DNA from: Thermohalobaculum xanthum
Lineage (GTDB): Bacteria; Pseudomonadota; Alphaproteobacteria; Rhodobacterales; Rhodobacteraceae
Assembly (NCBI RefSeq): GCF_016623495.1
Contig: NZ_JAEHHL010000001.1
Coordinates: forward strand, 806,001-870,000
Length of the DNA: 64,000 nt
Direction: 5' to 3'
The notes beneath the pieces were generated by a model. The model made no database searches. It was not told the DNA's origin and saw only the letters and a list, made by a program, of their open reading frames with translations. A program made the position numbers and the translations under genes. Shown here piece by piece: positions 1 through 64,000 of the stretch (position 1 is its first letter; every line of letters begins with the position of its first letter).

Positions 1-780
1 GTCCGCGCCGAGATGCTGATCGCCCCCTTCAACGATGTGGCCTATCTCGAAAGCCTTGCCGCCGAGCACGGGGACGAGATCGCCGGCATCATCATCGAGC
101 CGCTTCAGCGCATCATCCCGCCCGAGCCCGGCTATCTCGAGGCCGTGCGCGCGATCTGCGACCGCTACGGCATCGTGCTGATATTCGACGAGGTGGTGAC
201 CGGTTTCCGCTTCGCCTATGGCGGCGCGCAGGAGACGTATGGCGTCACTCCCGATCTTTGCACCCTTGGCAAGATCATCGGCGGCGGCTTCCCGCTGGCC
301 GCGGTCGCGGGGCGTGCCGACGTCATGGCCCATTTCGACAAGGCCGCGGTCGGCGCCGAACGCTGGCTGATGATGCTGGGCACGCTGTCGGGCAACCCGG
401 TTGCCGCCGTGGCAGGCCTCAAGACCATGGAGATCCTGCGCCGCCCCGGCGCCTTCGACCAGCTCAGGGCCAATGGCGCGCGGCTGCAGGGCATGTTCGC
501 CCGCCACCTGTCGGATGCAGGCATCCCGCACCGGATCGTCGGGCACCCGACGCTCTTCGACATCGTCTTCACCGATCGGGACGTGCGGACCTATCGAGAC
601 GTGCTGGCAGCCGATGCCGGGATGAATGCCCGCCTCAACGCGGTGCTGCGCGAGAATGGCGTCTTCAAGTCACCTGGCAAGGTCTATCCCAGCCTTGCCC
701 TGACCGAAGAGGACTTCGCCCTGACCGAGGAGGCGATCGCCGCAGCCGCGCGCGCGCTGGGCGAGAGCGCCGGCAACTGA
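1..780 (+). CDS. Class III aminotransferase, C-terminal part (cut by the window edge)
   Basis: The reading frame is open from base 1, so this is the C-terminal 259 residues of a fold-type I PLP enzyme. Seen: the acidic cofactor motif IFDEVVTGFR, then the Schiff-base lysine in TLGKIIGGGFPLAAVAGR, and a TLSGNPVAAVAGL segment typical of the glutamate-1-semialdehyde aminomutase-like branch. The missing N-terminus would hold the rest of the substrate pocket. The family moves amino groups between amine or amino-acid substrates and keto acids, or within one molecule, in the cytoplasm. The substrate cannot be named; the next gene is convergent and gives no pathway hint. HemL itself is possible, but the late insertion and C-terminus look more like a HemL paralogue. 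Confidence 0.9.
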   Translation, partial: VRAEMLIAPFNDVAYLESLAAEHGDEIAGIIIEPLQRIIPPEPGYLEAVRAICDRYGIVLIFDEVVTGFRFAYGGAQETYGVTPDLCTLGKIIGGGFPLAAVAGRADVMAHFDKAAVGAERWLMMLGTLSGNPVAAVAGLKTMEILRRPGAFDQLRANGARLQGMFARHLSDAGIPHRIVGHPTLFDIVFTDRDVRTYRDVLAADAGMNARLNAVLRENGVFKSPGKVYPSLALTEEDFALTEEAIAAAARALGESAGN

Positions 781-814
781 GCCTGCCGGCACGCGGGTGG
801 TGGCTGGCGGGGGC

Positions 815-1564
815 TCAGATCGTGCGCCCGCCATCGACCTCGAGCACGACGCCGGTCAGGAACTCGGCCTCGTCCGATGCAAGGAAGAGGGCCGCATTGG
901 CCATGTCCTCGGGCTCGCAGAGCCTGCCGAGCGGAATGGTTGCCAGGAACTTCTCGCGGTTCTGGGGCGTGTCCGGCATGCCCATGAAGGTTTCGAGCAG
1001 GCCGGTGACGCCCATCACCGGCGCGAGCGCACAGACGCGCACCTTGTCGGGCGCAAGCTCGACCGCCAGCGACCTGGTCATCAGGTTCACCGCGCCCTTG
1101 GACGAGTTGTACCACGTCAGTCCCGGGCGCGGCCGGATGCCGGCGGTCGAGCCGACATTCAACATCACGCCGCCGCCGATCTGGCGCCAGTGCGGCAGCG
1201 CCGTATGGGTCATGTGGAAGATCGAGTCGACATTGATCGCATAGACCTTTCGGAAGGTCTGGTAGTCGACGTCGAGGAGCGGCTGGTTGGGATGGCTCCA
1301 TCCCGCGTTGTTCACGACCACGTCAACCTTGCCAAAGGCTTGCACGGTATCGTTGAAGCAGGATGCGACCTGCGCACCGTCGGCCACGTCGCAGGCAACA
1401 GCGATCGCCGCGTCGCCGATCTCGGCTGCGACCGCACGCGCCCCCTCGGCGTTGAGATCGACGACCGCGACCTGCGCACCCTCCCGCGCGAAACGCCGGG
1501 CGATGGCCCGCCCGAAACCCGAGGCCGCGCCGGTCACCAGGGCCGTCTTGCCTTGCAGTCTCAT
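815..1564 (-). CDS. SDR family NAD(P)-dependent oxidoreductase
   Basis: A 249-residue classical short-chain dehydrogenase. Seen: N-terminal cofactor motif TGAASGFGRAIA (TGxxxGxG), NNAG in the central sheet, a catalytic Ser in VGSTAGI, the YNSSK active-site pair (YxxxK), and a C-terminal LTGVVLEVDGG typical of the FabG-like branch. The start at 1564 is preceded by a good ribosome site (GGAG). The longer frame upstream runs antisense to, and into, the neighbouring GNAT gene, so it was not used. It lies 38 bases downstream of the GNAT gene on the same strand and may be co-transcribed. Family role: NAD(P)-linked oxidation or reduction of a secondary alcohol or ketone. Substrate unknown. Confidence 0.92.
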   Translation of the reverse strand: MRLQGKTALVTGAASGFGRAIARRFAREGAQVAVVDLNAEGARAVAAEIGDAAIAVACDVADGAQVASCFNDTVQAFGKVDVVVNNAGWSHPNQPLLDVDYQTFRKVYAINVDSIFHMTHTALPHWRQIGGGVMLNVGSTAGIRPRPGLTWYNSSKGAVNLMTRSLAVELAPDKVRVCALAPVMGVTGLLETFMGMPDTPQNREKFLATIPLGRLCEPEDMANAALFLASDEAEFLTGVVLEVDGGRTI

Positions 1565-1602
1565 CGCCTTCTCCGTGATTTCGCTTGCCGTGGCCCGCGC
1601 CG

Positions 1603-2439
1603 TCACCCGAGCTCGAGCGTCGCGACGGCGCGCAGATGCCGCCCCGTCGCGGGCGCCGGCCCCTTGTACATCCGTGCCGTCGAGAACGGCACCTCGAGCC
1701 CGAGTTCGCGGCAATAGTCGCCGAGCGCCTCGTTGCCCGAGGGCACGTCCACCATGACAGGCGCGCCTTCGGTCAGCGCGGCCACGGCATGGAGCAGGTC
1801 GAACGCGTCCTCCGGGTTCTCCGCGACCAGCGGGCCGACCTTGAAGCCGTCGCGGCATTCGCGAAGGGTCGCAAAGCCCCGAGGTCCCTCGCCGCGGTCG
1901 AGCACGAGCGTCTTGCGCGCCGCGGTGTCGGCAAGCCAGCCGGTGAAAAAGCGCTCCTTCTCCACCCCGCTGGCCGCCGCCTCGAGCGCGGCGAGCGCCG
2001 GAAGTTCGGAGCTTTGGGCTGGCCTGACCGCGGGATGCGGTCGCCCCTCGATCACCCCGGCATAGCGCAGCGTCTCGCCCGCCCGCACGAAGCCCGAGCG
2101 CTCGTAGTTCTCCTGCTGGTCCGGGACGCCGTCGAGCCCGACGGTGCGCGTACCCGCATGGTCCAGCGCGTGGTTCCAGAGCGCGAAGCCGATCCCCTGC
2201 CCCCGGAACTCGGGATGGCAGATATAAAGGCCAAGGAACGCGAAACCGGGCGTGTGATTGACGACCGAGATCGCGGCGGCGATGCGTCCGTCCACCTCGG
2301 CGACGAAGAAGCCCTCGGGGTCCGTCTCATAGAACGGAACGACATCGTCGAGACCCGGGTTCCAGCCCTCGGCCGCCGCCCAGTCGACGACGGTGGCGAG
2401 CTCGTCCCGGGACATCTGGCGCAGGATCGGCTGGGTCAT
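1603..2439 (-). CDS. GNAT family N-acetyltransferase, two-domain
   Basis: A 278-residue protein. The first half is a GNAT fold with the acetyl-CoA loop region around GLYICHPEFRGQGIGFALW (the R/Q-x-x-G-x-G signature is RGQGIG). The second half is a degenerate GNAT-like domain, as in proteins of the YitH/HolE type. This layout usually acetylates small molecules or amino groups in the cytoplasm; the substrate is unknown. The promoter side faces ppsA, which runs the other way. SDR lies just downstream on the same strand. No transmembrane segment or signal peptide is visible. Confidence 0.88.
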   Translation of the reverse strand: MTQPILRQMSRDELATVVDWAAAEGWNPGLDDVVPFYETDPEGFFVAEVDGRIAAAISVVNHTPGFAFLGLYICHPEFRGQGIGFALWNHALDHAGTRTVGLDGVPDQQENYERSGFVRAGETLRYAGVIEGRPHPAVRPAQSSELPALAALEAAASGVEKERFFTGWLADTAARKTLVLDRGEGPRGFATLRECRDGFKVGPLVAENPEDAFDLLHAVAALTEGAPVMVDVPSGNEALGDYCRELGLEVPFSTARMYKGPAPATGRHLRAVATLELG

Positions 2440-2616
2440 CCCCGGAGGCTAGGCGCACCAACCGCCGTGCTCAATGCCATTCTTGCGCTTGCGCATCCGC
2501 GGACACCCCGGGTCCGCGTGGGACGCCGCGCCGATCGTTGACGGAGGTCAATGCAAGCGCAGCTGCTCTCGGCCCAGCATGTCCGGATCGCCGCCCCCCT
2601 GTCCCGGAGACCGCCA

Positions 2617-5010
2617 ATGCCGAGCACCGCCGCAAACGTGATCTGGTTCGAGGACCTCGGGCGCGGCGATGTCGGCCGCGTCGGCGGGAAGAACGCCTCG
2701 CTGGGCGAGATGATCGCCAGGCTCGGACAGGCGGGCGTGCGCGTGCCGCCGGGCTTCGCAACGACGGCGGACGCGTTCCGGGCCTTCCTCGCGGCCCACG
2801 GGCTGGGCACGCGGATCGCCGGGACGCTGGCCGCCTTCGACGCCGGCAAGCTCTCGCTCGACGAGACCGGAAGGACAGTTCGCAAGATGATCGTCGCGGC
2901 CGACTGGCCCGAGGATCTGCGCCAAGCGATCGTCGAGAACTACGCCAAGCTGGCGGCGCGCGCGGGCGTGGCCGACCTGCCCGTCGCCGTGCGCTCGAGC
3001 GCCACAGCCGAGGACCTGCCGGATGCGAGCTTCGCCGGCCAGCAGGAAAGCTTTCTGAACATCCGCGGCAAGGACGCGCTTCTTGCCGCCTGCAAGCGCT
3101 GCTTCGCCTCGCTCTACACCGACCGCGCGATCACCTATCGCAACCTCAAGGGCTTCGAGCATGGGAAGGTCGCCCTCTCGGTCGGTATCCAGCAGATGGT
3201 GCGCTCGGACATTGGCGGCGCCGGGGTCATGTTCACGATCGACACCGAGTCGGGCTTCGACAAGGTCGTGCTGATCAACGCGGCATGGGGCCTCGGCGAG
3301 AACGTCGTCCAGGGCGCGGTCGATCCCGACGAGTACCAGGTGTTCAAGCCCGCCCTCGCCGATGGCGCGGGCGACCCGATCCTCGCGAAGATGCTGGGCG
3401 CAAAGGAGAGCAAGATAATCTACGCCACGCGGGGCGAGGCGGTCACGCGCGACGTGCCGACCTCGCGCGCCGAGCGGCGGCGCTTCGTCCTCGGCGACGC
3501 CGAGATCGTCGAGCTTGCCCGCTGCGGGATGACGATCGAGCGCCATTACGGCCAGCCGATGGATATCGAGTGGGCGAAGGACGGCGAGACGGGCGAGATC
3601 TTCATCGTGCAGGCGAGGCCCGAGACCGTGCAGTCGCGCGCGGTGCAGGGCACGCTCAGGTCGTACCGGATCACCTCGAAGGGCGCGCGGCTGCTCGATG
3701 GCCTGAGCATTGGCGACGCGGTGGTGTCGGGGCATGTCTGCCTGATCGAGCGGGCCGCCGACATCGGCCGGTTCGTGGACGGCTCGGTGCTGGTGACATC
3801 GACGACCGACCCCGACTGGGTGCCGGTGATGAAGCGCGCCAGGGCGCTGGTCACCGATCACGGCGGGCGCACCTCGCACGCCGCCATCGTCAGCCGCGAA
3901 CTGGGCCTGCCCGCGATCGTGGGTACGGGGCACGCCACCGAGATCCTGCATGACGAGCAGGAGGTCACGGTGTCCTGCGCCGAGGGCGAGCAGGGCTTCG
4001 TCTACGAGGGCACAGCCGAGGTCGAGGTCACTGAGACCACGCTGGCCGAGCTGCCGCAGACCCGGACGAAGGTCATGGTCAACCTCGCGAACCCCGCGGC
4101 GGCGTTCCGGTGGTGGCGCTTGCCGGCCGACGGGGTGGGCCTCGCGCGGATGGAGTTCGTGGTGAGCAACGCCGTGAAGGTCCACCCCATGGCGCTGGTC
4201 CGCTTCGACGAGCTGACCGACGGGGCCGCACGGAACGAGATCGCGGCGCTCACCGCGGGACATGCCAATCGGGCCGACTATTTCGTCGAGACGCTGGCGC
4301 GCGGGCTTTCACGGATCGCCTCGGTCTATCACCCACAACCCGTGATCATCCGCATGAGCGACTTCAAGACCAACGAGTATGCGAACCTGCTGGGCGGGCG
4401 CCAGTTCGAGCCGGACGAGGAGAACCCGATGATCGGGTTCCGAGGTGCGTCGCGCTACTACTCGGACGCCTATCGCGACGGCTTCGCGCTCGAGTGCCAG
4501 GCGATCCGGCACCTGCGCGAGGCGATGGGATTTCGCAACGTGGTGGCGATGATCCCGTTCTGCCGCACGCCCGGGGAGGCCGAGCAGGTGCTCGCGGTAA
4601 TGGCCGAGAACGGGCTGAAGCGCGGTGCCGAGGGGCTCGAGATCTACGTGATGTGCGAGATCCCCTCGAACGTCATCCTGGCCGACGAGTTTGCCCGGCA
4701 TTTCGACGGGTTCTCCATCGGTTCGAACGACCTCACGCAGCTGACGCTAGGGGTCGACCGCGACTCGGAGCGGCTCGCGAGCCTCTTCGACGAGCGCGAC
4801 CCGGCGGTACAATGGATGATCCGCACGGTGATCGAGCGGGCGCATGAGGCGGGCGTGAAGGTGGGCTTCTGCGGACAGGCGCCGAGCAACGACCCCGGCT
4901 TCGCGCGGCTGCTGGTCGAGCACGGGATCGACTCGATCTCGGTCACGCCGGACAGCTTCCTGGCGGTGAAGCAGCATGTCGCGGCAGCGGAGCGCGAGTT
5001 GGGACGGTAG
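2617..5010 (+). CDS. ppsA: Phosphoenolpyruvate synthase
   Basis: About 797 residues, close to the roughly 790 of E. coli PpsA. It converts pyruvate + ATP + water to PEP + AMP + phosphate, a gluconeogenic step. Domains in order: ATP-grasp-like pyruvate-phosphate dikinase N-domain (RVGGKNASLGEM near the start; AVRSSATAEDLPDASFAGQQ), the mobile phosphohistidine domain (DHGGRTSHAAIVSRELG, with His the phospho-carrier), and the PEP/pyruvate TIM barrel ending with GFCGQAPSN, whose Cys is the usual proton donor. The ATG at 2617 is chosen because GGAGA sits about 8 bases upstream and the length matches the family. The upstream in-frame ATG at 2551 has no comparable ribosome site. It is monocistronic between opposed genes. 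No PpsR kinase/phosphatase gene is visible nearby. Confidence 0.95.
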   Translation: MPSTAANVIWFEDLGRGDVGRVGGKNASLGEMIARLGQAGVRVPPGFATTADAFRAFLAAHGLGTRIAGTLAAFDAGKLSLDETGRTVRKMIVAADWPEDLRQAIVENYAKLAARAGVADLPVAVRSSATAEDLPDASFAGQQESFLNIRGKDALLAACKRCFASLYTDRAITYRNLKGFEHGKVALSVGIQQMVRSDIGGAGVMFTIDTESGFDKVVLINAAWGLGENVVQGAVDPDEYQVFKPALADGAGDPILAKMLGAKESKIIYATRGEAVTRDVPTSRAERRRFVLGDAEIVELARCGMTIERHYGQPMDIEWAKDGETGEIFIVQARPETVQSRAVQGTLRSYRITSKGARLLDGLSIGDAVVSGHVCLIERAADIGRFVDGSVLVTSTTDPDWVPVMKRARALVTDHGGRTSHAAIVSRELGLPAIVGTGHATEILHDEQEVTVSCAEGEQGFVYEGTAEVEVTETTLAELPQTRTKVMVNLANPAAAFRWWRLPADGVGLARMEFVVSNAVKVHPMALVRFDELTDGAARNEIAALTAGHANRADYFVETLARGLSRIASVYHPQPVIIRMSDFKTNEYANLLGGRQFEPDEENPMIGFRGASRYYSDAYRDGFALECQAIRHLREAMGFRNVVAMIPFCRTPGEAEQVLAVMAENGLKRGAEGLEIYVMCEIPSNVILADEFARHFDGFSIGSNDLTQLTLGVDRDSERLASLFDERDPAVQWMIRTVIERAHEAGVKVGFCGQAPSNDPGFARLLVEHGIDSISVTPDSFLAVKQHVAAAERELGR

Positions 5011-5179
5011 GCAGGGAGCGCCGGCACGACGGAAGATCATGCCGCCGGGGTGGCTTTCACGCGTGAAATCGATATTATTATCTTGAAATTTATCGATTTT
5101 TCTATTCATCCCGCGATCTCGGGCATGCGATCGGCAAGGACCCTGCCCCGCGAAGCGCGATCCGCCGCCCGGCGGGCCG

Positions 5180-6487
5180 TCAGAGCAGCGGCGCCGTCAG
5201 GCGGGCGAGGGGCGCGCCATATTTCTTGAGCAGGCTGGGCTGGTCGTTCAGGCGCGTCTCGTAGAGGTGGCTCTGCGCGAAGTCGGCCTCGAGCATCCCA
5301 ACGACCTCGCCGACGAACTCGCGATCGAAGACGATGGCGGTGGCCTCGAAGTTCAGCCGGCATGATCGGTTGTCGAGGTTCACGGTTCCGACCGAGGCGA
5401 AGCGGTCGTCCACCACCACGACCTTCTGGTGCATGAAGCCGTCGGCATACCGCCAGATGCGCACGCCGGCGTCGCGCACCTCGTCGAAATAGGCGAAGGC
5501 GGCAAGCCAGACGAACAGGTGGTCGCGCTTGTCCGCGACAAGGATCCGGACATCGACCCCGCGCAGCGCGGCAAGTTGCATCGTGCGCAGAATGTCGGTG
5601 TCGGGCACGAAATAAGGCGAGGCGATCCAGACCCGTTCGGTCGCGGCGTTGATCACGTTGCAGAAATAGAGGCTGCCGGTCTCGAGGACATCGGCAGGCC
5701 CCGTTGCAAGGATCAGCGCGTCGCGGTCGTCGGTCTGGCGCGCGGGGTTCCAGTTGAGTTCGAGACGCTCCTCGGTCGCCCAGTGCCAGTCCTCGGCGAA
5801 GATCAGCTGGAGCTGCGCTACCACCGGCCCCGCGAGGCGCAGATGGGTGTCGCGCCAGCGTCCGAAGCGGCGGTCGCGGCCCATGTACTCGTCCCCGACA
5901 TTGAGCCCGCCGACAAAGCCGACCTCGCCGTCGATCACGACGATCTTGCGATGGTTGCGGAAATTGATCTGGAGGCGGCTGTGGGGCTGGTGGATCGAGT
6001 GGAAGTTCTCGATGTGCGCGCCGGCCTCGCGCAGTTCGCGGATGTAGTCTTCGCCAAGGCCGTGGCTGCCGATCGAGTCGTAGAGCACCCTGACCCGGCA
6101 GCCGGCGCGCGCCCTCTCGACCAGGGCGTTCTTGAGGTCCTGGCCGATCGCGTCGTCGCGCAGGATGTAGAACTGGATGAGCACGTAGGAGCGGGCGTTT
6201 CCGATCGCCTCGAGGATCGCGCCGAAGGTCGCGTCCCCGTCGACCAGAAGCCGCGTCGCATTGCCCGATACCACAGTCATCTCGGCGAGGTTCTCGAAGG
6301 CCTTCACGCCGCCGCCGCCCGCGTCGGCGTCGTCCGACACGCGGGCGCGATGCTCGCGGCCGAAATCCTTGATCGCCCGGATGACCCGGTGCGACGAGCG
6401 CCGGGCCGTCACGTAGCCGGGAAACCGCGAGTGGCCGAGAAACAGGTAGACGGGGAGCGCGATGAACGGCGCGGAGAACAGGAACAC
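5180..6487 (-). CDS. Cardiolipin synthase-type phospholipase D family protein
   Basis: Two PLD catalytic motifs are visible: HRKIVVID (followed by GEVGFVGGLN) and HQKVVVVD (followed by an SVGTVNLDNRS segment), the HxKx4D pairs that exchange phosphatidyl groups between phospholipids. From the listed GTG start the protein has 435 residues and one N-terminal membrane segment. The same frame stays open and hydrophobic for about 38 more codons upstream, encoding another membrane helix and an R..P-x-G-A-x-x-W stretch normal for Cls proteins. That stretch has no ATG, GTG or TTG. An ATC codon at 6601-6599, just after GGGGAGG and overlapping the stop of the upstream gene, is the best candidate for the true start. 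It probably forms a translationally coupled pair with the EEP-family gene upstream. Likely inner-membrane cardiolipin or related lipid synthesis. Confidence 0.9.
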   Translation of the reverse strand: MFLFSAPFIALPVYLFLGHSRFPGYVTARRSSHRVIRAIKDFGREHRARVSDDADAGGGGVKAFENLAEMTVVSGNATRLLVDGDATFGAILEAIGNARSYVLIQFYILRDDAIGQDLKNALVERARAGCRVRVLYDSIGSHGLGEDYIRELREAGAHIENFHSIHQPHSRLQINFRNHRKIVVIDGEVGFVGGLNVGDEYMGRDRRFGRWRDTHLRLAGPVVAQLQLIFAEDWHWATEERLELNWNPARQTDDRDALILATGPADVLETGSLYFCNVINAATERVWIASPYFVPDTDILRTMQLAALRGVDVRILVADKRDHLFVWLAAFAYFDEVRDAGVRIWRYADGFMHQKVVVVDDRFASVGTVNLDNRSCRLNFEATAIVFDREFVGEVVGMLEADFAQSHLYETRLNDQPSLLKKYGAPLARLTAPLL

Positions 6488-6588
6488 GACCCAGCCGACA
6501 GCTCCTTGGGGCGTGCGTGCCGTGCGGGTCGCTCGGATCGCGGCGGCGATGGTCGCGGCCTGGACCGCGATGACGGCGACGGTGATGA

Positions 6589-7344
6589 TCAGGTGTTCGA
6601 TGACGCGCCCTCCCCTGCCTCGGCGGACCGGGCCACAGCCGTCGCCGCGTCGGCAAGGCTGACCTCGGCATACAAGGGCAGATGATCAGACGCCCGTCGA
6701 GCCGTGATCGAGCGATGGACGCGCACGGCCCCCAGGCTGACGCCGGGCCCGACGAAGATGCGGTCGAGCGGCGCGACCGGGACCGAGGTGTGAAACGACG
6801 CGAGCGGGCGCGACGGCTGGAACGCCTTGCACATCTCGGCCCCCGCGGCGCCGAGCGGGGTCCATTCGTTGACGTCGCCGAGCACGATGGTCGGCAGCGG
6901 ATCGCGGGCGTCTTCGAGCGCCCGCACCAGCGCCCTTGCCTGGCGCGCGCGGTCGGTGGCGCGCAGGCCCAGATGGACACCGGCGACGCGCAGCATGGCC
7001 CCGTCGATCGAGAGATCCGCGATCAGCGCACCGCGCGGTTCGAGCGAGGGAAGGTCGAGCGGCGTGACGCGATGGATCACGGCGTCCTCGCGCACCAGGA
7101 TGGCGTTGCCGTGATGGCCTGAACTGCGCGTGCCGTCACCAAGGGTCACCGCCTTGAGGCCCGTGCGCTGGATCAGAAGGTCCATCGGGAGTGTGGCGGG
7201 GCGCCCCCCGAACCGGCGGTCGGCCTCCTGCAGCGCCACCACGTCGGCGCGCAACTCGCCGATCACCGACAGGATGCGCTCGGGCCGGCGCACCCAGTCG
7301 AGGCCGACGCATTTACGGATATTGTAGGTTGCCACACGCAACAC
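6589..7344 (-). CDS. Endonuclease/exonuclease/phosphatase family protein
   Basis: A 251-residue EEP-fold phosphohydrolase. Seen: N-terminal ATYNIRKCVGLD (metal-binding Asn), VALQEADRRFGG (metal Glu), HLGLRATDRARQ (catalytic His region), LGDVNEW (the usual GDxN) and a C-terminal ARRASDHLPLYAEV (catalytic SDH). The family cleaves phosphoester bonds in nucleic acids, inositol phosphates or sphingomyelin. Pairing with a PLD-type cardiolipin synthase gene immediately downstream, with their coding frames touching, is common in bacteria and suggests a lipid-related role. No signal peptide is obvious, so it may act in the cytoplasm. The exact substrate is unknown. Confidence 0.9.
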   Translation of the reverse strand: MLRVATYNIRKCVGLDWVRRPERILSVIGELRADVVALQEADRRFGGRPATLPMDLLIQRTGLKAVTLGDGTRSSGHHGNAILVREDAVIHRVTPLDLPSLEPRGALIADLSIDGAMLRVAGVHLGLRATDRARQARALVRALEDARDPLPTIVLGDVNEWTPLGAAGAEMCKAFQPSRPLASFHTSVPVAPLDRIFVGPGVSLGAVRVHRSITARRASDHLPLYAEVSLADAATAVARSAEAGEGASSNT

Positions 7345-7678
7345 GGGTGATCTCGCCTCCGGGAAGATTGTCTTCCAAGCTCATGGTCCGGCGCGACAAA
7401 GCCCGGCCCTACACGCCCATTCCACCGCGTCGAAGGCGGCGGCGCAAGCCATTGGAGTCAATCGGACCCGTCAGGCGTCGGTGGCTGGCAGATGGTGCGC
7501 CGGCCGGGACATGCGCAGCTTCGGTCGGCGCGGGGATGCAGGCTCAATCTGGTGACGCCGGCGCGCGCAGGCAAGAACACGCGGCGCGAAGGCATTGCCG
7601 CAAGCCGCGAACAGACGACCTCCCCCGGCACGCGCTGGGGCGCGGCGAGGGCAATTCATTCCCTAGTGCACCACCTTA
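7345..7678. other. Intergenic region, no gene seen
   Basis: About 330 bases between two minus-strand genes. Short open frames on both strands lack ribosome sites and recognisable composition. I see no convincing promoter, hairpin terminator or RNA gene. Confidence 0.5.
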
Positions 7679-8656
7679 TCAAATAAATCCAAGCATCTGC
7701 ATCAGCTGACCAATCTGCTTCTCTTGAACCAGAAGGAACGCCTTGAAGTCGTCGCCGGTCTTGAACAGTTCGACCCAGCCATAACGGCTTCGGATCGCCT
7801 CCCACTCCGGCGTGCCGAGCATCCGCTCGAGCGCGGACACATAGGCGTCACGCCGGTCGGCGGGCAGGCCGGGCGCGGCGAAGAACCCCCGCCAGTTGAT
7901 GAAGACCGCGTTGGCGCCGGCCTCGGCGCAGGTCGGGTGGTCGGGGTGATCGGGCAGCCGCGCCGGCGCGGTGACGCAGAGCAAGTTCACCTTGCCCGCG
8001 AGCGTCATCGCGGCGGCCTCGGAGAAGCCCGTCGAGAGGACGTCGACCTCGTTCCCGAGGAGGCCCGTCATCGCCTCGCCACCCGCATCGTAGGGCACGT
8101 AGCGCAGCTTGGTGGCATCGGAGCCGGCCTCGCGCAGGATCAGCGCGGCGACGAGGTGGTCCATGCCGCCTGCGACCGACCCGCCACCCATTGCAAGCGT
8201 CTGGGGGTCCGCGTCATAGGCGGCCTTGAAATCCGCGAAGCTCATGATCGGGCTGCCGGCACGCGTGACCAGCGCGGCATAGTCGCCGATGATGCTGGCG
8301 ACCGGCGTGAGGTCGCGGAAATCGTGAGGGAAGACGCCCTGCAGCGACCGGATGACGATGGGCGTCGAGTTCACCATCAGGATGTCGTCCCCGCCGGGGC
8401 CGGTCTCGACCAGGTGGGCGATCGCCTTGCCGCCGCCGCGGCCGGAAAGGTTTTCGTAGCTGGCCGAGCCGACGATGCCGGCGCTGGTCAGCGCCTCGCC
8501 CACCGCGCGCGCGGTGGTGTCCCACCCGCCCCCGTTGCCGCCGGGGATCAGGAAGTGAAGCCGGTCGAGATCCGCCGCGGCCGCTGCACCGGCAAAGGCG
8601 GTGATGATGATGGCGATGGCCCCTAATGCGCCGGGGAAGGCAGTCTTGAAACTCAT
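7679..8656 (-). CDS. Tripartite tricarboxylate transporter substrate-binding protein (TctC/Bug family)
   Basis: A 325-residue periplasmic binding protein: a signal peptide ending near AGAAAAADL, then the family core with HFLIPGGNGGGWDTTARAVG, ENLSGRGGGKAIAHL, and a C-terminal NWRGFFAAPGLPADRR typical of TctC. Such proteins capture organic acids (tricarboxylates and other carboxylates) for a TctAB membrane pair. No tctA or tctB gene is in this window, so it is an orphan here, as is frequent for Bug proteins. SD-like GAAGG precedes the ATG. Ligand unknown. Confidence 0.92.
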   Translation of the reverse strand: MSFKTAFPGALGAIAIIITAFAGAAAAADLDRLHFLIPGGNGGGWDTTARAVGEALTSAGIVGSASYENLSGRGGGKAIAHLVETGPGGDDILMVNSTPIVIRSLQGVFPHDFRDLTPVASIIGDYAALVTRAGSPIMSFADFKAAYDADPQTLAMGGGSVAGGMDHLVAALILREAGSDATKLRYVPYDAGGEAMTGLLGNEVDVLSTGFSEAAAMTLAGKVNLLCVTAPARLPDHPDHPTCAEAGANAVFINWRGFFAAPGLPADRRDAYVSALERMLGTPEWEAIRSRYGWVELFKTGDDFKAFLLVQEKQIGQLMQMLGFI

Positions 8657-8859
8657 GGCGCGCCTTCAAATCTGCGCGGCCGGTACTGGAAAAAGCGCTG
8701 CCGAGCGGGCGAACGCCCTCAACCAGCCGCCTGAGACTGCCCAGACTGCGGCAAGCGGCGCCTCACGGCAATCCCTCAGAAATCTCGGTGCGTGATGGGG
8801 AAAGGGTTTTCGCGGCGGATCGGGCGGCCGCCGCTGGGGCGTGGTCGGGATCCCCGCCC

Positions 8860-9672
8860 TCAGCGGACACGCCTGCGGTAAAGGCCGATGGAAAGCCCGA
8901 CCCCGAGGCTGACCACGAAGAGGACGCCGACGACCGAGAGACGGTCGAGCACGAAGCCGGTGCCGCCATCCTGGATCAGGGATGCGCGCTTGGGCGGCGG
9001 CACAGGTGCGTAGAGATAGGTCAGGCGGATGCCCTCGCGCGGGACGGTGACGCCGATCCGCGCCTGGCGGATCTGGCAGTTGTCCCACCCGTCCGACGGC
9101 GCGCAGAGCTGCGAGACCACGCCGCCGATGGTTGTGGCGCGGATCGTAAGCCTCACGGGATCGTCGTCGGAAAAGACTCGGGTCGACGGCGTGAATGAGA
9201 GCTGCATCGCCCGCCGCTCATCATGCGCGAAGGCGCAGGTTCCGATCGAGGCGCATCCCGCGCTGGCGCTGGGCACCACCTCGGCATGCAGAAAGCCGCC
9301 GTCGGAGCCGACAACGTCAACGCGCGTCGCCAGCCGGCCCTCGACATCGACCGGCCCCGGCGCCTCGTCCAGCGGGGCCCCGTCCCCGATCACGCCCGAG
9401 AAACCCTGTTCCAGGAACAGCTGCATGTCGACGCGGACCGTTTGCAGGGCGCCGAGCGAGGCATCGAAGGGTTTGAAATCGACGCGCCGCGAGATGGCGA
9501 GGTGGCGATCCTTCTGATCTTCCTCGCGAATCCTCCGGGCCGAGAGGTTGCGCACCTCGTCCTCGACCTCGAAGGCCGCGGTCTGGCTTACGGCGTATGG
9601 CTCGGCGAGCGCGCTCGTGGCGACAAGAGCGCTCGCGGTGACCGTAATGATGAAACTGTTCAAGCTGGGCAT
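8860..9672 (-). CDS. Exported hypothetical protein with a C-terminal membrane anchor
   Basis: 270 residues from the ATG at 9672, chosen because GGGGAGG stands 6 bases upstream; the frame extends further but without support. Seen: a signal peptide (SFIITVTASALVATSALA), a beta-rich central part with four Cys (CASIGTC, then CAPSDGWDNC), and one C-terminal helix (VVGVLFVVSLGVGLSIGLY) followed by RRRVR. The helix-plus-basic-tail layout resembles sorting tags such as PEP-CTERM types, but no PEP motif is present, so it is best read as a single-pass envelope protein facing the periplasm. It is divergent from the first OpgG/OpgD-like gene and may share its control region. I do not recognise a family. 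Confidence 0.7.
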   Translation of the reverse strand: MPSLNSFIITVTASALVATSALAEPYAVSQTAAFEVEDEVRNLSARRIREEDQKDRHLAISRRVDFKPFDASLGALQTVRVDMQLFLEQGFSGVIGDGAPLDEAPGPVDVEGRLATRVDVVGSDGGFLHAEVVPSASAGCASIGTCAFAHDERRAMQLSFTPSTRVFSDDDPVRLTIRATTIGGVVSQLCAPSDGWDNCQIRQARIGVTVPREGIRLTYLYAPVPPPKRASLIQDGGTGFVLDRLSVVGVLFVVSLGVGLSIGLYRRRVR

Positions 9673-9898
9673 CTTGTGCCTCCCCCGCCTTGCGGGTCGT
9701 CTCGCTCGATTGTCAGGATGCAAATATACCCGAGTCGGGTCTGTAAGAATGTTCACAAGGCCCCGAGCGACTGTGAGTACGGAGTGAGAACCGACCCGCG
9801 CCGTCGCTTGCGCCATGCTTCATTCTGCGCGCTTGCCATTGCGCGGCGATCAGGAGTGGGTAGCCTGTAATCACCTGCACATGACCCGGAGAGATCGA
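9673..9898. promoter_or_regulatory. Divergent control region before the first OpgG/OpgD-like gene
   Basis: About 225 bases between divergent genes, with a locally AT-richer patch around 9718-9760. It must hold both promoters, since each gene is the first of its unit, but I could not pick a confident -35/-10 pair. Confidence 0.4.
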
Positions 9899-11482
9899 GT
9901 GACGACTGTGCTCTCGCGTCGCGAGATGATCGGAGGCGGCCTCGCCGCCACCCTTGGGCTGACCATTGCCGGCGCTACCGGCGCGGCGCACGCAACGGCC
10001 GAGACGCTGCCCGTTCTCGGCCCGCCGACGGATTTCAGTTTCGACCGGCTGGTCGAGCTTGCCCGCCGCTCCGCGAGCGAGCCCTACCGCACGCCCGTGA
10101 TTGCCGTGCCCGAGCAGATCGACCTGATCGACTACGACGCGCATTGGCAGATCCGCTTCCGCGACGACGCCTCGCTGATGCCGGCCGGACCGTCGGCGCC
10201 GATCCAGCTGTTCCATCCGGGGCGGTATTTCCGCGAGCCAGTGCGCGTGCACCTGGTCGAGAACGGCGCCGCGCGAGAGATCCATTACCGGCGCGGCTTC
10301 TTCTCGATGCCCGATGACAGCCCGGCCCGGGACCTGCCCGAGGATGTGGGCTTCGCGGGCTTTCGCGTGATGCGGCCGGGGCTTGCGCCGGACTGGGTCT
10401 CGTTCCTCGGCGCCTCGTATTTCCGGACCGACGGGCCGATGGGCCAGTACGGCCTCTCGGCGCGCGGAATCGCGGTCAATACCGGCCTTGCCATGCCCGA
10501 GGAGTTCCCCCGCTTTAGCCATTTCTGGATCGGCCCGGCCGTGGACCCCGACGACACGGTGACCGCCTGGGCGCTGCTCGACGGGCCATCGGTGTCGGGC
10601 GCCTACCAGTTCGGGCTGCGCCGGGGCGGCGCGGGCGAGCCGCATGTGACCACCATCTCGGCGCGGCTGTTCATGCGCGGCACGGTCGAGCGCCTAGGGA
10701 TCGCGCCGCTGACCAGCATGTACTGGTTCTCGGAGCGCAGCCGGATCCTGGCGGACGAATGGCGCCCCGAGATCCACGACAGCGACGGGCTGGCGATCGA
10801 GACCGGCGCAGGCGAGCGGATCTGGCGCCCGCTTGGCAATCCCAACGTCGTGCGCACATCGAGCTTCTTCGACGAGAACCCGAAAGGCTTTGGCCTCATC
10901 CAGCGCGACCGGGCGTTCGAGAACTACCAGGACGACGGCGTCTTCTACAACCGGCGCCCCTCGGCCTGGATCGAGCCGCTGGGCCCCTGGGGCAAGGGCG
11001 CGGTACAGCTGATCGAGATTCCCACGGTGGACGAGACCTTCGACAACATCGTCGCCTACTGGACCCCGGAAGAGCAGCCGGCGCCGGGAGAGATGCTGGC
11101 CTTCGACTACCGCATCCACTGGGACGAGCGCGACCCGCCGTCGACGGTGGCGCGGGTGTTCTCGACCCGGCAAGGCCAGGGCGGAGCGCCCGGCCAGGAC
11201 ATCCCCGAGGGGATCGACAAGATGGTGATCGATTTCCAGGGCCAGGCCCTCAAGGGCCTGACCGTCGACAGCGGGGTAGAGCCGGTGATCGAGGCCGTCG
11301 GCGGAAGGATCCTGGGGCCAATCGGCTGCCGCCCGGTGGTCGGCACCGACAGGTGGCGGCTGAGCTTCGACTTCTCGGCCGACGGTCCCGAGCCGGTGCA
11401 ATTGCGCGCCTATCTGCGCCGTGGCGATGCCGCGCTGACCGAAACCTGGGTCGCACTGGCCACGACAGACCGCAAGGGATGA
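9899..11482 (+). CDS. OpgG/OpgD-family periplasmic glucan protein (paralogue 1)
   Basis: About 527 residues of the MdoG/OpgG family. A Tat-type leader (SRREMIGGGLAATLGL) is followed by the long beta-sandwich domain with FLGASYFRT, GLSARGIAV, FWI and SMYWFSERSR. The family acts in the periplasm on osmoregulated periplasmic glucans (OPG): OpgG is needed for backbone synthesis, and OpgD-type members include beta-1,2-glucanases (GH186). The motif HDSDGL is intact here (D294, D296), unlike the second paralogue, which has HDSAGL. Start: GTG at 9899 follows GGAGAG by 6 bases; an in-frame ATG at 9881 is the alternative. It overlaps the next gene by 4 bases (ATGA), so it heads a three-gene coupled unit with a hydrolase and a GH15 enzyme. 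More likely OpgD-like than OpgG-like. Confidence 0.88.
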   Translation: MTTVLSRREMIGGGLAATLGLTIAGATGAAHATAETLPVLGPPTDFSFDRLVELARRSASEPYRTPVIAVPEQIDLIDYDAHWQIRFRDDASLMPAGPSAPIQLFHPGRYFREPVRVHLVENGAAREIHYRRGFFSMPDDSPARDLPEDVGFAGFRVMRPGLAPDWVSFLGASYFRTDGPMGQYGLSARGIAVNTGLAMPEEFPRFSHFWIGPAVDPDDTVTAWALLDGPSVSGAYQFGLRRGGAGEPHVTTISARLFMRGTVERLGIAPLTSMYWFSERSRILADEWRPEIHDSDGLAIETGAGERIWRPLGNPNVVRTSSFFDENPKGFGLIQRDRAFENYQDDGVFYNRRPSAWIEPLGPWGKGAVQLIEIPTVDETFDNIVAYWTPEEQPAPGEMLAFDYRIHWDERDPPSTVARVFSTRQGQGGAPGQDIPEGIDKMVIDFQGQALKGLTVDSGVEPVIEAVGGRILGPIGCRPVVGTDRWRLSFDFSADGPEPVQLRAYLRRGDAALTETWVALATTDRKG

Positions 11483-12318
11483 GCGACGACGCAACGGGCG
11501 CGCCGCCCAAGCGATGGCCGCCCGGCCCCGCCGCGACAGTGCCCACCCGGGAGGCGCCCGTATCATCGCGGCATCAGCTGGCGGCCTGCGCGGCGCGCGG
11601 GGCAATGCCGGTCGAGGTGGTGCGCCCCGGCAGCACTCCCGCCGGGATCGCGATCGTCGCGCATGGCCGCAACGGCGCGCCCGGCCAGCCGCAAGTCGCG
11701 TGCATGACCGACGCGGCCCTGCGGCGCAGGCTGATTGTGGTCGCGCCGCAGCTGTCGAACTCGGCGGCCGGCGACGGGGCTGGCCGACCCGAGGATTTCA
11801 CGATCAACGGGCATGTCGCCGAGCTGCGCGCCGTCGTCGTCTGGACCCAAGCGTTGCCCGAGCTGACCGACCTGCCGGCGGCGCCGATCCTGATGGGGCA
11901 CAGCATGGGCGCCTATGCCGCACTACGCCTCGCCGCCGAGGACGCGGGCGGTCGGATCGGCGGCGTGGTCGCGGTTTCGCCCGTGGTGTCGGGCGCGTCG
12001 CTGATCGCGGCGCGGCGCAGGATGGGCGCGGCGGCGCTGCAAGCCCTGGCGTCGGAGGTGCCCGGCGCGCTGGAAACCTGGCTCGAGCACGACCTGCTGC
12101 CGATGGCGGCACGGATCACGGTTCCGGTTGCGGTGATGACGGGCGCCGCTGACGCGCTGACGCCGCCCGCGGATGCCGAGCGCCTGGCGCGTGCGCTGCC
12201 GAACGTCGTGGCGCTCGACATCCTGGCGAATGAGGAGCACTGCCCCTCGGGCGCCGTCTACGCGGCAAGCCTTGACCGCGCGCTGGACCGGATCCTGTCC
12301 GCGTGCCGCCAGCCATGA
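11479..12318 (+). CDS. Alpha/beta hydrolase
   Basis: 279 residues. Seen: the nucleophile elbow GHSMGAYAAL (G-x-S-x-G), an oxyanion region IVAHGRNGAPGQP, a likely acid in MTGAADALTPPADAE, and a late His in NEEHCPSG. No signal peptide is visible, so it is probably cytoplasmic. Overlaps of 4 bases (ATGA) at both ends couple it to the OpgD-like gene before it and the GH15 gene after it. Inference from context: it could remove ester substituents (succinyl or acetyl groups often decorate alphaproteobacterial OPGs), but the sequence alone supports only a serine hydrolase. Confidence 0.85.
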   Translation: MSDDATGAPPKRWPPGPAATVPTREAPVSSRHQLAACAARGAMPVEVVRPGSTPAGIAIVAHGRNGAPGQPQVACMTDAALRRRLIVVAPQLSNSAAGDGAGRPEDFTINGHVAELRAVVVWTQALPELTDLPAAPILMGHSMGAYAALRLAAEDAGGRIGGVVAVSPVVSGASLIAARRRMGAAALQALASEVPGALETWLEHDLLPMAARITVPVAVMTGAADALTPPADAERLARALPNVVALDILANEEHCPSGAVYAASLDRALDRILSACRQP

Positions 12319-13694
12319 CGGACATGGGCGCCGACGGCCTCGACGCATGGCTCGCGCGGCAGGAGCGCGTCTCGCGACAGGCCTTGCGCGCCTGCGTCTC
12401 GGCCGAGGGATTCCGGCACGAGCGTCCGGGGTTCGGGCAAGTGGTCGACGCGGCGCCGGGCAGCGTGCTTGCGTCGCGCCACAAAGCCCGGTGGGATCCC
12501 GAGCCGGACTATGCCTATCACTGGGTGCGCGACGCGGCGGTGGTGATGCGGCTTGCGCCGCTGCTGGCACAGGACGAGCCAGAAACCTGGCGCACGCGCG
12601 TGGAGGATTACATCGCGTTCAGCCTGCGCATGGCGACGCGGCCCAGCCCCGAGACGAACCCCCTACGGGCCACGACGCGGCCGGACTTCCAGCGGTTCCT
12701 GCGGCCCGATGCCGAGCTTGCCGCCCTGCGCGGCGAGAAGCTGCTGGGCGAGCCGCGCGCGAACATCGACGGGAGCGTGGATGTCGAGCGCTGGTCACGC
12801 CCCCAGCATGACGGCCCTGCCCTGCGCGCGCTGTCCTGCATGACCGCGATGGCGGCCGGGGCCGCCGGGACCGACGCGCTGCTGGCGCTCGACCTTGGCT
12901 ACACGCTCGGCCACGCCGCGGCAGCCTGCATCGGACCGTGGGAGGAGGAAGGCGAGCACGAACTGCACGCGTTCACACTGATGGCGCAGCGCGCAGCCTT
13001 GCGGATGGCGGTCGCACACGGGCGCCCGGAAGGCGCCCGCGCGGACGTGGCGCTCGCACACATCGAGGCGGCACTCGAGGGGCTCGTGGACGCGACCTCG
13101 GGCGTCCTTGGGGCGCGGGCGGGGGGGCGACCGGGCACGAGTGACGCGGCGGTGATCCTCGGGGCGCTGCTGACCGACCCCGAGGATGACAGGTTCGGAC
13201 CGACCGATCCGCGCGTTCTCGGCGCGGCTGCATGGCTGATCGACTGGTCGCGCCAGAGCTTTGCCATCAACCGCGACGGGGCGCCCGCGATCGGGCGCGG
13301 GCCGGATGACAGGTTCTTCGGCGGCAACCCCTGGGTGCCGACGACGCTGGGCATGGCCGAGCTTCATTTCGCACTGGCCGAGCGGTTCCTCGCCGGGCCA
13401 TCCGTGCCGGATGCAGCCGTCGCGAGCGCGCTCTTCCGGCGTGCGGCAGACGGCGGCCCGGCGGCGCCGTCCGGCGACAGCGGGGCGATGGCCCGATGGC
13501 TTGTCGCCGGCGGAGAGGCTTTTCTTGCCACGCTGCGCCGGCATGTCCCAGGCGACGGCCGGCTGCCCGAGCAGATCCACCGCGAGACGGGGGCGCCGGT
13601 TTCGTGCCCCGACCTGAGCTGGAGTCATGCCGCGCTGGTATCGGCCGCGCATGCGCGGCTTCGGGCGCGCGAGCGGCTGTGCGGCCAAGGGTGA
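12315..13694 (+). CDS. Glycoside hydrolase family 15 (glucoamylase-like)
   Basis: 459 residues forming the alpha/alpha-barrel of GH15. Typical segments: YAYHWVRDAAVVMRL, the conserved FGGNPWVPTTLGMAELHF, and DLSWSHAALVSAAHARL near the end. GH15 enzymes release glucose from the non-reducing end of alpha-glucans by inversion. It is about 150-200 residues shorter than many bacterial GH15 proteins because the N-terminal beta-sandwich is missing. There is no signal peptide, so it is likely cytoplasmic. The ATG at 12315 overlaps the stop of the hydrolase; a GTG at 12303 is an alternative. Its place in an otherwise beta-glucan locus is odd: either the activity differs from glucoamylase, or the operon also handles alpha-linked sugar. 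Confidence 0.87.
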   Translation: MTDMGADGLDAWLARQERVSRQALRACVSAEGFRHERPGFGQVVDAAPGSVLASRHKARWDPEPDYAYHWVRDAAVVMRLAPLLAQDEPETWRTRVEDYIAFSLRMATRPSPETNPLRATTRPDFQRFLRPDAELAALRGEKLLGEPRANIDGSVDVERWSRPQHDGPALRALSCMTAMAAGAAGTDALLALDLGYTLGHAAAACIGPWEEEGEHELHAFTLMAQRAALRMAVAHGRPEGARADVALAHIEAALEGLVDATSGVLGARAGGRPGTSDAAVILGALLTDPEDDRFGPTDPRVLGAAAWLIDWSRQSFAINRDGAPAIGRGPDDRFFGGNPWVPTTLGMAELHFALAERFLAGPSVPDAAVASALFRRAADGGPAAPSGDSGAMARWLVAGGEAFLATLRRHVPGDGRLPEQIHRETGAPVSCPDLSWSHAALVSAAHARLRARERLCGQG

Positions 13695-13703
13695 CGCCTG
13701 GCG

Positions 13704-14993
13704 CTAGACCGAAGGGGCGCCCCGAACGTCGGATTCGAGGCGCGGGCTTGTGAAGTCCAGCGACGCAAGGCCCGCCCGGACCTCGGGCACCGACATGAAG
13801 AGATCCCAGATCAGGCCGCTGCGGTGGTTCTCGATCATCACCACGATCGGGGCCTGATCGATGGCAAGGGTTGCGGGCGCCACCCAGCCGGTCGCGGGCG
13901 CGAAGGCGTCGGCAAGCCCGAACCGTCCCCAGAGCCGGTCGCCCCGGTCCTCGACGAAGTGCCTGAGCGCGCGCATCGAGGCCTCGGGCAGATAGGGCAT
14001 CGACGCGACCGCCGCGGTGGGCGTGATGACCCCGAGATCCACGGTCGGCGAGTGGGCGGCATAGCCGCCGGGGCTGTCGCTCGCCGTCAGGCCCCAGCAG
14101 TCGGGGCCGTAGCCGACATGGCCGTTGGGGTTCGCAATGCAGTGTGCGCGGTTGATGGCGGCATGCGCGCAGACCTGCTCGCCGTAATCGGCATAGCGGT
14201 CGGTCAGACCGTTCGGATCGAGCCCGAGGAACGAGTAGTGCGAGAGGAACATCGGCCCGCCGCCATCGGGCCCGAGCGGCAGGCGGATGCCGTGATATGA
14301 CCTGCCGTTCAGGAACTGCTCACCGCGCGCCCAGCAGTCGTGATAGGCCGATGCGGGGATCGGATGCGTGGGCGAGGCGGTAGCCAGCACATAGGTGATC
14401 AGGCACTCGTTCCAGCCCCGGATGGGCAGGCTGCGCGCGCTCCAGGGATGGCGCTCGGAGCGGTGCCACATCAGGGCGCCGTCCGAGGGCCGCAGATGCG
14501 CGGACCACTCGACCCCGTGCCAGAGGCGGTCGATGCCGGTACGAAGCCGCGCGTCCTCGGCGAAAGCCTGCCGCGCGGCGAGAAGACCCGCGATGAGGAA
14601 CGAGGTCTCGACAAGATCGCCGCCATCGTCGAGCGGGCTGAACGGGATGATGGTGCCCAGCGTACCGTCGAGGAAATGCGGGAAGACGCCCCGCTCGCGC
14701 TCGGCCGCGAGCAGGAAATCGACCATGCGCGACAGGTGCCGCCGGACCTCGTCGCGGTCGAGCCAGCCGCGCGAGACCCCCGCAAGCAGTGCCATGACGC
14801 CAAAGCCCGTGCCACCGGTGGTGACGGTCTCATCGGTGTCGTAGCCGAAGCTGCCGCCGCTGCGCTCGCGCGCCATGCCGCTGACCGGGTGGGCGAAGGA
14901 CCAGAAGTAGTCGAGCGCCGCGCGGCTGACGGCGTCGAGCAGCGCGGCGTCGTCGAGGCCGGAAGCGGGGCGGCCGGTGTTCAGTCGTTCCAT
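13704..14993 (-). CDS. Glucoamylase-like (GH144-type) family protein, probable beta-1,2-glucanase
   Basis: 429 residues of the Glycoamylase fold (alpha/alpha barrel) used by GH144 endo-beta-1,2-glucanases. Seen: N-terminal ALDYFWSFAHPVSGMARER, TTGGTGFGVMALL, ETSFLIAGLLAARQ, and C-terminal LAIDQAPIVVMIENHRSGLIWDLFM, all family hallmarks. No signal peptide is evident. It overlaps the end of the GH3 gene by 13 bases, so the two are translationally coupled. GH144 acting with a GH3 beta-glucosidase gives full depolymerisation of beta-1,2-glucan to glucose; this is the known logic of such pairs. The specific activity is inferred from family and from the OPG neighbours. Confidence 0.88.
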   Translation of the reverse strand: MERLNTGRPASGLDDAALLDAVSRAALDYFWSFAHPVSGMARERSGGSFGYDTDETVTTGGTGFGVMALLAGVSRGWLDRDEVRRHLSRMVDFLLAAERERGVFPHFLDGTLGTIIPFSPLDDGGDLVETSFLIAGLLAARQAFAEDARLRTGIDRLWHGVEWSAHLRPSDGALMWHRSERHPWSARSLPIRGWNECLITYVLATASPTHPIPASAYHDCWARGEQFLNGRSYHGIRLPLGPDGGGPMFLSHYSFLGLDPNGLTDRYADYGEQVCAHAAINRAHCIANPNGHVGYGPDCWGLTASDSPGGYAAHSPTVDLGVITPTAAVASMPYLPEASMRALRHFVEDRGDRLWGRFGLADAFAPATGWVAPATLAIDQAPIVVMIENHRSGLIWDLFMSVPEVRAGLASLDFTSPRLESDVRGAPSV

Positions 14994-17245
14994 GTGATCT
15001 CGATGCTGGTGAGGTCTCGCGAGTTCGGGCCGAGGCGCAGGATGAAGCTGCCCGGGTCCCAGACCCGGCTCAGGCCCTCGACGCTGTCGCCCACCAGATA
15101 GGTGAGGTCGTCGCGGGCGAGCGTGAACCGCACCTCGCGCGCCTCGCCCGGATCGAGGGTGACCCGCTCGAACCCCTTGAGTTCCTGCGAGGGCCTCACG
15201 ATGCGGGCAACGGGGTCCGAGACGTAAAGCTGCACGACCTCCGTGCCGCGTCGGTCGCCCGCGTTCCGGATGGTCACGGCGACGGTGACCCGTGCATCCG
15301 GCCCGCCGGGCGACGCAGGCGTGACGCGGGGCTCGCCCCACTCGAAGCGCGTGTAGCCAAGGCCGAAACCGAAGGGATAAAGCCCTCTGGCCGGCGGGAT
15401 TTCGCCGGGAAGATCGAGATAGCCGGTGCGGAACTTCTGGAACTGCCCCGTCCAGGGGCGGCCCGTGGTCTCGGCGCCGTGGTGGATTGGCACCTGCCCC
15501 GAGCACGCCGGAAGCGACACGGCAAGCCGCCCGCCGGGCTCGGCCCGGCCGGTCAGCACGTCGGCGATACCATGCCCCGCCTCGGTGCCGCCGAACCAGG
15601 CAAGAAGCAGCGCGTCGGCGAGGCGCGACTCGCGGGCGAGGACCAGCGAACGGCCGGCCATGACCACCAGCGCGATTGGCTTGCCCGCCTGCGCCAGCGC
15701 CTCGAGCAGGCGGCGCTGCGGCGCGGGGATGTCGAGCTCGGTGCGGCTCGAGCTCTCGCCCGAATGCTCCTTGGCTTCGCCCGCGACAAGCACGACGACA
15801 TCGGCCCGGGCTGCGAGCGCGAGCGCCTCGGCGATGAGCTCGGCCTCGGGGCGCGGATCGGGCAGAACCGTCGGGCCAAACACGTCGAGACGCGCGGCGA
15901 TGTCCGCATCGTCCACGATATTCGCGCCCTTGGCATGATCGACGGGACCGTCATGGACGGCGCGCAACCCCTCGAGGATGGTGACGGCCTGCCCCGGATC
16001 GCCCGACACGGCCCAGGTGCCCAGCATGTTGGCGCGATCGTCGCCAAGCCGGCCGATCAGCGCGACGCGCGATCCGGGCTTGAGCGGCAGGACCCCCTCG
16101 TTCCTGAGCAGAACGCAGGAGGCCGCGACGGCGCGGCGGGCAAGGTCGCGATGAGGGGCCGCGAGGGCGGCGCCCTTCGCCCGTGCCTCGTCGCAGTAGC
16201 GGTAGGGGTCTTCGAAAAGGCCAAGCCGCTGCTTCAGTGAAAGCACCCGGCGGCAGGACCGGTCGATCGCCGCAATGATCGCGGGGGCCGCCAGGTCAAG
16301 CGCCGCTTCGGGCCGCGAAAGGCCCGCCTCGGCAAGTTCGGGGAGGCAGGCGAGGTAATCCTCGCCGATCATGTCCATGTCGACCCCGGCCAGCAGGGCG
16401 CGCGCCGCAACCGTCGCGCGATCGCCCAAGCCATGGGCGATGAGTTCGTGCACGCCCGTGTAATCCGCGACCACGAGGCCGTCGAAGCCGCAAACGCCAC
16501 GGAGCCATCCCTCGATCAGCCCGCGATGCGCGTGCATGGGGCACCCGTTCACGGCGTTGAACGCGGCCATCACGCTTGCCGCGCCCGCGGCAACGCCGGC
16601 GCGAAAGGGCTCGGCATAGACGCCGATCAGCTCGGCCGGGGCGAGGCTTGCATTGTCGTAATCGCGCCCGCCCGCCGCCGCGCCATAGGCGAGGAAGTGC
16701 TTGAGGCAGGCCGCGACCGTGTCGAGCGCGGTCAGGTCATCGCCCTGCAGGCCGCCGACCATCGCCTCGGCGTAGCGCGCCGCGAGGAACGGATCCTCGC
16801 CCGGGCTTTCGGCAATCCGCCCCCAGCGCGCGTCGCGCGCGATATCGAGCATCGGGGCGTAGACCTGGTTGATCCCCTCGGCCGCGGCCTCGGTCGCCGC
16901 CACCCGCGCGGTGGCGCGGACCAGCGCCATGTCCCATGAGCAGACCAGCGCCACCGGCAGCGGGAAGATGGTGCGATGGCCGTGGATGACATCCTCGGCA
17001 AAGAGCAGCGGGATGCCGTGGCGCGAGCCCTCGACCGCGATCTCCTGCCAGGCGCGCACCGAGCGCACGGATTTCGTGCCGAAGATCGCGCCGAGCTGGC
17101 CCGCCTCGAGCCGGGCGCGGATGTCGCGGCTGTGGGCGCTCCCGGTCTCGGGGCCCTCGCCCGCGCTGAGCAGGTTGAGCTGGCCGATCTTCTCGGCAAG
17201 CGTCATGCGTTGCAGGAGTTCGTCGATGTTCGGGGGGCGTCTCAA
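14981..17245 (-). CDS. Glycoside hydrolase family 3, BglX-type beta-glucosidase
   Basis: 754 residues with the full three-domain layout: TIM barrel (RMTLAEKIGQLNLL at the start; LKHFLAYGAAAGGRDY; nucleophile Asp in LVVADYTGVHE), the alpha/beta sandwich (VVLVAGEAKEHSGESSSR carries the usual acid/base Glu) and a fibronectin III-like C-terminus (RRGTEVVQLYVSD, ELKGFERVTLDPGEAREV). There is no signal peptide, whereas E. coli BglX is periplasmic, so this copy seems cytoplasmic. The start is a TTG without a clear ribosome site; the first safe landmark is RMTLAEK about 14 residues in. It lies 51 bases after the ABC transporter gene and overlaps the GH144 gene, suggesting import and hydrolysis of beta-gluco-oligosaccharides in one operon. 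Confidence 0.92.
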   Translation of the reverse strand: MRRPPNIDELLQRMTLAEKIGQLNLLSAGEGPETGSAHSRDIRARLEAGQLGAIFGTKSVRSVRAWQEIAVEGSRHGIPLLFAEDVIHGHRTIFPLPVALVCSWDMALVRATARVAATEAAAEGINQVYAPMLDIARDARWGRIAESPGEDPFLAARYAEAMVGGLQGDDLTALDTVAACLKHFLAYGAAAGGRDYDNASLAPAELIGVYAEPFRAGVAAGAASVMAAFNAVNGCPMHAHRGLIEGWLRGVCGFDGLVVADYTGVHELIAHGLGDRATVAARALLAGVDMDMIGEDYLACLPELAEAGLSRPEAALDLAAPAIIAAIDRSCRRVLSLKQRLGLFEDPYRYCDEARAKGAALAAPHRDLARRAVAASCVLLRNEGVLPLKPGSRVALIGRLGDDRANMLGTWAVSGDPGQAVTILEGLRAVHDGPVDHAKGANIVDDADIAARLDVFGPTVLPDPRPEAELIAEALALAARADVVVLVAGEAKEHSGESSSRTELDIPAPQRRLLEALAQAGKPIALVVMAGRSLVLARESRLADALLLAWFGGTEAGHGIADVLTGRAEPGGRLAVSLPACSGQVPIHHGAETTGRPWTGQFQKFRTGYLDLPGEIPPARGLYPFGFGLGYTRFEWGEPRVTPASPGGPDARVTVAVTIRNAGDRRGTEVVQLYVSDPVARIVRPSQELKGFERVTLDPGEAREVRFTLARDDLTYLVGDSVEGLSRVWDPGSFILRLGPNSRDLTSIEITWND

Positions 17246-17296
17246 TTATTCGACCGTGCTGCCAGACGTGCCGCGCCGGCGCGCCTTTCGGGCGGA

Positions 17297-19537
17297 TCAC
17301 TCTGCCGCGATCGCCCGACGCTCGGCCAGCGCGGAGCCTACCGGAAGCAGCATCGCTTCGCCATCCGCAATGAGCAGGATCTGGTTGTAGAAGGGCGTGC
17401 CCTTGGGATCGCGGGGGATCTCGGCGTCGTGCATGATGCTGAGCACCACCGCGTTGGGGCAATGCTCGCGCAACAGCAGGTGGAACTCGCGCACCGAATC
17501 CGGATCGAGGGCCGAGGTCGCCTCGTCGAGCAGCAGGATCTCGGGTCGCTGGAGCAGGATGCGCGCCAGCACCAGGCGCTGACGCTGGCCGCCGCTGAGG
17601 ACACTTTCCCAGGGGCGGCCGTTATGCAGCGCCGCATCCATTTCGCGGATGAACTTGCCAAGGCCGACATCGGCCAGCACCGCCGCCACGTCGCGCTCGG
17701 CATAGACCTCGTCGTAGCGCGGGTAGCAAACCAGTTCGCGCAGGGTCAGCCGCTCGGGCAGGTCCGGGTCCTGCCCCGCGAAGAAGCAGTGCATGCCCTC
17801 GCCGAACGCGATCTCGCCCGAACCATAGGGCCAAAGCCCGGTGATCGCCTTCATCAGGCTGCTCTTGCCGCAGCCGTTCTCGCCGCGGACATAGACCCAG
17901 GCGCCGGGCCGGAACACGAGGCCGCGGGCACGCAGGAACGGCTGGGCATCGTGGCCGCGGTGGCGCAGCTCGACCTGGCGGACGGCCAGCCCAAAGGCGC
18001 GGTCCTGCGTCTCGAACCGGAAGTCGGAAACGCCGGTGCGGGTGTAGAACTCGGAGCGGTCCTGCGCGTCCTCGATAGCTACGGCGAGCTCGTTCAACCG
18101 GCGCGCATTGGCCTTGAGCGTCGCGAGGGCCGGCATCACCTGGATGAACCACGAGGTATCGTTGATGAATTGCGCCACCAGTTCCGAGGTCGCAGAATAA
18201 CGCCGGAAGCTCATTGCCCCCTCGAGGAAGGCGGGCAGCGCCGGCAGATAGGCGACGAGGCGGCTGGCGATGAAGTTGTAAGCGTCGGTGAAGACCATGA
18301 AGTTGAGCCGCGTGATGTTCACGCGGTGCCACACGCTGTCGACCGCCGAGTAAAGGCGGGTGTTGACGCGGGCCTGCACGCGCTCGCCATGCGAGGTCGC
18401 CATCTGGCCCGAACGCGCCAGCATGGCGTTGAACTCGCCGCGCCACGACCCCCCGGTCGCCTGCTGCGCAAGCGTCTGGCGCTCGAGCACCCGGCCGATA
18501 CGCCAGGCGAAGACGAGGCCGGCCGGCACGTAGATGCAGACCAGCAGCAGAACCAGGAGCGCGCTGCCATATTCGCCGGGCGAGAAGTCGAACCACGCGC
18601 CGACGGACGGGCCGAAACGGTCTGACATGAACCCCGAGAACGCCCGCGCGCCGCGTTCGAGGAACGCGACCTCGGTCGAGCGCTCGATCACCGCGACCGA
18701 GATGAAGTAGATCGAGGCGACCGCGCCCCAGACCCCCATCGCGAGCCCGACGAGGCCCGCATAGACGTTCATCGTGCATTCATCGACACGCTGGTCGATG
18801 TTGTCGGGCAACCGGGCGCCAGCGGCGGTGTCGCGGTCGCTCATCAGGCTGGCGGCGACGTGGTTCTGGGCGAGGATCGCCTTCGAGAACTGCTCCTGTG
18901 TCCAGCCGCGCGCCTTGCGGTGCAGCGTGCTCGAGCACAGGTGCCGAATGCCCACGACGCCGATCCGGCCAAGATGCACCGCCGCGAAGACCGCCGCCGC
19001 GGTGATCAGGTAGGACACCGGATCGATGTCGTCCTCGGGCCGGTGGAAGCGCACGAGGGAATTGAGGAAATCCGCGCTCGAGGTCGCCGCCCAGACGCTG
19101 CTCTTGCTGATCAGGGTCGTCAGGCCGAACATGCCGATGGTGAGCGTCCAGGCCTCGACCCAGCGGTCTGAGAACCAGTAGGCCGTCAGCAGGCCCCAGA
19201 AGCCACGCATGCGCGAGGTGGCCGTTCGCCCGGGCGCGACGAGAGGGCGCCGCGCGAGCGATAGAAGCGGGACACGACCAAGCAGATGTACCGCGCTCCA
19301 CGGCCCGATCGAAAGGATGACAGCAAGGGTGATCGCGAAAACGTCAAAGGTAATGGTGCAAGCAACGGCGAGTGTTTCCCGCATTTCGGGAGGCGCGTTG
19401 GCTAATACAACCGGAAACGACGCGATCAGCGCAGAAATCCCTAAGATCCACGCTGCCTTTAAATTGAAATGGGGGGCGGTTATCCGCAGCAGCGGCCCCC
19501 ATCGACGCACACGAAGCTCCAACCTATTCAGAACCAT
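17297..19537 (-). CDS. ABC transporter, fused permease and ATPase (SbmA/BacA-like family)
   Basis: About 746 residues. The N-terminal half holds several membrane helices of the ABC_membrane_2 type (as in SbmA, BacA and YddA), including WILGISALIASFPVVLA and LLVLLLVCIYVPAGLVFAW. The C-terminal half is an ATPase: Walker A GENGCGKSSLMKAITG, signature LSGGQRQRLVLARI, Walker B ILLLDEATSALD. The N-terminal membrane part has about 150-200 more residues than YddA. Known relatives move peptides, cobalamin or fatty-acyl compounds. Next to GH3, GH144 and opg genes, a role in moving glucan oligosaccharides is a reasonable guess, but peptide transport cannot be excluded. The ATG at 19537 was preferred to a TTG at 19579; neither has a strong ribosome site. 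Confidence 0.87.
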   Translation of the reverse strand: MVLNRLELRVRRWGPLLRITAPHFNLKAAWILGISALIASFPVVLANAPPEMRETLAVACTITFDVFAITLAVILSIGPWSAVHLLGRVPLLSLARRPLVAPGRTATSRMRGFWGLLTAYWFSDRWVEAWTLTIGMFGLTTLISKSSVWAATSSADFLNSLVRFHRPEDDIDPVSYLITAAAVFAAVHLGRIGVVGIRHLCSSTLHRKARGWTQEQFSKAILAQNHVAASLMSDRDTAAGARLPDNIDQRVDECTMNVYAGLVGLAMGVWGAVASIYFISVAVIERSTEVAFLERGARAFSGFMSDRFGPSVGAWFDFSPGEYGSALLVLLLVCIYVPAGLVFAWRIGRVLERQTLAQQATGGSWRGEFNAMLARSGQMATSHGERVQARVNTRLYSAVDSVWHRVNITRLNFMVFTDAYNFIASRLVAYLPALPAFLEGAMSFRRYSATSELVAQFINDTSWFIQVMPALATLKANARRLNELAVAIEDAQDRSEFYTRTGVSDFRFETQDRAFGLAVRQVELRHRGHDAQPFLRARGLVFRPGAWVYVRGENGCGKSSLMKAITGLWPYGSGEIAFGEGMHCFFAGQDPDLPERLTLRELVCYPRYDEVYAERDVAAVLADVGLGKFIREMDAALHNGRPWESVLSGGQRQRLVLARILLQRPEILLLDEATSALDPDSVREFHLLLREHCPNAVVLSIMHDAEIPRDPKGTPFYNQILLIADGEAMLLPVGSALAERRAIAAE

Positions 19538-19579
19538 CCACCGCCCAGGAACAGTCTCTACAAACTCCAACTGACCCAA

Positions 19580-19866
19580 AATGTGTCACCAATTGCGGCA
19601 AACTTGCGACCAAGACGAAATGTGGGGTTGCTCAGGGCAACAATGCCCAAATATGTTTTGTTGCCGTTGCTTCCGCGCCACGCTCGCGCTGCGTATTGAT
19701 GGGCGCAGCAAAGCCTATTATTTAGCGGCGCGTTCGCGCACGGGCCGCGGGGTGCCTGCCGGGTGGCAGGCGTGAGCGGCTCTAACACCCGGTTTCCCAA
19801 GCATAAAGGCAAGGGCCCGGACGCGTCGTTGCTCGTCGTGCTGCACCGTTCTCCTGAGGATCACCG
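19580..19866. promoter_or_regulatory. Divergent control region between the ABC transporter and opgG
   Basis: AT-richer than its surroundings. It holds a perfect inverted repeat GGCAACAA (19636-19643) / TTGTTGCC (19658-19665), 14 bases apart, a plausible dimer operator serving both the transporter-GH3-GH144 unit and opgGH. Nearer opgG lies a tight hairpin GCCTGCC-GGGT-GGCAGGC (19754-19771) that would form in the opgG leader. No -35/-10 pair stood out. Confidence 0.45.
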
Positions 19867-21522
19867 ATGCCCGGTTCGGAAAATGGCTCGGAACTGCTGG
19901 CTGCCCTGGCCGCCGTTGGGCTGCGCCTGACGCGGCGTGAGTTCATCGCGGGCGCAGGCGCGGGCGTCTTGGGCACGGGCGTTCTGGGCGCCACGACCGG
20001 AAAGGCGCTGGCCCAGGAGGCCGGCGACGGGTCGAGTGCCGCCCCTGCTGAGCCGGAGCCGGCACCCCCGATCTTCGGCTTCGCGGATGTCGCCGAGATC
20101 GCCCGCACTCGCGCCGAGAAGGAATACTCGGCGCCGTCGATGACGCTGCGCGGGCCCTTTGCGAACCTCGAATACGACCAGTACCGGGCGATCCGCTTCC
20201 GGCCCGAGGCACGCCCGCTTGCAGGATCGGGCAGCGCCTTCGCCATCGACCTGCTGCCGCCGGGGTCGGTCTACCGCCAGCGGGTCGCCATCTCGATCGT
20301 CCGGGCCACGGGGATCGAGGATCTCGGCTTCTCGTCCGACCTGTTCGAGTTCGATCCGGCCATCTTCCCCTTCCCAGACGGGATCGCCCCGAGCGGATCG
20401 GGCGAGGGCATGGATTTCTCGGGCTTTCGCCTGCGCAGCCCGATCAACAGCCCCGACGTCCTTGACGAGTTCCTGGTGTTCCAGGGGGCGAGCTATTTCC
20501 GCGGCATCGCGCGCAGCATGATCTTCGGGCTCTCGGCGCGCGGCCTCGCGATCGGCACTGCTGATCCCCGCGGCGAGGAATTTCCCGTCTTCCGCCATTT
20601 CTGGATCCGCGAACCGGAACCCGACGCGCGCGACATCGTTGTACATGCGCTGCTCGACAGCGCGTCGGCCACGGGCGCATTCGAGTTCGAGATCCGCCCG
20701 GGCGAGTCCACGGTGATGCAAACGCGCTGCCGGCTGTTTCCTCGCACTGAAATCGACCAGATCGGAATCGCACCGCTGACCTCGATGTATTATTTCGGCC
20801 CCGCGCGCCGGCGCGGCATCGACGATTTCCGCGACGCGGTGCACGACAGCGCCGGGTTGCAGATGATCACCGGCCAGGGCACGCGCCTGTGGCGGCCGCT
20901 GACGAACCCGGATCGCGTCGAGATTTCGGCTTTCGTCGACGAGAATCCCAAGGGTTTCGGCCTGACGCAGCGCCCCCTCGACTTCGGCTTTTATCAGGAC
21001 GCCGAAGCGCGCTATGATCGGCGCCCGAGCGGATGGGTGGAACCCTTGGGCGGATGGGGGCCCGGTACCGTCATGCTCGTCGAGATCCCGGTGGAGAACG
21101 AATTCAACGACAACATCGTCGCCTTCTGGCGTCCGCGCGACCCGTTGAAGCCGTCACCGGAGGGACATGACTTTTCCTACCGGCTCCACTGGTGCGCTGC
21201 CCCGCCCGACGCCGCGCCGCTGGCCCGGGTGAAAGCGACGCGCGGCGGCCGCTCGATCCACAATGCGGCGATGCGCGACTTCGCAGTGGATTTCGTGACG
21301 GCGCCCGACAGCAACCCGGCGCTGCGGGGCACGTTGACCGCCAGCACCGGCAAGGTCTCGCCGGTCACGCTGACGCCCCTGCCCGGAGGCCAGCTGATCC
21401 GCGCCGCCTTTACCTTTGAGCCCGGCGACGCCGAAGCCGCCGAACTGCAGCTTGCGCTCGAGGACGAGGCCGGGCTGCGGCAATCGGAAACCTGGCTCTA
21501 CAGATGGACCGCAGAACGATGA
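19867..21522 (+). CDS. opgG: Glucan biosynthesis protein OpgG/MdoG family (paralogue 2)
   Basis: 551 residues. Tat leader TRREFIAGAGAGVLGTG, then the full MdoG domain (GFADVAEIA, FQGASYFRGIARS, FGLSARGLAIGT, SMYYFGPARRRG, FVDENPKGFGL). OpgG is a periplasmic protein needed to build or branch the OPG backbone made by OpgH. TGAGGATC precedes the ATG by about 7 bases. The stop overlaps the opgH start (ATGA), giving the classical opgGH pair. Difference from paralogue 1: the conserved HDS-D-GL motif reads HDSAGL here (A329), so any hydrolase activity depending on that Asp would be lost. This supports assigning the synthetic OpgG role to this copy. Confidence 0.93.
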   Translation: MPGSENGSELLAALAAVGLRLTRREFIAGAGAGVLGTGVLGATTGKALAQEAGDGSSAAPAEPEPAPPIFGFADVAEIARTRAEKEYSAPSMTLRGPFANLEYDQYRAIRFRPEARPLAGSGSAFAIDLLPPGSVYRQRVAISIVRATGIEDLGFSSDLFEFDPAIFPFPDGIAPSGSGEGMDFSGFRLRSPINSPDVLDEFLVFQGASYFRGIARSMIFGLSARGLAIGTADPRGEEFPVFRHFWIREPEPDARDIVVHALLDSASATGAFEFEIRPGESTVMQTRCRLFPRTEIDQIGIAPLTSMYYFGPARRRGIDDFRDAVHDSAGLQMITGQGTRLWRPLTNPDRVEISAFVDENPKGFGLTQRPLDFGFYQDAEARYDRRPSGWVEPLGGWGPGTVMLVEIPVENEFNDNIVAFWRPRDPLKPSPEGHDFSYRLHWCAAPPDAAPLARVKATRGGRSIHNAAMRDFAVDFVTAPDSNPALRGTLTASTGKVSPVTLTPLPGGQLIRAAFTFEPGDAEAAELQLALEDEAGLRQSETWLYRWTAER

Positions 21523-23708
21523 CCTCCGCGAGCCAGGGCGAAAACCGCCCGGTCGTCTTCAACGACACCGAGGGAGCGCAGATCCGCAAGCCCGACTTCC
21601 TGCACGCGCCCACGCCGCCATCGGCGCCGCTCGAGATGCCGACGCAGGACCTGGCGCGCGGGCCGATCGTGGCCTTCCCGCCCTCGAGCCTCGGGACCGC
21701 CTTCGCGCGGCTGATCGCCTTTGGCGGGGCAGCGGTGCTGACGGCATATGGCTTCAACGAGATGCTGCTGGTCTTCGGCAAGGAGACCCGCACATTCCTG
21801 CAGCTGGTGCTGCTGGGGCTCTTCACCATCACTTTCGGCTGGATCGCCCTGTCGGCGACGCAGACGATTGCCGGCCTGCTTTGCGCGCCGGGACGACCTG
21901 ACGTGCCGCGCGACGGGCCGCTCAAGGGGCGGACCGCGATCCTGATGCCGGTCTACAACGAGAGCCCCGCATCGACCTGCGGTGCCCTGGCCGCGATGGG
22001 CGAAGCGCAGGCGGACAGCGGTCACGGCACTTCCTTCGAGATCTTCATCCTTTCGGACACCCGCGACCCCGACGTGTGGCTCGCCGAGACCGCGGCCTTC
22101 GCCGAGCTGCGCCACCGGCTGGCGGGGCGGATTGCCGTCTGGTACCGGCGTCGGTGGCAGAACACCGGCAAGAAGGCGGGGAACCTGCACGACTTCATGG
22201 TCGGCTGGGGTGCACGCTACGACTACATGCTGGTGCTGGACGCCGACAGCCTGATGGACGCGCCCACGATCATCGAGATGGTCCGGCGCATGGACGCTGC
22301 GCCACGGCTGGGGATCCTTCAGACCGTGCCCATCCTGGCCGGCGGCTCGACCCTGTTCGCGCGGCTCCAGCAGTTCGCCGGGCGCATCTACGGCCCCGTC
22401 ATCGCGCGCGGCGTCGCCGCGTGGCAGGGGATGGACGGCAACTACTGGGGCCACAACGCCCTGATCCGGGTGCGCGCCTTCGCCGAGAACTGCGGCCTGC
22501 CTGAACTGCCGGGGCGCAAGCCCTTCGGCGGCCACATCCTGAGCCATGATTTCGTCGAGGCATCCCTGATCCGGCGCGGCGGCTGGGAGGTCCGGATGGA
22601 CCCCGACCTCGAGGGCAGTTGGGAGGGATCGCCGCCCTCGCTCCTGGACCTCTCGACCCGGGACCGGCGCTGGGCGCAGGGCAACCTGCAGCACTCGAAG
22701 ATCGTCGGCGCCCACCGGCTGAGGCTGCCGAACCGGATCCACATGCTGATCGGCATCGGTGCCTACCTCATGTCCACCATCTGGCTGGCCATGCTGCTGG
22801 TCGGCATGGTGCTGACCGCCCAGACCCTGCTGATCAGGCCCGAGTACTTCCCCGACGGCCTGCAGCTATTCCCCGACTGGCCGGTGTTCGATGCCGAGCG
22901 GATGCGCCGTCTCTTCATGCTGGCAATGACACTTCTGCTGCTGCCGAAGGCGGTGGGCCTGTGCCGCGCTCTGCTGCTGCGCCGGGTGCGGAGCAAGACC
23001 GGCGGCGCGTTCCGGCTGATTGCCAGCGCGGTCTTCGAGGTGGTGCTGAGCGCGCTCTATGCGCCGGTCCTGATGCTCCTGCAGGCGCGGCACGTGACCG
23101 ACATCCTGCTCGGCCGCGACTCGGGCTGGGGGCGCCAGCAGCGCGAGGGAGCCGAGCTTTCGTGGCCCGAGGCGTTAGCCCACCACTGGACCAGCGTCGT
23201 CGCGGGCCTGACCGTGGGCGCGGCGTTCGCATGGTTCGCGCCGAACCAGGTGATCTGGATCACGCCCGTTCTGGCGGGCCTGATCCTCGCCCCCGCATTG
23301 TCCCGCTGGAGCAGCGCGCGGAGTGCCGCCTCGTGGGTGGAGCGCGCCGGCCTGCTGACCACGCCCGAGGAGACGTCGAAGCCCGCGCTGATGCAAACGG
23401 CGCACGACCTCGAGGAAGAGTTCGAGGCGCTCGCCAGCCCCTCGCTCGAGGCTCTGGCGGACGATCGGGCCGCGCTGGCGGCGCATCTGCGGGCCCTCGG
23501 GCCGGAGCCCGACTGGACCGAGTCGCAGACCATCCTGCGCGTCACCCTGAGGGCAAAGATTGAGGCGGCAGCGTCGCCCGCGCAGGCGGTTCGCTGGCTC
23601 AGCCCCGCCGAGCGGGATGTGCTGGTCGGCTCGGCGGACCTGCTGCGGCTGTGGGGCGCGCGCTGGGACGAGCCTGCCCCAAGCTCCAGGGGCGCACTGG
23701 GCATGTAA
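21519..23708 (+). CDS. opgH: Glucans biosynthesis glucosyltransferase MdoH/OpgH
   Basis: About 729 residues of inner-membrane GT2 polymerase. Two N-terminal helices (around FARLIAFGGAAVLTAYG and LVLLGLFTITFGWIAL) precede the cytoplasmic catalytic domain with IFILSDTRDPD, LDADSLM (DxD), ILSHDFVEASL (catalytic Asp) and DRRWAQGNLQH (the R/QxxRW motif). Several C-terminal helices follow. OpgH polymerises UDP-glucose into the linear beta-1,2-glucan backbone and helps export it. E. coli OpgH is longer (about 847 residues); the shortfall is mainly at the N-terminus. The start is chosen at 21519 (ATGA overlap with opgG); an ATG at 21504 is also in frame. No opgC succinyltransferase gene is in the window. 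Confidence 0.94.
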   Translation: MTSASQGENRPVVFNDTEGAQIRKPDFLHAPTPPSAPLEMPTQDLARGPIVAFPPSSLGTAFARLIAFGGAAVLTAYGFNEMLLVFGKETRTFLQLVLLGLFTITFGWIALSATQTIAGLLCAPGRPDVPRDGPLKGRTAILMPVYNESPASTCGALAAMGEAQADSGHGTSFEIFILSDTRDPDVWLAETAAFAELRHRLAGRIAVWYRRRWQNTGKKAGNLHDFMVGWGARYDYMLVLDADSLMDAPTIIEMVRRMDAAPRLGILQTVPILAGGSTLFARLQQFAGRIYGPVIARGVAAWQGMDGNYWGHNALIRVRAFAENCGLPELPGRKPFGGHILSHDFVEASLIRRGGWEVRMDPDLEGSWEGSPPSLLDLSTRDRRWAQGNLQHSKIVGAHRLRLPNRIHMLIGIGAYLMSTIWLAMLLVGMVLTAQTLLIRPEYFPDGLQLFPDWPVFDAERMRRLFMLAMTLLLLPKAVGLCRALLLRRVRSKTGGAFRLIASAVFEVVLSALYAPVLMLLQARHVTDILLGRDSGWGRQQREGAELSWPEALAHHWTSVVAGLTVGAAFAWFAPNQVIWITPVLAGLILAPALSRWSSARSAASWVERAGLLTTPEETSKPALMQTAHDLEEEFEALASPSLEALADDRAALAAHLRALGPEPDWTESQTILRVTLRAKIEAAASPAQAVRWLSPAERDVLVGSADLLRLWGARWDEPAPSSRGALGM

Positions 23709-24064
23709 ACCCCGATTGCCCGACGACGGCACCGTGCGGCGCATTGGCCGGTGCGCACGGTGTGGCTCACGGTGCGGCTGCGGCCGGTCTGGCTCGCGCC
23801 AGACAAGATATCATTTCAAATCAACGCGCTATGGACACGACGCTGCGAGGTGTCGGCCCGCGCCGCGTTGCGATCGGGTCCGATTTCAGGATCGTCGGCG
23901 GCATTCCTTCCTGTTTACAAATTTACATTTGTGAAGATTGTAAACCCTACAATCAACACAGAAACCCGGTTTGAAATGCATGTCGGCGATCCCGGTGGTA
24001 ATAATATTGCGTCGGGAAAACGCAACGCCGGCATCGAACGAATCAAGTGAGCGGGAGAGCGACA
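23709..24064. promoter_or_regulatory. AT-rich upstream region with nested palindromes (23913-23954)
   Basis: About 355 bases without a gene. Three inverted repeats are packed into 42 bases: GTTTACAA (23913-23920) with TTGTAAAC (23938-23945); ACAAAT-N4-ATTTGT (23917-23932); and GATTGTA-AACCC-TACAATC (23936-23954). Such nesting before a start codon 110 bases away looks like a multi-site repressor or activator region for the ketopantoate-reductase-like gene. The regulator is unknown. Confidence 0.5.
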
Positions 24065-25117
24065 ATGCCCCATAAAATCCTGATCCTCGGCGCTTCCTAT
24101 GGCTCGCTTCTGGGCACCAAGCTGGCAATGGCCGGCCATGACGTGACCCTGGTTTGCCGCGCCGCCACGGCGAAGCTGATCAACTCCGAGGGCACCGAGG
24201 TCCGCATCAAGCTAAAGGACGAGGACGAGCACCGCTCGATCCGCTCGGCCGGGCTGCCCGGCCGGATCGACGCCGTGACCCCCGAGCAGGCCAACCCGGC
24301 GGCCTACGACCTGGTGGCCCTCGCGATGCAGGAGCCGCAGTACTGCGCGCACGCGATCCGCACGCTGATGATGCGCGTCGCCGACGCGCGCGTGCCGTGC
24401 CTGTCGATCATGAACATGCCGCCCCTGCCGTTCCTCAAGCGGCTGCCCGGCATCGACACGCGACTGCTGGAGCCCGCCTACACTGACGCACGCGTCTGGG
24501 ACCGTTTCGAGCCTGGCCTCGTGACGCTCTGCTCGCCCGACCCGCAGGCCTTCCGTCCCGAGGGAGAGGCGCCGAATGTCCTGCATGTCGGCCTGCCGAC
24601 CAACTTCAAGGCCGCGGGCTTCGAGGACGAGGCTCATACCGAGATGCTGCGCACGCTCGAGGCCGACATCGACGCCGTGACGATCGACGGCAAGGACGTG
24701 CCGGTGAAGCTGCGCGTGTCGGACTCGCTGTTCACGCCGCTCGCCAAGTGGAGCATGCTGCTCACGGGCAACTACCGTTGCATCCTGCCGTCGGGCGCGC
24801 GCTCGATCCGCGACGCCGTGCATGAGGATCTCGAGCTGTCGCGGTCCATCTACGAGCATGTCGACGCCATCGCCCGCCGCCTTGGCGCCGAGCCGGAGGC
24901 CCAGGTGCCGTTCGAGAAATATGCTCGCGCTGCCGAGAGCCTTCTCAAGCCGTCCTCGGCCGCCCGCGCCGTGGTCGCCGGGTCGCCGATGATCGAGCGC
25001 GTGGACCGCGTGGTGCAGTGCATTGGCCGCCAGCTTCGCCTCAACCATGCCGGCATCGAGGAAGTCGTCGCGAATGTCGACGCGGCCCTCGAGGCAAACC
25101 GGGTGAAGGTGGCCTGA
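24065..25117 (+). CDS. Ketopantoate reductase-like NAD(P)-binding protein
   Basis: 350 residues. The N-terminal Rossmann fold is clear (ILILGASYGSLLGTKLAMAG, then VTLVCRAAT), followed by the alpha-helical C-domain typical of the ApbA/PanE superfamily (LLTGNYRCILPSGARSIRDA, then EDLELSRSIYEHV). The family reduces 2-keto acids with NAD(P)H. The glycine motif is GASYGSLLG rather than GxGxxG, and the length exceeds true PanE by about 50 residues, so pantothenate synthesis is not assured; a related opine- or keto-acid dehydrogenase is possible. ATG at 24065 is used because GGGAG lies 8-9 bases upstream. A GTG at 24047 is less likely. Confidence 0.82.
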   Translation: MPHKILILGASYGSLLGTKLAMAGHDVTLVCRAATAKLINSEGTEVRIKLKDEDEHRSIRSAGLPGRIDAVTPEQANPAAYDLVALAMQEPQYCAHAIRTLMMRVADARVPCLSIMNMPPLPFLKRLPGIDTRLLEPAYTDARVWDRFEPGLVTLCSPDPQAFRPEGEAPNVLHVGLPTNFKAAGFEDEAHTEMLRTLEADIDAVTIDGKDVPVKLRVSDSLFTPLAKWSMLLTGNYRCILPSGARSIRDAVHEDLELSRSIYEHVDAIARRLGAEPEAQVPFEKYARAAESLLKPSSAARAVVAGSPMIERVDRVVQCIGRQLRLNHAGIEEVVANVDAALEANRVKVA

Positions 25118-25288
25118 TCCGTTTGGCAGGGCTGGGGGGCGCGTGCCGTGCCCGTGTCCCGCGACCCGGCCTCGCCCGCATCCCCGGGACTGCCATTGAC
25201 GCCGCGCCCCAGCCGGGACACGCGGCGTTTCGATTCCCGATCCGCGGGTTTAACCTTGGGCCTCCAACGACGCAGGAGGCACTCGGCA

Positions 25289-25828
25289 ATGCTCGCCCCG
25301 CTCACCGACGACGACTGGCCCGAAGCCCTTTCGCATCTGAGGGACAGCTTCGTGGGACGTGGCAATGTCTACCGGGTGATGGCACATCACCCGGAACTCC
25401 TCGGCGCCTGGTCGGGCCTGCGCAAGCATGTCGTGACCGAGAACGCGCTGGGAAACGAGCGCATCGAGGTCGTGATCCTGCGTGTCGCGCACCGGCTGGA
25501 TGCCGCCTACGAGTGGGATCACCACGTCGTCCGTGGCCGCAAGGCCGGCCTGTCGGACAGCCGGATCCGAACACTTCGCGGCTCGGCCGACGAGATGGCG
25601 CCGGACGACGCGCTGCTGGCCCGCGCGGTCGACGCGCTGGTCGATGAGGCCCGCCTCCCCCAGCCGCTGCAGGCGGAGCTTTCCGAAAGGCTCGGGGCGA
25701 CAGGCGTGCTCGACCTGATCGCGACCGTGGGGTTCTACACCACGCTTGCCTTCATCGTGAAAAGCTTCGGCACGCCACTCGACGCCGATGTTGTCGAGGC
25801 GCTGGCTGCGAGGCCGCTCGACACCTGA
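25289..25828 (+). CDS. Carboxymuconolactone decarboxylase (CMD) family protein
   Basis: 179 residues from the ATG at 25289, which has a strong AGGAGG ribosome site; the longer open frame upstream has no such support. All-helical CMD fold: MAHHPELLGAWSGLRKHV at the front, then ERIEVVILRVAHRLDAAYEWDHH, where an AhpD-type CxxC pair is absent but the His residues are kept, and a final IATVGFYTTLAFIVKSFG. The missing CxxC argues against peroxidase activity; lactone decarboxylation or a related reaction is possible. The pathway is unknown. The stop codon sits right at the truncated end of an alcohol dehydrogenase remnant on the other strand. Confidence 0.88.
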   Translation: MLAPLTDDDWPEALSHLRDSFVGRGNVYRVMAHHPELLGAWSGLRKHVVTENALGNERIEVVILRVAHRLDAAYEWDHHVVRGRKAGLSDSRIRTLRGSADEMAPDDALLARAVDALVDEARLPQPLQAELSERLGATGVLDLIATVGFYTTLAFIVKSFGTPLDADVVEALAARPLDT

Positions 25829-25840
25829 CGTAAGCGCCCG

Positions 25841-26199
25841 GCATAACCGCCGTAACAGGTATAATCGGTGTAGAGCGGCGCAGCACACAGGTTCTCGGCC
25901 CCCATCGCGCAACAGGGGCACGCGCCGCAGGTGTGACCGAGCCAAGGGACGCCGACGCGCACGCCGGGCTCGAGCCCATCGCCCCCTGCCCCGCATTCGC
26001 GGATCAGTCCGACGATTTCGTGGTCAAAGACGATCGGAAGCCTGGGTTGGCCGAGATCGACGTCGACGATGTGAAGATCCGTCCGGCAACCGCCACCGGC
26101 CGCCACGTCGGTGGCGACCCTGGCCGCGGCCGCGCATGGGCACGGGCATTTCCCGGAGCACAACGGGCCGGCCGATCGTTCGGAGTCCATCGCGCGCAT
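25841..26199 (-). pseudogene. Remnant of a zinc-dependent alcohol dehydrogenase (N-terminal third, frameshifted)
   Basis: Read from the ATG at 26199, the translation starts MRAMDSERS, loses frame near 26174, continues in another frame as GRPVVLREMPVPMRGRGQ, and returns near 26119 to VATDVAAGGGCRTDLHIVD. It then gives the catalytic-zinc region FDHEIVGLI (normally GHE) and the structural-zinc Cys cluster TCGACPCCAMGAENLC, ending at YGGYA. Two compensating one-base frameshifts, a damaged GHE motif (Asp for Gly), and the loss of the whole cofactor domain at the end of the CMD gene show it is dead. The family is the MDR alcohol dehydrogenases that begin with CRTDLH. This is a scar of deletion or rearrangement. 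Confidence 0.83.
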
Positions 26200-26390
26200 C
26201 CGCGCCTTGATCGCCCCCGATCGGGTTCGAGGATAGACGCAGATGCGGCCGTCGCCTCGCGATCGGTCGAGTCAGGCGCCCGCAGATCTTGTGCCCGCGA
26301 CACGACGTTAAGCGGCTCCCGAGGCGCCAGAAAAGAAAAGGCGCCCCCGGCGGACCGAGAGCGCCACAAGCATCAGCTGAGGGTCGCGGC

Positions 26391-27848
26391 TCAGGCGACC
26401 GCGGGGCGGGCCGCGTTCTCCTGCGCGATGGCCTGGGCCAGCGCGGTCTCGAAGATGGCGAGGCCTTCCTCGATCAGCGCATCCGAGGCCGTGAGCGGGA
26501 CCATGATGCGGATGGCGTTCGAATGCATGCCGCAGGACAGAAGGATCAGCCCCAGCTTGCGCGCGTTCTCGACGATCGCCTTGGTCAGGGCCGCATCCGG
26601 TGCGGCCGAGGTGAAGTCGGTCACGAACTCGACCGCCAGCATCGCGCCGATGCCGCGGATGTCCCACATGCGCCAGGGCGCCGTGCGCGCGCCAATCTCG
26701 GCGAAGCGCTGGCGGAACAACTCGCCCACCGCCGCCGACCGAGCCAGCAGACCCTCGCTCTCGATCGCCTCGATGGCCGCGAGCGCCGCGGCGCAGGCTA
26801 CGGGGTTGCCGCCATACGTGCCGCCGAGCCCGCCGGGCGCGACCGCATCCATCACCGAGGCGCGGCCGATGACGCCAGCGATGGGGAAGCCGCCGGCCAT
26901 GCTCTTGGCGACCGTGATGAGGTCGGGGACCACGCCGGAATGCTCGACCGCGAACCAGGTGCCGGTGCGGGCAAAGCCCGACTGGATCTCGTCGGCGATG
27001 AGCAGGATGCCATGCTGGTCGCAGATCTCGCGCAGCGCGCGCCACATCTCGGCAGGAACGGGGATGTAGCCACCCTCGCCCAGCACGGGCTCGAGGATGA
27101 TCGCGGCGACCCGCGACGGCTCGACATCCGTGAGGAAGATGGTCTTGAGCGCCTCGATGCAGTTGGCGACGGTCGTGCCGGCGCGCGCGTCGGGCAGCGG
27201 CGCGCGGAAGATGTCACCGGGGAAGGGCCCGAAATCCTTCTTGTAGGGCGCGACCTTGCCCGTGAGCCCGAGGGTCAGCATCGTGCGCCCGTGATACCCG
27301 CCGGTGAAGGCGATGACGCCGGGCCGGCCGGTGGCCGCGCGCGCGATCTTGACCGCGTTCTCGACCGCCTCGGCACCGGTCGTGACCAGCAGGGTCTTCT
27401 TCGGGAAGTCGCCCGGCGCAAGCGCGTTCAGCTTCTCCGCCAGCGCGACGTAGGACTCGTAGGGCACGACCTGGAAGCTGGTGTGCGTGAAGTGGTCCGA
27501 CTGCTCGGCCGCGGCCTGCATGACCTTCGGATGGCGGTGGCCGGTATTGAGCACGGCGATGCCGCCGGCGAAGTCGATGTAGCGCCGGCCCTCGACGTCC
27601 CAAAGCTCGGCATTCTCGGCATGCGCGGCAAAGACCTGCGTGGCCGAGGCGACGCCGCGCGCGACGGCGGCCTCGCGACGGGCAAGAAGCCCGGCATTGG
27701 TCTGGCCGGTTGCCGGGGGCGCGACCGGCGCCGAGGCCGCGGGCGCCACGGCGCCGGCGGATTCCGCCTTGGTCCGCGTGCTGCGCTTGGCGGGTGCCTT
27801 CTTGGCGGTGCTGGCCCGGCTGGTCTTGGGGGTGCGTGCGTCGGCCAT
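26391..27848 (-). CDS. gabT: 4-aminobutyrate aminotransferase (class III), with a basic N-terminal extension
   Basis: 485 residues, against about 426 for E. coli GabT. It moves the amino group of GABA (or a related omega-amine) to 2-oxoglutarate. Seen: TTGAEAVENAVKIARAATGR, GGYHGRTMLTLGLTGK, IADEIQSGFARTG, and the PLP lysine in VAKSMAGGFPIAGVIGR. The first 45-50 residues are an unusual Lys/Ala/Pro/Ser/Thr-rich tail (KKAPAKRSTRTKAE) resembling histone H1, absent in the family. AAGGAG lies 8 bases before the ATG. It is divergent from a PuuR-like regulator, which fits polyamine/GABA catabolism. No succinate-semialdehyde dehydrogenase gene is seen next to it. Confidence 0.93.
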   Translation of the reverse strand: MADARTPKTSRASTAKKAPAKRSTRTKAESAGAVAPAASAPVAPPATGQTNAGLLARREAAVARGVASATQVFAAHAENAELWDVEGRRYIDFAGGIAVLNTGHRHPKVMQAAAEQSDHFTHTSFQVVPYESYVALAEKLNALAPGDFPKKTLLVTTGAEAVENAVKIARAATGRPGVIAFTGGYHGRTMLTLGLTGKVAPYKKDFGPFPGDIFRAPLPDARAGTTVANCIEALKTIFLTDVEPSRVAAIILEPVLGEGGYIPVPAEMWRALREICDQHGILLIADEIQSGFARTGTWFAVEHSGVVPDLITVAKSMAGGFPIAGVIGRASVMDAVAPGGLGGTYGGNPVACAAALAAIEAIESEGLLARSAAVGELFRQRFAEIGARTAPWRMWDIRGIGAMLAVEFVTDFTSAAPDAALTKAIVENARKLGLILLSCGMHSNAIRIMVPLTASDALIEEGLAIFETALAQAIAQENAARPAVA

Positions 27849-28045
27849 ATCGAATCTCCTTACAGCGACGTTTAAAATATCGGTATCATGTTTAATTTAT
27901 AAATCCCAGCGGCATTTTGATTTGCCGCGACGGGGAAGGACTGTATAAGAGAACATCGGATTTTCATGGGCTTGACCGCCATGCTTCACGCCCCTTGAAA
28001 AATTTTCCGGATGATCGATTTTCTAAACAGCAGCAAGGAGGCGGC
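27849..28045. promoter_or_regulatory. gabT / XRE-cupin regulator divergent promoter and operator region
   Basis: An AT-rich direct repeat, GTTTAAAATAT (27870-27880) and GTTTAATTTAT (27890-27900), is exactly 20 bases apart (about two helical turns) and just upstream of gabT. A promoter for the regulator gene is plausible with TTGCCG (27922-27927) and TATAAG (27944-27949), 16-base spacing. Autorepression by the PuuR-like protein at the repeats is my inference. Confidence 0.5.
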
Positions 28046-28624
28046 ATGGATATCGACATCGGGAGGCGCCTGAAGGAGGTGCGCGAGACGCGCGGCCTGT
28101 CGCAGCGCGAGCTGGCGTCGCGGTCGGGCGTGACCAACGGCACGATCTCGCTGATCGAGCAGAACAAGAGCAGCCCCTCGGTGTCGTCCCTCAAGAGCCT
28201 GCTCGACGCCATCCCCATGACCCTGTCCGAGTTCTTCGCGGTCGCCGAGAACGCGGACGCGCCGCGCCGCTTCTACGCCGCGTCCGAGTTCACCGAGCTC
28301 TCGCCTGCCGATATCGGCATGAACGGCCACGGCGCGGCACGCGTGTCGCTGAGGCAGGTCGGCGACGCGTCGCGCCATACGCTCCAGATCCTGCACGAGC
28401 GCTACCCGCCCGGCACCGACACCGGAACCGAGATGCTGCAGCACGAGTCCGAGGAAGGCGGCGTGGTCATTGCGGGGATCATCGAGATCACGGTGGGCGA
28501 CGAGGTGCGCGTGCTCAACCCGGGCGACGGGTATCTTTTCGACAGCCGCACGCCCCACCGCTTTCGCAATATCGGCGACATCGACTGCGTGATCGTCTCG
28601 GCCTGCACGCCGCCCACGTTCTGA
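28046..28624 (+). CDS. XRE-family transcriptional regulator with cupin domain (PuuR-like)
   Basis: 192 residues. An N-terminal helix-turn-helix (GLSQRELASRSGVTNGTISLIE) is followed by a C-terminal cupin_2 sensor (ESEEGGVVIAGIIEITVGDE, then LNPGDGYLFDSRTPHRFRN). PuuR of E. coli has the same layout and size and represses putrescine/GABA genes, releasing on ligand binding. Being divergent from gabT makes that gene its likely target. AAGGAGG lies 6-7 bases before the ATG at 28046; the frame open further upstream is not supported. The ligand is unknown, most likely a polyamine or GABA-type compound. Confidence 0.92.
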   Translation: MDIDIGRRLKEVRETRGLSQRELASRSGVTNGTISLIEQNKSSPSVSSLKSLLDAIPMTLSEFFAVAENADAPRRFYAASEFTELSPADIGMNGHGAARVSLRQVGDASRHTLQILHERYPPGTDTGTEMLQHESEEGGVVIAGIIEITVGDEVRVLNPGDGYLFDSRTPHRFRNIGDIDCVIVSACTPPTF

Positions 28625-28867
28625 ACGAGCGGCAGGCCGCTTGGCGCGGCCCCGGCGGGCAATCGCCTCGCGCTCCACCTTCACACCATAATCAGAGCGC
28701 CGGGTTCTTCGGACCCGGATGCGGGCAGGCCTTGCCAGGATGGTGCCTTCCGGGCGTACCGGCCATCACGCCTTGCAACCGATTGGCGATTTTTCCTTGA
28801 TTCAGTCGCCCATGAGGCGCACAGCTAATACAGAGCGAGACATCGTAACGAGGCATCTCGAGATCCG

Positions 28868-29284
28868 ATGAACCAGCATTACACGCAGCAATCGCACGAA
28901 GTCGACGAGCTCAGCCTGGCCGCTCCGGCGAGCCAGGAGCATGAGGCTGGCGCGGCCGACGCCGCGATCGAGCGCCTTCGGGCATCGCGCGCGGAATACT
29001 TGCGCACGCTGACCGAGGACGCCCGGAACACCGGCGCCCGCTGGCTCCGCGAGGACGCGAGCTATGCCCAGCTCAAATGTGTGCTGTGGCTCAAGGCGGG
29101 CGGCAGCGTGCGCGAGAAGCTTCATCGCGCCTTTGCCGAAAGCCCGCTCGACACCGTCGCACCGCGGCTGAGAGCCCTGTCCGGCGTCCCGGAATGGAGC
29201 CGCAACTGGCGTTGGTACAGCATCTTCCTCGACGGCGTCCTGGCCGAGTGGAACAAGATCGCGGCCGAGGTCGAGCAGGACTGA
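28868..29284 (+). CDS. Hypothetical protein, helical
   Basis: 138 residues, no recognised family. The N-terminal 30 residues are acidic and low in complexity (HEVDELSLAAP, QEHEAGAADAA); the rest looks helical and is rich in Arg/Leu/Trp, with ARWLREDASYAQLKCVLWLKAGG and EWSRNWRWYSIFLDGVLAEWNK. No signal peptide or membrane helix. Codon choice fits the genome and the ATG has a weak GAG ribosome site. An overlapping minus-strand frame (28802-29617) is longer but compositionally poor and was rejected. Function unknown. Confidence 0.55.
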   Translation: MNQHYTQQSHEVDELSLAAPASQEHEAGAADAAIERLRASRAEYLRTLTEDARNTGARWLREDASYAQLKCVLWLKAGGSVREKLHRAFAESPLDTVAPRLRALSGVPEWSRNWRWYSIFLDGVLAEWNKIAAEVEQD

Positions 29285-30165
29285 GCCGCGCGCGCCCGGG
29301 CCGCTTTCGCAAGGCCCGGGACGAGATCCATCCGCCGCTCGAGATCGCGCGGCGAACCCGCTGTGTGGCGCGTCGCGGCGCAGATTTCGGCTGCGACCGT
29401 GATCCCGACATGGACTTCCTGTTCCGGCGCAGGGTTCCCCGCGCGCTCTTTGCGCGCGGAAATGTCGAACAGTCGACCATCCGGGATGCCGGGTCATGGA
29501 TGACCAGGCCCGCGTCCTCAGAGCGAGGAACGGGGTCATGCGCATTTCGCGGGACTGATGCCGCGCTCCCGAAGTCGATCCGGCGGCAGTCTCGGCCCAG
29601 CATGCGCTTGACGCCATGATGCGCCGTGGTCCTCATCGCGCGTCGGGTTCGAAGTCCCGTCGCACGGTCTTAATTCCCATGACGGCATTCGCACGAGGCG
29701 GCGTCGCGCACAACTTGCCGGGGACGTGGCCCGACAAAACACACCGAAGACCCCGAGTCGTTATCTAGGCGTGGAGCTGGCAACTATTCCGCCCTTGCGG
29801 AATGGATGCCGCGATTTGCGCGTGTATCAATATGGCTCAAGTATTCGCGGCTAGTTGGCCTTAACGGAATGATCGCGCGAACTTTTTCAGTCACGAGAGA
29901 TTTGCGCAACTTAAGGTTGTATTTATGTGATTATGTGGCATAATACAACTTAAGGTTGTGTCCCGAGTTTGGACGCCCGCAAAAAACCTCCGAGAGGCCA
30001 AGGACGCTGATACAGGCGCGGTCGCAATAGGCGATCAGCGCCCGCAGTCGTTTTGCGCGGCGCGCGCGAGCCCATTCGGGCCGCCGCCGCAGGCCGAGGA
30101 GTTCCCGTACAGCAGCGTGAGCCACGTCAACGGCGCCGAAGAAGAACAATCAACGGACGGACATC
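29285..30165. other. Long non-coding gap before the giant gene
   Basis: About 880 bases. Open frames on both strands are short or of poor composition. 29760-29960 is unusually AT-rich and contains the repeated operator-like palindrome listed separately. I see no RNA gene. The final 200 bases would be the leader of the 2013-residue gene. Confidence 0.5.
29907..29959 (+). promoter_or_regulatory. Twin 14-bp palindromic repeat flanking a likely -10 box
   Basis: CAACTTAAGGTTGT occurs perfectly twice (29907-29920 and 29946-29959), start to start 39 bases. Each is a near-palindrome (arms CAAC/GTTG around a TTAAG core). Between them is an AT-rich stretch with CATAAT (29939-29944). With TTGTAT (29917-29922) this makes a possible promoter of 16-base spacing whose -35 overlaps the first copy. 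It is best read as a dual operator controlling the giant gene about 210 bases downstream. The regulator is not identified. Confidence 0.6.
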
Positions 30166-33100
30166 ATGGCTACCTTCACCATCACCGACCCTTCGCTGAA
30201 GATCGTGCTCGATGAAAGCTCGGGCGTAGATGCAGCCGATAGCGACATCACGAAAGCCCAGCTGGCAACGGACTTTGCAGCATTCGACACGCTGCTGTTC
30301 ACGACACTTGCCCTGAACCCGGCATTCCCCTCGAACGGCCGGATCGCGGCCGAGACCAATTACATGACCGTCGGCTTCGAAGGCTCGCTGACCGACATCT
30401 CGCTCACGGGCTGGAACAGCGGCACAGGCACGAGTGTCGATCTCGACAACTACGACCCGGGCGTCACCGATCCGACGACTGGCCATCCGACAACCATCGT
30501 CACAACCGACGGCGAGCAGGCCGTCTACCTGTTCGGCGATTATGACGGCATGGCCGGCGCGCTTTCCGGGCAGGTCGTGTTCGGTGTCGACGCAGGTGGC
30601 GATCTTGCTTTCGCGGCCTTTATGAAGGTCGCGGACGCCGACCCGCTGGATGACGAGAAGGAGCTGAGCTTCGCGGTCGTCACCTTCCAGGCGATCCGGG
30701 ACGACCTGACCGGTTCAAACGATCCGGACAACAGTATCAACCTCGACAACTTCATCGGCATCAAGGCCTCGGAGCTGAGCGGGTTCAATTTTGGTGACAA
30801 CCCCGCCACCAATGTCTTGTTCCAGGCCGCACCGGCATTCAGCGGCAGCGAAGTGCTCCTGATCACCGGATTGTATGAGCTCAACAAGCTCAATTCATCG
30901 AAGACCGATCCCACTGCCTTCGGCTGGCACAATCAGCAGGCCGATCCGGGGGAAACCCTTGTCGCGACGTTCGTGAAGACCTGGACCGGAAGCTTCCTGC
31001 TTCCCGACAATCTGACGAACCAGCAGGCGAAAGACATCAACAACATCTCATATTCGGCCCTCGACACCATCAACGAGGCGTCCTTCAAGATCGCCCAGGA
31101 TTTCGGGACGATGAGCGTGCTCATCGCGGCCGCGGCCGCTGGCGCTGGCGCTGAGAACGGTGGAACGGACTTCTTCTCGACCGAACTGATGGACGACACG
31201 GCCGTTACCATCGTGAGCGTCACGGTCGATCTGGCCGGTGGTGGCGAGCTTACCTTCGACTCGGCGGACCAGGACGCCGACGGGCTTGTCACCCAGATTG
31301 GCTTCGGCCGGACGATCACCGTCGACTTCACGCCGAGTGACTGGGGCGCCACCAATCCTGACGAGTCATCCGGCGGCGTCGAGGTAATGGGCCTCCTCAA
31401 GAACGACTTCACGAGCGTCAGCACCAGCACCAATTTCTCGCGGCTGTACACGACGGTGACGGCGCGGGTCGACCCCACCGCGGGCGGCGGCAACAAGGGC
31501 GACATCGGCGGCTTCTCCACCAGCCAGTCGAACGACAGCGAGATTCCGCTCAATATCTTCGCGCTCGACGATGCGGGTCTGTCCCTGACGCTGACCGCGA
31601 ACGGGAACTCGCTCACCGGGCTCGAACTTGACGAGACCATCGGCGCCGACCTGCCCGGCGTGGGCGAGGACATCAACGACCGGTATGCGGATGCGGCCGA
31701 AGCGGCCGTCGGCGACGACAACGCCGACGACGACGAGCCCGGCGGCTTACCTGCCGGCGCGATCGGCCAGGTGACCTCCAACGAGGTGGTCGGAACGCTG
31801 TTCAACACGTCGTCGACCTTCGACACCGATGGCAACGGCGCCCCCACGAACCCGGGCGGCCTATCTGCGTCGGACGAGGTGAAGCTGGTGCTTGTCGATG
31901 GCGCGGACGCGACCGTGACGACGCTGGCCACCGACCTGAGCGTGTCCGACCCGGGCAGTGCCTTCACCGACGACACGATCGACCTCGTGCTTGCGGGCGG
32001 CAAGGTCTACGGAATGGTCGACGGCGAGACGGACACCACCGTCACGGCAAACGTCGCCTTCGTGATCGAGCTCACCAGCACTGATCCCGCGACCGCCAAC
32101 CTCAAGGTGACGCATTACATTCCGATCCTGCACAGCGGCACGACCACGACGCATGACGAGAACCTCGTCCTGTCGATCACCGACGCCGACTCCTATCTGG
32201 GCGTGCAACGCGACAAGACGATCGTGGACGGCGACGACGACAGCGACAGCAAGACCGCGATCGCCGACGTCACCGACGACATTTCGTTCGACGACGACGG
32301 CCCGCACCAGGTGGTGACGGCGTCCGCCGCTGTCGTCAACGAGGTGCTGAACGTCAATCTCGACGAGACGATCGGCGCTGCTCTGCCGGCCGGAGAGGAC
32401 GATCGTTACGGCGCTGGCGACGTCGCCCCGTTCGATGACAACGCGGCGGCCGACGATACGGTCAATGATTTCGGCTTGCTCACGCCCATCGGCCAGCTCG
32501 ACACCACCGCGGCAGGTGGCATCGGCTCGCTGTTCAACCAGTCCGGCTCGGACGGGTCGGACGGGTCGGGCGGCGCGCTTGGCTACTTGTTCGAGTTCGA
32601 GTTCACTGAGGTCGGGGATGACGGCATCGCCACCAACCTCACGACCACGGTCAATGGCGAGACGGTGGTGCTGTTCCTCGAGAGCGGCGAGATCATCGGG
32701 CGCGAGACCGATGCGAGCGGTGACGTCGCCCTGCGCATCGCCATCCTCGACGCCACCGACCCGGCCTCGCAGATCCGAGTGCAGCAGTTCCTGGCCTATG
32801 ACCATGGTGGCACCGAGAACCCGTCGGTCTTCGACGAGGAGATCACGCTCGCGACCCTGCTCGGCACCGAGAAGGTCGCCCTGAAGCTCACCGTGACCCG
32901 GACCGACTTCGAGGGCGACACGGATTCCGACAGCCATTCGCGCGATCTGATCACGATGTCGGGCTCGCCCTTCGATTTCGATGATGACGGGCCGTTGCTC
33001 AGCCTCACGCTCAAGGCTGGAGCCGAGCTGTTACTCGACGAGACGGCCGATGATGGCGACGAGGCGGGGACATATCTTGCCCAGGACTCGATCGACGCGA

Positions 33101-36100
33101 TCGACTACTTCACCGAAACGAAGGACGCCGGCACCGACACCGAGGACCTGACTGCCACGACTTACGCCCTTGATGACCCGGGCACAAACGCAGCATCGGG
33201 GCTCACCGACAGCGTCTCGGGAATGCCCGTTGTCTACAATCTTGATGGCGGCGTGATCATCGGCACGGTCGACGGTGGCCCGGATGACGGCGAGGAGGTG
33301 ATCCGGTACGAGATCGATGCCTCGACCGGCACTGTCACGGTCAGCCAATCGCGCGCGGTCGTGCATCCAACCAAAGGCGACGGCACCACCCCGCCGGGCA
33401 GCCATGACGAGACCCTGATCCATCCGGGCTCCGACCTCGTCGTCGTGCGAAAGACGATCTACGACAAGGACGGGGATTCGGCCTCCGCCACCGTCGACAT
33501 AACCACGATCACGAAGATCGACGACGACGGTCCGTCCGTGACCGTCGTCGGGTCCGCCAACGGCGACGTGAGCACGCTTGCTCGGAACCTCGACGAGACG
33601 ATCAACCCCGATGGGGACCTGATCCCGGACAACGCGGATCGCTACCGGACGGGCGAGGGCGAGTCGAATGGCGGCCCGGTGAACGGGGATCTCGACGACG
33701 TGATCGTCGCCAACGGCGCGGCATCGGCCAACCAGCCGGTCTGGGAAACCGCTCCGGACGGCTTCGAGGCGGGCTACGACACGACGCAGGCCGCCGTCTC
33801 GCAGGCGATCGGCGAGTTGCGCACGACGGCCGGCCAGATCGCCGCGCTGTTCGACGCCACGGATGTCGACTTCGGCAGTGACGGCGCGGGCGCCCTCAAC
33901 GGCAGCACCGGCCGTACGGACACGCTGAGCTTCGTGCTCTCCTCGACCGACGAGGCACCGATCGAGACGACCCTCGTCGCGACGGACGTCGAGGGCTCGG
34001 CACTCGACGGGCTCGGCGTGGCCAGCCGCACGATCTGGCTGGTCAAGGTCTCGGACACCGTCATCGAGGGCCGCGTGCCCGGCGATGACGGCACGCTGGG
34101 TACGGGCGACGACGACTATGTCATCCTGCGCATGACAATCGAGAACGCTGACACGCCGGCGAGCGCATTCTTCGTTTACGAGCAGTTCGCGCCGGTCGAG
34201 AACGGCGATCCCAACCTCTCGGACGAGGAGGCGCGGCTTCTCACCACGGACGCAGCCGACTTCCTCAGCGTCCGCTGGACCGCAATGGTCGAGGATGGTG
34301 ATGAGGACACTGCCTCCGACTTCCACGACATCACGCTGATCGACGACGATGAGACCGTGCTGTCGATCGACGACGACGGGCCGTCTGCCGGTTCCAACGA
34401 CCTGCCGGATATCGAGGAGGACGACCTGCCGGACGCAGCGACGCTGCCAGCCGACGTGCAGTCGACCGGCCTCGACGAGGACGGGTCGGGAACCAACCAC
34501 CGGTATGACAACTTCGACCTCAAGCCCTCGATCACGACGAGCGTCGAGAAGACCCTGATCTTCTCGATGAACCTCGACACGACCGCAGTGGCGGCCGCCA
34601 ATGTGGGGCTCCAGTCGCAGGGCGAGACGGTCTCCTTCGACGTCCAACGATTCAATGACGACATCGCCGACCCCGAGGACGACGACCCCGAGGACGACAC
34701 CTACGTCCTGACCGGATTCGTCGACAGCGGCACGGCCGGGCTCGATGACGGAGACCGCCTGGTCTTCACCTTCTCGGTGACGGGACTCGGGCTCGCCAGT
34801 TTCCTCGCCATCGACCAGATCGACCATGCGACCGCGACCGAACGGATCGAGGCGAGTGGCCTGGGCGTGGACGACGACGACCAGGAGGAGAACAAGGTTC
34901 TGAACCTCACCCCGGCCCTGCTGGTCACCGAAGGCGATGGCGACATTCTCGACCTGCCGGCGACCTTCGCCCAGCAGGCCATCGAGGACGACATCCCCGA
35001 CATCGGCGACAATGGCGAGAATGGCGACGAGATCAGCGACCCGGACGGCGCCGACAACGTGCCCGACAAGGCGATCAGTTTCGCCGCCGGCTCGGGCGAT
35101 GGCGAGCAGACGCTCCTCGAGACCCATATCGGCACCGACGAGAACGAGGGTGGTGGCGGCGTCACCGTCACGGCGCTCGACGCCACCATCGAATACGCCG
35201 AGGGGCTGACGCTCTACGCCTATGCCGACCCCGCGGACAACGGCAAGATCGTGGGCTACTTCGACGAGGAGGATGGAGAGGGAGACGAATACTTCCGCCT
35301 CACCATCCACGACAGCGCCGCGGACTCGACCACTTGGTGGTATGAGTGGGAGGCGTTCCAGAGCCCGCCTCCGGTCTCGCTGCCGGTGGACTTCAGTGCC
35401 ATCGCGTCGGGCGGGCCAAAGGAGATCCTGTCCCCGCCGATCGGCGAGGCAGGCTTGGTCGCGCTGTTCGACGGGCTGCTGGTGACCGACGCAGTCTGGT
35501 CCCCGAACGTGACCGGGACCCTGGCCCAGGCTCAGGACCCGAGGGAAGACAACGACGGCACGAACCTCGTGGACCTGCCCGGCGCTGGCTCGGCCAATGC
35601 CGGCGACGACGGCAACCCGAACAACGAGGGCTTCGGCATCAAGGGGCCGTCCGGCACGGGGAACCAGTCGTCGCAGTTCAACCACAACGAAGCGTTCACG
35701 GCTGCCATTCTCGATACCAAGAACACGGTGTCGACCGCGGATGACGTGCTGGTCGAGATGGCGAGCCTCAGCTTCTCCATCGAGTACGTCGGGGGAGGAG
35801 GCCCGACGCAGCTCAACACCGTCTATCTCGACTGGTACATCGTCGACGAAGGGGCGATCGTGGACTACGGGCAAGCCCCCATCCAGGTTCCGGGAGGCAA
35901 CAACGAGGTCCCGGTCACCCTCATGCGCGAAGACCTCGGCCATGAAGGCGAGAGCTTCGACGCGATCTATGTTCGAACCACGTTCGATCTCGTCGATGGC
36001 GAGATTGACACCAATGTCGGCGTCCGGCTGCTCGACTTCGAGATCGGCCTGCCCCAGCCGACCGAGGACCAGGCGCTCGACTGGCAGGCGAAGATCATGG

Positions 36101-36207
36101 ATGACGACGGCGACTATGACATCGCCACCTTCCGCACCGGCATCGATGGCACGCTCGAGAATGCCGACGGGATCATCGCGGGCGTCGACGACACGTTCGC
36201 GGTCTGA
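30166..36207 (+). CDS. Giant acidic repeat protein (DUF5801 / T1SS-143-type), probable type I-secreted surface protein
   Basis: 2013 residues, strongly acidic and very Asp-rich. An N-terminal unique region (about 1-460) precedes four repeat units marked by L-D-E-T (LDETIGADLP near 486, LDETIGAALP near 730, LLDETADDGD near 955, LDETINPDGD near 1140), each preceded or followed by a DDDGP turn (near 709, 939, 1117, 1401). This is the pattern of DUF5801 / T1SS-143 repeats found in large RTX-related adhesins. A C-terminal region (about 1410-2013) ends with VDDTFAV, which resembles a type I secretion tail. No Sec signal and no GGxGxDxUx RTX motifs are evident. No HlyB/HlyD/TolC genes are in the window. 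Likely surface adhesion or matrix; the ligand is unknown. Confidence 0.8.
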   Translation: MATFTITDPSLKIVLDESSGVDAADSDITKAQLATDFAAFDTLLFTTLALNPAFPSNGRIAAETNYMTVGFEGSLTDISLTGWNSGTGTSVDLDNYDPGVTDPTTGHPTTIVTTDGEQAVYLFGDYDGMAGALSGQVVFGVDAGGDLAFAAFMKVADADPLDDEKELSFAVVTFQAIRDDLTGSNDPDNSINLDNFIGIKASELSGFNFGDNPATNVLFQAAPAFSGSEVLLITGLYELNKLNSSKTDPTAFGWHNQQADPGETLVATFVKTWTGSFLLPDNLTNQQAKDINNISYSALDTINEASFKIAQDFGTMSVLIAAAAAGAGAENGGTDFFSTELMDDTAVTIVSVTVDLAGGGELTFDSADQDADGLVTQIGFGRTITVDFTPSDWGATNPDESSGGVEVMGLLKNDFTSVSTSTNFSRLYTTVTARVDPTAGGGNKGDIGGFSTSQSNDSEIPLNIFALDDAGLSLTLTANGNSLTGLELDETIGADLPGVGEDINDRYADAAEAAVGDDNADDDEPGGLPAGAIGQVTSNEVVGTLFNTSSTFDTDGNGAPTNPGGLSASDEVKLVLVDGADATVTTLATDLSVSDPGSAFTDDTIDLVLAGGKVYGMVDGETDTTVTANVAFVIELTSTDPATANLKVTHYIPILHSGTTTTHDENLVLSITDADSYLGVQRDKTIVDGDDDSDSKTAIADVTDDISFDDDGPHQVVTASAAVVNEVLNVNLDETIGAALPAGEDDRYGAGDVAPFDDNAAADDTVNDFGLLTPIGQLDTTAAGGIGSLFNQSGSDGSDGSGGALGYLFEFEFTEVGDDGIATNLTTTVNGETVVLFLESGEIIGRETDASGDVALRIAILDATDPASQIRVQQFLAYDHGGTENPSVFDEEITLATLLGTEKVALKLTVTRTDFEGDTDSDSHSRDLITMSGSPFDFDDDGPLLSLTLKAGAELLLDETADDGDEAGTYLAQDSIDAIDYFTETKDAGTDTEDLTATTYALDDPGTNAASGLTDSVSGMPVVYNLDGGVIIGTVDGGPDDGEEVIRYEIDASTGTVTVSQSRAVVHPTKGDGTTPPGSHDETLIHPGSDLVVVRKTIYDKDGDSASATVDITTITKIDDDGPSVTVVGSANGDVSTLARNLDETINPDGDLIPDNADRYRTGEGESNGGPVNGDLDDVIVANGAASANQPVWETAPDGFEAGYDTTQAAVSQAIGELRTTAGQIAALFDATDVDFGSDGAGALNGSTGRTDTLSFVLSSTDEAPIETTLVATDVEGSALDGLGVASRTIWLVKVSDTVIEGRVPGDDGTLGTGDDDYVILRMTIENADTPASAFFVYEQFAPVENGDPNLSDEEARLLTTDAADFLSVRWTAMVEDGDEDTASDFHDITLIDDDETVLSIDDDGPSAGSNDLPDIEEDDLPDAATLPADVQSTGLDEDGSGTNHRYDNFDLKPSITTSVEKTLIFSMNLDTTAVAAANVGLQSQGETVSFDVQRFNDDIADPEDDDPEDDTYVLTGFVDSGTAGLDDGDRLVFTFSVTGLGLASFLAIDQIDHATATERIEASGLGVDDDDQEENKVLNLTPALLVTEGDGDILDLPATFAQQAIEDDIPDIGDNGENGDEISDPDGADNVPDKAISFAAGSGDGEQTLLETHIGTDENEGGGGVTVTALDATIEYAEGLTLYAYADPADNGKIVGYFDEEDGEGDEYFRLTIHDSAADSTTWWYEWEAFQSPPPVSLPVDFSAIASGGPKEILSPPIGEAGLVALFDGLLVTDAVWSPNVTGTLAQAQDPREDNDGTNLVDLPGAGSANAGDDGNPNNEGFGIKGPSGTGNQSSQFNHNEAFTAAILDTKNTVSTADDVLVEMASLSFSIEYVGGGGPTQLNTVYLDWYIVDEGAIVDYGQAPIQVPGGNNEVPVTLMREDLGHEGESFDAIYVRTTFDLVDGEIDTNVGVRLLDFEIGLPQPTEDQALDWQAKIMDDDGDYDIATFRTGIDGTLENADGIIAGVDDTFAV

Positions 36208-36229
36208 TCACCACATCAACGAAAACGCT

Positions 36230-36260
36230 GCCGGCCCCGGAGAGCATCTCCGGGGCCGGC
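36230..36260. terminator. Perfect hairpin between convergent genes, probable bidirectional terminator
   Basis: GCCGGCCCCGGAGA (36230-36243), loop GCA, TCTCCGGGGCCGGC (36247-36260): a 14-base perfect GC-rich stem. It lies 23 bases after the stop of the giant gene and 58 bases from the stop of the metalloprotease gene. On the minus strand it is followed by AGCGTTTT, giving a short U-run, so it should terminate the protease transcript best. Confidence 0.85.
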
Positions 36261-36317
36261 GCATTCAGCAGAGACACACCTCTCGCGAGAGCGTCCTCGG
36301 AGAGCGGCGAGCCTTTC

Positions 36318-38570
36318 TCAGGCCATGAGGAAGTCGCCCGCGTCGAGCCCGGTCACGCCCTCGAGCACCACCCTGTTCGATCCGCTGCTGATCACCGTAT
36401 CCCCGCCCGTCTCGGACACGGAGAGGTCGGACCACGACAACCCGGTTGCCGACAGGTCCAGCACGTCGACGCCGCGAACGAAATCGGTGATCCGGTCCTG
36501 CCCCCAGTCGGAGCCCAAGACGAAAACATCCGCGCCACCGCCGCCGGTCAGGACATTGTCCGACGAATTCCCGATAAGACGGTCGCCGTAGGCCCCGCCG
36601 ATTGCTGCCTCGAGAACCGTGCCATACGCGACCGAGAACGTGTTCGACGCGTAAGGATCGGCGCTGCCGAAACCACCTTCGCGCAGATCGATTTCAACCC
36701 CGTAGGAGGCGGCCGAAAAATCGACCGTGTCGTAGCCGCCGCCATCCCAGATCGTCTTGAGCTGCTGGTCGAACTCACCGAAGCGGTAGACATCGTTGCC
36801 GGTGCGGAAGCCGGTGTTCGCGCCATACAGATACTGCAGCGTCGCGATGTCGAAGAGCATGTAGGTCGATGGCTCGTAGGCGAGCCCGAGCGGATCCGAA
36901 TAGGACATCACGGTGTAGGATCTGTGGTTCTCCTCCCAGCCGATGCCTGGGCCAACATGATCGAGCCCGAGCGCGTGGCCGATTTCATGGATGAGGGTCT
37001 TGTATTCCTCCGAGCCGACGACGAAGCTCCCGCTGCGATAGTCGACATTCAGCCAGATATCGTTGTCCGAGTATCCGGTCCCATCACCGGACGGTGACAA
37101 CGTCGTCCCAGCGGCAAAGCCGAGATCGGCGAAACCGAAGGTGACCTGAGCAAGCTCCGGGCTCGAAACTTCGACGAACTCGATGTTGGCGAAATCCGAG
37201 ATTGCAGCGAGGGCATCGCGCGTCACCTGGCGCTCGGTCTCGTTGAACGCGGCAAAGGTGTCCGTGTACACGCTGCTGTTCAGGCCGTTCTGGTAGTAGC
37301 TCGGAGTGCTGTCGAGGAAGGTGAATGTCACCACGGCCGACGTGCCGTAAGGCTCGGGCGCATTCATCCGCCAGGCGTCGTTGAAAAGGTTTGTGACGTA
37401 GTACGGAGGTGTCTCCGAGCCAGGCTCCTCCGGATCGGAACCCGGATCGGGGTCCGGCTCTCCGGCGGCCACACTGACCGTCACCGTGCCCGATCCGCTC
37501 CCTCCTCGCCCGTCACCGACGGTGTAGGTGAAGCTGTCCGTTCCGGAGAACCCGGCCTCGGGCGTGTAGATCACACGGCCCTGGGCATCCAGACTCACTG
37601 ACCCGTGCACCGCGGTCCCGAGGCTCTCGACCGAGAGCGTGTCACCGTCGACGTCCGTGTCATTGGCGAGCACGTCGATCGTGACCGCGCTCCCCTCCGA
37701 TGTGGCAGCGTCGTCGGCCACGGCCACCGGCGCATCGTTGACCTCGTCGATCTGAACCTGGATCGTGGCGGTCGAACGGCGTCCAGCCGCATCGACGATC
37801 TCGTAGGTGAGCGTGTCGGTGCCGGCGGCGTCGGGCGCGGCCTCGTACTGAACCTTGCCGTCGCTGGCGATCACGGTCGTCCCCAGCGCACCGCCGGACA
37901 CCGACACGATCGAAAGGCCGTTGCCCTGGTCGTTTCCAAGCACGTCGATCAGTGTCGCCTCGTCCTCGAGCATTACGGCCGTGTCGTCATTGGCCACGGG
38001 CCCGTCACCGAGCAGGTCATCCGGTGCGAAGACGCCATCGTCGAATGCGAGCCGCTCGATCCCGGTCAGCGTATCGGTGTCGCCCGAGGCGAGGTGCACG
38101 ACCCTCCAGCTGCCATCGGCGAGCCGGGTGAGCGAATAGGCGGATGAGAGCCCGCCATAGACGGCAGTGTCGATGCCGTCCCCGCCGTCGATGATGTCGT
38201 CGCCTGCTCCGCCCGAGAGGATGTCGTCGCCGCTGAGCCCGAACAGCCGGTTATTACCGGCGTTGCCCGTAATCTCGTTGGCGTCGTCGTTGCCGGTGCC
38301 GTCGATGGCTGCCGAACCCGTGAGCGTCAGGTTCTCGACATTCCTCGGGAGCGTGTAAGTGATCGAGGCAGCAACAGTGTCCGTCCCGCGATTGGGCTTC
38401 TCGACGACCTCGTCGCCGACATCATCCACGATATAGAGGTCGTCCCCATCGAACCCTTCCAGTCGGAACGAGCCGCCCGACCCATCGAGTACATCGTTTT
38501 CGTTCGTACCCGACTTGGAAGGAGCCCCCGCCCCGGGACCGCCCTTTCCGCTCTTGTCCTGCCTCGGCAT
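36318..38570 (-). CDS. M10 (serralysin-type) zinc metalloprotease with RTX and tandem Ig/cadherin-like domains
   Basis: 750 residues. Order: RTX-like calcium repeats near residues 104-135 (FGLSGDDILSGGAGDDIIDG), two bacterial Ig/cadherin-like domains (TLTYEIVDAAGRRS; PVAVADDAATSEGSAVTIDV; DSFTYTVGDGRGG), an acidic linker (EPDPDPGSDPEEPGS), the M10 catalytic domain with HEIGHALGLDH (His528, His532, His538) and Met-turn VMSY (Met555), then a serralysin C-domain with GNSSDNVLTGGGGADVF. It ends GDFLMA, matching the D-hydrophobic-hydrophobic-hydrophobic tail of type I secretion substrates. There is no Sec signal. Having calcium repeats before the protease is unusual, since serralysins carry them after it. 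It cuts extracellular proteins; targets are unknown. It is convergent with the giant gene. Confidence 0.88.
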   Translation of the reverse strand: MPRQDKSGKGGPGAGAPSKSGTNENDVLDGSGGSFRLEGFDGDDLYIVDDVGDEVVEKPNRGTDTVAASITYTLPRNVENLTLTGSAAIDGTGNDDANEITGNAGNNRLFGLSGDDILSGGAGDDIIDGGDGIDTAVYGGLSSAYSLTRLADGSWRVVHLASGDTDTLTGIERLAFDDGVFAPDDLLGDGPVANDDTAVMLEDEATLIDVLGNDQGNGLSIVSVSGGALGTTVIASDGKVQYEAAPDAAGTDTLTYEIVDAAGRRSTATIQVQIDEVNDAPVAVADDAATSEGSAVTIDVLANDTDVDGDTLSVESLGTAVHGSVSLDAQGRVIYTPEAGFSGTDSFTYTVGDGRGGSGSGTVTVSVAAGEPDPDPGSDPEEPGSETPPYYVTNLFNDAWRMNAPEPYGTSAVVTFTFLDSTPSYYQNGLNSSVYTDTFAAFNETERQVTRDALAAISDFANIEFVEVSSPELAQVTFGFADLGFAAGTTLSPSGDGTGYSDNDIWLNVDYRSGSFVVGSEEYKTLIHEIGHALGLDHVGPGIGWEENHRSYTVMSYSDPLGLAYEPSTYMLFDIATLQYLYGANTGFRTGNDVYRFGEFDQQLKTIWDGGGYDTVDFSAASYGVEIDLREGGFGSADPYASNTFSVAYGTVLEAAIGGAYGDRLIGNSSDNVLTGGGGADVFVLGSDWGQDRITDFVRGVDVLDLSATGLSWSDLSVSETGGDTVISSGSNRVVLEGVTGLDAGDFLMA

Positions 38571-39186
38571 GCTCGTCTTCTCTCCGTTCTTCCGTGTTCA
38601 TTCGAAGCGGAGAGGCAGTCGTCAAATGCGCCATCACACTGCGCCGATCGGTTCGCCCGCTGCCGGCGCCTCTGACGGGCCCTGGCACGAAGTTCCCGGA
38701 GGGTGCGCGTGCGCGCACCCTTTCACGTCACCCTGAGGGAAGACGCCTGTTGACCGCCTCTCGACCCCCGCGGCTGATTGTCTGAAAGCTGCCGGCGCGC
38801 GCTTGGCGCATTCCGCTGAGACTGGATGCTTACGCTACAGACCGCCGCGGTCTGGTCACTGCCAATTCGTCCGGGGAAAGCCCACTTGCCACGCTCGTCC
38901 CCGCCACCCTTCAACGCCAAGGATCGGAGACGGTTCCCGGTCGAACGCGGAATCATTCGCTGGCGAAAACAGTATCATCCAAGGCCGGACGGCGCGAGCG
39001 TTTTCACCATATGTCGCGCCATCGGCGCATCAATTGACTAGATATTGTAGATTTGCAGGGAGACGCAGGATTTCGCAGCCCGGTGGAGCGGAAAGGGTGC
39101 TGCAGCCAAACTTCCCTCGCCTGACAGCCCCGGGAATGCTTAACCTGTGGCCGCAAACGCGTTTTTCCGCAGCAACGGACCGTTCC
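38571..39186. other. Divergent intergenic region, no gene seen
   Basis: About 615 bases between the metalloprotease and tarD. Open frames in it are short and antisense-like. An AT-richer patch around 39020-39060 may hold the tarD promoter, but no convincing -35/-10 pair is visible. Confidence 0.45.
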
Positions 39187-40350
39187 ATGCGCATCGTCGA
39201 TATCTGCGAAGTCACCAAGCCGATCTCGTCCCCAATCCGCAACGCCTATATCGACTTCTCGAAGATGACCGCGAGCCTCGTGGCCGTCGTCACCGACGTA
39301 ATCCGCGACGGGCGACGGGTGGTGGGTTACGGCTTCAACTCGAACGGGCGCTATGGCCAGGGCGGCCTGATCCGCGAGCGCTTTCGCGACCGGGTGCTCG
39401 AGGCGGATCCGGCGAGCCTGGTTGATGACGACGGGTCCAACCTCGACCCCGCCCGGATCTGGTCGGCGATGATGAGTAACGAGAAGCCCGGTGGCCATGG
39501 CGAGCGCTCGGTCGCGGTCGGAACGATCGACATGGCCGTCTGGGATGCGGTCGCCAAGATCGCGGGGAAGCCGCTGTTTCGCCTTCTGGCCGAGCGAGAG
39601 GGGATCGAGGCCGACCCTCGCGTCTTCGTCTACGCCGCGGGCGGCTACTACTATCCCGGCAAGGACGACGACGCCCTGCGCCGCGAGATGCGCAGTTATG
39701 TCGATCGCGGCTACACCGTGGTCAAGATGAAGATCGGCGGCGCGCCGATCGATGACGACCGGCGACGCATCGAGGCCGTTCTCGACGAGATCGGCACGGC
39801 GGCGCGGCTGGCCGTCGATGCCAATGGGCGCTTCGATCTCGAGACCGCGATCACGTATGCGAGGATGCTGCGGGATTACCCGCTGTTCTGGTACGAGGAA
39901 GCCGGCGATCCGCTCGACTACGCGCTCCAGGCAGCGCTGTCCGAGTTCTACCCGGGCCCCATGGCGACCGGCGAGAACCTGTTCTCGCACCAGGACGCGC
40001 GAAACCTGCTCAGATATGGCGGCATGCGGCCCGATCGCGACTGGCTGCAATTCGACTGTGCGCTCTCCTACGGCCTCGTGGAGTATCTGCGGACGCTGGA
40101 TGTGTTGGCCCAGTTCGGGTGGTCGCCGTCTCGCTGCATCCCGCATGGCGGACACCAGATGTCCCTCAACATCGCCGCCGGGCTGGGTCTTGGCGGCAAC
40201 GAGAGCTACCCCGACCTGTTCCAGCCCTATGGCGGCTTCCCGGATGGCGTCGAAGTCGAGGACGGGCATATCGTGATGCCCGACCTGCCGGGCATCGGCT
40301 TCGAGGGCAAAGCGGAGCTGATCGCCGAGATGCGCCAGTTGGCGGAATGA
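39187..40350 (+). CDS. tarD: D(-)-tartrate dehydratase (enolase superfamily)
   Basis: 387 residues, near the 389 of the characterised Bradyrhizobium enzyme. It dehydrates D-tartrate to oxaloacetate. Seen: the start MRIVDICEVTKPISSPIRNA; a catalytic KxK-type base in VVKMKIGGAP; metal ligands in AVDANGRF, WYEEAGDP and ATGENLF; and the His region IPHGGHQMSLNIAAG, all hallmarks of this subgroup of the mandelate racemase branch. ATG at 39187 matches the family N-terminus, although its ribosome site is weak. No tartrate transporter is adjacent; the following gene is a sulfur-compound transporter and seems unrelated. Confidence 0.9.
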   Translation: MRIVDICEVTKPISSPIRNAYIDFSKMTASLVAVVTDVIRDGRRVVGYGFNSNGRYGQGGLIRERFRDRVLEADPASLVDDDGSNLDPARIWSAMMSNEKPGGHGERSVAVGTIDMAVWDAVAKIAGKPLFRLLAEREGIEADPRVFVYAAGGYYYPGKDDDALRREMRSYVDRGYTVVKMKIGGAPIDDDRRRIEAVLDEIGTAARLAVDANGRFDLETAITYARMLRDYPLFWYEEAGDPLDYALQAALSEFYPGPMATGENLFSHQDARNLLRYGGMRPDRDWLQFDCALSYGLVEYLRTLDVLAQFGWSPSRCIPHGGHQMSLNIAAGLGLGGNESYPDLFQPYGGFPDGVEVEDGHIVMPDLPGIGFEGKAELIAEMRQLAE

Positions 40351-40517
40351 GACATTCGCCGGTTCCGACCGTAACGGGCGGGTTGGGATGCGCCGGCGCC
40401 ACACTGCGCGCGCGAATCCACGTTCCCGGATGCCGCGCGGCCATCACCTGATCTGCGTCAAGGCGTGGGGCCTTCGCTTCGGCCATGGTGCCGCCGAAGT
40501 TCCGAGGGATGCAGCAC

Positions 40518-41582
40518 ATGTCGCTCGTAGACCTGATCGACGCCATCGGTGAAGGACCCGTCGCCGCCCTGTTCGGCCTTTTGACGGGCGCGGTCTTCGG
40601 TATCGCCGCGCAGCGCTCAGCGTTCTGCCTGCGCGCCGCGACGGTCGAGTTCGCCCGCGGCCAGCTTGGCGCGCGCGTCGCGGTGTGGCTGCTCGCGTTC
40701 TCGACGGCCGTGGTCTGGGTCCAGGGCGCCGAGGCGCTGGGCTTCCTGCGCGCGCAGGAGGCACGGATGATGGCCGTGACCGGAAGCTGGTCCGGCGCCA
40801 TCATCGGCGGGCTTGTGTTCGGGGTCGGCATGGTGCTGGCGCGCGGATGCTCTGGTCGGCTCCTCGTTCTGGCCGCGACGGGAAACCTGCGCTCGGTGAT
40901 CTCGGGCCTGATCTTCGCGGTCGTGGCCCAGATGAGCCTGCATGGCTGGCTGGCACCGCTGCGCAACAGCCTCGCCGCGCTCTGGGTGACGCCAGGGGGC
41001 CGCAACCTCGATCTGCGCAGCCTTCTGGGCGTGCCTCACGCCTCGGGGCTGATGCTGGGCATCATCACCGCCGCGATCGCGCTGGTCCTGGCCCGGCGGA
41101 ACCGGATCGGCTTGTCCAGACTGGTCTTCGCCTCGGGCGTCGGCTTCGCGATCGCGCTTGGCTACGGGCTTACCTTCTGGCTCGCGCAGAACAGCTTCGA
41201 GCCTGTCTCGATCACCTCGGCCACTTTCACCGGCCCCTCGGCGCGGACGCTGATGTTCTTCCTCGAGCCGTTTCCCGATCTCGGCTTCGATGTCGGCCTA
41301 GTGCCCGGCGTCTTCCTCGGCGCGCTGATTGCCGCGGGCGCGGCCGGCGAGCTCAAGCTGCAAGGCTTCGAGGGCGCTGGCCCGATGCGCCGCGCGATGG
41401 TGGGCGCGGCACTCATGGGCTTCGGCGGCATGTTGGCGGGCGGCTGCGCGATCGGCGCAGGCGTCACTGGCGGGTCGATCTTCGTCGCCACCGCCTGGCT
41501 CGCCCTCACCTGCATGTGGATCGGCGCCGTCACGACGGACTTCCTTCTCGACCAGGAACGTGGCGTCACCGCCACGCCCTGA
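40518..41582 (+). CDS. YeeE/YedE family membrane transporter, probable thiosulfate or sulfur-species importer
   Basis: 354 residues from ATG 40518 (GAGGG 9 bases upstream). About nine hydrophobic helices. The family Cys motifs are visible: RSAFCLRAAT, LARGCSGRLL and LAGGCAIGAGVTGGS, the conserved cysteines that coordinate thiosulfate or persulfide in TsuA-like proteins. The gene ends 30 bases from soxF on the opposite strand, so it sits at the edge of the Sox locus. Transport of thiosulfate, or export/import of sulfane sulfur, fits the context. Substrate not proven. Confidence 0.87.
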   Translation: MSLVDLIDAIGEGPVAALFGLLTGAVFGIAAQRSAFCLRAATVEFARGQLGARVAVWLLAFSTAVVWVQGAEALGFLRAQEARMMAVTGSWSGAIIGGLVFGVGMVLARGCSGRLLVLAATGNLRSVISGLIFAVVAQMSLHGWLAPLRNSLAALWVTPGGRNLDLRSLLGVPHASGLMLGIITAAIALVLARRNRIGLSRLVFASGVGFAIALGYGLTFWLAQNSFEPVSITSATFTGPSARTLMFFLEPFPDLGFDVGLVPGVFLGALIAAGAAGELKLQGFEGAGPMRRAMVGAALMGFGGMLAGGCAIGAGVTGGSIFVATAWLALTCMWIGAVTTDFLLDQERGVTATP

Positions 41583-41612
41583 CCAGCGCCGCGCCTGAAA
41601 GCATCGCCAGCG

Positions 41613-42869
41613 TCAGCTGAAGATGTCCGCCGTGATGCCCGCGTACCAGCCGAGGCTCTCCTCGAAGGTGGCCTTGCGCAGCATCGCGTCTTCGCCTGTT
41701 TCGCTGATGAAGCTGTGCACGCTGGCGATCTTCTCCGGCGTCGGTTCGTAGGATGCGCCGACTTTCACGCCGTCCTCCGGCGCGATCAAAGACCAGCACG
41801 TGTTCGAGTATTTCGCCGGGAAGACGCGCGAGCCGGTCAGTTCGCCAAGGATCGCGTTGGCCGCGACCTTTGCCTGGCTGTTGGCCGAGAATCCGGATTT
41901 CGGCATGTCGCCCTGTTGGGATGCATCCCCGAGCACCGTGATCGCCGTATCGGCGAGGCTGCGCATGTTGGCTGGATCGATTGGGACCCATCCGGCATCG
42001 TTCGTCAGGCCGGCCTGAGCGGCGATGTCGCCGGCGCGCTGCGCGGGGATCACGCAGGCCGCATCGACCTTCTCGACCACACCGTCGACCACGAACTCTC
42101 CTGCCGCCGGACGTACCTCGATACTTCCGCCGCCGAAATCGGGACCGATGCGGGTGATCATGCCCGGGTAGTGCCGCTGCCAGCCTTCCTCGAACAGGGC
42201 CTGCTTCGAGTACTTCTCCTTCGGATCGACGATGAGGATCTTGGCGGTGGGGTTCTTCGCCTTCAGCAGCGTGGCGATCATCGAGATCCGCTCGTAGGGC
42301 CCCGGCGGGCAGCGATAGGGGTTGGGCGGCGCGACCATTCCGAAGACCCCGCCCTCGGGCATCGCCTCGACGAGCGACTTCAGGCGCCGCACCTGCTCGC
42401 CGCCCTTGTAGGCATGGGGCATCATCTCGGCGTCGTCGAGCGTCCAGCCGGGAACCGAGCCCTCGACGAAATCGATTCCGGGCGAGACCACCAGGTGATC
42501 ATACTCGATCCGCTCGCCGCCGGCCGTGGTCACGACGCGCGCGTCGCGATCGACGCCCACCGCACGATCAACGACATGCCGCACCCCGTGGTCACCGACC
42601 AGCCGGTCGTAGTTGTGGGCGAGCGAGTCGTAGCTCCGGACGCCACCGAGATAGAGGTTCGAGAAGAAACAGGTGTGATAGATCGCGTTCGGCTCGACCA
42701 GAGTGACATCGACAGCGCCCTGGCCGTCGCGGGCGACATAGCGTGCGACCGTGCCACCGCCGGCGCCGCCGCCGATCACGACAAGCCGAGGCTTGGCCTG
42801 TCCGATCGCCGCCGGAGCCGCAAGCACGAGCGCCGTAGCGCCAAGAAACACCCGCCGGTTCATCAACAT
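41613..42869 (-). CDS. soxF: Sulfide dehydrogenase flavoprotein subunit SoxF (FccB-type)
   Basis: 418 residues. A Tat-like leader (NRRVFLGATALVLAAPAAIG) is followed by the FAD-binding GGGAGGGTVARYVAR motif and the flavocytochrome c core (LVEPNAIYHTCFFSNLYLGG, with a Cys that is the usual redox-active residue; PNPYRCPPGPYERISMIA; TVLGDASQQGDMPKSGFSAN). SoxF oxidises sulfide in the periplasm and pairs with cytochrome SoxE. GGAGG lies 8 bases before the ATG at 42869. It is the last gene of the minus-strand sox cluster. Confidence 0.93.
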   Translation of the reverse strand: MLMNRRVFLGATALVLAAPAAIGQAKPRLVVIGGGAGGGTVARYVARDGQGAVDVTLVEPNAIYHTCFFSNLYLGGVRSYDSLAHNYDRLVGDHGVRHVVDRAVGVDRDARVVTTAGGERIEYDHLVVSPGIDFVEGSVPGWTLDDAEMMPHAYKGGEQVRRLKSLVEAMPEGGVFGMVAPPNPYRCPPGPYERISMIATLLKAKNPTAKILIVDPKEKYSKQALFEEGWQRHYPGMITRIGPDFGGGSIEVRPAAGEFVVDGVVEKVDAACVIPAQRAGDIAAQAGLTNDAGWVPIDPANMRSLADTAITVLGDASQQGDMPKSGFSANSQAKVAANAILGELTGSRVFPAKYSNTCWSLIAPEDGVKVGASYEPTPEKIASVHSFISETGEDAMLRKATFEESLGWYAGITADIFS

Positions 42870-42906
42870 GGCGCAATCCTCCCTGTCTGGTGCCGCTTTC
42901 GCGCAG

Positions 42907-43608
42907 CTATTCGCCGAGCGTAGCAAAATACGCGGCCAGCGCAGCGATTTCTTCGTCACCAAGGCGCGAGGCGATCATCTGCATCACCGGGTGGGGGCGC
43001 ACGCCGTCGCGATATGCATGCATCGCCAGCACGAAATGCTCCGTCGGCCATTGCGTGATGTCGGGGATCCCCTCGCTCGCGCCGCTTTCCTGATGACAGG
43101 TCCGGCATTCGGAGGAGAGGTAAGCGCCGTATTCCCGGTCTCCGACGATTTCGAGGACCTCGGGGGCGACCGCGTAGCGCTCGGGGCGCGCGGTGGGCTC
43201 GGCCTCGGGAATATCCCGCGGGTTGTCAGAGAAATCCCGCAGATACGCCAGCACGTCCGCACGGTCCTGCGGATCGTCGAGCCCGGGAAACGCCATGCGC
43301 GTGCGCGAGACGAAAGCGCGCGGGTTCTCGATGTAGATGTCGAGAGTTTCCAGCGTCCACACAACGCCGTCCGCGCCCATCCGGGCGAGCCCCTCGGAAT
43401 ACTCGTAATCCTCGACCGATCCCGCGCGCCGCCCGAAGATGCCGTTGAGGTGCGGGCCGATGCCGTCGACGGCTCCCGGCCCGACCTCGTGACAATGGGC
43501 GCAGACCTCGAAGAGCTGCTCGCCGCGTTCCCGGTCCCCGATCTCGGATGCCTGCGCCTCCAAGCCGAGCAGCAGACTAATCGAGAAAGCGGCGAGGAAG
43601 AGACGCAT
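42907..43608 (-). CDS. soxE: Diheme c-type cytochrome SoxE
   Basis: 233 residues. Signal peptide (LFLAAFSISLLLGLEAQAS), then two heme sites: CAHCH in the first, class I-like half and CRTCH in the second. Met residues that could be axial ligands include FVSRTRMAF and HPVMQMI. SoxE is the electron-accepting partner of SoxF. The ATG shares its first base with the soxD stop (TGATG), indicating coupled translation; GGAGG is 4 bases upstream. Confidence 0.9.
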   Translation of the reverse strand: MRLFLAAFSISLLLGLEAQASEIGDRERGEQLFEVCAHCHEVGPGAVDGIGPHLNGIFGRRAGSVEDYEYSEGLARMGADGVVWTLETLDIYIENPRAFVSRTRMAFPGLDDPQDRADVLAYLRDFSDNPRDIPEAEPTARPERYAVAPEVLEIVGDREYGAYLSSECRTCHQESGASEGIPDITQWPTEHFVLAMHAYRDGVRPHPVMQMIASRLGDEEIAALAAYFATLGE

Positions 43609-44651
43609 CAATCCTCCGAGAAGGTCGCCAGATAGGCGATCAGCGCAGCCCGCTGATCGTCGTCCTTCATGCCACCATAGGCCATGCGGGTGCCTTTCAG
43701 GAAGCCACGCGGGTCAGCAATGAAGGCGTCGAGCTGCTCGGGCGTCCAGACGAGCCCGCCATCGGCCTGCTTCTTCATCGCCTTCGAGTACTTGAATCCC
43801 TCGACCATGCCAGCCGGATGGCCAACGACGCCGTTCAACACCGGGCCCGTCCCGTTCTTGGCGCCCTCACCCACCTTGTGGCAGGCGCGGCAGGCGCGAA
43901 ACGCCTTCTCGCCCGCGGCAAGCATCTCCTCCGACACCGCCGGCTCGGGTTCGGGCGCGGGTTCTACCGGGGCGGCGGCGACCTCGGCCTGGGCTGCTCC
44001 CTCGGCACGCTGTTCGCGCGCGGCCGTGTCTTCGGGGGTCACGTCGATCACCGCGGCGCGCGCGGTAATCTCGACCGAATCCTTGCAATTCTCCATGCAA
44101 GGCTCGCGCGTCAGGGCCGGCAGTTCGACCGTATCGCGGTCGTCCATGAAGAAGTTTTCTTCGTTCGGAAGCCGCACCTCGGTGAAGTTCTCGCGGCTCA
44201 GCTCGAAGTCGTCATCCACCAGATCGTTCAGGTAGAGCAGGTAGGCGGTGATGGCATAGACCTCGTCGTCGCTCAGCGACTCGGCATTGCCGAAGGGCAT
44301 CGCCCGGCGAACGTAATCGAAGACCGTCGACAGATACGGCCAGTACGAGCCGATCGTCTTGTTCGGGTCGTCGCGGGTCAGGGTCCCCTGCCCGCCGGAC
44401 AACACCGGCCAGCGGCCGATGGCCTCGCCGAAATCGCCATGACAGATCGCGCAGTTGTCGATGTAGAGCGGCTCGCCCGTCATCACGTCGCCACGCCCCT
44501 CGGGCAGGCCCTGCCCGTCGGGGCGAACGTCGATGTCCCAGGCGGCAACCTCCTCGGGCAGCGCGGGACGGCCGATGCCCAGCTTCTCGCTCGCGACCGC
44601 CGGAGTGGCCAGGATCGCGAGCGCGAGCGCGGTCTCAAGAAACCTCGACAT
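43608..44651 (-). CDS. soxD: Sulfur dehydrogenase cytochrome SoxD
   Basis: 347 residues. Signal peptide (ALALAILATPAVAS), first heme CAICH, a Pro/Glu/Ala-rich linker (EVAAAPVEPAPEPEPA), second heme CRACH followed by a class I cytochrome c fold (GLVWTPEQLDAFIADPRGF). SoxD carries the electrons that SoxC takes from the sulfane sulfur on SoxY; Sox(CD)2 makes complete oxidation to sulfate possible without storing sulfur globules. It overlaps the soxC end by 17 bases. Confidence 0.94.
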   Translation of the reverse strand: MSRFLETALALAILATPAVASEKLGIGRPALPEEVAAWDIDVRPDGQGLPEGRGDVMTGEPLYIDNCAICHGDFGEAIGRWPVLSGGQGTLTRDDPNKTIGSYWPYLSTVFDYVRRAMPFGNAESLSDDEVYAITAYLLYLNDLVDDDFELSRENFTEVRLPNEENFFMDDRDTVELPALTREPCMENCKDSVEITARAAVIDVTPEDTAAREQRAEGAAQAEVAAAPVEPAPEPEPAVSEEMLAAGEKAFRACRACHKVGEGAKNGTGPVLNGVVGHPAGMVEGFKYSKAMKKQADGGLVWTPEQLDAFIADPRGFLKGTRMAYGGMKDDDQRAALIAYLATFSED

Positions 44652-45900
44652 TCTCGGCCTCTCCCTTCTCGTTCACGTACCAGGTCTGGATGCCGTTGTT
44701 GTGGTAGATCGACTCGTAGCCGCGGAAGGCACGCAGCTCGTCCTTGGTCGGCTGGACGTAGCCGGTCGAGTCATGGGCGCGCGACTGCAGCAGCAGGGGC
44801 GAGCCATCCCAGTCGAATTCGAAGTAGAAGCGGTGCATCGACTTGTCGAAGGACGGGCCGTCCATCCGCGCCTGGTACCAGTTCTTGCCGCCGTCGATGG
44901 TGACGTCGACGCGCGGGATCGTCCCGCGGCCCGACCATGCCACGCCGCTTAGCACGGCGGGCCCGCGGCCATGGGTGATCGGTGCCTGCGGCGAGGGGTT
45001 GGTGATCACCGACTTGGCATCCATGACCCAGGTGAAGCGCCGCGCCTTACCGCCCGCCAGCAGGTCGGTGTATTTCGACGTCTCCTCGCGGTGATGCCAG
45101 GGCTCGTCGCCGACCTCGATGCGGCGCAGCCACTTGACCCACATGTTCCCTTCCCAGCCGGGCACCACGAGGCGAAGCGGGTAACCCTGCTCGGGGCGAA
45201 GCGCCTCGCCGTTCATCTTGAAGGCGACGAGGCAGTCCTCCATCGCCTTCTCGATCGGGATCGAACGGGTCATGCCCGCGGCATCACCGCCTTCGGGCAG
45301 GATCCACTTGCCGTTGGTGCGCACCCCTGCCTCGTCCAGCAGGTACTTCAGCGGGATGCCGGTGTAGACCAGGTTGTGGATCATGCCGTGGGTGTACTGG
45401 CAGCCATTGAGCTGCGCGCCGCGCCACTCCATGCCCGAGTTCGCCGCGCATTCGAGGAAGTAGACCCGGTTCTCGCGCGGGAAGCGCATCAGGTCCGCCA
45501 TGGTGAACACCAGCGGGGTATCCACCAGCCCATTGATCATCAGCCGGTGTTTGGCGGGATCGATCTCGGCGATGCCGCCGTGATGGCGCTCGAAGCACAG
45601 CCCGTTCGGCGTGATGATGCCTTCGAGTTCGTGCAGAGGCGTGAAGTTGACCGAGCTGATCGGGTCCGCGGTCAGCCACTCGACATTGCGGCGCACGACA
45701 TGCGCCTCGTATTGCGACGGCGCGCCATAGGGGCGCGCGTCGACACCCTCGCCCAGCATCGTCCGCCAGGGCTGCTGCTCGGTGATCGCGGGATCGGGGC
45801 CTGCCGCCCGCGCCACCGTGCCCGTCGCGAGCGCAGCCGCACCACCGGCGAGGCCCGCCCTGAGGAAATCGCGCCGCGAGGCGCCGTTCCTGTCGGTCAT
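44635..45900 (-). CDS. soxC: Sulfane dehydrogenase molybdenum subunit SoxC
   Basis: 421 residues. Tat leader (ASRRDFLRAGLAGGAA), then the sulfite-oxidase fold with the molybdenum-binding Cys in FLECAANSGMEWRG and a C-terminal dimerisation domain (GTIPRVDVTIDGGKNWYQA). It oxidises the SoxY-bound sulfane atom with SoxD. Start at 45900 is favoured by GGGAAGGA upstream; an ATG at 45927 overlapping the soxB stop (ATGA) is also possible and adds 9 residues. Confidence 0.95.
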   Translation of the reverse strand: MTDRNGASRRDFLRAGLAGGAAALATGTVARAAGPDPAITEQQPWRTMLGEGVDARPYGAPSQYEAHVVRRNVEWLTADPISSVNFTPLHELEGIITPNGLCFERHHGGIAEIDPAKHRLMINGLVDTPLVFTMADLMRFPRENRVYFLECAANSGMEWRGAQLNGCQYTHGMIHNLVYTGIPLKYLLDEAGVRTNGKWILPEGGDAAGMTRSIPIEKAMEDCLVAFKMNGEALRPEQGYPLRLVVPGWEGNMWVKWLRRIEVGDEPWHHREETSKYTDLLAGGKARRFTWVMDAKSVITNPSPQAPITHGRGPAVLSGVAWSGRGTIPRVDVTIDGGKNWYQARMDGPSFDKSMHRFYFEFDWDGSPLLLQSRAHDSTGYVQPTKDELRAFRGYESIYHNNGIQTWYVNEKGEAENVEVS

Positions 45901-45923
45901 CTCCAGTTCCTTCCCGTTCTTCG

Positions 45924-47615
45924 TCATGCGCCCGACACCTTGACGGAGGTGTTGGGCTCAACGGACACAGTGCCGTGCCGCTTGAGGTATGCCTCGACCA
46001 CGTCCCAGATCGCCGGGCCTTCGGTCGCCTCGTTGACGCTGGCCCAGCCGGAAACCACGTAGGTCTTCGCCGGATCGATCGGCTCGCCGGTCTTAAGCAG
46101 CGTCATGTTCGAGATGCGCGAGCCCATCGGCTTCGACACGTCGATCGCGTAGCCCATGCCGCCGACGCGAACCATGTCGCCGCCCTGCTGGTAGTAGGGG
46201 TCGGGGTTGAAGAGGTTGTCGCCAACGTCTTCCATGATCGTGTGCAGGAGCTCGCCGCTCATTTCCGAGCGGTAGGCGGCCGGATAGCTCATCGAGGTCG
46301 CGTTCATCAGATCCTCGCGCCGGATCGGCTCGCCCGGCAGCAGGCTGGGGCCCCAGCGGAAGCCCGGTGACAGCGCGATGTCGGCCTCGCGCTCCTCGAG
46401 GAGCGCGTTGCAGATCAGGTCGTCCCAGGTGCCGTTGAAGTTGCCGCGGCGGTAGAGCAGGCTCTCGGTCGTGCCCAGGACCTCGTCGAGCTCGGCCTGG
46501 TAGGGCGCACGATGTCCGTCGATCACGGCTGCCATGTCGGCATCCGGCGCGATGACGTCCGAGAAGATCGGGATCAGCTTGTGCCTGAAGCCCATCATCC
46601 GGCCCTCGCGCACGTCGAGATCGAGGCGCGTGACGAACTTCCCGTTCGAGCCGGACGCGATCACCAGCGTCTCGCCGACCATCACCGGCTCGGGCAGCGC
46701 ATCATGCGTGTGCCCGGTGAGGACGACGTCGATGCCAGGGACGCGGCCCGCCATCTTGCGGTCCACGTCGAACCCGTTGTGCGACAGCACGACCACGAGA
46801 TCGGCGCCCGCATCGCGCACTTCCTGCACGACGGCCGCCATGCGCTCCTCGCGGATGCCGAAGGACAGGTTGGGGAACATCCAGCCCGGGTTGGCGATCG
46901 GCATGTAGGGGAAGGCCTGACCGATCACGGCGATCTTCGCGCCACCGCGCTCGAAGATCTTGTAGGGCTCGTAGGCCGGCTCGTCCCATTCCGCGTCGAA
47001 GATGTTCGCGCCGAGGAACGGGAACGGCAGGCTTTCCACGATCTCGTTGACGCGGTCGATGCCGAGGGTGAATTCCCAGTGGCTGGTCATGGCCTCGACG
47101 CCGAGGGCGTTCATCACGTCGACCATGTCCTGCCCGTTGGTGCGGAGCGCGGTGAGCGAGCCCTGCCAGGTGTCGCCGCCATCGAGCAGCAACGCCTCGG
47201 GGCGTTCGGCGCGGATCGCCTTCACGACCGTCGCGACCCGATCCATGCCGCCCATCCGGCCATAGGTCCCGGCCAGCGCCGTGAAATCCTCGTAGGTCAG
47301 CGCGTAGGCGTGGGGCGAGCCGCTGTCGATCCCGTAGAGCTTCAGGAAATCGGCTCCGGTGACATGCGGCGGCAGGCCTGCGACATCACCCACACCGAGG
47401 TTGACCTCGGGCTCGCGGAACCACAGCGGCTTGAGCTGCGCGTGCACATCGGTGATGTGGATCAGCGTGACATTGCCCAGCGGATCGAATTCCAGAAGCT
47501 GGTCCTGCGTCAGAACCTGTTGCGCCGCCAACCGGGACCACTTGCCCACGCCGGATGCCCCCCAGATTGCCGAGGCGGCCACGGTGGCCTGCAGGAAATC
47601 GCGCCGCGAGATCAT
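45924..47615 (-). CDS. soxB: Sulfate thiol esterase SoxB
   Basis: 563 residues. Tat leader (SRRDFLQATVAASA) followed by the 5'-nucleotidase fold: metal ligands in HITDVHAQLKP, LLDGGDTWQGS, LSHNGFDVDRKM and VLTGHTHDAL, and the C-terminal part with the SYPAAYRSEMSG segment. SoxB hydrolyses the sulfonate from SoxY-cysteine-S-sulfonate in the periplasm. The ATG at 47615 (GGAG 8 bases upstream) is preferred to a TTG at 47639 because of the leader. soxA lies upstream, 125 bases away; soxC follows with a short overlap. Confidence 0.96.
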   Translation of the reverse strand: MISRRDFLQATVAASAIWGASGVGKWSRLAAQQVLTQDQLLEFDPLGNVTLIHITDVHAQLKPLWFREPEVNLGVGDVAGLPPHVTGADFLKLYGIDSGSPHAYALTYEDFTALAGTYGRMGGMDRVATVVKAIRAERPEALLLDGGDTWQGSLTALRTNGQDMVDVMNALGVEAMTSHWEFTLGIDRVNEIVESLPFPFLGANIFDAEWDEPAYEPYKIFERGGAKIAVIGQAFPYMPIANPGWMFPNLSFGIREERMAAVVQEVRDAGADLVVVLSHNGFDVDRKMAGRVPGIDVVLTGHTHDALPEPVMVGETLVIASGSNGKFVTRLDLDVREGRMMGFRHKLIPIFSDVIAPDADMAAVIDGHRAPYQAELDEVLGTTESLLYRRGNFNGTWDDLICNALLEEREADIALSPGFRWGPSLLPGEPIRREDLMNATSMSYPAAYRSEMSGELLHTIMEDVGDNLFNPDPYYQQGGDMVRVGGMGYAIDVSKPMGSRISNMTLLKTGEPIDPAKTYVVSGWASVNEATEGPAIWDVVEAYLKRHGTVSVEPNTSVKVSGA

Positions 47616-47740
47616 TCGTCCGTCTCCGTCATCAGGCAAGCCGGATCCGTGCGGCGCGGCATCCCCGCCCCGCCGGATCGACTGGCACTACAAAAGATTT
47701 CCGTGTCGCCCGCCCCCGATCCAGGGGAGCGGGCAAGGCG

Positions 47741-48592
47741 TCACTGCCGGACCGAGGGACCTTCGATCGAGAGACCCTGGCCGCGCGAGGCTACATAAAG
47801 CTCAAGAGCCACGAATTCGGGCGAGCCGATCTCGAAAGGCTCGGCGCGCGTGTCCCGGATGCAGCCGCGGAAGCGGTTGTGGAGCGAGACAAGGTTCGTC
47901 TGCTTGAGCCGGTAGACGGGGAAGCCGTTGGTCTGCCCCTGGCTCAGGTGGTCGGCACGGATGTACCGGCCATTGTTGTCCTCGTGGCAGTTCGCACAGG
48001 CCAGTTCAAGCTGACCGTAGCGCGTATAGTAGATTTCCTTGCCCTGCTCCCAGAACGGCGCAGCGGGACCGTCAATCGCCACGTTGACCGGAAGACCGCG
48101 TGACACCGACGACAGCAGCGCCGTCATGTTGCGCATGTCCTGGCTGTCCCACTTCCAGGCCTCGGCGCCCATGCGCTCGGTACGGCAGCCATTGACGAAC
48201 TGCTCCATCGCCCAGAGCTCGCCGTTGTTCGGATTGACCTTCGGCACGCTCGCGCGCAGGCCGCGCATGGATTCGGGGTCGCCATGGCAATCGGCACACG
48301 ACTTGCCGGCCGTCCCTTCAGGTGTCGACCATGCCGTGGCCGCGGCCTCGACATAGAGCATCGCCGGGTTCTCGAAGTCGTCGCGCTGCATGTCGCGCGT
48401 CTCGTCCCCACGGTAGAGCCAGCCCGAACGCACCACGTCGAGCGCGCCTCCGAGATGCTCGGGCGCAGGGGCCACGGTGGTCATCTCGATCTCGCCGTTG
48501 ACGACGAGCGTGTCCTCCACCGGGTCCGCCTGGCTCGCACCCGCCGCGAGAGCGAGCGTCAGTGCGCCGATCAGTGCATATTTTTGAGACAT
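47741..48592 (-). CDS. soxA: Sulfur oxidation c-type cytochrome SoxA (diheme)
   Basis: 283 residues. Signal peptide (LIGALTLALAAGASQA), heme sites CADCH and CANCH, and the catalytic cysteine (Cys244) in RFRGCIRDTRAEPF that is the persulfide ligand of the active heme. With SoxX it attaches thiosulfate to SoxY. GGGAGG precedes the ATG. Two heme motifs place it in the diheme class rather than the single-heme type found in some other bacteria. Confidence 0.95.
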   Translation of the reverse strand: MSQKYALIGALTLALAAGASQADPVEDTLVVNGEIEMTTVAPAPEHLGGALDVVRSGWLYRGDETRDMQRDDFENPAMLYVEAAATAWSTPEGTAGKSCADCHGDPESMRGLRASVPKVNPNNGELWAMEQFVNGCRTERMGAEAWKWDSQDMRNMTALLSSVSRGLPVNVAIDGPAAPFWEQGKEIYYTRYGQLELACANCHEDNNGRYIRADHLSQGQTNGFPVYRLKQTNLVSLHNRFRGCIRDTRAEPFEIGSPEFVALELYVASRGQGLSIEGPSVRQ

Positions 48593-48627
48593 GGGTTTCC
48601 TCCCTGCGCTTCGGTGGCCCCGAAGTC

Positions 48628-48957
48628 TCAGCTGACGGTGATCGCCTCGGTGGTCTCGTAGACCGACCCGTCGTCGTCGTACCAGGTGAACTTGAAAGTC
48701 CCTGACGCCGGCACCTTCGCCTCGAACTCGACATAGGGATTGGTCGAGACCGCGGGCTCGAGCGTCGCGTCGAGAACCATCTCCCCTTCGAACTCGCAGG
48801 TGAAGCGGTTGATGATCTGGCGCGGGATGGGGTTGCCCTGCTTGTCCTTGCGCTGACCGCTCTCCATCGGGTGCGAGATGAGCGTCTTGATGACGATCGC
48901 CTCGCCCGCCTTGGCGGATTTGGGGACACGCACCCGGGGCTTAACGTTGTCGGCCAT
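48628..48957 (-). CDS. soxZ: Thiosulfate oxidation carrier complex protein SoxZ
   Basis: 109 residues, beta-sandwich with no signal peptide (it travels with SoxY through Tat). Family segments: AGEAIVIKTLISHPMESGQR, INRFTCEFEGEMVL, and FKFTWYDDDGSVYE. SoxZ scaffolds SoxY so that its mobile C-terminal arm can visit the Sox enzymes. The gene lies between soxY and soxA with short gaps, clearly one operon. Confidence 0.95.
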   Translation of the reverse strand: MADNVKPRVRVPKSAKAGEAIVIKTLISHPMESGQRKDKQGNPIPRQIINRFTCEFEGEMVLDATLEPAVSTNPYVEFEAKVPASGTFKFTWYDDDGSVYETTEAITVS

Positions 48958-48978
48958 TGTCCTGTTTCCTCTCTCGTC

Positions 48979-49398
48979 TCAGCCGCCGCAGCCGCCGATG
49001 GTGACCTTCACTTCGTTCGCCGCCTGAACGAACGAGCCGTCCGCCATCTTCGCGACGGCAATCACGCGCTGCGTTCCGGCGAGGCGGATGCGCGTCGTCG
49101 CCGACTGGCTGGCGGCCAGCGGCCCGAAGTTGAAGGTGCAGACGCCCGGGCTGGGGTTGCCCTCGGCGAGCAGCATGATCGCGACGGCGCCGGGCGCAGA
49201 CACCGATACGGGGACGGTGTTCCCGTTCTCCGCGATCTCGGGCGTGCTGAGCGTGATGCCGCCCTCGCCCACCGCCGCACCGCCGGTGAATTTGGCGAGC
49301 GCCTCGTCGACAGCCGCGTGCAGGGCAGTGGCGGGCAGCAGCACGGTCGCCGCAAAGCCAGCGCCAAGCGCCAAGGCGCCTCGTCTCGTCAGGTTCAT
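48979..49398 (-). CDS. soxY: Thiosulfate oxidation carrier protein SoxY
   Basis: 139 residues. Tat leader (TRRGALALGAGFAATVL) and the C-terminal GGCGG arm (Cys137) that covalently carries the sulfur intermediates. The only other Cys is in PSPGVCTFNFG. The ATG at 49398 has GGAGGAAACAG upstream and is preferred to the in-frame ATG at 49416. Confidence 0.96.
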   Translation of the reverse strand: MNLTRRGALALGAGFAATVLLPATALHAAVDEALAKFTGGAAVGEGGITLSTPEIAENGNTVPVSVSAPGAVAIMLLAEGNPSPGVCTFNFGPLAASQSATTRIRLAGTQRVIAVAKMADGSFVQAANEVKVTIGGCGG

Positions 49399-49426
49399 CT
49401 GTTTCCTCCGTGCCATGCGGCTCAGT

Positions 49427-49903
49427 TCATTCCTTGAGGGTCATCAGGTAGGCGACCAGGTCCTCGATCTGCTGCGCCGTCAGCAATGGCGGCAGCGGCT
49501 CGGTCGCGGGCTTCGTGGTGAAGGCGTCACCTGGCCTGATGTATCCCGTGGTCTTGTAGAACGCGGGCATCACGGTGCCGTCGAACACGTTCTTGGCGTT
49601 GGACACGATGCCGCGCAGTTCGGCCTCGTTCCAGCGGTCGGCCACCCCGTCGAGCGACGGTCCGACATCGCCGTGGAACTGCACGTCCTCGACCATCTCA
49701 CTCACCGTGTGGCAGGCAACGCAGTTCCCGGCCGAACGCTCGGAGAAGACCTTGCGCCCCGATGCCGGATCGCCAGCCGAACCTGTCAGGGATGCCGCAA
49801 CCTCCCCGTATTCGCCGAATTTCACGTCAGCAGGTGCGGTCTCCGCGACGGCGGCGCCCGCAAGAGCGCACCCCACCACCAGACCCAGCGTCGCGCGAAT
49901 CAT
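49427..49903 (-). CDS. soxX: Sulfur oxidation c-type cytochrome SoxX
   Basis: 158 residues. Signal peptide (LGLVVGCALAGAAVAE), single heme site CVACH in the SAGNCVACHTVSE segment, and a probable Met axial ligand in GTVMPAFYKTTGY. Partner of SoxA. GGGAGG is 6 bases before the ATG at 49903; the gene is the first of soxXYZABCDEF after the soxW gap. Confidence 0.94.
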   Translation of the reverse strand: MIRATLGLVVGCALAGAAVAETAPADVKFGEYGEVAASLTGSAGDPASGRKVFSERSAGNCVACHTVSEMVEDVQFHGDVGPSLDGVADRWNEAELRGIVSNAKNVFDGTVMPAFYKTTGYIRPGDAFTTKPATEPLPPLLTAQQIEDLVAYLMTLKE

Positions 49904-50011
49904 GAATTTCCTCCCGCTTGTCGTTTTCACATGCTCTTAGTGGCAAACACGTATGCACGCAATCATAGATTTATTTTTTTGCATGTTGTGCACCTGCACA
50001 CAGGTGTGGCG
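49904..50011. promoter_or_regulatory. soxW-soxX intergenic control region (wx-type site)
   Basis: A 108-base gap with an AT-rich core (49961-49982), including a T-run, next to ACGTATG (49949-49955), a heptamer also found in the soxV-soxS gap. In other sox systems SoxR binds the equivalent wx gap; that this gap is a SoxR site is inference. Confidence 0.6.
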
Positions 50012-50572
50012 TCACTGGGTGGCGGGCCCAAGGTTCCGCGCATGGTACTTCTGGAAATGCTCCTCGCCATCATAGCCGCGCTCGAGCACCCAGGTGAGAA
50101 GGTTGCGCGTCGTCGTCTTCTCGAACGCTCCCGGCATCACGACCACCGCGGCTTCGGCCGCCGTGCCGCCCTCGGGCACCTCCTCGGGCATGAACAGCAG
50201 CGTTGGGGTGAACAAGACGCCCCAGCGCGCGGCCATCTCCTTCTCGGGCAGCGTCACGCCGTCGAAATCGGTCACCTCGACATCGCCGAAGAGGTTCATC
50301 TGAACGACGAAGTACTTCTCGCGCAAAAGCGCGTTCACCTCGGGGGTGGGAAAGACCTCTTCGTGCATCTTGGTGCAGTAAATGCATCCGCGCTGCTCGA
50401 AGATCACCAGCATGCGCTTGCCCTCGGCGCTCGCCTCCTCGAGGTCTTCCGCCATCACCTTGAAGGTCTCGCGCAGCCAGTCGGGCTTGTGCAGACCGTC
50501 ATCGCCCAATGGCGCGGCAATGGCCGGAAAAGCAATCGCCACTACCGCGAAAGCCGCCGCGAGAATCCGCAT
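50012..50572 (-). CDS. soxW: Periplasmic thioredoxin SoxW
   Basis: 186 residues. Signal peptide (AAAFAVVAIAFPAIAA) and a thioredoxin fold with the redox pair CIYC in EQRGCIYCTKMH. The cis-Pro is in GVLFTPTLLFM. SoxW is kept reduced by SoxV and keeps Sox thiols (notably SoxY) reduced. ATG at 50572 has GGAGG 5 bases upstream; the 17-base gap from soxV marks one unit. Confidence 0.93.
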   Translation of the reverse strand: MRILAAAFAVVAIAFPAIAAPLGDDGLHKPDWLRETFKVMAEDLEEASAEGKRMLVIFEQRGCIYCTKMHEEVFPTPEVNALLREKYFVVQMNLFGDVEVTDFDGVTLPEKEMAARWGVLFTPTLLFMPEEVPEGGTAAEAAVVVMPGAFEKTTTRNLLTWVLERGYDGEEHFQKYHARNLGPATQ

Positions 50573-50589
50573 ATCGTCCTCCCAAGCTC

Positions 50590-51330
50590 TTATCCGAGTG
50601 TGGTCATCCAGGGCGCGTACCGGATCATCCAGTCGGCGATCCAGGTCAGCGAGTTGGTCGAGATCAGCACCGCGAAGACGATCAGCATCGCGCCCATCGC
50701 CTTCTCGACATGTCCCAGATGCCGCCTGTTGCGCTGCATCCAGCCAAGGAAGGGTCGCGCGAAGAACGCGGCGATCACGAACGGGAACGTCATCGCGACA
50801 CCATAGACGAAGAGCAGCGCGCCACCTTGCGCGATGTCTCCCATGCCCGAGGCGACCATCAGGATCGCGGCAAGCGCAGGCCCCACGCAGGGCGTCCAGC
50901 CAAAGCCGAATGCCAGCCCCATGAGGTAGGCGCCGATCAGGGTCGCGGGCTGTGTCCCTGCATCGATGCGCGCCTCGCGATAAAGAAAGGGGATGCGCAG
51001 CACTCCGAGGAAATGCAGGCCGAAGAGGAAGAGCACGGCGGCGGCGACATAGGCGAGCTGGTTCTTCCACTGCGCGAATGTCTGCCCCAGAGCGGTGGCC
51101 CCCATGCCAAGCATCACGAAGATCGTGGTGACGCCCAGGGCGAACACCGCGGCCTGGGTCACGAGGCGACGCTGCGCGCCCGGCGCGATGCCGTCGTCGC
51201 CGCGCAGTTCATGGATCGAGATGCCGGTCATGTAGCACAGGTAGAACGGCACCATGGGCAGGATGCATGGCGACAGGAACGAAAGGAGGCCTGCGAGCGC
51301 CGCTCCTCCGAAAGTGATGCCGAGATCCAT
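50590..51330 (-). CDS. soxV: CcdA-like membrane protein SoxV
   Basis: 246 residues, about six helices. Redox cysteines: SPCILPMVPFYLCYMTG in the first part and FGWTPCVGPALAAIL later, the CcdA/DsbD-beta pattern that passes electrons from cytoplasmic thioredoxin to periplasmic SoxW. The first gene of the minus-strand sox cluster, divergent from soxS by only 46 bases; AAGGG lies 8 bases before the ATG. Confidence 0.93.
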   Translation of the reverse strand: MDLGITFGGAALAGLLSFLSPCILPMVPFYLCYMTGISIHELRGDDGIAPGAQRRLVTQAAVFALGVTTIFVMLGMGATALGQTFAQWKNQLAYVAAAVLFLFGLHFLGVLRIPFLYREARIDAGTQPATLIGAYLMGLAFGFGWTPCVGPALAAILMVASGMGDIAQGGALLFVYGVAMTFPFVIAAFFARPFLGWMQRNRRHLGHVEKAMGAMLIVFAVLISTNSLTWIADWMIRYAPWMTTLG

Positions 51331-51376
51331 GAACTGCCCTTGCCCGCACTACGTATGAAGACATATAAAGATATCT
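51331..51376. promoter_or_regulatory. soxV-soxS divergent promoter/operator (sv-type site)
   Basis: Only 46 bases separate the two start codons. On the plus strand TTGCCC (51340-51345) and TATAAA (51364-51369) are spaced 18 bases apart, which would start transcription at about the soxS ATG. ACGTATG (51351-51357) is shared with the soxW-soxX gap. SoxR of other species binds the sv gap; this would let one repressor site block both directions. Confidence 0.65.
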
Positions 51377-51775
51377 ATGAATATCCGGAGCACGTCAATC
51401 GCCGCACTTTTCGCGGCTCTCGCCGCGGCACTGCCGGGGATCGCGACCCCCGCAGCGGCAGATGTCCGCCTGGTGATGGTCGAGCAGCCCGGCTGCGTGT
51501 GGTGCGTGCGCTGGGACGCCGAGGTCGGTGACGCCTATGCCCTGACGACGGAAGGCCGCGTCGCCCCCTTGCATCGCGTCAATCTTCATTCCCCGCTGCC
51601 CGACGGCTTCAACTACGCGCGACCGCCGGTGTTCACGCCGACCTTCATCCTTTTCAACGACGGGGCCGAGGTTGGCCGGATCGAAGGCTATCCCGGCGAG
51701 GATTTCTTCTGGCCGCTCCTGGCTCGGCTGATCGAGGGATTGCCGGCAGAAAAGCAAGAGGTATCAAAACGATGA
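51377..51775 (+). CDS. soxS: Thioredoxin-like protein SoxS
   Basis: 132 residues. Signal peptide (SIAALFAALAAALPGIATPA), CVWC redox pair in EQPGCVWCVRW, and RPPVFTPTFILF with cis-Pro. In Paracoccus SoxS reactivates the carrier SoxY by reducing it. No ribosome site lies before the ATG and an in-frame stop lies 7 codons upstream, so no other start is available; the mRNA is likely leaderless. It overlaps the GlcG-like gene by 4 bases (ATGA). Confidence 0.9.
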   Translation: MNIRSTSIAALFAALAAALPGIATPAAADVRLVMVEQPGCVWCVRWDAEVGDAYALTTEGRVAPLHRVNLHSPLPDGFNYARPPVFTPTFILFNDGAEVGRIEGYPGEDFFWPLLARLIEGLPAEKQEVSKR

Positions 51776-52275
51776 AAAAGTTTCTCGCAGGGCTTTCGAT
51801 CGCGCTCGTGCCATTCGCCGGTCATGCGCAGGATGGCGATGGCGCGTTCGTCGACACGAAGATTCTGAAGCCGGAACTCGCGCTCGAGATGGCCGTCGCC
51901 GCGATGGAGGACTGCCGGCAGCAGGGATACCAGGTCGGGGTTGCCGTGGTTGACCGCTATGGCGGGCTGCAAGCCTTCATTCGAGACCGCTTCGCCGGGC
52001 CCCATGTCGAGGAGATCGCACCGCGCAAGGCATGGACCGCCGTGAGCTTCCGCACCGACACGCTCGCCCTCGATCGCGAGACCCAGCCGGGGACGATGTC
52101 GGCGGGGATTCGTGATTCGGCGCGAGCGCTGGCACTGGGCGGCGGGGTTCCCGTGGTTTCCGGGGATGGCGCTCTCGTGGCCGGGATCGGCGTCTCGGGC
52201 GCACCCGGCCCGGATCTCGACGACGCCTGCGCTCGGGCCGGCATCGCCGCCATCGAGGCCGAGATCGCATTCTGA
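51772..52275 (+). CDS. Heme-binding GlcG/HbpS-family protein inside the sox locus
   Basis: 167 residues. Signal peptide (FLAGLSIALVPFAGHA), then the compact GlcG/HbpS fold: ALEMAVAAMEDCRQQG, VGVAVVDRYGGLQAFIRDR, RKAWTAVSFRTDTLALD, GGGVPVVSGDGALVAGIGVSGAPGPDLDDACARAG. HbpS-type relatives bind heme or cobalamin and can act as redox sensors; others have no known role. Its place between soxS and soxR, coupled to soxS by an ATGA overlap and 11 bases before soxR, suggests it belongs to the sulfur regulon. Function not proven. Confidence 0.85.
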   Translation: MKKFLAGLSIALVPFAGHAQDGDGAFVDTKILKPELALEMAVAAMEDCRQQGYQVGVAVVDRYGGLQAFIRDRFAGPHVEEIAPRKAWTAVSFRTDTLALDRETQPGTMSAGIRDSARALALGGGVPVVSGDGALVAGIGVSGAPGPDLDDACARAGIAAIEAEIAF

Positions 52276-52286
52276 GGAGTTGCGCG

Positions 52287-52631
52287 ATGTTCGCGACCAA
52301 TCAAGGAGCACCTGGCGAGCCGCCTCGGGAGATGACACCCGAGGAGATGGCCGAGCGCGTCGAGGAAGCATCGACGATGCTCAAGGCCATGAGCCATTCT
52401 GGCCGGCTGATGATCCTTTGCTTCCTCGCCGAGGGCGAGAAATCCGTCACCGAACTCGAGGAGCTCCTGCACTGGGAGCAGGCAGCCGTCAGCCAGCAGC
52501 TTGCGCGGCTTCGGCTGCAGGGGCTCGTCGCCAATCGCCGCGAAGGCAAGGCGATCTACTATTCGCTGACCGATCCGCGCGCGCGCCAGATCCTCGATAC
52601 TCTGCACGAGATCTTCTGCGCGCCGAAGTGA
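52287..52631 (+). CDS. soxR: ArsR-family sulfur-responsive repressor SoxR
   Basis: 114 residues, winged helix ArsR/SmtB type: SHSGRLMILCFLAEGEKS, LLHWEQAAVSQQLARLRLQG (recognition helix) and AIYYSLTDPRARQILDTL. Two cysteines, Cys45 and Cys111 (in FCAPK), sit where BigR, SqrR and SoxR repressors have the pair that forms a tetrasulfide or disulfide with persulfide and releases DNA. GGAG is 7 bases before the ATG. Expected targets are the soxV-soxS and soxW-soxX gaps. Confidence 0.93.
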   Translation: MFATNQGAPGEPPREMTPEEMAERVEEASTMLKAMSHSGRLMILCFLAEGEKSVTELEELLHWEQAAVSQQLARLRLQGLVANRREGKAIYYSLTDPRARQILDTLHEIFCAPK

Positions 52632-52866
52632 CGGCTCCCGGCCTCATTCCGGCGCGCGACCACGGCATCACCCGACAGCCCTCCTGAGACGGCAGGCCGC
52701 GTTGGCAGCGCGGCATGGCGAGGTCTTCCCGCTTGCCCAAAGCTGACCTCGGCTTCAAGATCGCGGCGATCCGCATTCTCGCCTAATCGCCGTCACCACC
52801 GATTGCGCCCGAGGGTCTCGAACGGGCTCTCGGAATTCTCGAGGCGGCCATTCTGGAGGAACAGGA

Positions 52867-53706
52867 ATGAGCGCCTCCGCGCTTGCGCTGGTGCTGGCCG
52901 CGGCCTTCATGCACGCGACCTGGAACGCGCTGGTCAAGGGCGCGACTGACCGGGCCGCGGTGCTGACGGGCGTGTCGCTTGCCAACGTCATCGTTGGCGC
53001 CGCGCTGGTGGTCATGGCCCCCCTGCCCGCGATGGCCAGCTGGCCCTCGCTCGCGGTCTCGACCGTGGTTCACTACGCCTACTACCTGTTGCTGTTCCAT
53101 TCCTACCGGCTGGGAGACCTGAGCCAGGTCTACCCGATCTCTCGCGGTATCGCGCCGGCGCTGGTGGCGGTTTCGGCACTGGTGCTGATTGGCGAGGATC
53201 TCTCGCCGGGCGGCTGGGCGGGCGTGGCTGCGGTCTCGGCCGGGATCGGCCTGCTGGCGGTGCAGAAAGGCGCGGTCAACGCGCCGCGCGGCAGCGTCGC
53301 ATTCGCGCTCACGCTGGGTGTCTGCATCGCAGTCTATTCGACTGCCGACGGCATCGGTGTGCGCCTGTCGGAAAGCCCGCTGGGCTACATGGGCTGGCTG
53401 TTCCTGCTGGAGGCGCCAGTTCCGCTCGCGATCGCCTGGCACCGGCAGCGACGTGGCGGTCATGTGGACCGGCGCACACTGCTGCTGGGGCTTTTCGCGG
53501 GCGGCCTCTCGGTCGCGGCCTACGGCATCGTCCTCTACGTAAAGTCATTTGCGCCGCTGGGTGCGGTGTCGGCGGTGCGCGAGTCGAGCGTCGTGATCGC
53601 GGCGCTGATGGGTGTTCTCCTGTTTGGCGAACGACCGTGGAAGGGACGACTGATGGCCGCGGTCATCGTGGCGGGCGGGGTCATGGCCTTGGCGACGGCG
53701 TCATGA
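52867..53706 (+). CDS. EamA/DMT-family membrane transporter
   Basis: 279 residues with ten hydrophobic helices in two homologous halves (SALALVLAAAFMHATWNALVK at the N-terminus; VESPVGI-like turn replaced by SAVRESSVVIAALMGVLLFGE in the second half). Classical drug/metabolite transporter fold, in the inner membrane. GGAGG 8 bases before the ATG. The substrate cannot be told; adjacent genes are a GNAT on the opposite strand and soxR upstream. Confidence 0.87.
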   Translation: MSASALALVLAAAFMHATWNALVKGATDRAAVLTGVSLANVIVGAALVVMAPLPAMASWPSLAVSTVVHYAYYLLLFHSYRLGDLSQVYPISRGIAPALVAVSALVLIGEDLSPGGWAGVAAVSAGIGLLAVQKGAVNAPRGSVAFALTLGVCIAVYSTADGIGVRLSESPLGYMGWLFLLEAPVPLAIAWHRQRRGGHVDRRTLLLGLFAGGLSVAAYGIVLYVKSFAPLGAVSAVRESSVVIAALMGVLLFGERPWKGRLMAAVIVAGGVMALATAS

Positions 53707-53725
53707 GCGGCCTGCCTGCTGCCCG

Positions 53726-54211
53726 TCATGCCCGCTCGGCAAGCCCTGCATAGCCTGCGCCGTCGATCACGAAGACCTGCTCTCCCGCGTCCTCGGCAAA
53801 ACCCAGCCGGCGGTAGAAGCGGATGGCGCCGGGGTTGTCGACATGAGCCGACAGCTTCATGTAGCTCGCCTGCCAGCCTGCTGCGTCGCGAGCAACGGCG
53901 GCAAGGAGCTGCGGGCCGAGGCCGCCGCCGCGCGCCTCGTCCGCGACCCAAAGATCCTGCAGGTAAACACCGGGGCGGCCGCGCATGGTCGAGAATTCAG
54001 GGAAATACACCGCCACACCCATGGTCGTTGCCCCTTCCTCGGCGATCAGCGCGCGGAACAGCGGCTCGGCCTGAAAGCCGTGTCGCAGGTAGTCGGCCGG
54101 GCGTGCGCGAAACTTTTCAGGCGAGCCCAGATGAAGCGCGAGCCGAGCCAGTGCCGCATGGAGCCGGTCGGCATCCGCAGCCGTCGCCCTGCGGATGGTG
54201 TAGCCGGTCAT
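53726..54211 (-). CDS. GNAT family N-acetyltransferase
   Basis: 161 residues. Acetyl-CoA loop region VYLQDLWVADEARGGGLGPQLL (R/Q-G-x-G/A), then ASYMKLSAHVDNPGAIRFYRRLGF, typical of GNATs acting on small amines. The ATG at 54211 follows a G-rich ribosome site; the longer frame upstream is not supported. Convergent with the DMT gene. Substrate unknown. Confidence 0.88.
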   Translation of the reverse strand: MTGYTIRRATAADADRLHAALARLALHLGSPEKFRARPADYLRHGFQAEPLFRALIAEEGATTMGVAVYFPEFSTMRGRPGVYLQDLWVADEARGGGLGPQLLAAVARDAAGWQASYMKLSAHVDNPGAIRFYRRLGFAEDAGEQVFVIDGAGYAGLAERA

Positions 54212-54796
54212 CGTTCCCCCCCCTCGGAAATCCTCGGCCGCCGCGCGCAGATGGTCAGGGACCCGCGCGAGATGTCGCGGGACACCAGCCCCCCTGCAAC
54301 CCGCGCAGCCGCATCCTGCCTTGGTTGTCGCATCCGACCGCCTCCCTTCGTGACACATCGCCGAATTGCCCCAACCCGGGGGCTTCCACTCGAACCGTGC
54401 GCGATCACTGGGACGCCGTCGTGCCCGACGTCGAGCCGCGCTTTCGGGCGCAGGCTCGCCTGAGCGCGGAAACAAGGCAACCGTCGGAGGATGAGAAACG
54501 AGCCTCCGTGCGGCGGACAGACCACCATTGAGGGAAGGCTCTCGTCCCCGCCCAATGCGTTCACGGCAGGCTCGCCACCCACTGCATCACGGCCAGGTCG
54601 GTCGTCGAACCCGGTGGCGCGACCTCGCTCACCCGCAAGTGCGGTGATCCGAAAGGACCGCTCGCGGCCACCTCGACTATCCGAACGTATATGTCCGAGC
54701 GCGAAATCGCCTTATAGAATCTCAATTTTGCAGGGTAGAAATTGGAATTCGAGTGATGACCGCGTGATGATCGATGTGCGGGACGGAATGCACGGG
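54212..54796. other. Intergenic region, no gene seen
   Basis: About 585 bases between divergent genes. Overlapping open frames on both strands have poor composition. TATAGAAT at 54713-54720 may be part of a promoter for the downstream molybdopterin-fold gene, but no good -35 is seen. Confidence 0.45.
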
Positions 54797-55318
54797 ATGG
54801 TAGCTGTAAGCACTTTCACCAGATACTTCGCCGTCTGGTTGCTTGCCATCGGCTTCGGTGCCAATGCCTTCAGCGAGCCGCTGCGGGCTCCCGAAGGGTC
54901 CGTGTTGCTGACGGTCGAGGGCGCAATCTCGAATACCAATGCGGACGGCGCGGCGCGCTTCGATCGCGCGATGCTCGAGGCCCTGCCGGTGACCGAGTTC
55001 GAGACAACGACGATCTGGACCGAGGCAAAGCACCGGTTTACCGGCGTCGCACTTGGCGACGTCCTGGCGGCGGTGGGCGCGCGCGGGGATGCGATCAAGG
55101 CAGTGGCGCTGAACGACTACAGCATCACCATGCCATTGACGGAAGCCCGCGAAGATGGCCCGATCGTCGCTTATCTTATGGACGGCGAGGCAATGTCGTC
55201 GCGGGGCAAGGGGCCGCTGTGGATCATATTTCCATTCGACGATCGTCCCGAATTCAGGACCGAGCGAAGTTATTCTCTGAGCATCTGGCAACTCGCGCGG
55301 ATCATCGTGACCGAGTGA
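54797..55318 (+). CDS. Molybdopterin-fold periplasmic protein (SUOX/YedY-like domain), probable signal partner of the next kinase
   Basis: About 173 residues. A signal peptide (FAVWLLAIGFGANAFS) is followed by a small sulfite-oxidase-type fold: ITMPLTEAREDGPIVAYLMDGEAM, GKGPLWIIFPFDDRPEF, and SIWQLARIIV. Cys residues are absent, so the usual molybdenum-binding Cys is missing; it probably does not bind molybdopterin and may work as a ligand-sensing domain. The start is chosen at 54797 (GGACGGA about 9 bases upstream); 54767 and 54788 are also in frame. The stop is 43 bases from the start of a hybrid histidine kinase. Such gene pairs are seen in Rhodobacterales. Confidence 0.72.
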   Translation: MVAVSTFTRYFAVWLLAIGFGANAFSEPLRAPEGSVLLTVEGAISNTNADGAARFDRAMLEALPVTEFETTTIWTEAKHRFTGVALGDVLAAVGARGDAIKAVALNDYSITMPLTEAREDGPIVAYLMDGEAMSSRGKGPLWIIFPFDDRPEFRTERSYSLSIWQLARIIVTE

Positions 55319-55361
55319 TCGGCGGATAGCGCCATGATGCGGCCGGAAGCATAGGCGCACC

Positions 55362-57998
55362 ATGACCGCCTCGAGACTCCCGTCGCGGCTTTTCGTGACA
55401 TCGGCACTCGTGATGCTGGTGGCCGGCATCGCGGCGACGGTCGTGGCGCTTTCTGTCAGCCTGCTCTCGAAGGCCGAGGAGCTTCGCTCGGCACCACAGG
55501 ACAACATTCGCTGGACCCTGTCGCAGCTCGAAGTGGATCTCCTTCTCGCCGCCGTGGCCGCAAGCGAAGCGTCGGGGCCGGAGGGGCTGGACGCGTTCCG
55601 CCGGCGCTTCGACAACTTCTACAGCCGCTTCGACACGATCGCGAGCGGCCGCGTCTTCGCCGAAATTCGCGCGGAGCCGGAAGTCGAAGAAGACCTGGCC
55701 AAGATCAGGGGGTTCCTCGACAGCGCCCTGCCGATCGTGGATGGCTCTGATGAGGTTCTGGACGCTGGCGTCAGAAACCTTGGCCAGCAGCTCGATGCGC
55801 TTCGGGACACGGCGCGTGAGATCGCTCTCAAGAGCGTGGAGATCACGGCTGTGCTGTCCGACCAGCGCCGCGAAGAATTCCAGAGCCTGCTGGTCGAATC
55901 CGCAGCCGTCGCCTTCGTGCTGATCCTGCTGCTCGGTCTGATGCTGGCGGTTCTGGTCAAGCAGTACCGCGAGTCCATTCGGCGCGCCGACGCCCTCTCT
56001 CGGAGCCGCGAGCGTCTGACCGCGACGATCAACTCGTCGCTCGAAGCCATTGTCGTGGTCGACGCGGACGGCCGGATCATCGATTACAACCGGGCGGCCG
56101 AGGAGGTGTTCGGCTACCCGCGCGCCCAGGCGATTGGTGGCGAAATGGCGAAGCTGCTGATCCCCGAGCACATGCGGGCCGCGCATCGCGCGGGGATGCG
56201 CCGCTTTCTGACCACCGGCGAGAAGCGGGTGATCGATGCCGGCCGCGTCGAACTGACGGCACTCAGGGCGGACGGCTCGGAGTTCCCGGTCGAGCTTTCG
56301 ATCGGAAGCGTTTCCGATGCGTCGGGGCCGATCTATATCGCGTATCTGCGCGACATCACGCAGCGCCAGGCGGTCGAGCGCGAGTTGCGCGACGCACGCG
56401 ACCGCGCAATGAGCGCGGACCGCGCGAAGTCCGATTTCCTTGCGGTCATGAGCCACGAGATGCGTACGCCGCTCAACGGCGTTCTGGGCGTCCTCGACCT
56501 GCTGCGCGAAACGCAGCTCGACCAGCTGCAGGCCGATATGGTCCGCGTTGCGCTCACGTCGGGCGAGATCCTCCTCCGCCACATCGAGGACGTCCTCGAC
56601 ATTACCCGCATCGAATCGGGGCGGCTGGAATTCACCAGCGAGCCGCTCGACCTGGGCGCGATCGCGGCCGAGGTCGAGGCAATCAACAAGCCGCTGGCCA
56701 GTCTGCGGGGCAACCGCATCGAGACGTTGTGCGAGGTCCCGGCGGCTACGGTTGCCGGTGATCCGCACCGTCTCAGGCAGCTGCTGATGAACCTGGTCGG
56801 CAACGCCGCGAAGTTCACGCGCGACGGGCTGATCGAGGTCGGCATTCGGCCCGTCAGGCAAACCAAGCAAGGCACCGAGATCGAGATCTCGGTGTCAGAC
56901 ACCGGGCTCGGGATCCCGCACGAAGACCAGGCACGGATCTTCGAGGACTTCGTGACCCTCGACTCGCGCTACGACCGCGAGGCCTCGGGCTCGGGGCTGG
57001 GTCTCTCGATCTGCCGGCGCATCGTCGCGGCGATGGGCGGAGAGATCGGCGTCGAGAGCTCGGCCGGCAAAGGAAGCCGGTTCTGGATCCGCCTCGTCCT
57101 GCGCGGCGCGGCGACCGGCCTGGCCGCCGATACGCATCCGGTCGGCGTTCCGGAACCGAGCACCGCAAGGCCGCGACGGTTACGGATCCTGCTGGTCGAG
57201 GACAACGACATCAACCGGCTGCTGATGCGCGAAATGCTTGCATCAGCGGGTCACGAGGTCGTGGAGGCGACCGACGGCGCCAGCGGCATCGAGGCGGCAG
57301 CGACCGGGGAGTTCGACCTCTTGCTGATGGATGTCAGCATGCCCAAGCTCGACGGGGTCGAGGCGACGCGGATCATCCGCGCACTTGGCACGGCTGCTGC
57401 ACAGGTTCCAATCCTGGGAGTAACAGCGCACGCCCTGCCCAGCGAGCAGCGGCGTTTCGTTGAGGCGGGTATGAGCGCCGTAATGGTCAAACCCGTTCGA
57501 CGCTCGTCTTTTCTGAGCATTGTCGACAAGCTCTGCTCGGCGAACGCCAAACTGCCGGCGCCACTCGACGTCGGCAGCATCGACGACGACATGAACGAGG
57601 ACGACCCTATCGACGAGGAGACGCTCGGCGCCTTGCGCGCGGCACTCGGCGATTCCCGCGCCGACGCAGTGATTCATCGCTTCTTCCGGGAAGTCGCCGC
57701 ATCCCGCGCCGCAATTCGGCTGGCGGTCGAGCGCGAAGATCTGGACACGTTGCGCGATGAGGCGCACGCCCTCGCTGGCAGCGCCGCCATCCTGGGCGCC
57801 GCGCATCTTCATTCCGGGCTTGATCGGCTCGAAACCGCTTGCAAGACCGGCGACTTGGCCCGGGCCCTGATCTGCGCCGACGGCGTTGACACCCTTGCCG
57901 AGGAAGCCGTCTCCATCATCGCGGAATTTACCGAAATTGCGCGCCCCGAGGACGCATCGCGGCGTATAGCCGGGGGAGATCCGGCATCAGCGAACTGA
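55362..57998 (+). CDS. Hybrid sensor histidine kinase (TM-PAS-HisKA-HATPase-REC-Hpt)
   Basis: 878 residues. Two helices near residues 10-28 and 180-200 bracket a periplasmic sensor region. Then PAS (VVVDADGRIIDYNRAAEEVFGY), HisKA with His365 in VMSHEMRTPLNG, HATPase (NLVGNAAKFTRDG; SDTGLGIP; SGSGLGLSICR), a receiver domain with Asp657 in LLLMDVSMPK, and a C-terminal Hpt with His802 in EAHALAGSAA. It has the full four-step phosphorelay chain in one protein. It sits between the molybdopterin-fold gene and a LuxR-type regulator (58185), its likely partner. The signal is unknown. Confidence 0.94.
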   Translation: MTASRLPSRLFVTSALVMLVAGIAATVVALSVSLLSKAEELRSAPQDNIRWTLSQLEVDLLLAAVAASEASGPEGLDAFRRRFDNFYSRFDTIASGRVFAEIRAEPEVEEDLAKIRGFLDSALPIVDGSDEVLDAGVRNLGQQLDALRDTAREIALKSVEITAVLSDQRREEFQSLLVESAAVAFVLILLLGLMLAVLVKQYRESIRRADALSRSRERLTATINSSLEAIVVVDADGRIIDYNRAAEEVFGYPRAQAIGGEMAKLLIPEHMRAAHRAGMRRFLTTGEKRVIDAGRVELTALRADGSEFPVELSIGSVSDASGPIYIAYLRDITQRQAVERELRDARDRAMSADRAKSDFLAVMSHEMRTPLNGVLGVLDLLRETQLDQLQADMVRVALTSGEILLRHIEDVLDITRIESGRLEFTSEPLDLGAIAAEVEAINKPLASLRGNRIETLCEVPAATVAGDPHRLRQLLMNLVGNAAKFTRDGLIEVGIRPVRQTKQGTEIEISVSDTGLGIPHEDQARIFEDFVTLDSRYDREASGSGLGLSICRRIVAAMGGEIGVESSAGKGSRFWIRLVLRGAATGLAADTHPVGVPEPSTARPRRLRILLVEDNDINRLLMREMLASAGHEVVEATDGASGIEAAATGEFDLLLMDVSMPKLDGVEATRIIRALGTAAAQVPILGVTAHALPSEQRRFVEAGMSAVMVKPVRRSSFLSIVDKLCSANAKLPAPLDVGSIDDDMNEDDPIDEETLGALRAALGDSRADAVIHRFFREVAASRAAIRLAVEREDLDTLRDEAHALAGSAAILGAAHLHSGLDRLETACKTGDLARALICADGVDTLAEEAVSIIAEFTEIARPEDASRRIAGGDPASAN

Positions 57999-58184
57999 CC
58001 CCGCGCTGCTGCAGCGGTGCAGTGCTGCAAATGAGACGAAGGCTGCACGCCAGGCGAGGGGTTCGCGCAGGCCGGTGCAGCGATATCGGGCGCTGGCGCA
58101 AAGCAAATTGTATCGTCCAAGCGTTTACTTTATCCGAGGATGAAGCTCCGCATCCGAATGAATTATCGTTTCCGGGGGGGAAGC

Positions 58185-58799
58185 GTGAGAATCCTCATTG
58201 CTGACGATCACGAGCTGGTCCGCGACACGATCTCGGCCTTCCTCGCACGCGAGGACGATATCGAGGTGTCGTCGGCATCCGACTTCCCGAGCTCCATCGA
58301 GAAGATCGAGGGTGAGGGGCCGTTCGACCTGGTTCTGCTGGACTACATGATGCCCGGCATGAACGGCCTTGAGGGGTTGGCCACGGCGCTCTCCAAGAAC
58401 GGCGGAAAGGGTGTCGCGATGATTTCAGGAACGGCGAGCCGCGACATCGCCGAACAGGCGCTCGCCGCCGGCGCAGTCGGGTTTTTGCCGAAGACCATGG
58501 CGGCAAAGTCGCTCGTGAATGCGGTGCGCTTCATGGCTGCCGGTGAGCAATACGCGCCGCTCAACTTCATCACCGAGCGCGAGGAGGCGCAGGTGCACCC
58601 GTTGTCGGAAAAGCTTTCCGAGCGAGAGCAGCAGGTCCTCGAAGGCCTCGGCCGCGGCCTCTCGAACAAGGAGATTGCGCGCGAGCTTGAGCTCAAGGAG
58701 GTGACGGTAAAGCTCCACGTGAAGACGCTCTGTCGAAAGCTCGACGCTCGGAACCGGACACATGCGGCCATGATCGGGCGCGATGCCGGTCTATGCTGA
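58185..58799 (+). CDS. NarL/LuxR-family response regulator
   Basis: 204 residues. Receiver with ILIADDHELVRD and the phosphoacceptor Asp53 in VLLDYMMPGMNG; C-terminal LuxR helix-turn-helix LSEREQQVLEGLGRGLSNKE, then IARELELKEVTVKLHVKTLC. The GTG at 58185 has a GGGGGG ribosome site 5 bases upstream and begins exactly at the receiver; a longer ATG version (58140) adds a basic tail. It follows the hybrid kinase by about 185 bases and is its likely output. Targets unknown. Confidence 0.92.
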   Translation: MRILIADDHELVRDTISAFLAREDDIEVSSASDFPSSIEKIEGEGPFDLVLLDYMMPGMNGLEGLATALSKNGGKGVAMISGTASRDIAEQALAAGAVGFLPKTMAAKSLVNAVRFMAAGEQYAPLNFITEREEAQVHPLSEKLSEREQQVLEGLGRGLSNKEIARELELKEVTVKLHVKTLCRKLDARNRTHAAMIGRDAGLC

Positions 58800-58990
58800 C
58801 CCGCCGGCGACGTAGCCGGCGCCCTATCGATTAGATCGACGCCCCGGAACCCGCATCGCGCCCTGCCCACGGATGCTCCACGCAGCGTGTGCATCACAGC
58901 ACCCGTCGGAACGACGATCCGGAAGTTACAAAGGTCTCATGAATGACGCGCAATCTCGGCGCGTTGATCGCCGCACGCGCAGCGTCGAGA

Positions 58991-59075
58991 TGGTGCCCGG
59001 AGTCGGACTCGAACCGACAAGCCTTGCGGCGGCGGATTTTGAGTCCGCTGCGTCTACCAATTTCGCCATCCGGGC
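58991..59075 (-). tRNA. tRNA-Leu (anticodon CAA, reads UUG)
   Basis: An 85-base gene with CCA encoded (58991-58993). Acceptor stem GCCCGGA pairs with TCCGGGC; the anticodon stem GCGGA/TCCGC holds loop CTCAAAA, giving CAA. It has the long variable arm expected of tRNA-Leu, and a TTCGAGTCC T-loop. Confidence 0.95.
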
Positions 59076-59150
59076 ACTCGGCGGCACTATAGGCGGGCGC
59101 GCGGACTGCGCAAGGCGAAAGCTGCAGCCACAACCCGTAGCCGGCTCGCC

Positions 59151-60035
59151 TCAGAGCCTGCCGGCCGCGAAGGTGTCGCACGAGTTCGGGTTGCCGCTTT
59201 CGAAGCCCGCACGGAACCACCGCACGCGCTGGGCGGACGTGCCGTGAGTGAAGCTGTCGGGCACGACCACGCCACCGGCGCGCCGTTGCAGGGCGTCGTC
59301 TCCGATACGGCTCGCGGCGCCCAGCGCCTCATCGATGTCGCCCGGCTCGAGGCTGCCAAAGCGTGCCTCGGCGTGGTGCGCCCAGACGCCCGACAGGCAA
59401 TCGGCCTGAAGCTCGAGCCGCACGGAAAGCTGGTTCGCCTCGGTCGTGCCGGCCGCGGCGCGCAGGCGGCTGACCTCGGGGAGGATGCCCAGCTCGTTCT
59501 GCACGTGATGCGCGACCTCATGCGCGATCACATAGGCGGCCGCGAAATCACCCTTCGCACCGAGTTCGCGCTCGAGAACCCGGAAGAAATCGAGGTCGAG
59601 ATAAGCCTTGCGGTCGCCGGGACAATAGAAGGGCCCGGTCGCCGCCGACGCGTAGCCGCAGGCCGAGCGGGTCTGACCATCGAACAAGACCAGATTCGGG
59701 GGCCGGTAGCGCAGATCCATGCCGGTGAAGATGCCGCTCCAGATCTCCTCGGTGTCGGCAAGCACGACGCCGACGAACTGCGCCCTCGGATCGTCCGACG
59801 GCGGAGGCGCAGCCGCGACCTCCTCTTGCGGTGCCACGATCGCGCCACCGGTAAGAAGAGGCGTAAGGTCGACGCCGAAATAGAGGCCGAGCAGCACCAC
59901 GGCAATCGCACCCAGGCCGCCCGCCCGCCCGCCGCCAACCCGCACCATGCGCGGCATGCGGCCACGGCCGGCACGCATCCCCGCGCCGCGTCGGTCCTCG
60001 ATGTTGCTGCTGGTTCTGCGTCCGCGCCACTTCAT
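59151..60035 (-). CDS. YpfJ-family neutral zinc metallopeptidase
   Basis: 294 residues. A basic N-terminus (KWRGRRTSSN) and one helix (AGGLGAIAVVLLGLYFGV) are followed by the zinc-peptidase domain: YVIAHEVAHHVQNELG (HExxH), SVRLELQADCLSGVWAHH with a further metal ligand, and CYASA-type CGYASAATGPFYCPGD. The C-terminal part has the SFTHGTSAQRVRWFRAGF segment common to the family. ATG at 60035 has GAGG 7 bases upstream. Function in cells is unknown; it acts at the membrane or periplasm. Confidence 0.9.
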   Translation of the reverse strand: MKWRGRRTSSNIEDRRGAGMRAGRGRMPRMVRVGGGRAGGLGAIAVVLLGLYFGVDLTPLLTGGAIVAPQEEVAAAPPPSDDPRAQFVGVVLADTEEIWSGIFTGMDLRYRPPNLVLFDGQTRSACGYASAATGPFYCPGDRKAYLDLDFFRVLERELGAKGDFAAAYVIAHEVAHHVQNELGILPEVSRLRAAAGTTEANQLSVRLELQADCLSGVWAHHAEARFGSLEPGDIDEALGAASRIGDDALQRRAGGVVVPDSFTHGTSAQRVRWFRAGFESGNPNSCDTFAAGRL

Positions 60036-60133
60036 CGCGTGTCCTCGCTTCGAGCCGGTGGCGGGCGCCGCTGGACAGCTGCGGCCACCACCTGTAATCG
60101 GCAGGCTCCGTTCCGTTCGCATCAGGCTGCCAC

Positions 60134-60715
60134 ATGCTCCGCCGAACTTACGACTGGATTCTTGCCCAGGCCCGGACGCCGCACGCGCTCTGGACCCTGG
60201 CCGTGATCAGCTTCGTCGAAAGCTCGGTCTTCCCGATCCCGCCCGACGTGTTGCTGATCCCGATGATCCTGGCAGCGCCGCACCGCGCCTGGCTGATTGC
60301 CGGCGTGTGCACGCTGGCCTCGGTCGCAGGCGGCATGGCCGGGTATGCGATCGGCTATTTCCTGTTCGAGCAGGTGGGCGAGCCAATCCTTGGCTTCTAC
60401 GGCTACACCGAGAAATTCGACGTGTTTCGCCAGAGCTACAACGAATGGGGCGCCTGGGCCGTGCTGATCGCGGGGGTCACCCCGTTTCCCTACAAGGTCA
60501 TCACCATCCTGTCCGGCGTCACCGCGCTCGACATCTGGGTGTTCACCGTGGCATCGCTGATCGCACGGGCGCTTCGGTTCTTCCTGATCGCCGCGCTGCT
60601 GTGGAAGTTCGGGCCGGCCGTGCGCGATTTCATCGAACGGCGGCTGGGCCTCGTCTTCACGGTGTCGATGGCGCTCCTTCTCGGGGGCTTCGTGGTTGCG
60701 AAGGTGCTGATATGA
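60134..60715 (+). CDS. YqaA-family (DedA/SNARE-associated) membrane protein
   Basis: 193 residues. ESSVFPIPPDVLLIPMI and AGGMAGYAIGYFLFEQ match the SNARE_assoc fold, with the GVTPFPYKVITILSG segment typical of the YqaA branch; the last helix is VSMALLLGGFVVAKVLI. These inner-membrane proteins are linked to lipid scrambling or transport and ion-gradient dependent envelope stability. It overlaps dsbB by 4 bases and so is coupled to it. Confidence 0.88.
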   Translation: MLRRTYDWILAQARTPHALWTLAVISFVESSVFPIPPDVLLIPMILAAPHRAWLIAGVCTLASVAGGMAGYAIGYFLFEQVGEPILGFYGYTEKFDVFRQSYNEWGAWAVLIAGVTPFPYKVITILSGVTALDIWVFTVASLIARALRFFLIAALLWKFGPAVRDFIERRLGLVFTVSMALLLGGFVVAKVLI

Positions 60716-61212
60716 TGACGGCGTATGGGCGCATCCTGCTGGCGGGCGCGGGCTCGGCTGCGCTCGTGCTCGGGGCCCTCGCGTTCCAGTTCCTCGGAGG
60801 TCTGCCCCCCTGCCCCATGTGCATCTGGCAGCGCTGGCCGCATGTTGTCGCCGTGATGATCGCCCTCCTCGCCGTGACGGTCCTGTGGCGTCAGCGCCGC
60901 TGGCTCGCGGCGCTCGGCGCTCTCACGATGCTGGTGTCGGCTGGGCTTGGCGCCTTTCACGCCGGCGTCGAATGGAACTGGTGGGAGGGGCCGACGACCT
61001 GCACCTCGGGCGATATCACCCAGCTCTCGGCGGACGAGTTGATGGCGCAGATTCTCGGCGCACCGCTGGTGCGCTGCGACGAGATCGTCTGGGAGTTCCT
61101 GGGCCTGACCATGGCCGGCTGGAACGCGATATTCTCGCTCGGCTTTGCCGCGCTCTGGGCGGGCTCGTTCCTCTGGTGGCGCATGCCCTTCGAGGGCGCG
61201 GCGCGGGATTGA
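60712..61212 (+). CDS. dsbB: Disulfide bond formation protein B
   Basis: 166 residues, four helices. First redox pair PCPMCIW; second pair in TTCTSGDITQL and VRCDEIV, together the four cysteines that pass electrons from DsbA to ubiquinone. The ATG at 60712 overlaps the yqaA stop. No DsbA gene is in this window. Confidence 0.92.
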   Translation: MMTAYGRILLAGAGSAALVLGALAFQFLGGLPPCPMCIWQRWPHVVAVMIALLAVTVLWRQRRWLAALGALTMLVSAGLGAFHAGVEWNWWEGPTTCTSGDITQLSADELMAQILGAPLVRCDEIVWEFLGLTMAGWNAIFSLGFAALWAGSFLWWRMPFEGAARD

Positions 61213-61403
61213 GTGCCGCTACCGCGACATCAGCTCTCCGGCCCGAGTTGATCCGGCCGATATAGCAGACCCCGCGTTCCATATGCCTATTGCTCGCTCT
61301 CGTAGCGCACTGACCCGCGCTTTGCGCCCGAGGTTTGACGCGGCGCAGTCGGAGCACCGCCGATGCTGTCTCGGCGTTGACCACCTGCACCGGAAGCGCC
61401 TCG

Positions 61404-61991
61404 TCAACTCTCCAGCTCGGCATCCCAGTAGAGGAAGTCCATCCAGCTGTCGTGCAGGAAGTTGGGCGGGAACTTGCGGCCCTTGTTCTGCAGCTCGACG
61501 GCGTCGGGTCGGCGGGGCGGACGCGAGAGGCTCATGCCCGCCTGCCGCAGCGTGAGGCTTGCCTTGCGCAAATTGCACGGGCCGCAGGCCGCCACGACGT
61601 TTTCCCACGTCGTGCGGCCACCGCGGGAACGCGGGATGACGTGATCGAAGGTCATCTCGCCGCGCGAGCCACAATACTGGCAGGCAAACTCGTCGCGAAG
61701 GAACAGGTTGAACCGAGTGAAGGCGGGGTAGCGCGCGGGCTTCACGTAATCGCGCAGCACGACCACCGAAGGCAGGCGCATGGCGATCGACGGGCTGTGC
61801 ACCACCTCGTCGTATTCCGCGACGATCTGCACCCGGTCCAGGAAAGCGGCCTTGATCGCCTCCTGCCAGGGCCAGAGCGAAAGCGGGAAATAGCTAAGTG
61901 GCCGGAAATCGGCGTTCAGCACCAGTGCGGGGTGGTCCCTCAGCCCGGCAGGCTGACGAACAAACTGCCCTGCAAAACTGCCGTAGAGCAT
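61404..61991 (-). CDS. HNH endonuclease
   Basis: 195 residues. Zinc-ribbon cysteines CQYCG and CGPCN bracket the HNH motif FDHVIPRSRGGRTTWENVV. Such proteins are widespread in Alphaproteobacteria; their biological role is unclear and they are not always mobile. The ATG at 61991 has GGAGGTG 8-9 bases upstream. No phage or IS sequence is next to it, so I do not treat it as a mobile element. Confidence 0.9.
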   Translation of the reverse strand: MLYGSFAGQFVRQPAGLRDHPALVLNADFRPLSYFPLSLWPWQEAIKAAFLDRVQIVAEYDEVVHSPSIAMRLPSVVVLRDYVKPARYPAFTRFNLFLRDEFACQYCGSRGEMTFDHVIPRSRGGRTTWENVVAACGPCNLRKASLTLRQAGMSLSRPPRRPDAVELQNKGRKFPPNFLHDSWMDFLYWDAELES

Positions 61992-62203
61992 GGTCAGCCC
62001 ACCTCCAACTCCCGCCGCCGCATCCGAAGCGGCGCCGCCGGGGCGTGGGTCCGGGGACACTCCGCCCCTGCGCTATTACTATATCTCGCGGCGGCTCACA
62101 GGCAAGCGCCTAGATAAGCCACTGCTTGACGGTGCAGATAGCAGATGGGCGTGACATGCAGATGACGGCTGCGCGGCGTCGCGACAACCTTGCGAAAGAC
62201 GGC

Positions 62204-62893
62204 TCAGGCGCCGACCGGACGCTCGATTCCGAAGCGGTCCATCAGGAAGCCAAGTGCAAGCCCCAGGCCGTCGGGAGCAATGCCATGTCCGACGCCGCGG
62301 CTCACATGCGCGGCCACGGGGAAGCCGGCATCGGCCAGCGCATCATGTGCCTCGCCAAGCGCTGCGACAGGGATCACCTCGTCCATGTCGCCGTGGATCA
62401 GAAGGACCGGCGGCTTCACACGCGCCTCGGCCTCGATCCGCTCGGGAGCGTTGAGCCGGCCCGAGAAGCCCACCACGCCCGCCAGCGACACCTCGCGCCG
62501 GGGCGCCACGTGAAGGCTCATCATCGTGCCCTGGCTGAAGCCGACAAGCGCGGTTTCATGGGGGCCCACGCCCTCCTCGGCCATCGCTGTGGTGATGTAG
62601 GCGTCGAGGATCCCCGCGGCACGAAGAAAACCAGCCTTCATCTCGGACTCGGGGCTCCCGTCGATCCACGAGATCGGGAACCACTGGTAGCCCATCGGGT
62701 TGACGCTGCAGCGATCCGGCGCGTTCGGTGCGCGAAAGGCCGTGTCCGGCATGTATTGCGACAACGGCTCGGCCAGGCCGATGAGATCGTTACCATCCGC
62801 CCCGTAGCCATGCAGCAGGATCACGAGCGATTTCGTCTGGCCCGAGCTTGGTGCATGCCGGGGCCCGGTCAGGGCGGGCTCTGCGATGGTCAT
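62204..62893 (-). CDS. Phospholipase/carboxylesterase family (alpha/beta hydrolase)
   Basis: 229 residues. SLVILLHGYGADGNDLIGLA, nucleophile GFSQGTMMSL, acid in LLIHGDMDEVIP, and a late His in SRGVGHGIAPDG: the catalytic triad of the carboxylesterase type. It follows the glycosylase gene by 4 bases (GGAG 7 bases before the ATG), so they are co-transcribed. Substrate unknown. Confidence 0.9.
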   Translation of the reverse strand: MTIAEPALTGPRHAPSSGQTKSLVILLHGYGADGNDLIGLAEPLSQYMPDTAFRAPNAPDRCSVNPMGYQWFPISWIDGSPESEMKAGFLRAAGILDAYITTAMAEEGVGPHETALVGFSQGTMMSLHVAPRREVSLAGVVGFSGRLNAPERIEAEARVKPPVLLIHGDMDEVIPVAALGEAHDALADAGFPVAAHVSRGVGHGIAPDGLGLALGFLMDRFGIERPVGA

Positions 62894-62897
62894 TGGG

Positions 62898-63530
62898 TTA
62901 CTCCGAGATTCCCTCGCGCGACTTGGCGTGCCGGTAGTAGTGCCACAGCAGCCGCGCCGCAACCGCGCGCCAGGGGCTCCAGCTCTCGGCCTGGACGCGC
63001 AACGCCTTCTCCTGCGGCCGCGCGGGCAGGTCGAACAGCAGCCGCGTCGCTTCCTGCAGCGCCAGGTCGCCCGGGGCGAAGACGTCGGCGCGCCCGATCG
63101 CGAACATCAGGTAGATTTCGGCCGTCCAGACGCCGATGCCCTTGATCGCGGTAAGCGTCGCGATCGCATCCTCCTCGGGCATCACCGCCAGCGCGTCGTA
63201 GTCGAGGTCCGCCTCGGCAAGCGCGCGCGCATAGCGGATCTTGGGCCGCGACAGGCCGCAGCCGCGCAGGTCCTCGTCGTCCAGAGCGATCAGGACGCGG
63301 GGGTCCTCGGCGCCCAGCGCCGTGAGCTTGCGCGATACCGAGTCGGCGGCGGCCACAGACAACTGCTGCGAGCAGATCGCCTTCAGGAGCGCCGGGAACC
63401 CGCCTTCGCGCCGGCGCAGCGGCGGCGGCCCGGCCAGGGCGATCACCTCGCCAAAGCGTGGCTCGGCCCGGGCGAGCCAGTCGCAGCCCTCGGCGATACA
63501 GTCGGTGGAATGAATGATGCGTCCCGTCAT
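62898..63530 (-). CDS. DNA-3-methyladenine glycosylase II family (AlkA-type)
   Basis: 210 residues of the HhH-GPD fold. Helix-hairpin-helix TAIKGIGVWTAEIYLMF, catalytic Asp in FAPGDLALQEATRLL, and an N-terminal LLKAICSQQLSVAAADS. It removes alkylated bases such as 3-methyladenine in base-excision repair. It is shorter than E. coli AlkA because the first N-terminal domain is absent. Co-transcribed with the esterase downstream. Confidence 0.9.
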   Translation of the reverse strand: MTGRIIHSTDCIAEGCDWLARAEPRFGEVIALAGPPPLRRREGGFPALLKAICSQQLSVAAADSVSRKLTALGAEDPRVLIALDDEDLRGCGLSRPKIRYARALAEADLDYDALAVMPEEDAIATLTAIKGIGVWTAEIYLMFAIGRADVFAPGDLALQEATRLLFDLPARPQEKALRVQAESWSPWRAVAARLLWHYYRHAKSREGISE

Positions 63531-63573
63531 GCGGGGGCAGTCTTGCCGCCCCCGCGGCCACGGTCAACGCCCG

Positions 63574-64000
63574 TCAGTGCCGAAAATCGGCAAGGCCATA
63601 ATGTTCTGCCAGCCGCTGCAGCGCGATCTTGAGCACGACCTTGCCCGAGCGGGCCGACCAGCCCATGCGCCGCTCGCAGGCCTCGAGCCCTTCCAGGAAG
63701 CAGCAGACCCTGAGCGCGACGTCCGATAGCCCCGGACCGAGACTGTCGAGCGCCTTCATGACCCGGTCGCGCGCCATCATCGGCCCCTCGGCCGGACCGC
63801 GTGCCGGCGGATTCCCGGAACTTCGATCGCCGGGCGTCAGGAACTTGCGCCAGTCCTGCGCGACAGAAGGGCCGATCTGCGCGAGTTCGAAATCACTGCG
63901 AAGACGCTCGCCGGCCTCGACCTCGGCGGGGGTCAGGAAGGCCTGCCCGTCCGGCCCCTTGCGCCGCGCAAGCCAGCCGATCGGGCTCTCGCCCAGGTTC
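63574..64000 (-). CDS. DUF6456-like protein, C-terminal part (cut by the window edge)
   Basis: The frame is open to the window edge. C-terminal segments GESPIGWLARRKGPDGQ, LTPAEVEAGERLRSDFELAQ, and MGWSARSGKVVLKIALQRLA match the helix-turn-helix-like DUF6456 proteins of Rhodobacterales. The N-terminus is outside the window. Likely a DNA-binding protein; the function is unknown. Confidence 0.8.
   Translation of the reverse strand, partial: NLGESPIGWLARRKGPDGQAFLTPAEVEAGERLRSDFELAQIGPSVAQDWRKFLTPGDRSSGNPPARGPAEGPMMARDRVMKALDSLGPGLSDVALRVCCFLEGLEACERRMGWSARSGKVVLKIALQRLAEHYGLADFRH

Follow-up and report, generated by a model that had tools for sequence, protein, structure and literature searches.

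The window, that is the whole stretch of 64,000 nucleotides analysed, harbors an island of eight genes, all of which are intact open frames. Gene calls, order, strands, coupling by ATGA and the overlap between the GH3 and GH144 genes had been predicted from the sequence alone, and all of these held. The genes and the region between the two divergent arms are as follows.

9908..11482, plus strand: GH186 protein no. 1, OpgD-like (Pfam MdoG, 585 bits; twin-arginine-type N-terminus)
11479..12318, plus strand: alpha/beta hydrolase, putatively de-esterifying (Pfam Hydrolase_4, 39 bits; without obvious signal peptide)
12315..13694, plus strand: GH15 exo-alpha-glucosidase-type enzyme (Pfam GH15, 91 bits; without obvious signal peptide)
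13704..14993, minus strand: GH144 beta-1,2-glucanase-type enzyme (Pfam Glycoamylase/GH144, 240 bits; without signal-like N-terminus)
14981..17245, minus strand: GH3 beta-glucosidase of the BglX/Lin1840 kind (Pfam GH3, 196+152+70 bits; without signal-like N-terminus)
17297..19579, minus strand: ABC half-transporter, membrane domain plus ATPase, YddA/Rv1819c-like (Pfam ABC_tran, 74 bits)
19580..19866, no strand: intergenic region separating the divergent degradation and synthesis arms (defined by position)
19867..21522, plus strand: GH186 protein no. 2, OpgG-like (Pfam MdoG, 558 bits; twin-arginine-type N-terminus)
21519..23708, plus strand: OpgH glucosyltransferase, the glucan synthase (Pfam GT2 domains; NCBIfam MdoH)

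The start of the first gene, originally placed at 9899, was corrected to 9908 as the likely position in a frame open from 9815. Alternative starts exist for GH15 (GTG at 12303) and the ABC gene (ATG at 19537), the GH3 gene begins with TTG, and 21519 is the most likely start of opgH. ATGA overlaps are located at 11479, 12315 and 21519, the last coupling GH186 no. 2 to opgH in the manner of opgGH operons, and the GH144 start (ATG at 14993) overlaps the GH3 end by 13 bases. By family assignment, one arm serves synthesis and is made up of OpgH and the two GH186 (OpgG/OpgD) proteins. The second arm consists of ABC, GH3 and GH144 together with GH15 and the alpha/beta hydrolase; the latter two are placed here by synteny, which goes beyond the original prediction. 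An ABC gene divergent from a GH186 gene is also present in G002 and L020. No clear motif emerged when the region between the divergent arms was compared with its counterpart in G002, and no clean empty site was detected when the flanking genes were searched in G001, G003 and G004.

The assignments within the synthesis arm are supported by sequence matches. Among PDB entries, GH186 no. 1 is closest to XccOpgD (8x18, 416 bits), followed by EcOpgG (343) and EcOpgD (337), and GH186 no. 2 is closest to EcOpgG (1txk, 313.5 bits). The general acid and general base (D388 and D300 of EcOpgD) are kept in all 48 aligned GH186 sequences, among them two anchors from E. coli and the two proteins of the window; two short fragments were left out. 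Besides the catalytic residues, GH186 no. 1 keeps the cyclase markers: at the positions defining the alpha-1,6-cyclising XccOpgD type, clade 3 of GH186 (W76 or Tyr, D343, R477), it has Y, D and R, and its loop A is short and lacks the GW motif. Among D343-type GH186 proteins, R477 is shared only with a relative of the same genus. GH186 no. 1 may cyclize the glucan through a single alpha-1,6 bond, a suggestion resting on family and marker residues without tree placement or product data. OpgH scored 757.7 bits against NCBIfam MdoH NF003958 (cut-off 419) and 816 bits against NF003956, which is below the cut-off of 864.

In the degradation arm, GH144 matched PDB entries 4gl3 (E 1.5e-138) and 5gzh, an endo-beta-1,2-glucanase (E 8.1e-129). 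The equivalents of E211, F268 and Y330 of CpSGL, whose roles are taken from PMC12102758, are invariant in nine of nine aligned proteins. For GH3, the best PDB match was JMB19063 (3u48), followed by 5xxl. The subsite +1 arginine (R572 in Lin1840, R587 in JMB19063; for its role see PMC4757417) was found in 26 of 27 aligned GH3 proteins, the window included, and the only one without it, from L048, is an additional GH3 copy at a distance of 8-9 kb. Both enzymes thus retain residues known for beta-1,2-glucan (PMC12102758, PMC4757417); the residues are shown to be kept, activity is inferred in the absence of an assay.

The location of these enzymes was assessed by a simple signal rule, a hydrophobicity count. 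Signal-like N-termini were detected in none of 32 GH144 and one of 26 GH3 proteins, while control loci had them in 53 of 57 and 31 of 31, respectively. The same threshold recovered nine of ten GH186 proteins; at the strictest setting only one of ten GH186 and 24 of 31 control GH3 proteins were recovered. Since signal-like N-termini are missing by this rule, digestion of the glucan is likely to take place in the cytoplasm and import would be needed, the location itself being inferred. This speaks against trimming in the periplasm as originally proposed and fits the re-import suggested at the same time, for which the direction of transport is inferred.

The transporter had been described as fused, which was corrected: it is a half-transporter with membrane part and ATPase, of the YddA/Rv1819c kind. 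Rv1819c (6tqe) is its best PDB match by both criteria; the sequence search gave E 1.1e-26 for residues 346-753, the fold search E 5.9e-22 with TM-scores of 0.48/0.54. The structure model is of middling quality (pLDDT 74.9, pTM 0.58). Identity to E. coli YddA is 22% over 567 columns (E 5e-38). The membrane part reached 21.4 bits with Pfam ABC_membrane_2, below the cut-off of 24.4. An identity as an exporter of the Cgt/NdvA type was considered and rejected, as the only Pfam membrane match was this weak one and fold and sequence indicate Rv1819c. Cgt/NdvA, which exports the glucan that Cgs makes (PMC10514313), resembles the island protein in being an ABC protein devoted to beta-1,2-glucan, a substrate only inferred for the latter; it differs in that the island ABC matched no Pfam ABC membrane family other than, weakly, ABC_membrane_2.

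A search with the ABC protein in 61 genomes gave a match in two, which is weak evidence of absence elsewhere, at most 17 candidates having been scored per genome. GH144 was chosen as anchor instead for neighborhood comparisons. Relatives and control loci were drawn from the 80 top-scoring stretches among 388 that were confirmed, so that the set is not exhaustive. Of these, 23 are alphaproteobacterial (one titled only Proteobacteria) and served as relatives; the remaining 57 formed the control and are titled nearly all Bacteroidota, L037 and L077 carrying other titles. Two of eleven GH144 matches from the same family as the window's genome are long Cgs-type proteins, and the divergent G032 (30% identity, 3.7 kb contig) was excluded from synteny counts.

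That the genes are together merely by chance had been set beforehand as a refutation. The corresponding survey was run and the refutation was not met: of the 31 other alphaproteobacterial genomes that have a GH144, 21 carry ABC, GH3 and GH144 side by side, and all 21 encode MdoG and OpgH. These neighborhood counts show that the grouping is more than chance. Among 295 genomes of the same family, MdoG is present in 135, but in eight of eight with true GH144 (p = 0.0017); the association remains with the window's own genome excluded (7/7, p = 0.0037) or with G032 counted (8/9, p = 0.009). Within the genus, two genomes have both GH144 and MdoG and three have neither. As the genomes are related, p-values overstate independence. 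Linkage of degradation to synthesis genes is not universal: GH186 lies within the flanks of GH144 (up to 10 kb) in nine of the 25 genomes having both and outside them in 16. Single loci also deviate, the ABC gene being in pieces in L023, and L025 (Acuticoccus) showing the order GH144-GH15-hydrolase-GH186 with neither ABC nor GH3 in the locus.

Gene clusters recurring in at least four loci (31 loci plus the window) comprised ABC, GH3, GH144, GH15, hydrolase, GH186 and OpgH. The only others to recur that often were short-chain dehydrogenases (4 loci), generic ABC ATPases (5 loci) and a set of reading frames lying antisense to GH144. These data bear on a different explanation, scavenging, in which ABC and hydrolases use beta-1,2-glucans from other bacteria and the proximity to opgGH reflects shared glucan chemistry. 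In its favor, signal-like N-termini are found on GH144 and GH3 in the control loci, which come almost exclusively from Bacteroidota. In addition, L029, a metagenome bin of 2.5 Mb, contains GH3-GH144, and neither MdoG, OpgH nor Cgs was found in this genome; a TonB-dependent receptor is encoded near the module locus L028. Against it, no recurrent outer-membrane receptor or binding protein was found among the clusters of at least four loci, and a synthase is encoded in 30 of the 31 genomes, OpgH in 25 and a Cgs-type protein in five; two of the OpgH genomes, G338 and G267, have a Cgs-type match as well. Therefore, carriers probably make beta-1,2-glucan themselves, and scavenging appears unlikely.

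The type of synthase is reflected in the transporter. Of the 25 OpgH genomes, 24 have a YddA/SbmA-type ABC gene next to GH144, one of these genes being in pieces, and none of the five Cgs genomes has an intact one there (p = 4e-5). In the Cgs genomes no intact ABC, GH3, GH15, hydrolase or GH186 gene was found in the flanks of eleven GH144 loci. Since L083 (Mesorhizobium kowhaii, Cgs) retains an ABC remnant that spans about 57 residues, shares up to 50% identity with a module ABC and lies about 2.7 kb before GH144, the split concerns intact genes only; possibly it arose by loss. A second explanation would be cytoplasmic clean-up, with the enzymes destroying stray or aborted OpgH chains at the inner face and the ABC protein exporting or moving something else. 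The probable cytoplasmic location of the enzymes would agree with this, as would the Cgs genomes, where GH144 lacks both a signal-like N-terminus and an intact adjoining ABC gene. It leaves unexplained, however, why a YddA/Rv1819c-type ABC gene is kept beside GH144 in nearly all OpgH genomes, and the title of Rempel 2020 (cited in PMC13316013) credits the closest solved relative, Rv1819c, with the uptake of hydrophilic compounds. Clean-up is thus considered improbable.

In the GH15 protein, the active-site residues of glucoamylase (both catalytic glutamates and the subsite -1 residues) are kept, and they are invariant in 11 of 11 aligned sequences (16 found). Its AlphaFold model (pLDDT 88.6) gave glucoamylase 3eqa as first Foldseek hit. 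The module enzyme is the only GH15 of the genome in ten of 16 carriers, and the ten OpgH genomes without GH15 in the locus have none elsewhere. It might clear an alpha-1,6 link, but this is no more than a possibility and the weakest step, with activity inferred. The idea that GH15 occurs only in genomes with an XccOpgD-type cyclase found no support: D343 of GH186, examined in 26 genomes, showed no association (nine of 16 with GH15 and seven of ten without, p = 0.68), so that the marker lends the alpha-1,6 role no support. A third explanation links only GH144 to beta-1,2-glucan and assigns GH15 and GH3 to some other glucose polymer, for example glycogen. The nearest folds of GH15 are indeed starch-type glucoamylases and its presence does not track the cyclase marker; the distribution of GH15 just described and the nearly invariant subsite +1 arginine of GH3 argue against it, and it is regarded as very unlikely. 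For the alpha/beta hydrolase, a Ser-Asp-His triad is present in 12 of 12 aligned proteins (20 found), and OpgC is encoded in 20 of 20 genomes with the hydrolase vs eight of 12 others (p = 0.014).

Among known systems, opgGH of E. coli and opgGIHC of Rhodobacter sphaeroides resemble the island in opgG-opgH coupling and GH186, and opgC is also present in the window's genome. That classical opg loci carry synthesis genes only, as had been stated, agrees with the E. coli record, which has opgC, opgG and opgH without adjoining degradation genes, and with opgGIHC being named for synthesis and succinylation genes (title cited in PMC10514313). The island adds an arm for import and degradation, which is absent from the literature searched. 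GH144 and/or Lin1840-type GH3 within one cluster are also known from Bacteroidota GH144/GH3 loci and Listeria SGL/SOGP clusters. Unlike the island, the control GH144/GH3 loci combine signal-like N-termini with the lack of any GH186 or OpgH match, and in the Listeria cluster the partner of GH3 is a phosphorylase (PMC4757417); SGL clusters can include a binding-protein ABC system (PMC11842490). Caulobacter EstG and BglX, OPG metabolic enzymes cited in PMC11389396, are genetically linked to OpgH; EstG is an esterase and BglX, going by its name, is of the GH3 type, which parallels the putative esterase and the GH3 of the island. EstG and BglX act in the periplasm, whereas the island enzymes are probably cytoplasmic, and the relevant passages of PMC11389396 name no GH144, GH15 or ABC importer. 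Of the proteins sharing fold and sequence with the island ABC, YddA is reported to be of unknown function and Rv1819c to transport cobalamin, neither being tied to glucan in the relevant passages of PMC13316013; YddA, ABC transporter and glucan were not found together in the literature searched.

It appears likely, then, that the locus both makes beta-1,2-glucan and salvages the cell's own periplasmic glucan. That one locus builds and degrades the glucan, as originally claimed, is supported comparatively only: gene content, synteny and co-occurrence with glucan synthases are shown, and activity on beta-1,2-glucan and transport direction are inferred. In the proposed pathway, a beta-1,2-glucan chain extruded by OpgH would reach the periplasm and be shaped there by the two exported GH186 proteins, as their family suggests. 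When removal is needed, the YddA/Rv1819c-type ABC protein would import the glucan or its fragments. In the cytoplasm, the alpha/beta hydrolase may strip ester groups such as succinyl, GH144 would cut the beta-1,2 chain or ring, and GH3 would release glucose from chain ends. GH15 may remove an alpha-linked glucose that would stand in the way of GH3; the simplest candidate is the alpha-1,6 link closing the ring. Neither opgH, GH144 and a transporter in one locus nor such a salvage route was found in the literature searched (PMC11842490, PMC11228985, PMC10514313, PMC12102758, PMC11389396, PMC13316013 and PMC4757417 among it; most subscription papers were outside).

The literature searched treats making and shaping of periplasmic glucans; their removal, for example when salt rises, is not covered in the passages concerned. 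The conserved import-and-digest module offers a testable route for glucan removal and names what YddA-type ABC proteins are likely to transport. It also suggests that GH144, GH3 and GH15 work in the cytoplasm on one and the same glucan. A bolder reading, which could equally well prove right or wrong, sees a dedicated OPG salvage, in which the cell's own glucan is taken up by an ABC protein of the YddA family and cytoplasmic esterase, GH144, GH3 and GH15 convert it to glucose, GH15 clearing the alpha-1,6 closing bond. If this is true, the YddA family of unknown function would gain a physiological substrate, and periplasmic glucan would be lowered actively rather than only by dilution.

Eight intact genes are located between 9908 and 23708 of the window, with families assigned by Pfam and NCBIfam profiles and by matches to solved structures. 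These genes and the upstream neighbour are arranged as follows:

8860-9816, divergent from the first GH186 gene: predicted exported protein, 318 aa, with a C-terminal hydrophobic stretch
plus strand: first GH186 gene, alpha/beta hydrolase and GH15, all three coupled by ATGA overlaps
minus strand: ABC half-transporter, GH3 and GH144-type genes, with an overlap of 13 bases between GH3 and GH144
plus strand: second GH186 gene and OpgH, coupled by ATGA

No further gene of the GH186 (MdoG) family was detected in the T. xanthum genome at the search threshold used. DNA similarity to G002, a genome of the same genus, starts at 9888, next to the border of the first GH186 gene, and the upstream genes, one TctC-like (7679-8656) and the other at 8860-9816, are not found beside the island in G002. 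Neither Pfam nor NCBIfam assigns a family to the protein encoded at 8860-9816. Downstream, G002 matches the window up to 25842 and, after about 170 bases, the match resumes at 39168 of the window; therefore, some 13 kb (25843-39168) are extra in the window. Among the proteins encoded in this segment, whose G+C is lower after 28 kb, are a DUF5801 protein of 2013 aa and one of 750 aa that combines cadherin-like, RTX and serralysin C-terminal domains.

Residues related to substrate were well conserved. In GH144, the equivalents of E211, F268 and Y330 of CpSGL, clan-defining residues with roles described in PMC12102758, are invariant in all nine proteins aligned. The closest solved structures of GH3 are JMB19063 (3u48) and 5xxl, which we take to be a Bacteroides enzyme. 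The arginine of subsite +1, which favours sophorose in Lin1840 (PMC4757417), is kept in 26 of 27 GH3 proteins aligned, the exception being the second GH3 copy of locus L048. General acid and general base of GH186 are retained in 48/48 proteins; XccOpgD is the top match of the protein encoded at 9908, which retains the marker positions of alpha-1,6-cyclising GH186 taken from PMC11228985. The positions compared in GH15, which we take to be the catalytic ones of glucoamylase, are invariant (11/11), and the GH15 structure model (pLDDT 88.6) resembles glucoamylases. Ser-Asp-His was found in all 12 hydrolases aligned.

For comparison, a GH144 anchor search covered 295 genomes of the same family and yielded 11 matches: eight true GH144 (T. 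xanthum included), two long proteins of the cyclic glucan synthase (Cgs) type and one divergent copy. A second scan over named genomes was limited to the best 80 loci and is not exhaustive. The comparison set of 31 consisted of 23 alphaproteobacterial loci from these 80 and eight more genomes, seven from the anchor search plus G002. Contiguous ABC, GH3 and GH144 genes in the same order were found in 21 members of this set; 15 have GH15 and 19 the hydrolase (G002 counted). L025 from Acuticoccus does not fit this pattern, its locus lacking both ABC and GH3. The grouping of the island genes is not due to chance. Clustering of frames from the window and the 31 loci, with a floor of four loci per cluster, gave beyond the island families only generic ABC ATPases (five loci), short-chain dehydrogenases (four loci) and GH144-antisense frames, and no outer-membrane receptor or solute-binding protein recurred.

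MdoG and OpgH are encoded in 25 of the 31 genomes, including every one of the 21 in which the module is contiguous. Among the 295 genomes of the same family, MdoG was detected in 135 overall versus 8/8 with true GH144 (p = 0.0017); the value is 7/7 without T. xanthum itself (p = 0.0037) and 8/9 if the divergent G032 is counted (p = 0.009). Within the genus, T. xanthum and G002 possess both GH144 and MdoG, and neither was found in G001, G003 (only 85% complete) and G004. GH186 genes are located within the fetched flanks of GH144 (up to 10 kb) in nine of 25 genomes having both. The Tropicimonas locus L035 shows ABC, GH3, GH144, GH15, hydrolase, GH186, OpgH and OpgC genes in one run. As a case that does not fit, no glucan synthase was found in L029, a metagenome bin of 2.5 Mb. 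In another genome, one in-frame TGA interrupts the opgH match (G254:C81:53-1846).

An N-terminus was counted as signal-like if, close to a possible start, a basic residue was followed by a hydrophobic stretch; three thresholds were applied. None of 32 alphaproteobacterial GH144 proteins met the rule at any threshold, and only one of 26 GH3 proteins did (L023), probably spuriously. In 57 control GH144 loci, nearly all from Bacteroidota, 53/57 GH144 and 31/31 GH3 proteins were signal-like at the loosest threshold, at which 9/10 GH186 proteins were also detected. The rule is a rough tool, since its strictest setting detects just one of ten GH186 and 24 of 31 control GH3 proteins. Given the near-absence of such N-termini, digestion by GH144 and GH3 is most likely cytoplasmic, although this is inferred from sequence alone by a simple hydrophobicity rule. 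Glucan on the periplasmic side would therefore have to be imported to meet them. GH15 was signal-like in 1/15 cases at the loosest and 0/15 at the strictest threshold; the location of the hydrolase is less certain, because the corresponding values are 9/19 and 1/19.

Rv1819c is the top match of the ABC protein in both sequence and fold (TM-scores about 0.5, model pLDDT 74.9). E. coli YddA, from a family of unknown function whose nearest structural relative is Rv1819c (PMC13316013), aligns over 567 columns. Such a transporter adjoins GH144 in 24 of 25 OpgH genomes, L025 being the only one without it. Among the 24, the gene in L023 (2626-5844) is in pieces in several frames, either because the gene is broken or because the assembly is wrong there. 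Five rhizobial genomes without OpgH each encode a protein of the Cgs type, about 2,860 to 2,900 residues long; proteins of this family make cyclic glucan in the cytoplasm. No intact ABC gene was detected beside any of the 11 GH144 loci checked in these five (24/25 versus 0/5, p = 4e-5). Since the genomes are related, p-values are optimistic. The split is the pattern predicted if an importer is needed only for glucan outside the inner membrane, with the direction of transport being inferred. Cgs-type matches are also present in two OpgH genomes, G338 and G267. Mesorhizobium kowhaii (L083), one of the five Cgs genomes without OpgH, retains a fragment of a module-type ABC ATPase (353-613) some 2.7 kb before GH144; with about 57 residues and up to 50% identity to an ABC protein of the module, it looks like the remnant of a lost transporter. 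In the Cgs genomes L049, L083, L088, L099 and L100, GH144 lacks signal-like N-termini and has no ABC or GH3 alongside, suggesting cytoplasmic cyclic-glucan turnover there too. In G210 (L021), two different YddA/SbmA-like ABC proteins (8528-10345 and 2759-4876) flank GH3-GH144.

Of 32 genomes, 20 carry the hydrolase gene. The succinyltransferase gene opgC was found in all 20 versus 8/12 without hydrolase (p = 0.014) and, within the 26 OpgH genomes, in 20/20 versus 3/6 (p = 0.008). The association fits removal of succinyl groups, a possibility with modest support. GH15 was not associated with GH186 of the type marked by D343 of XccOpgD (9/16 genomes with GH15, 7/10 without, p = 0.68), so that an alpha-1,6 role of GH15 is only chemically attractive. 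On the other hand, the locus GH15 is the sole one of the genome in 10 of 16 cases, and where GH15 is missing from the locus of an OpgH genome (10 cases), none is encoded elsewhere.

The enzyme families are already known, and neither the gene combination nor the role of the ABC transporter was described in the literature searched. The island is likely to serve both synthesis and import-and-breakdown of periplasmic glucan. Import and enzyme activities are inferred, and in this reading periplasmic glucan synthesis would be paired with import and full cytoplasmic breakdown.
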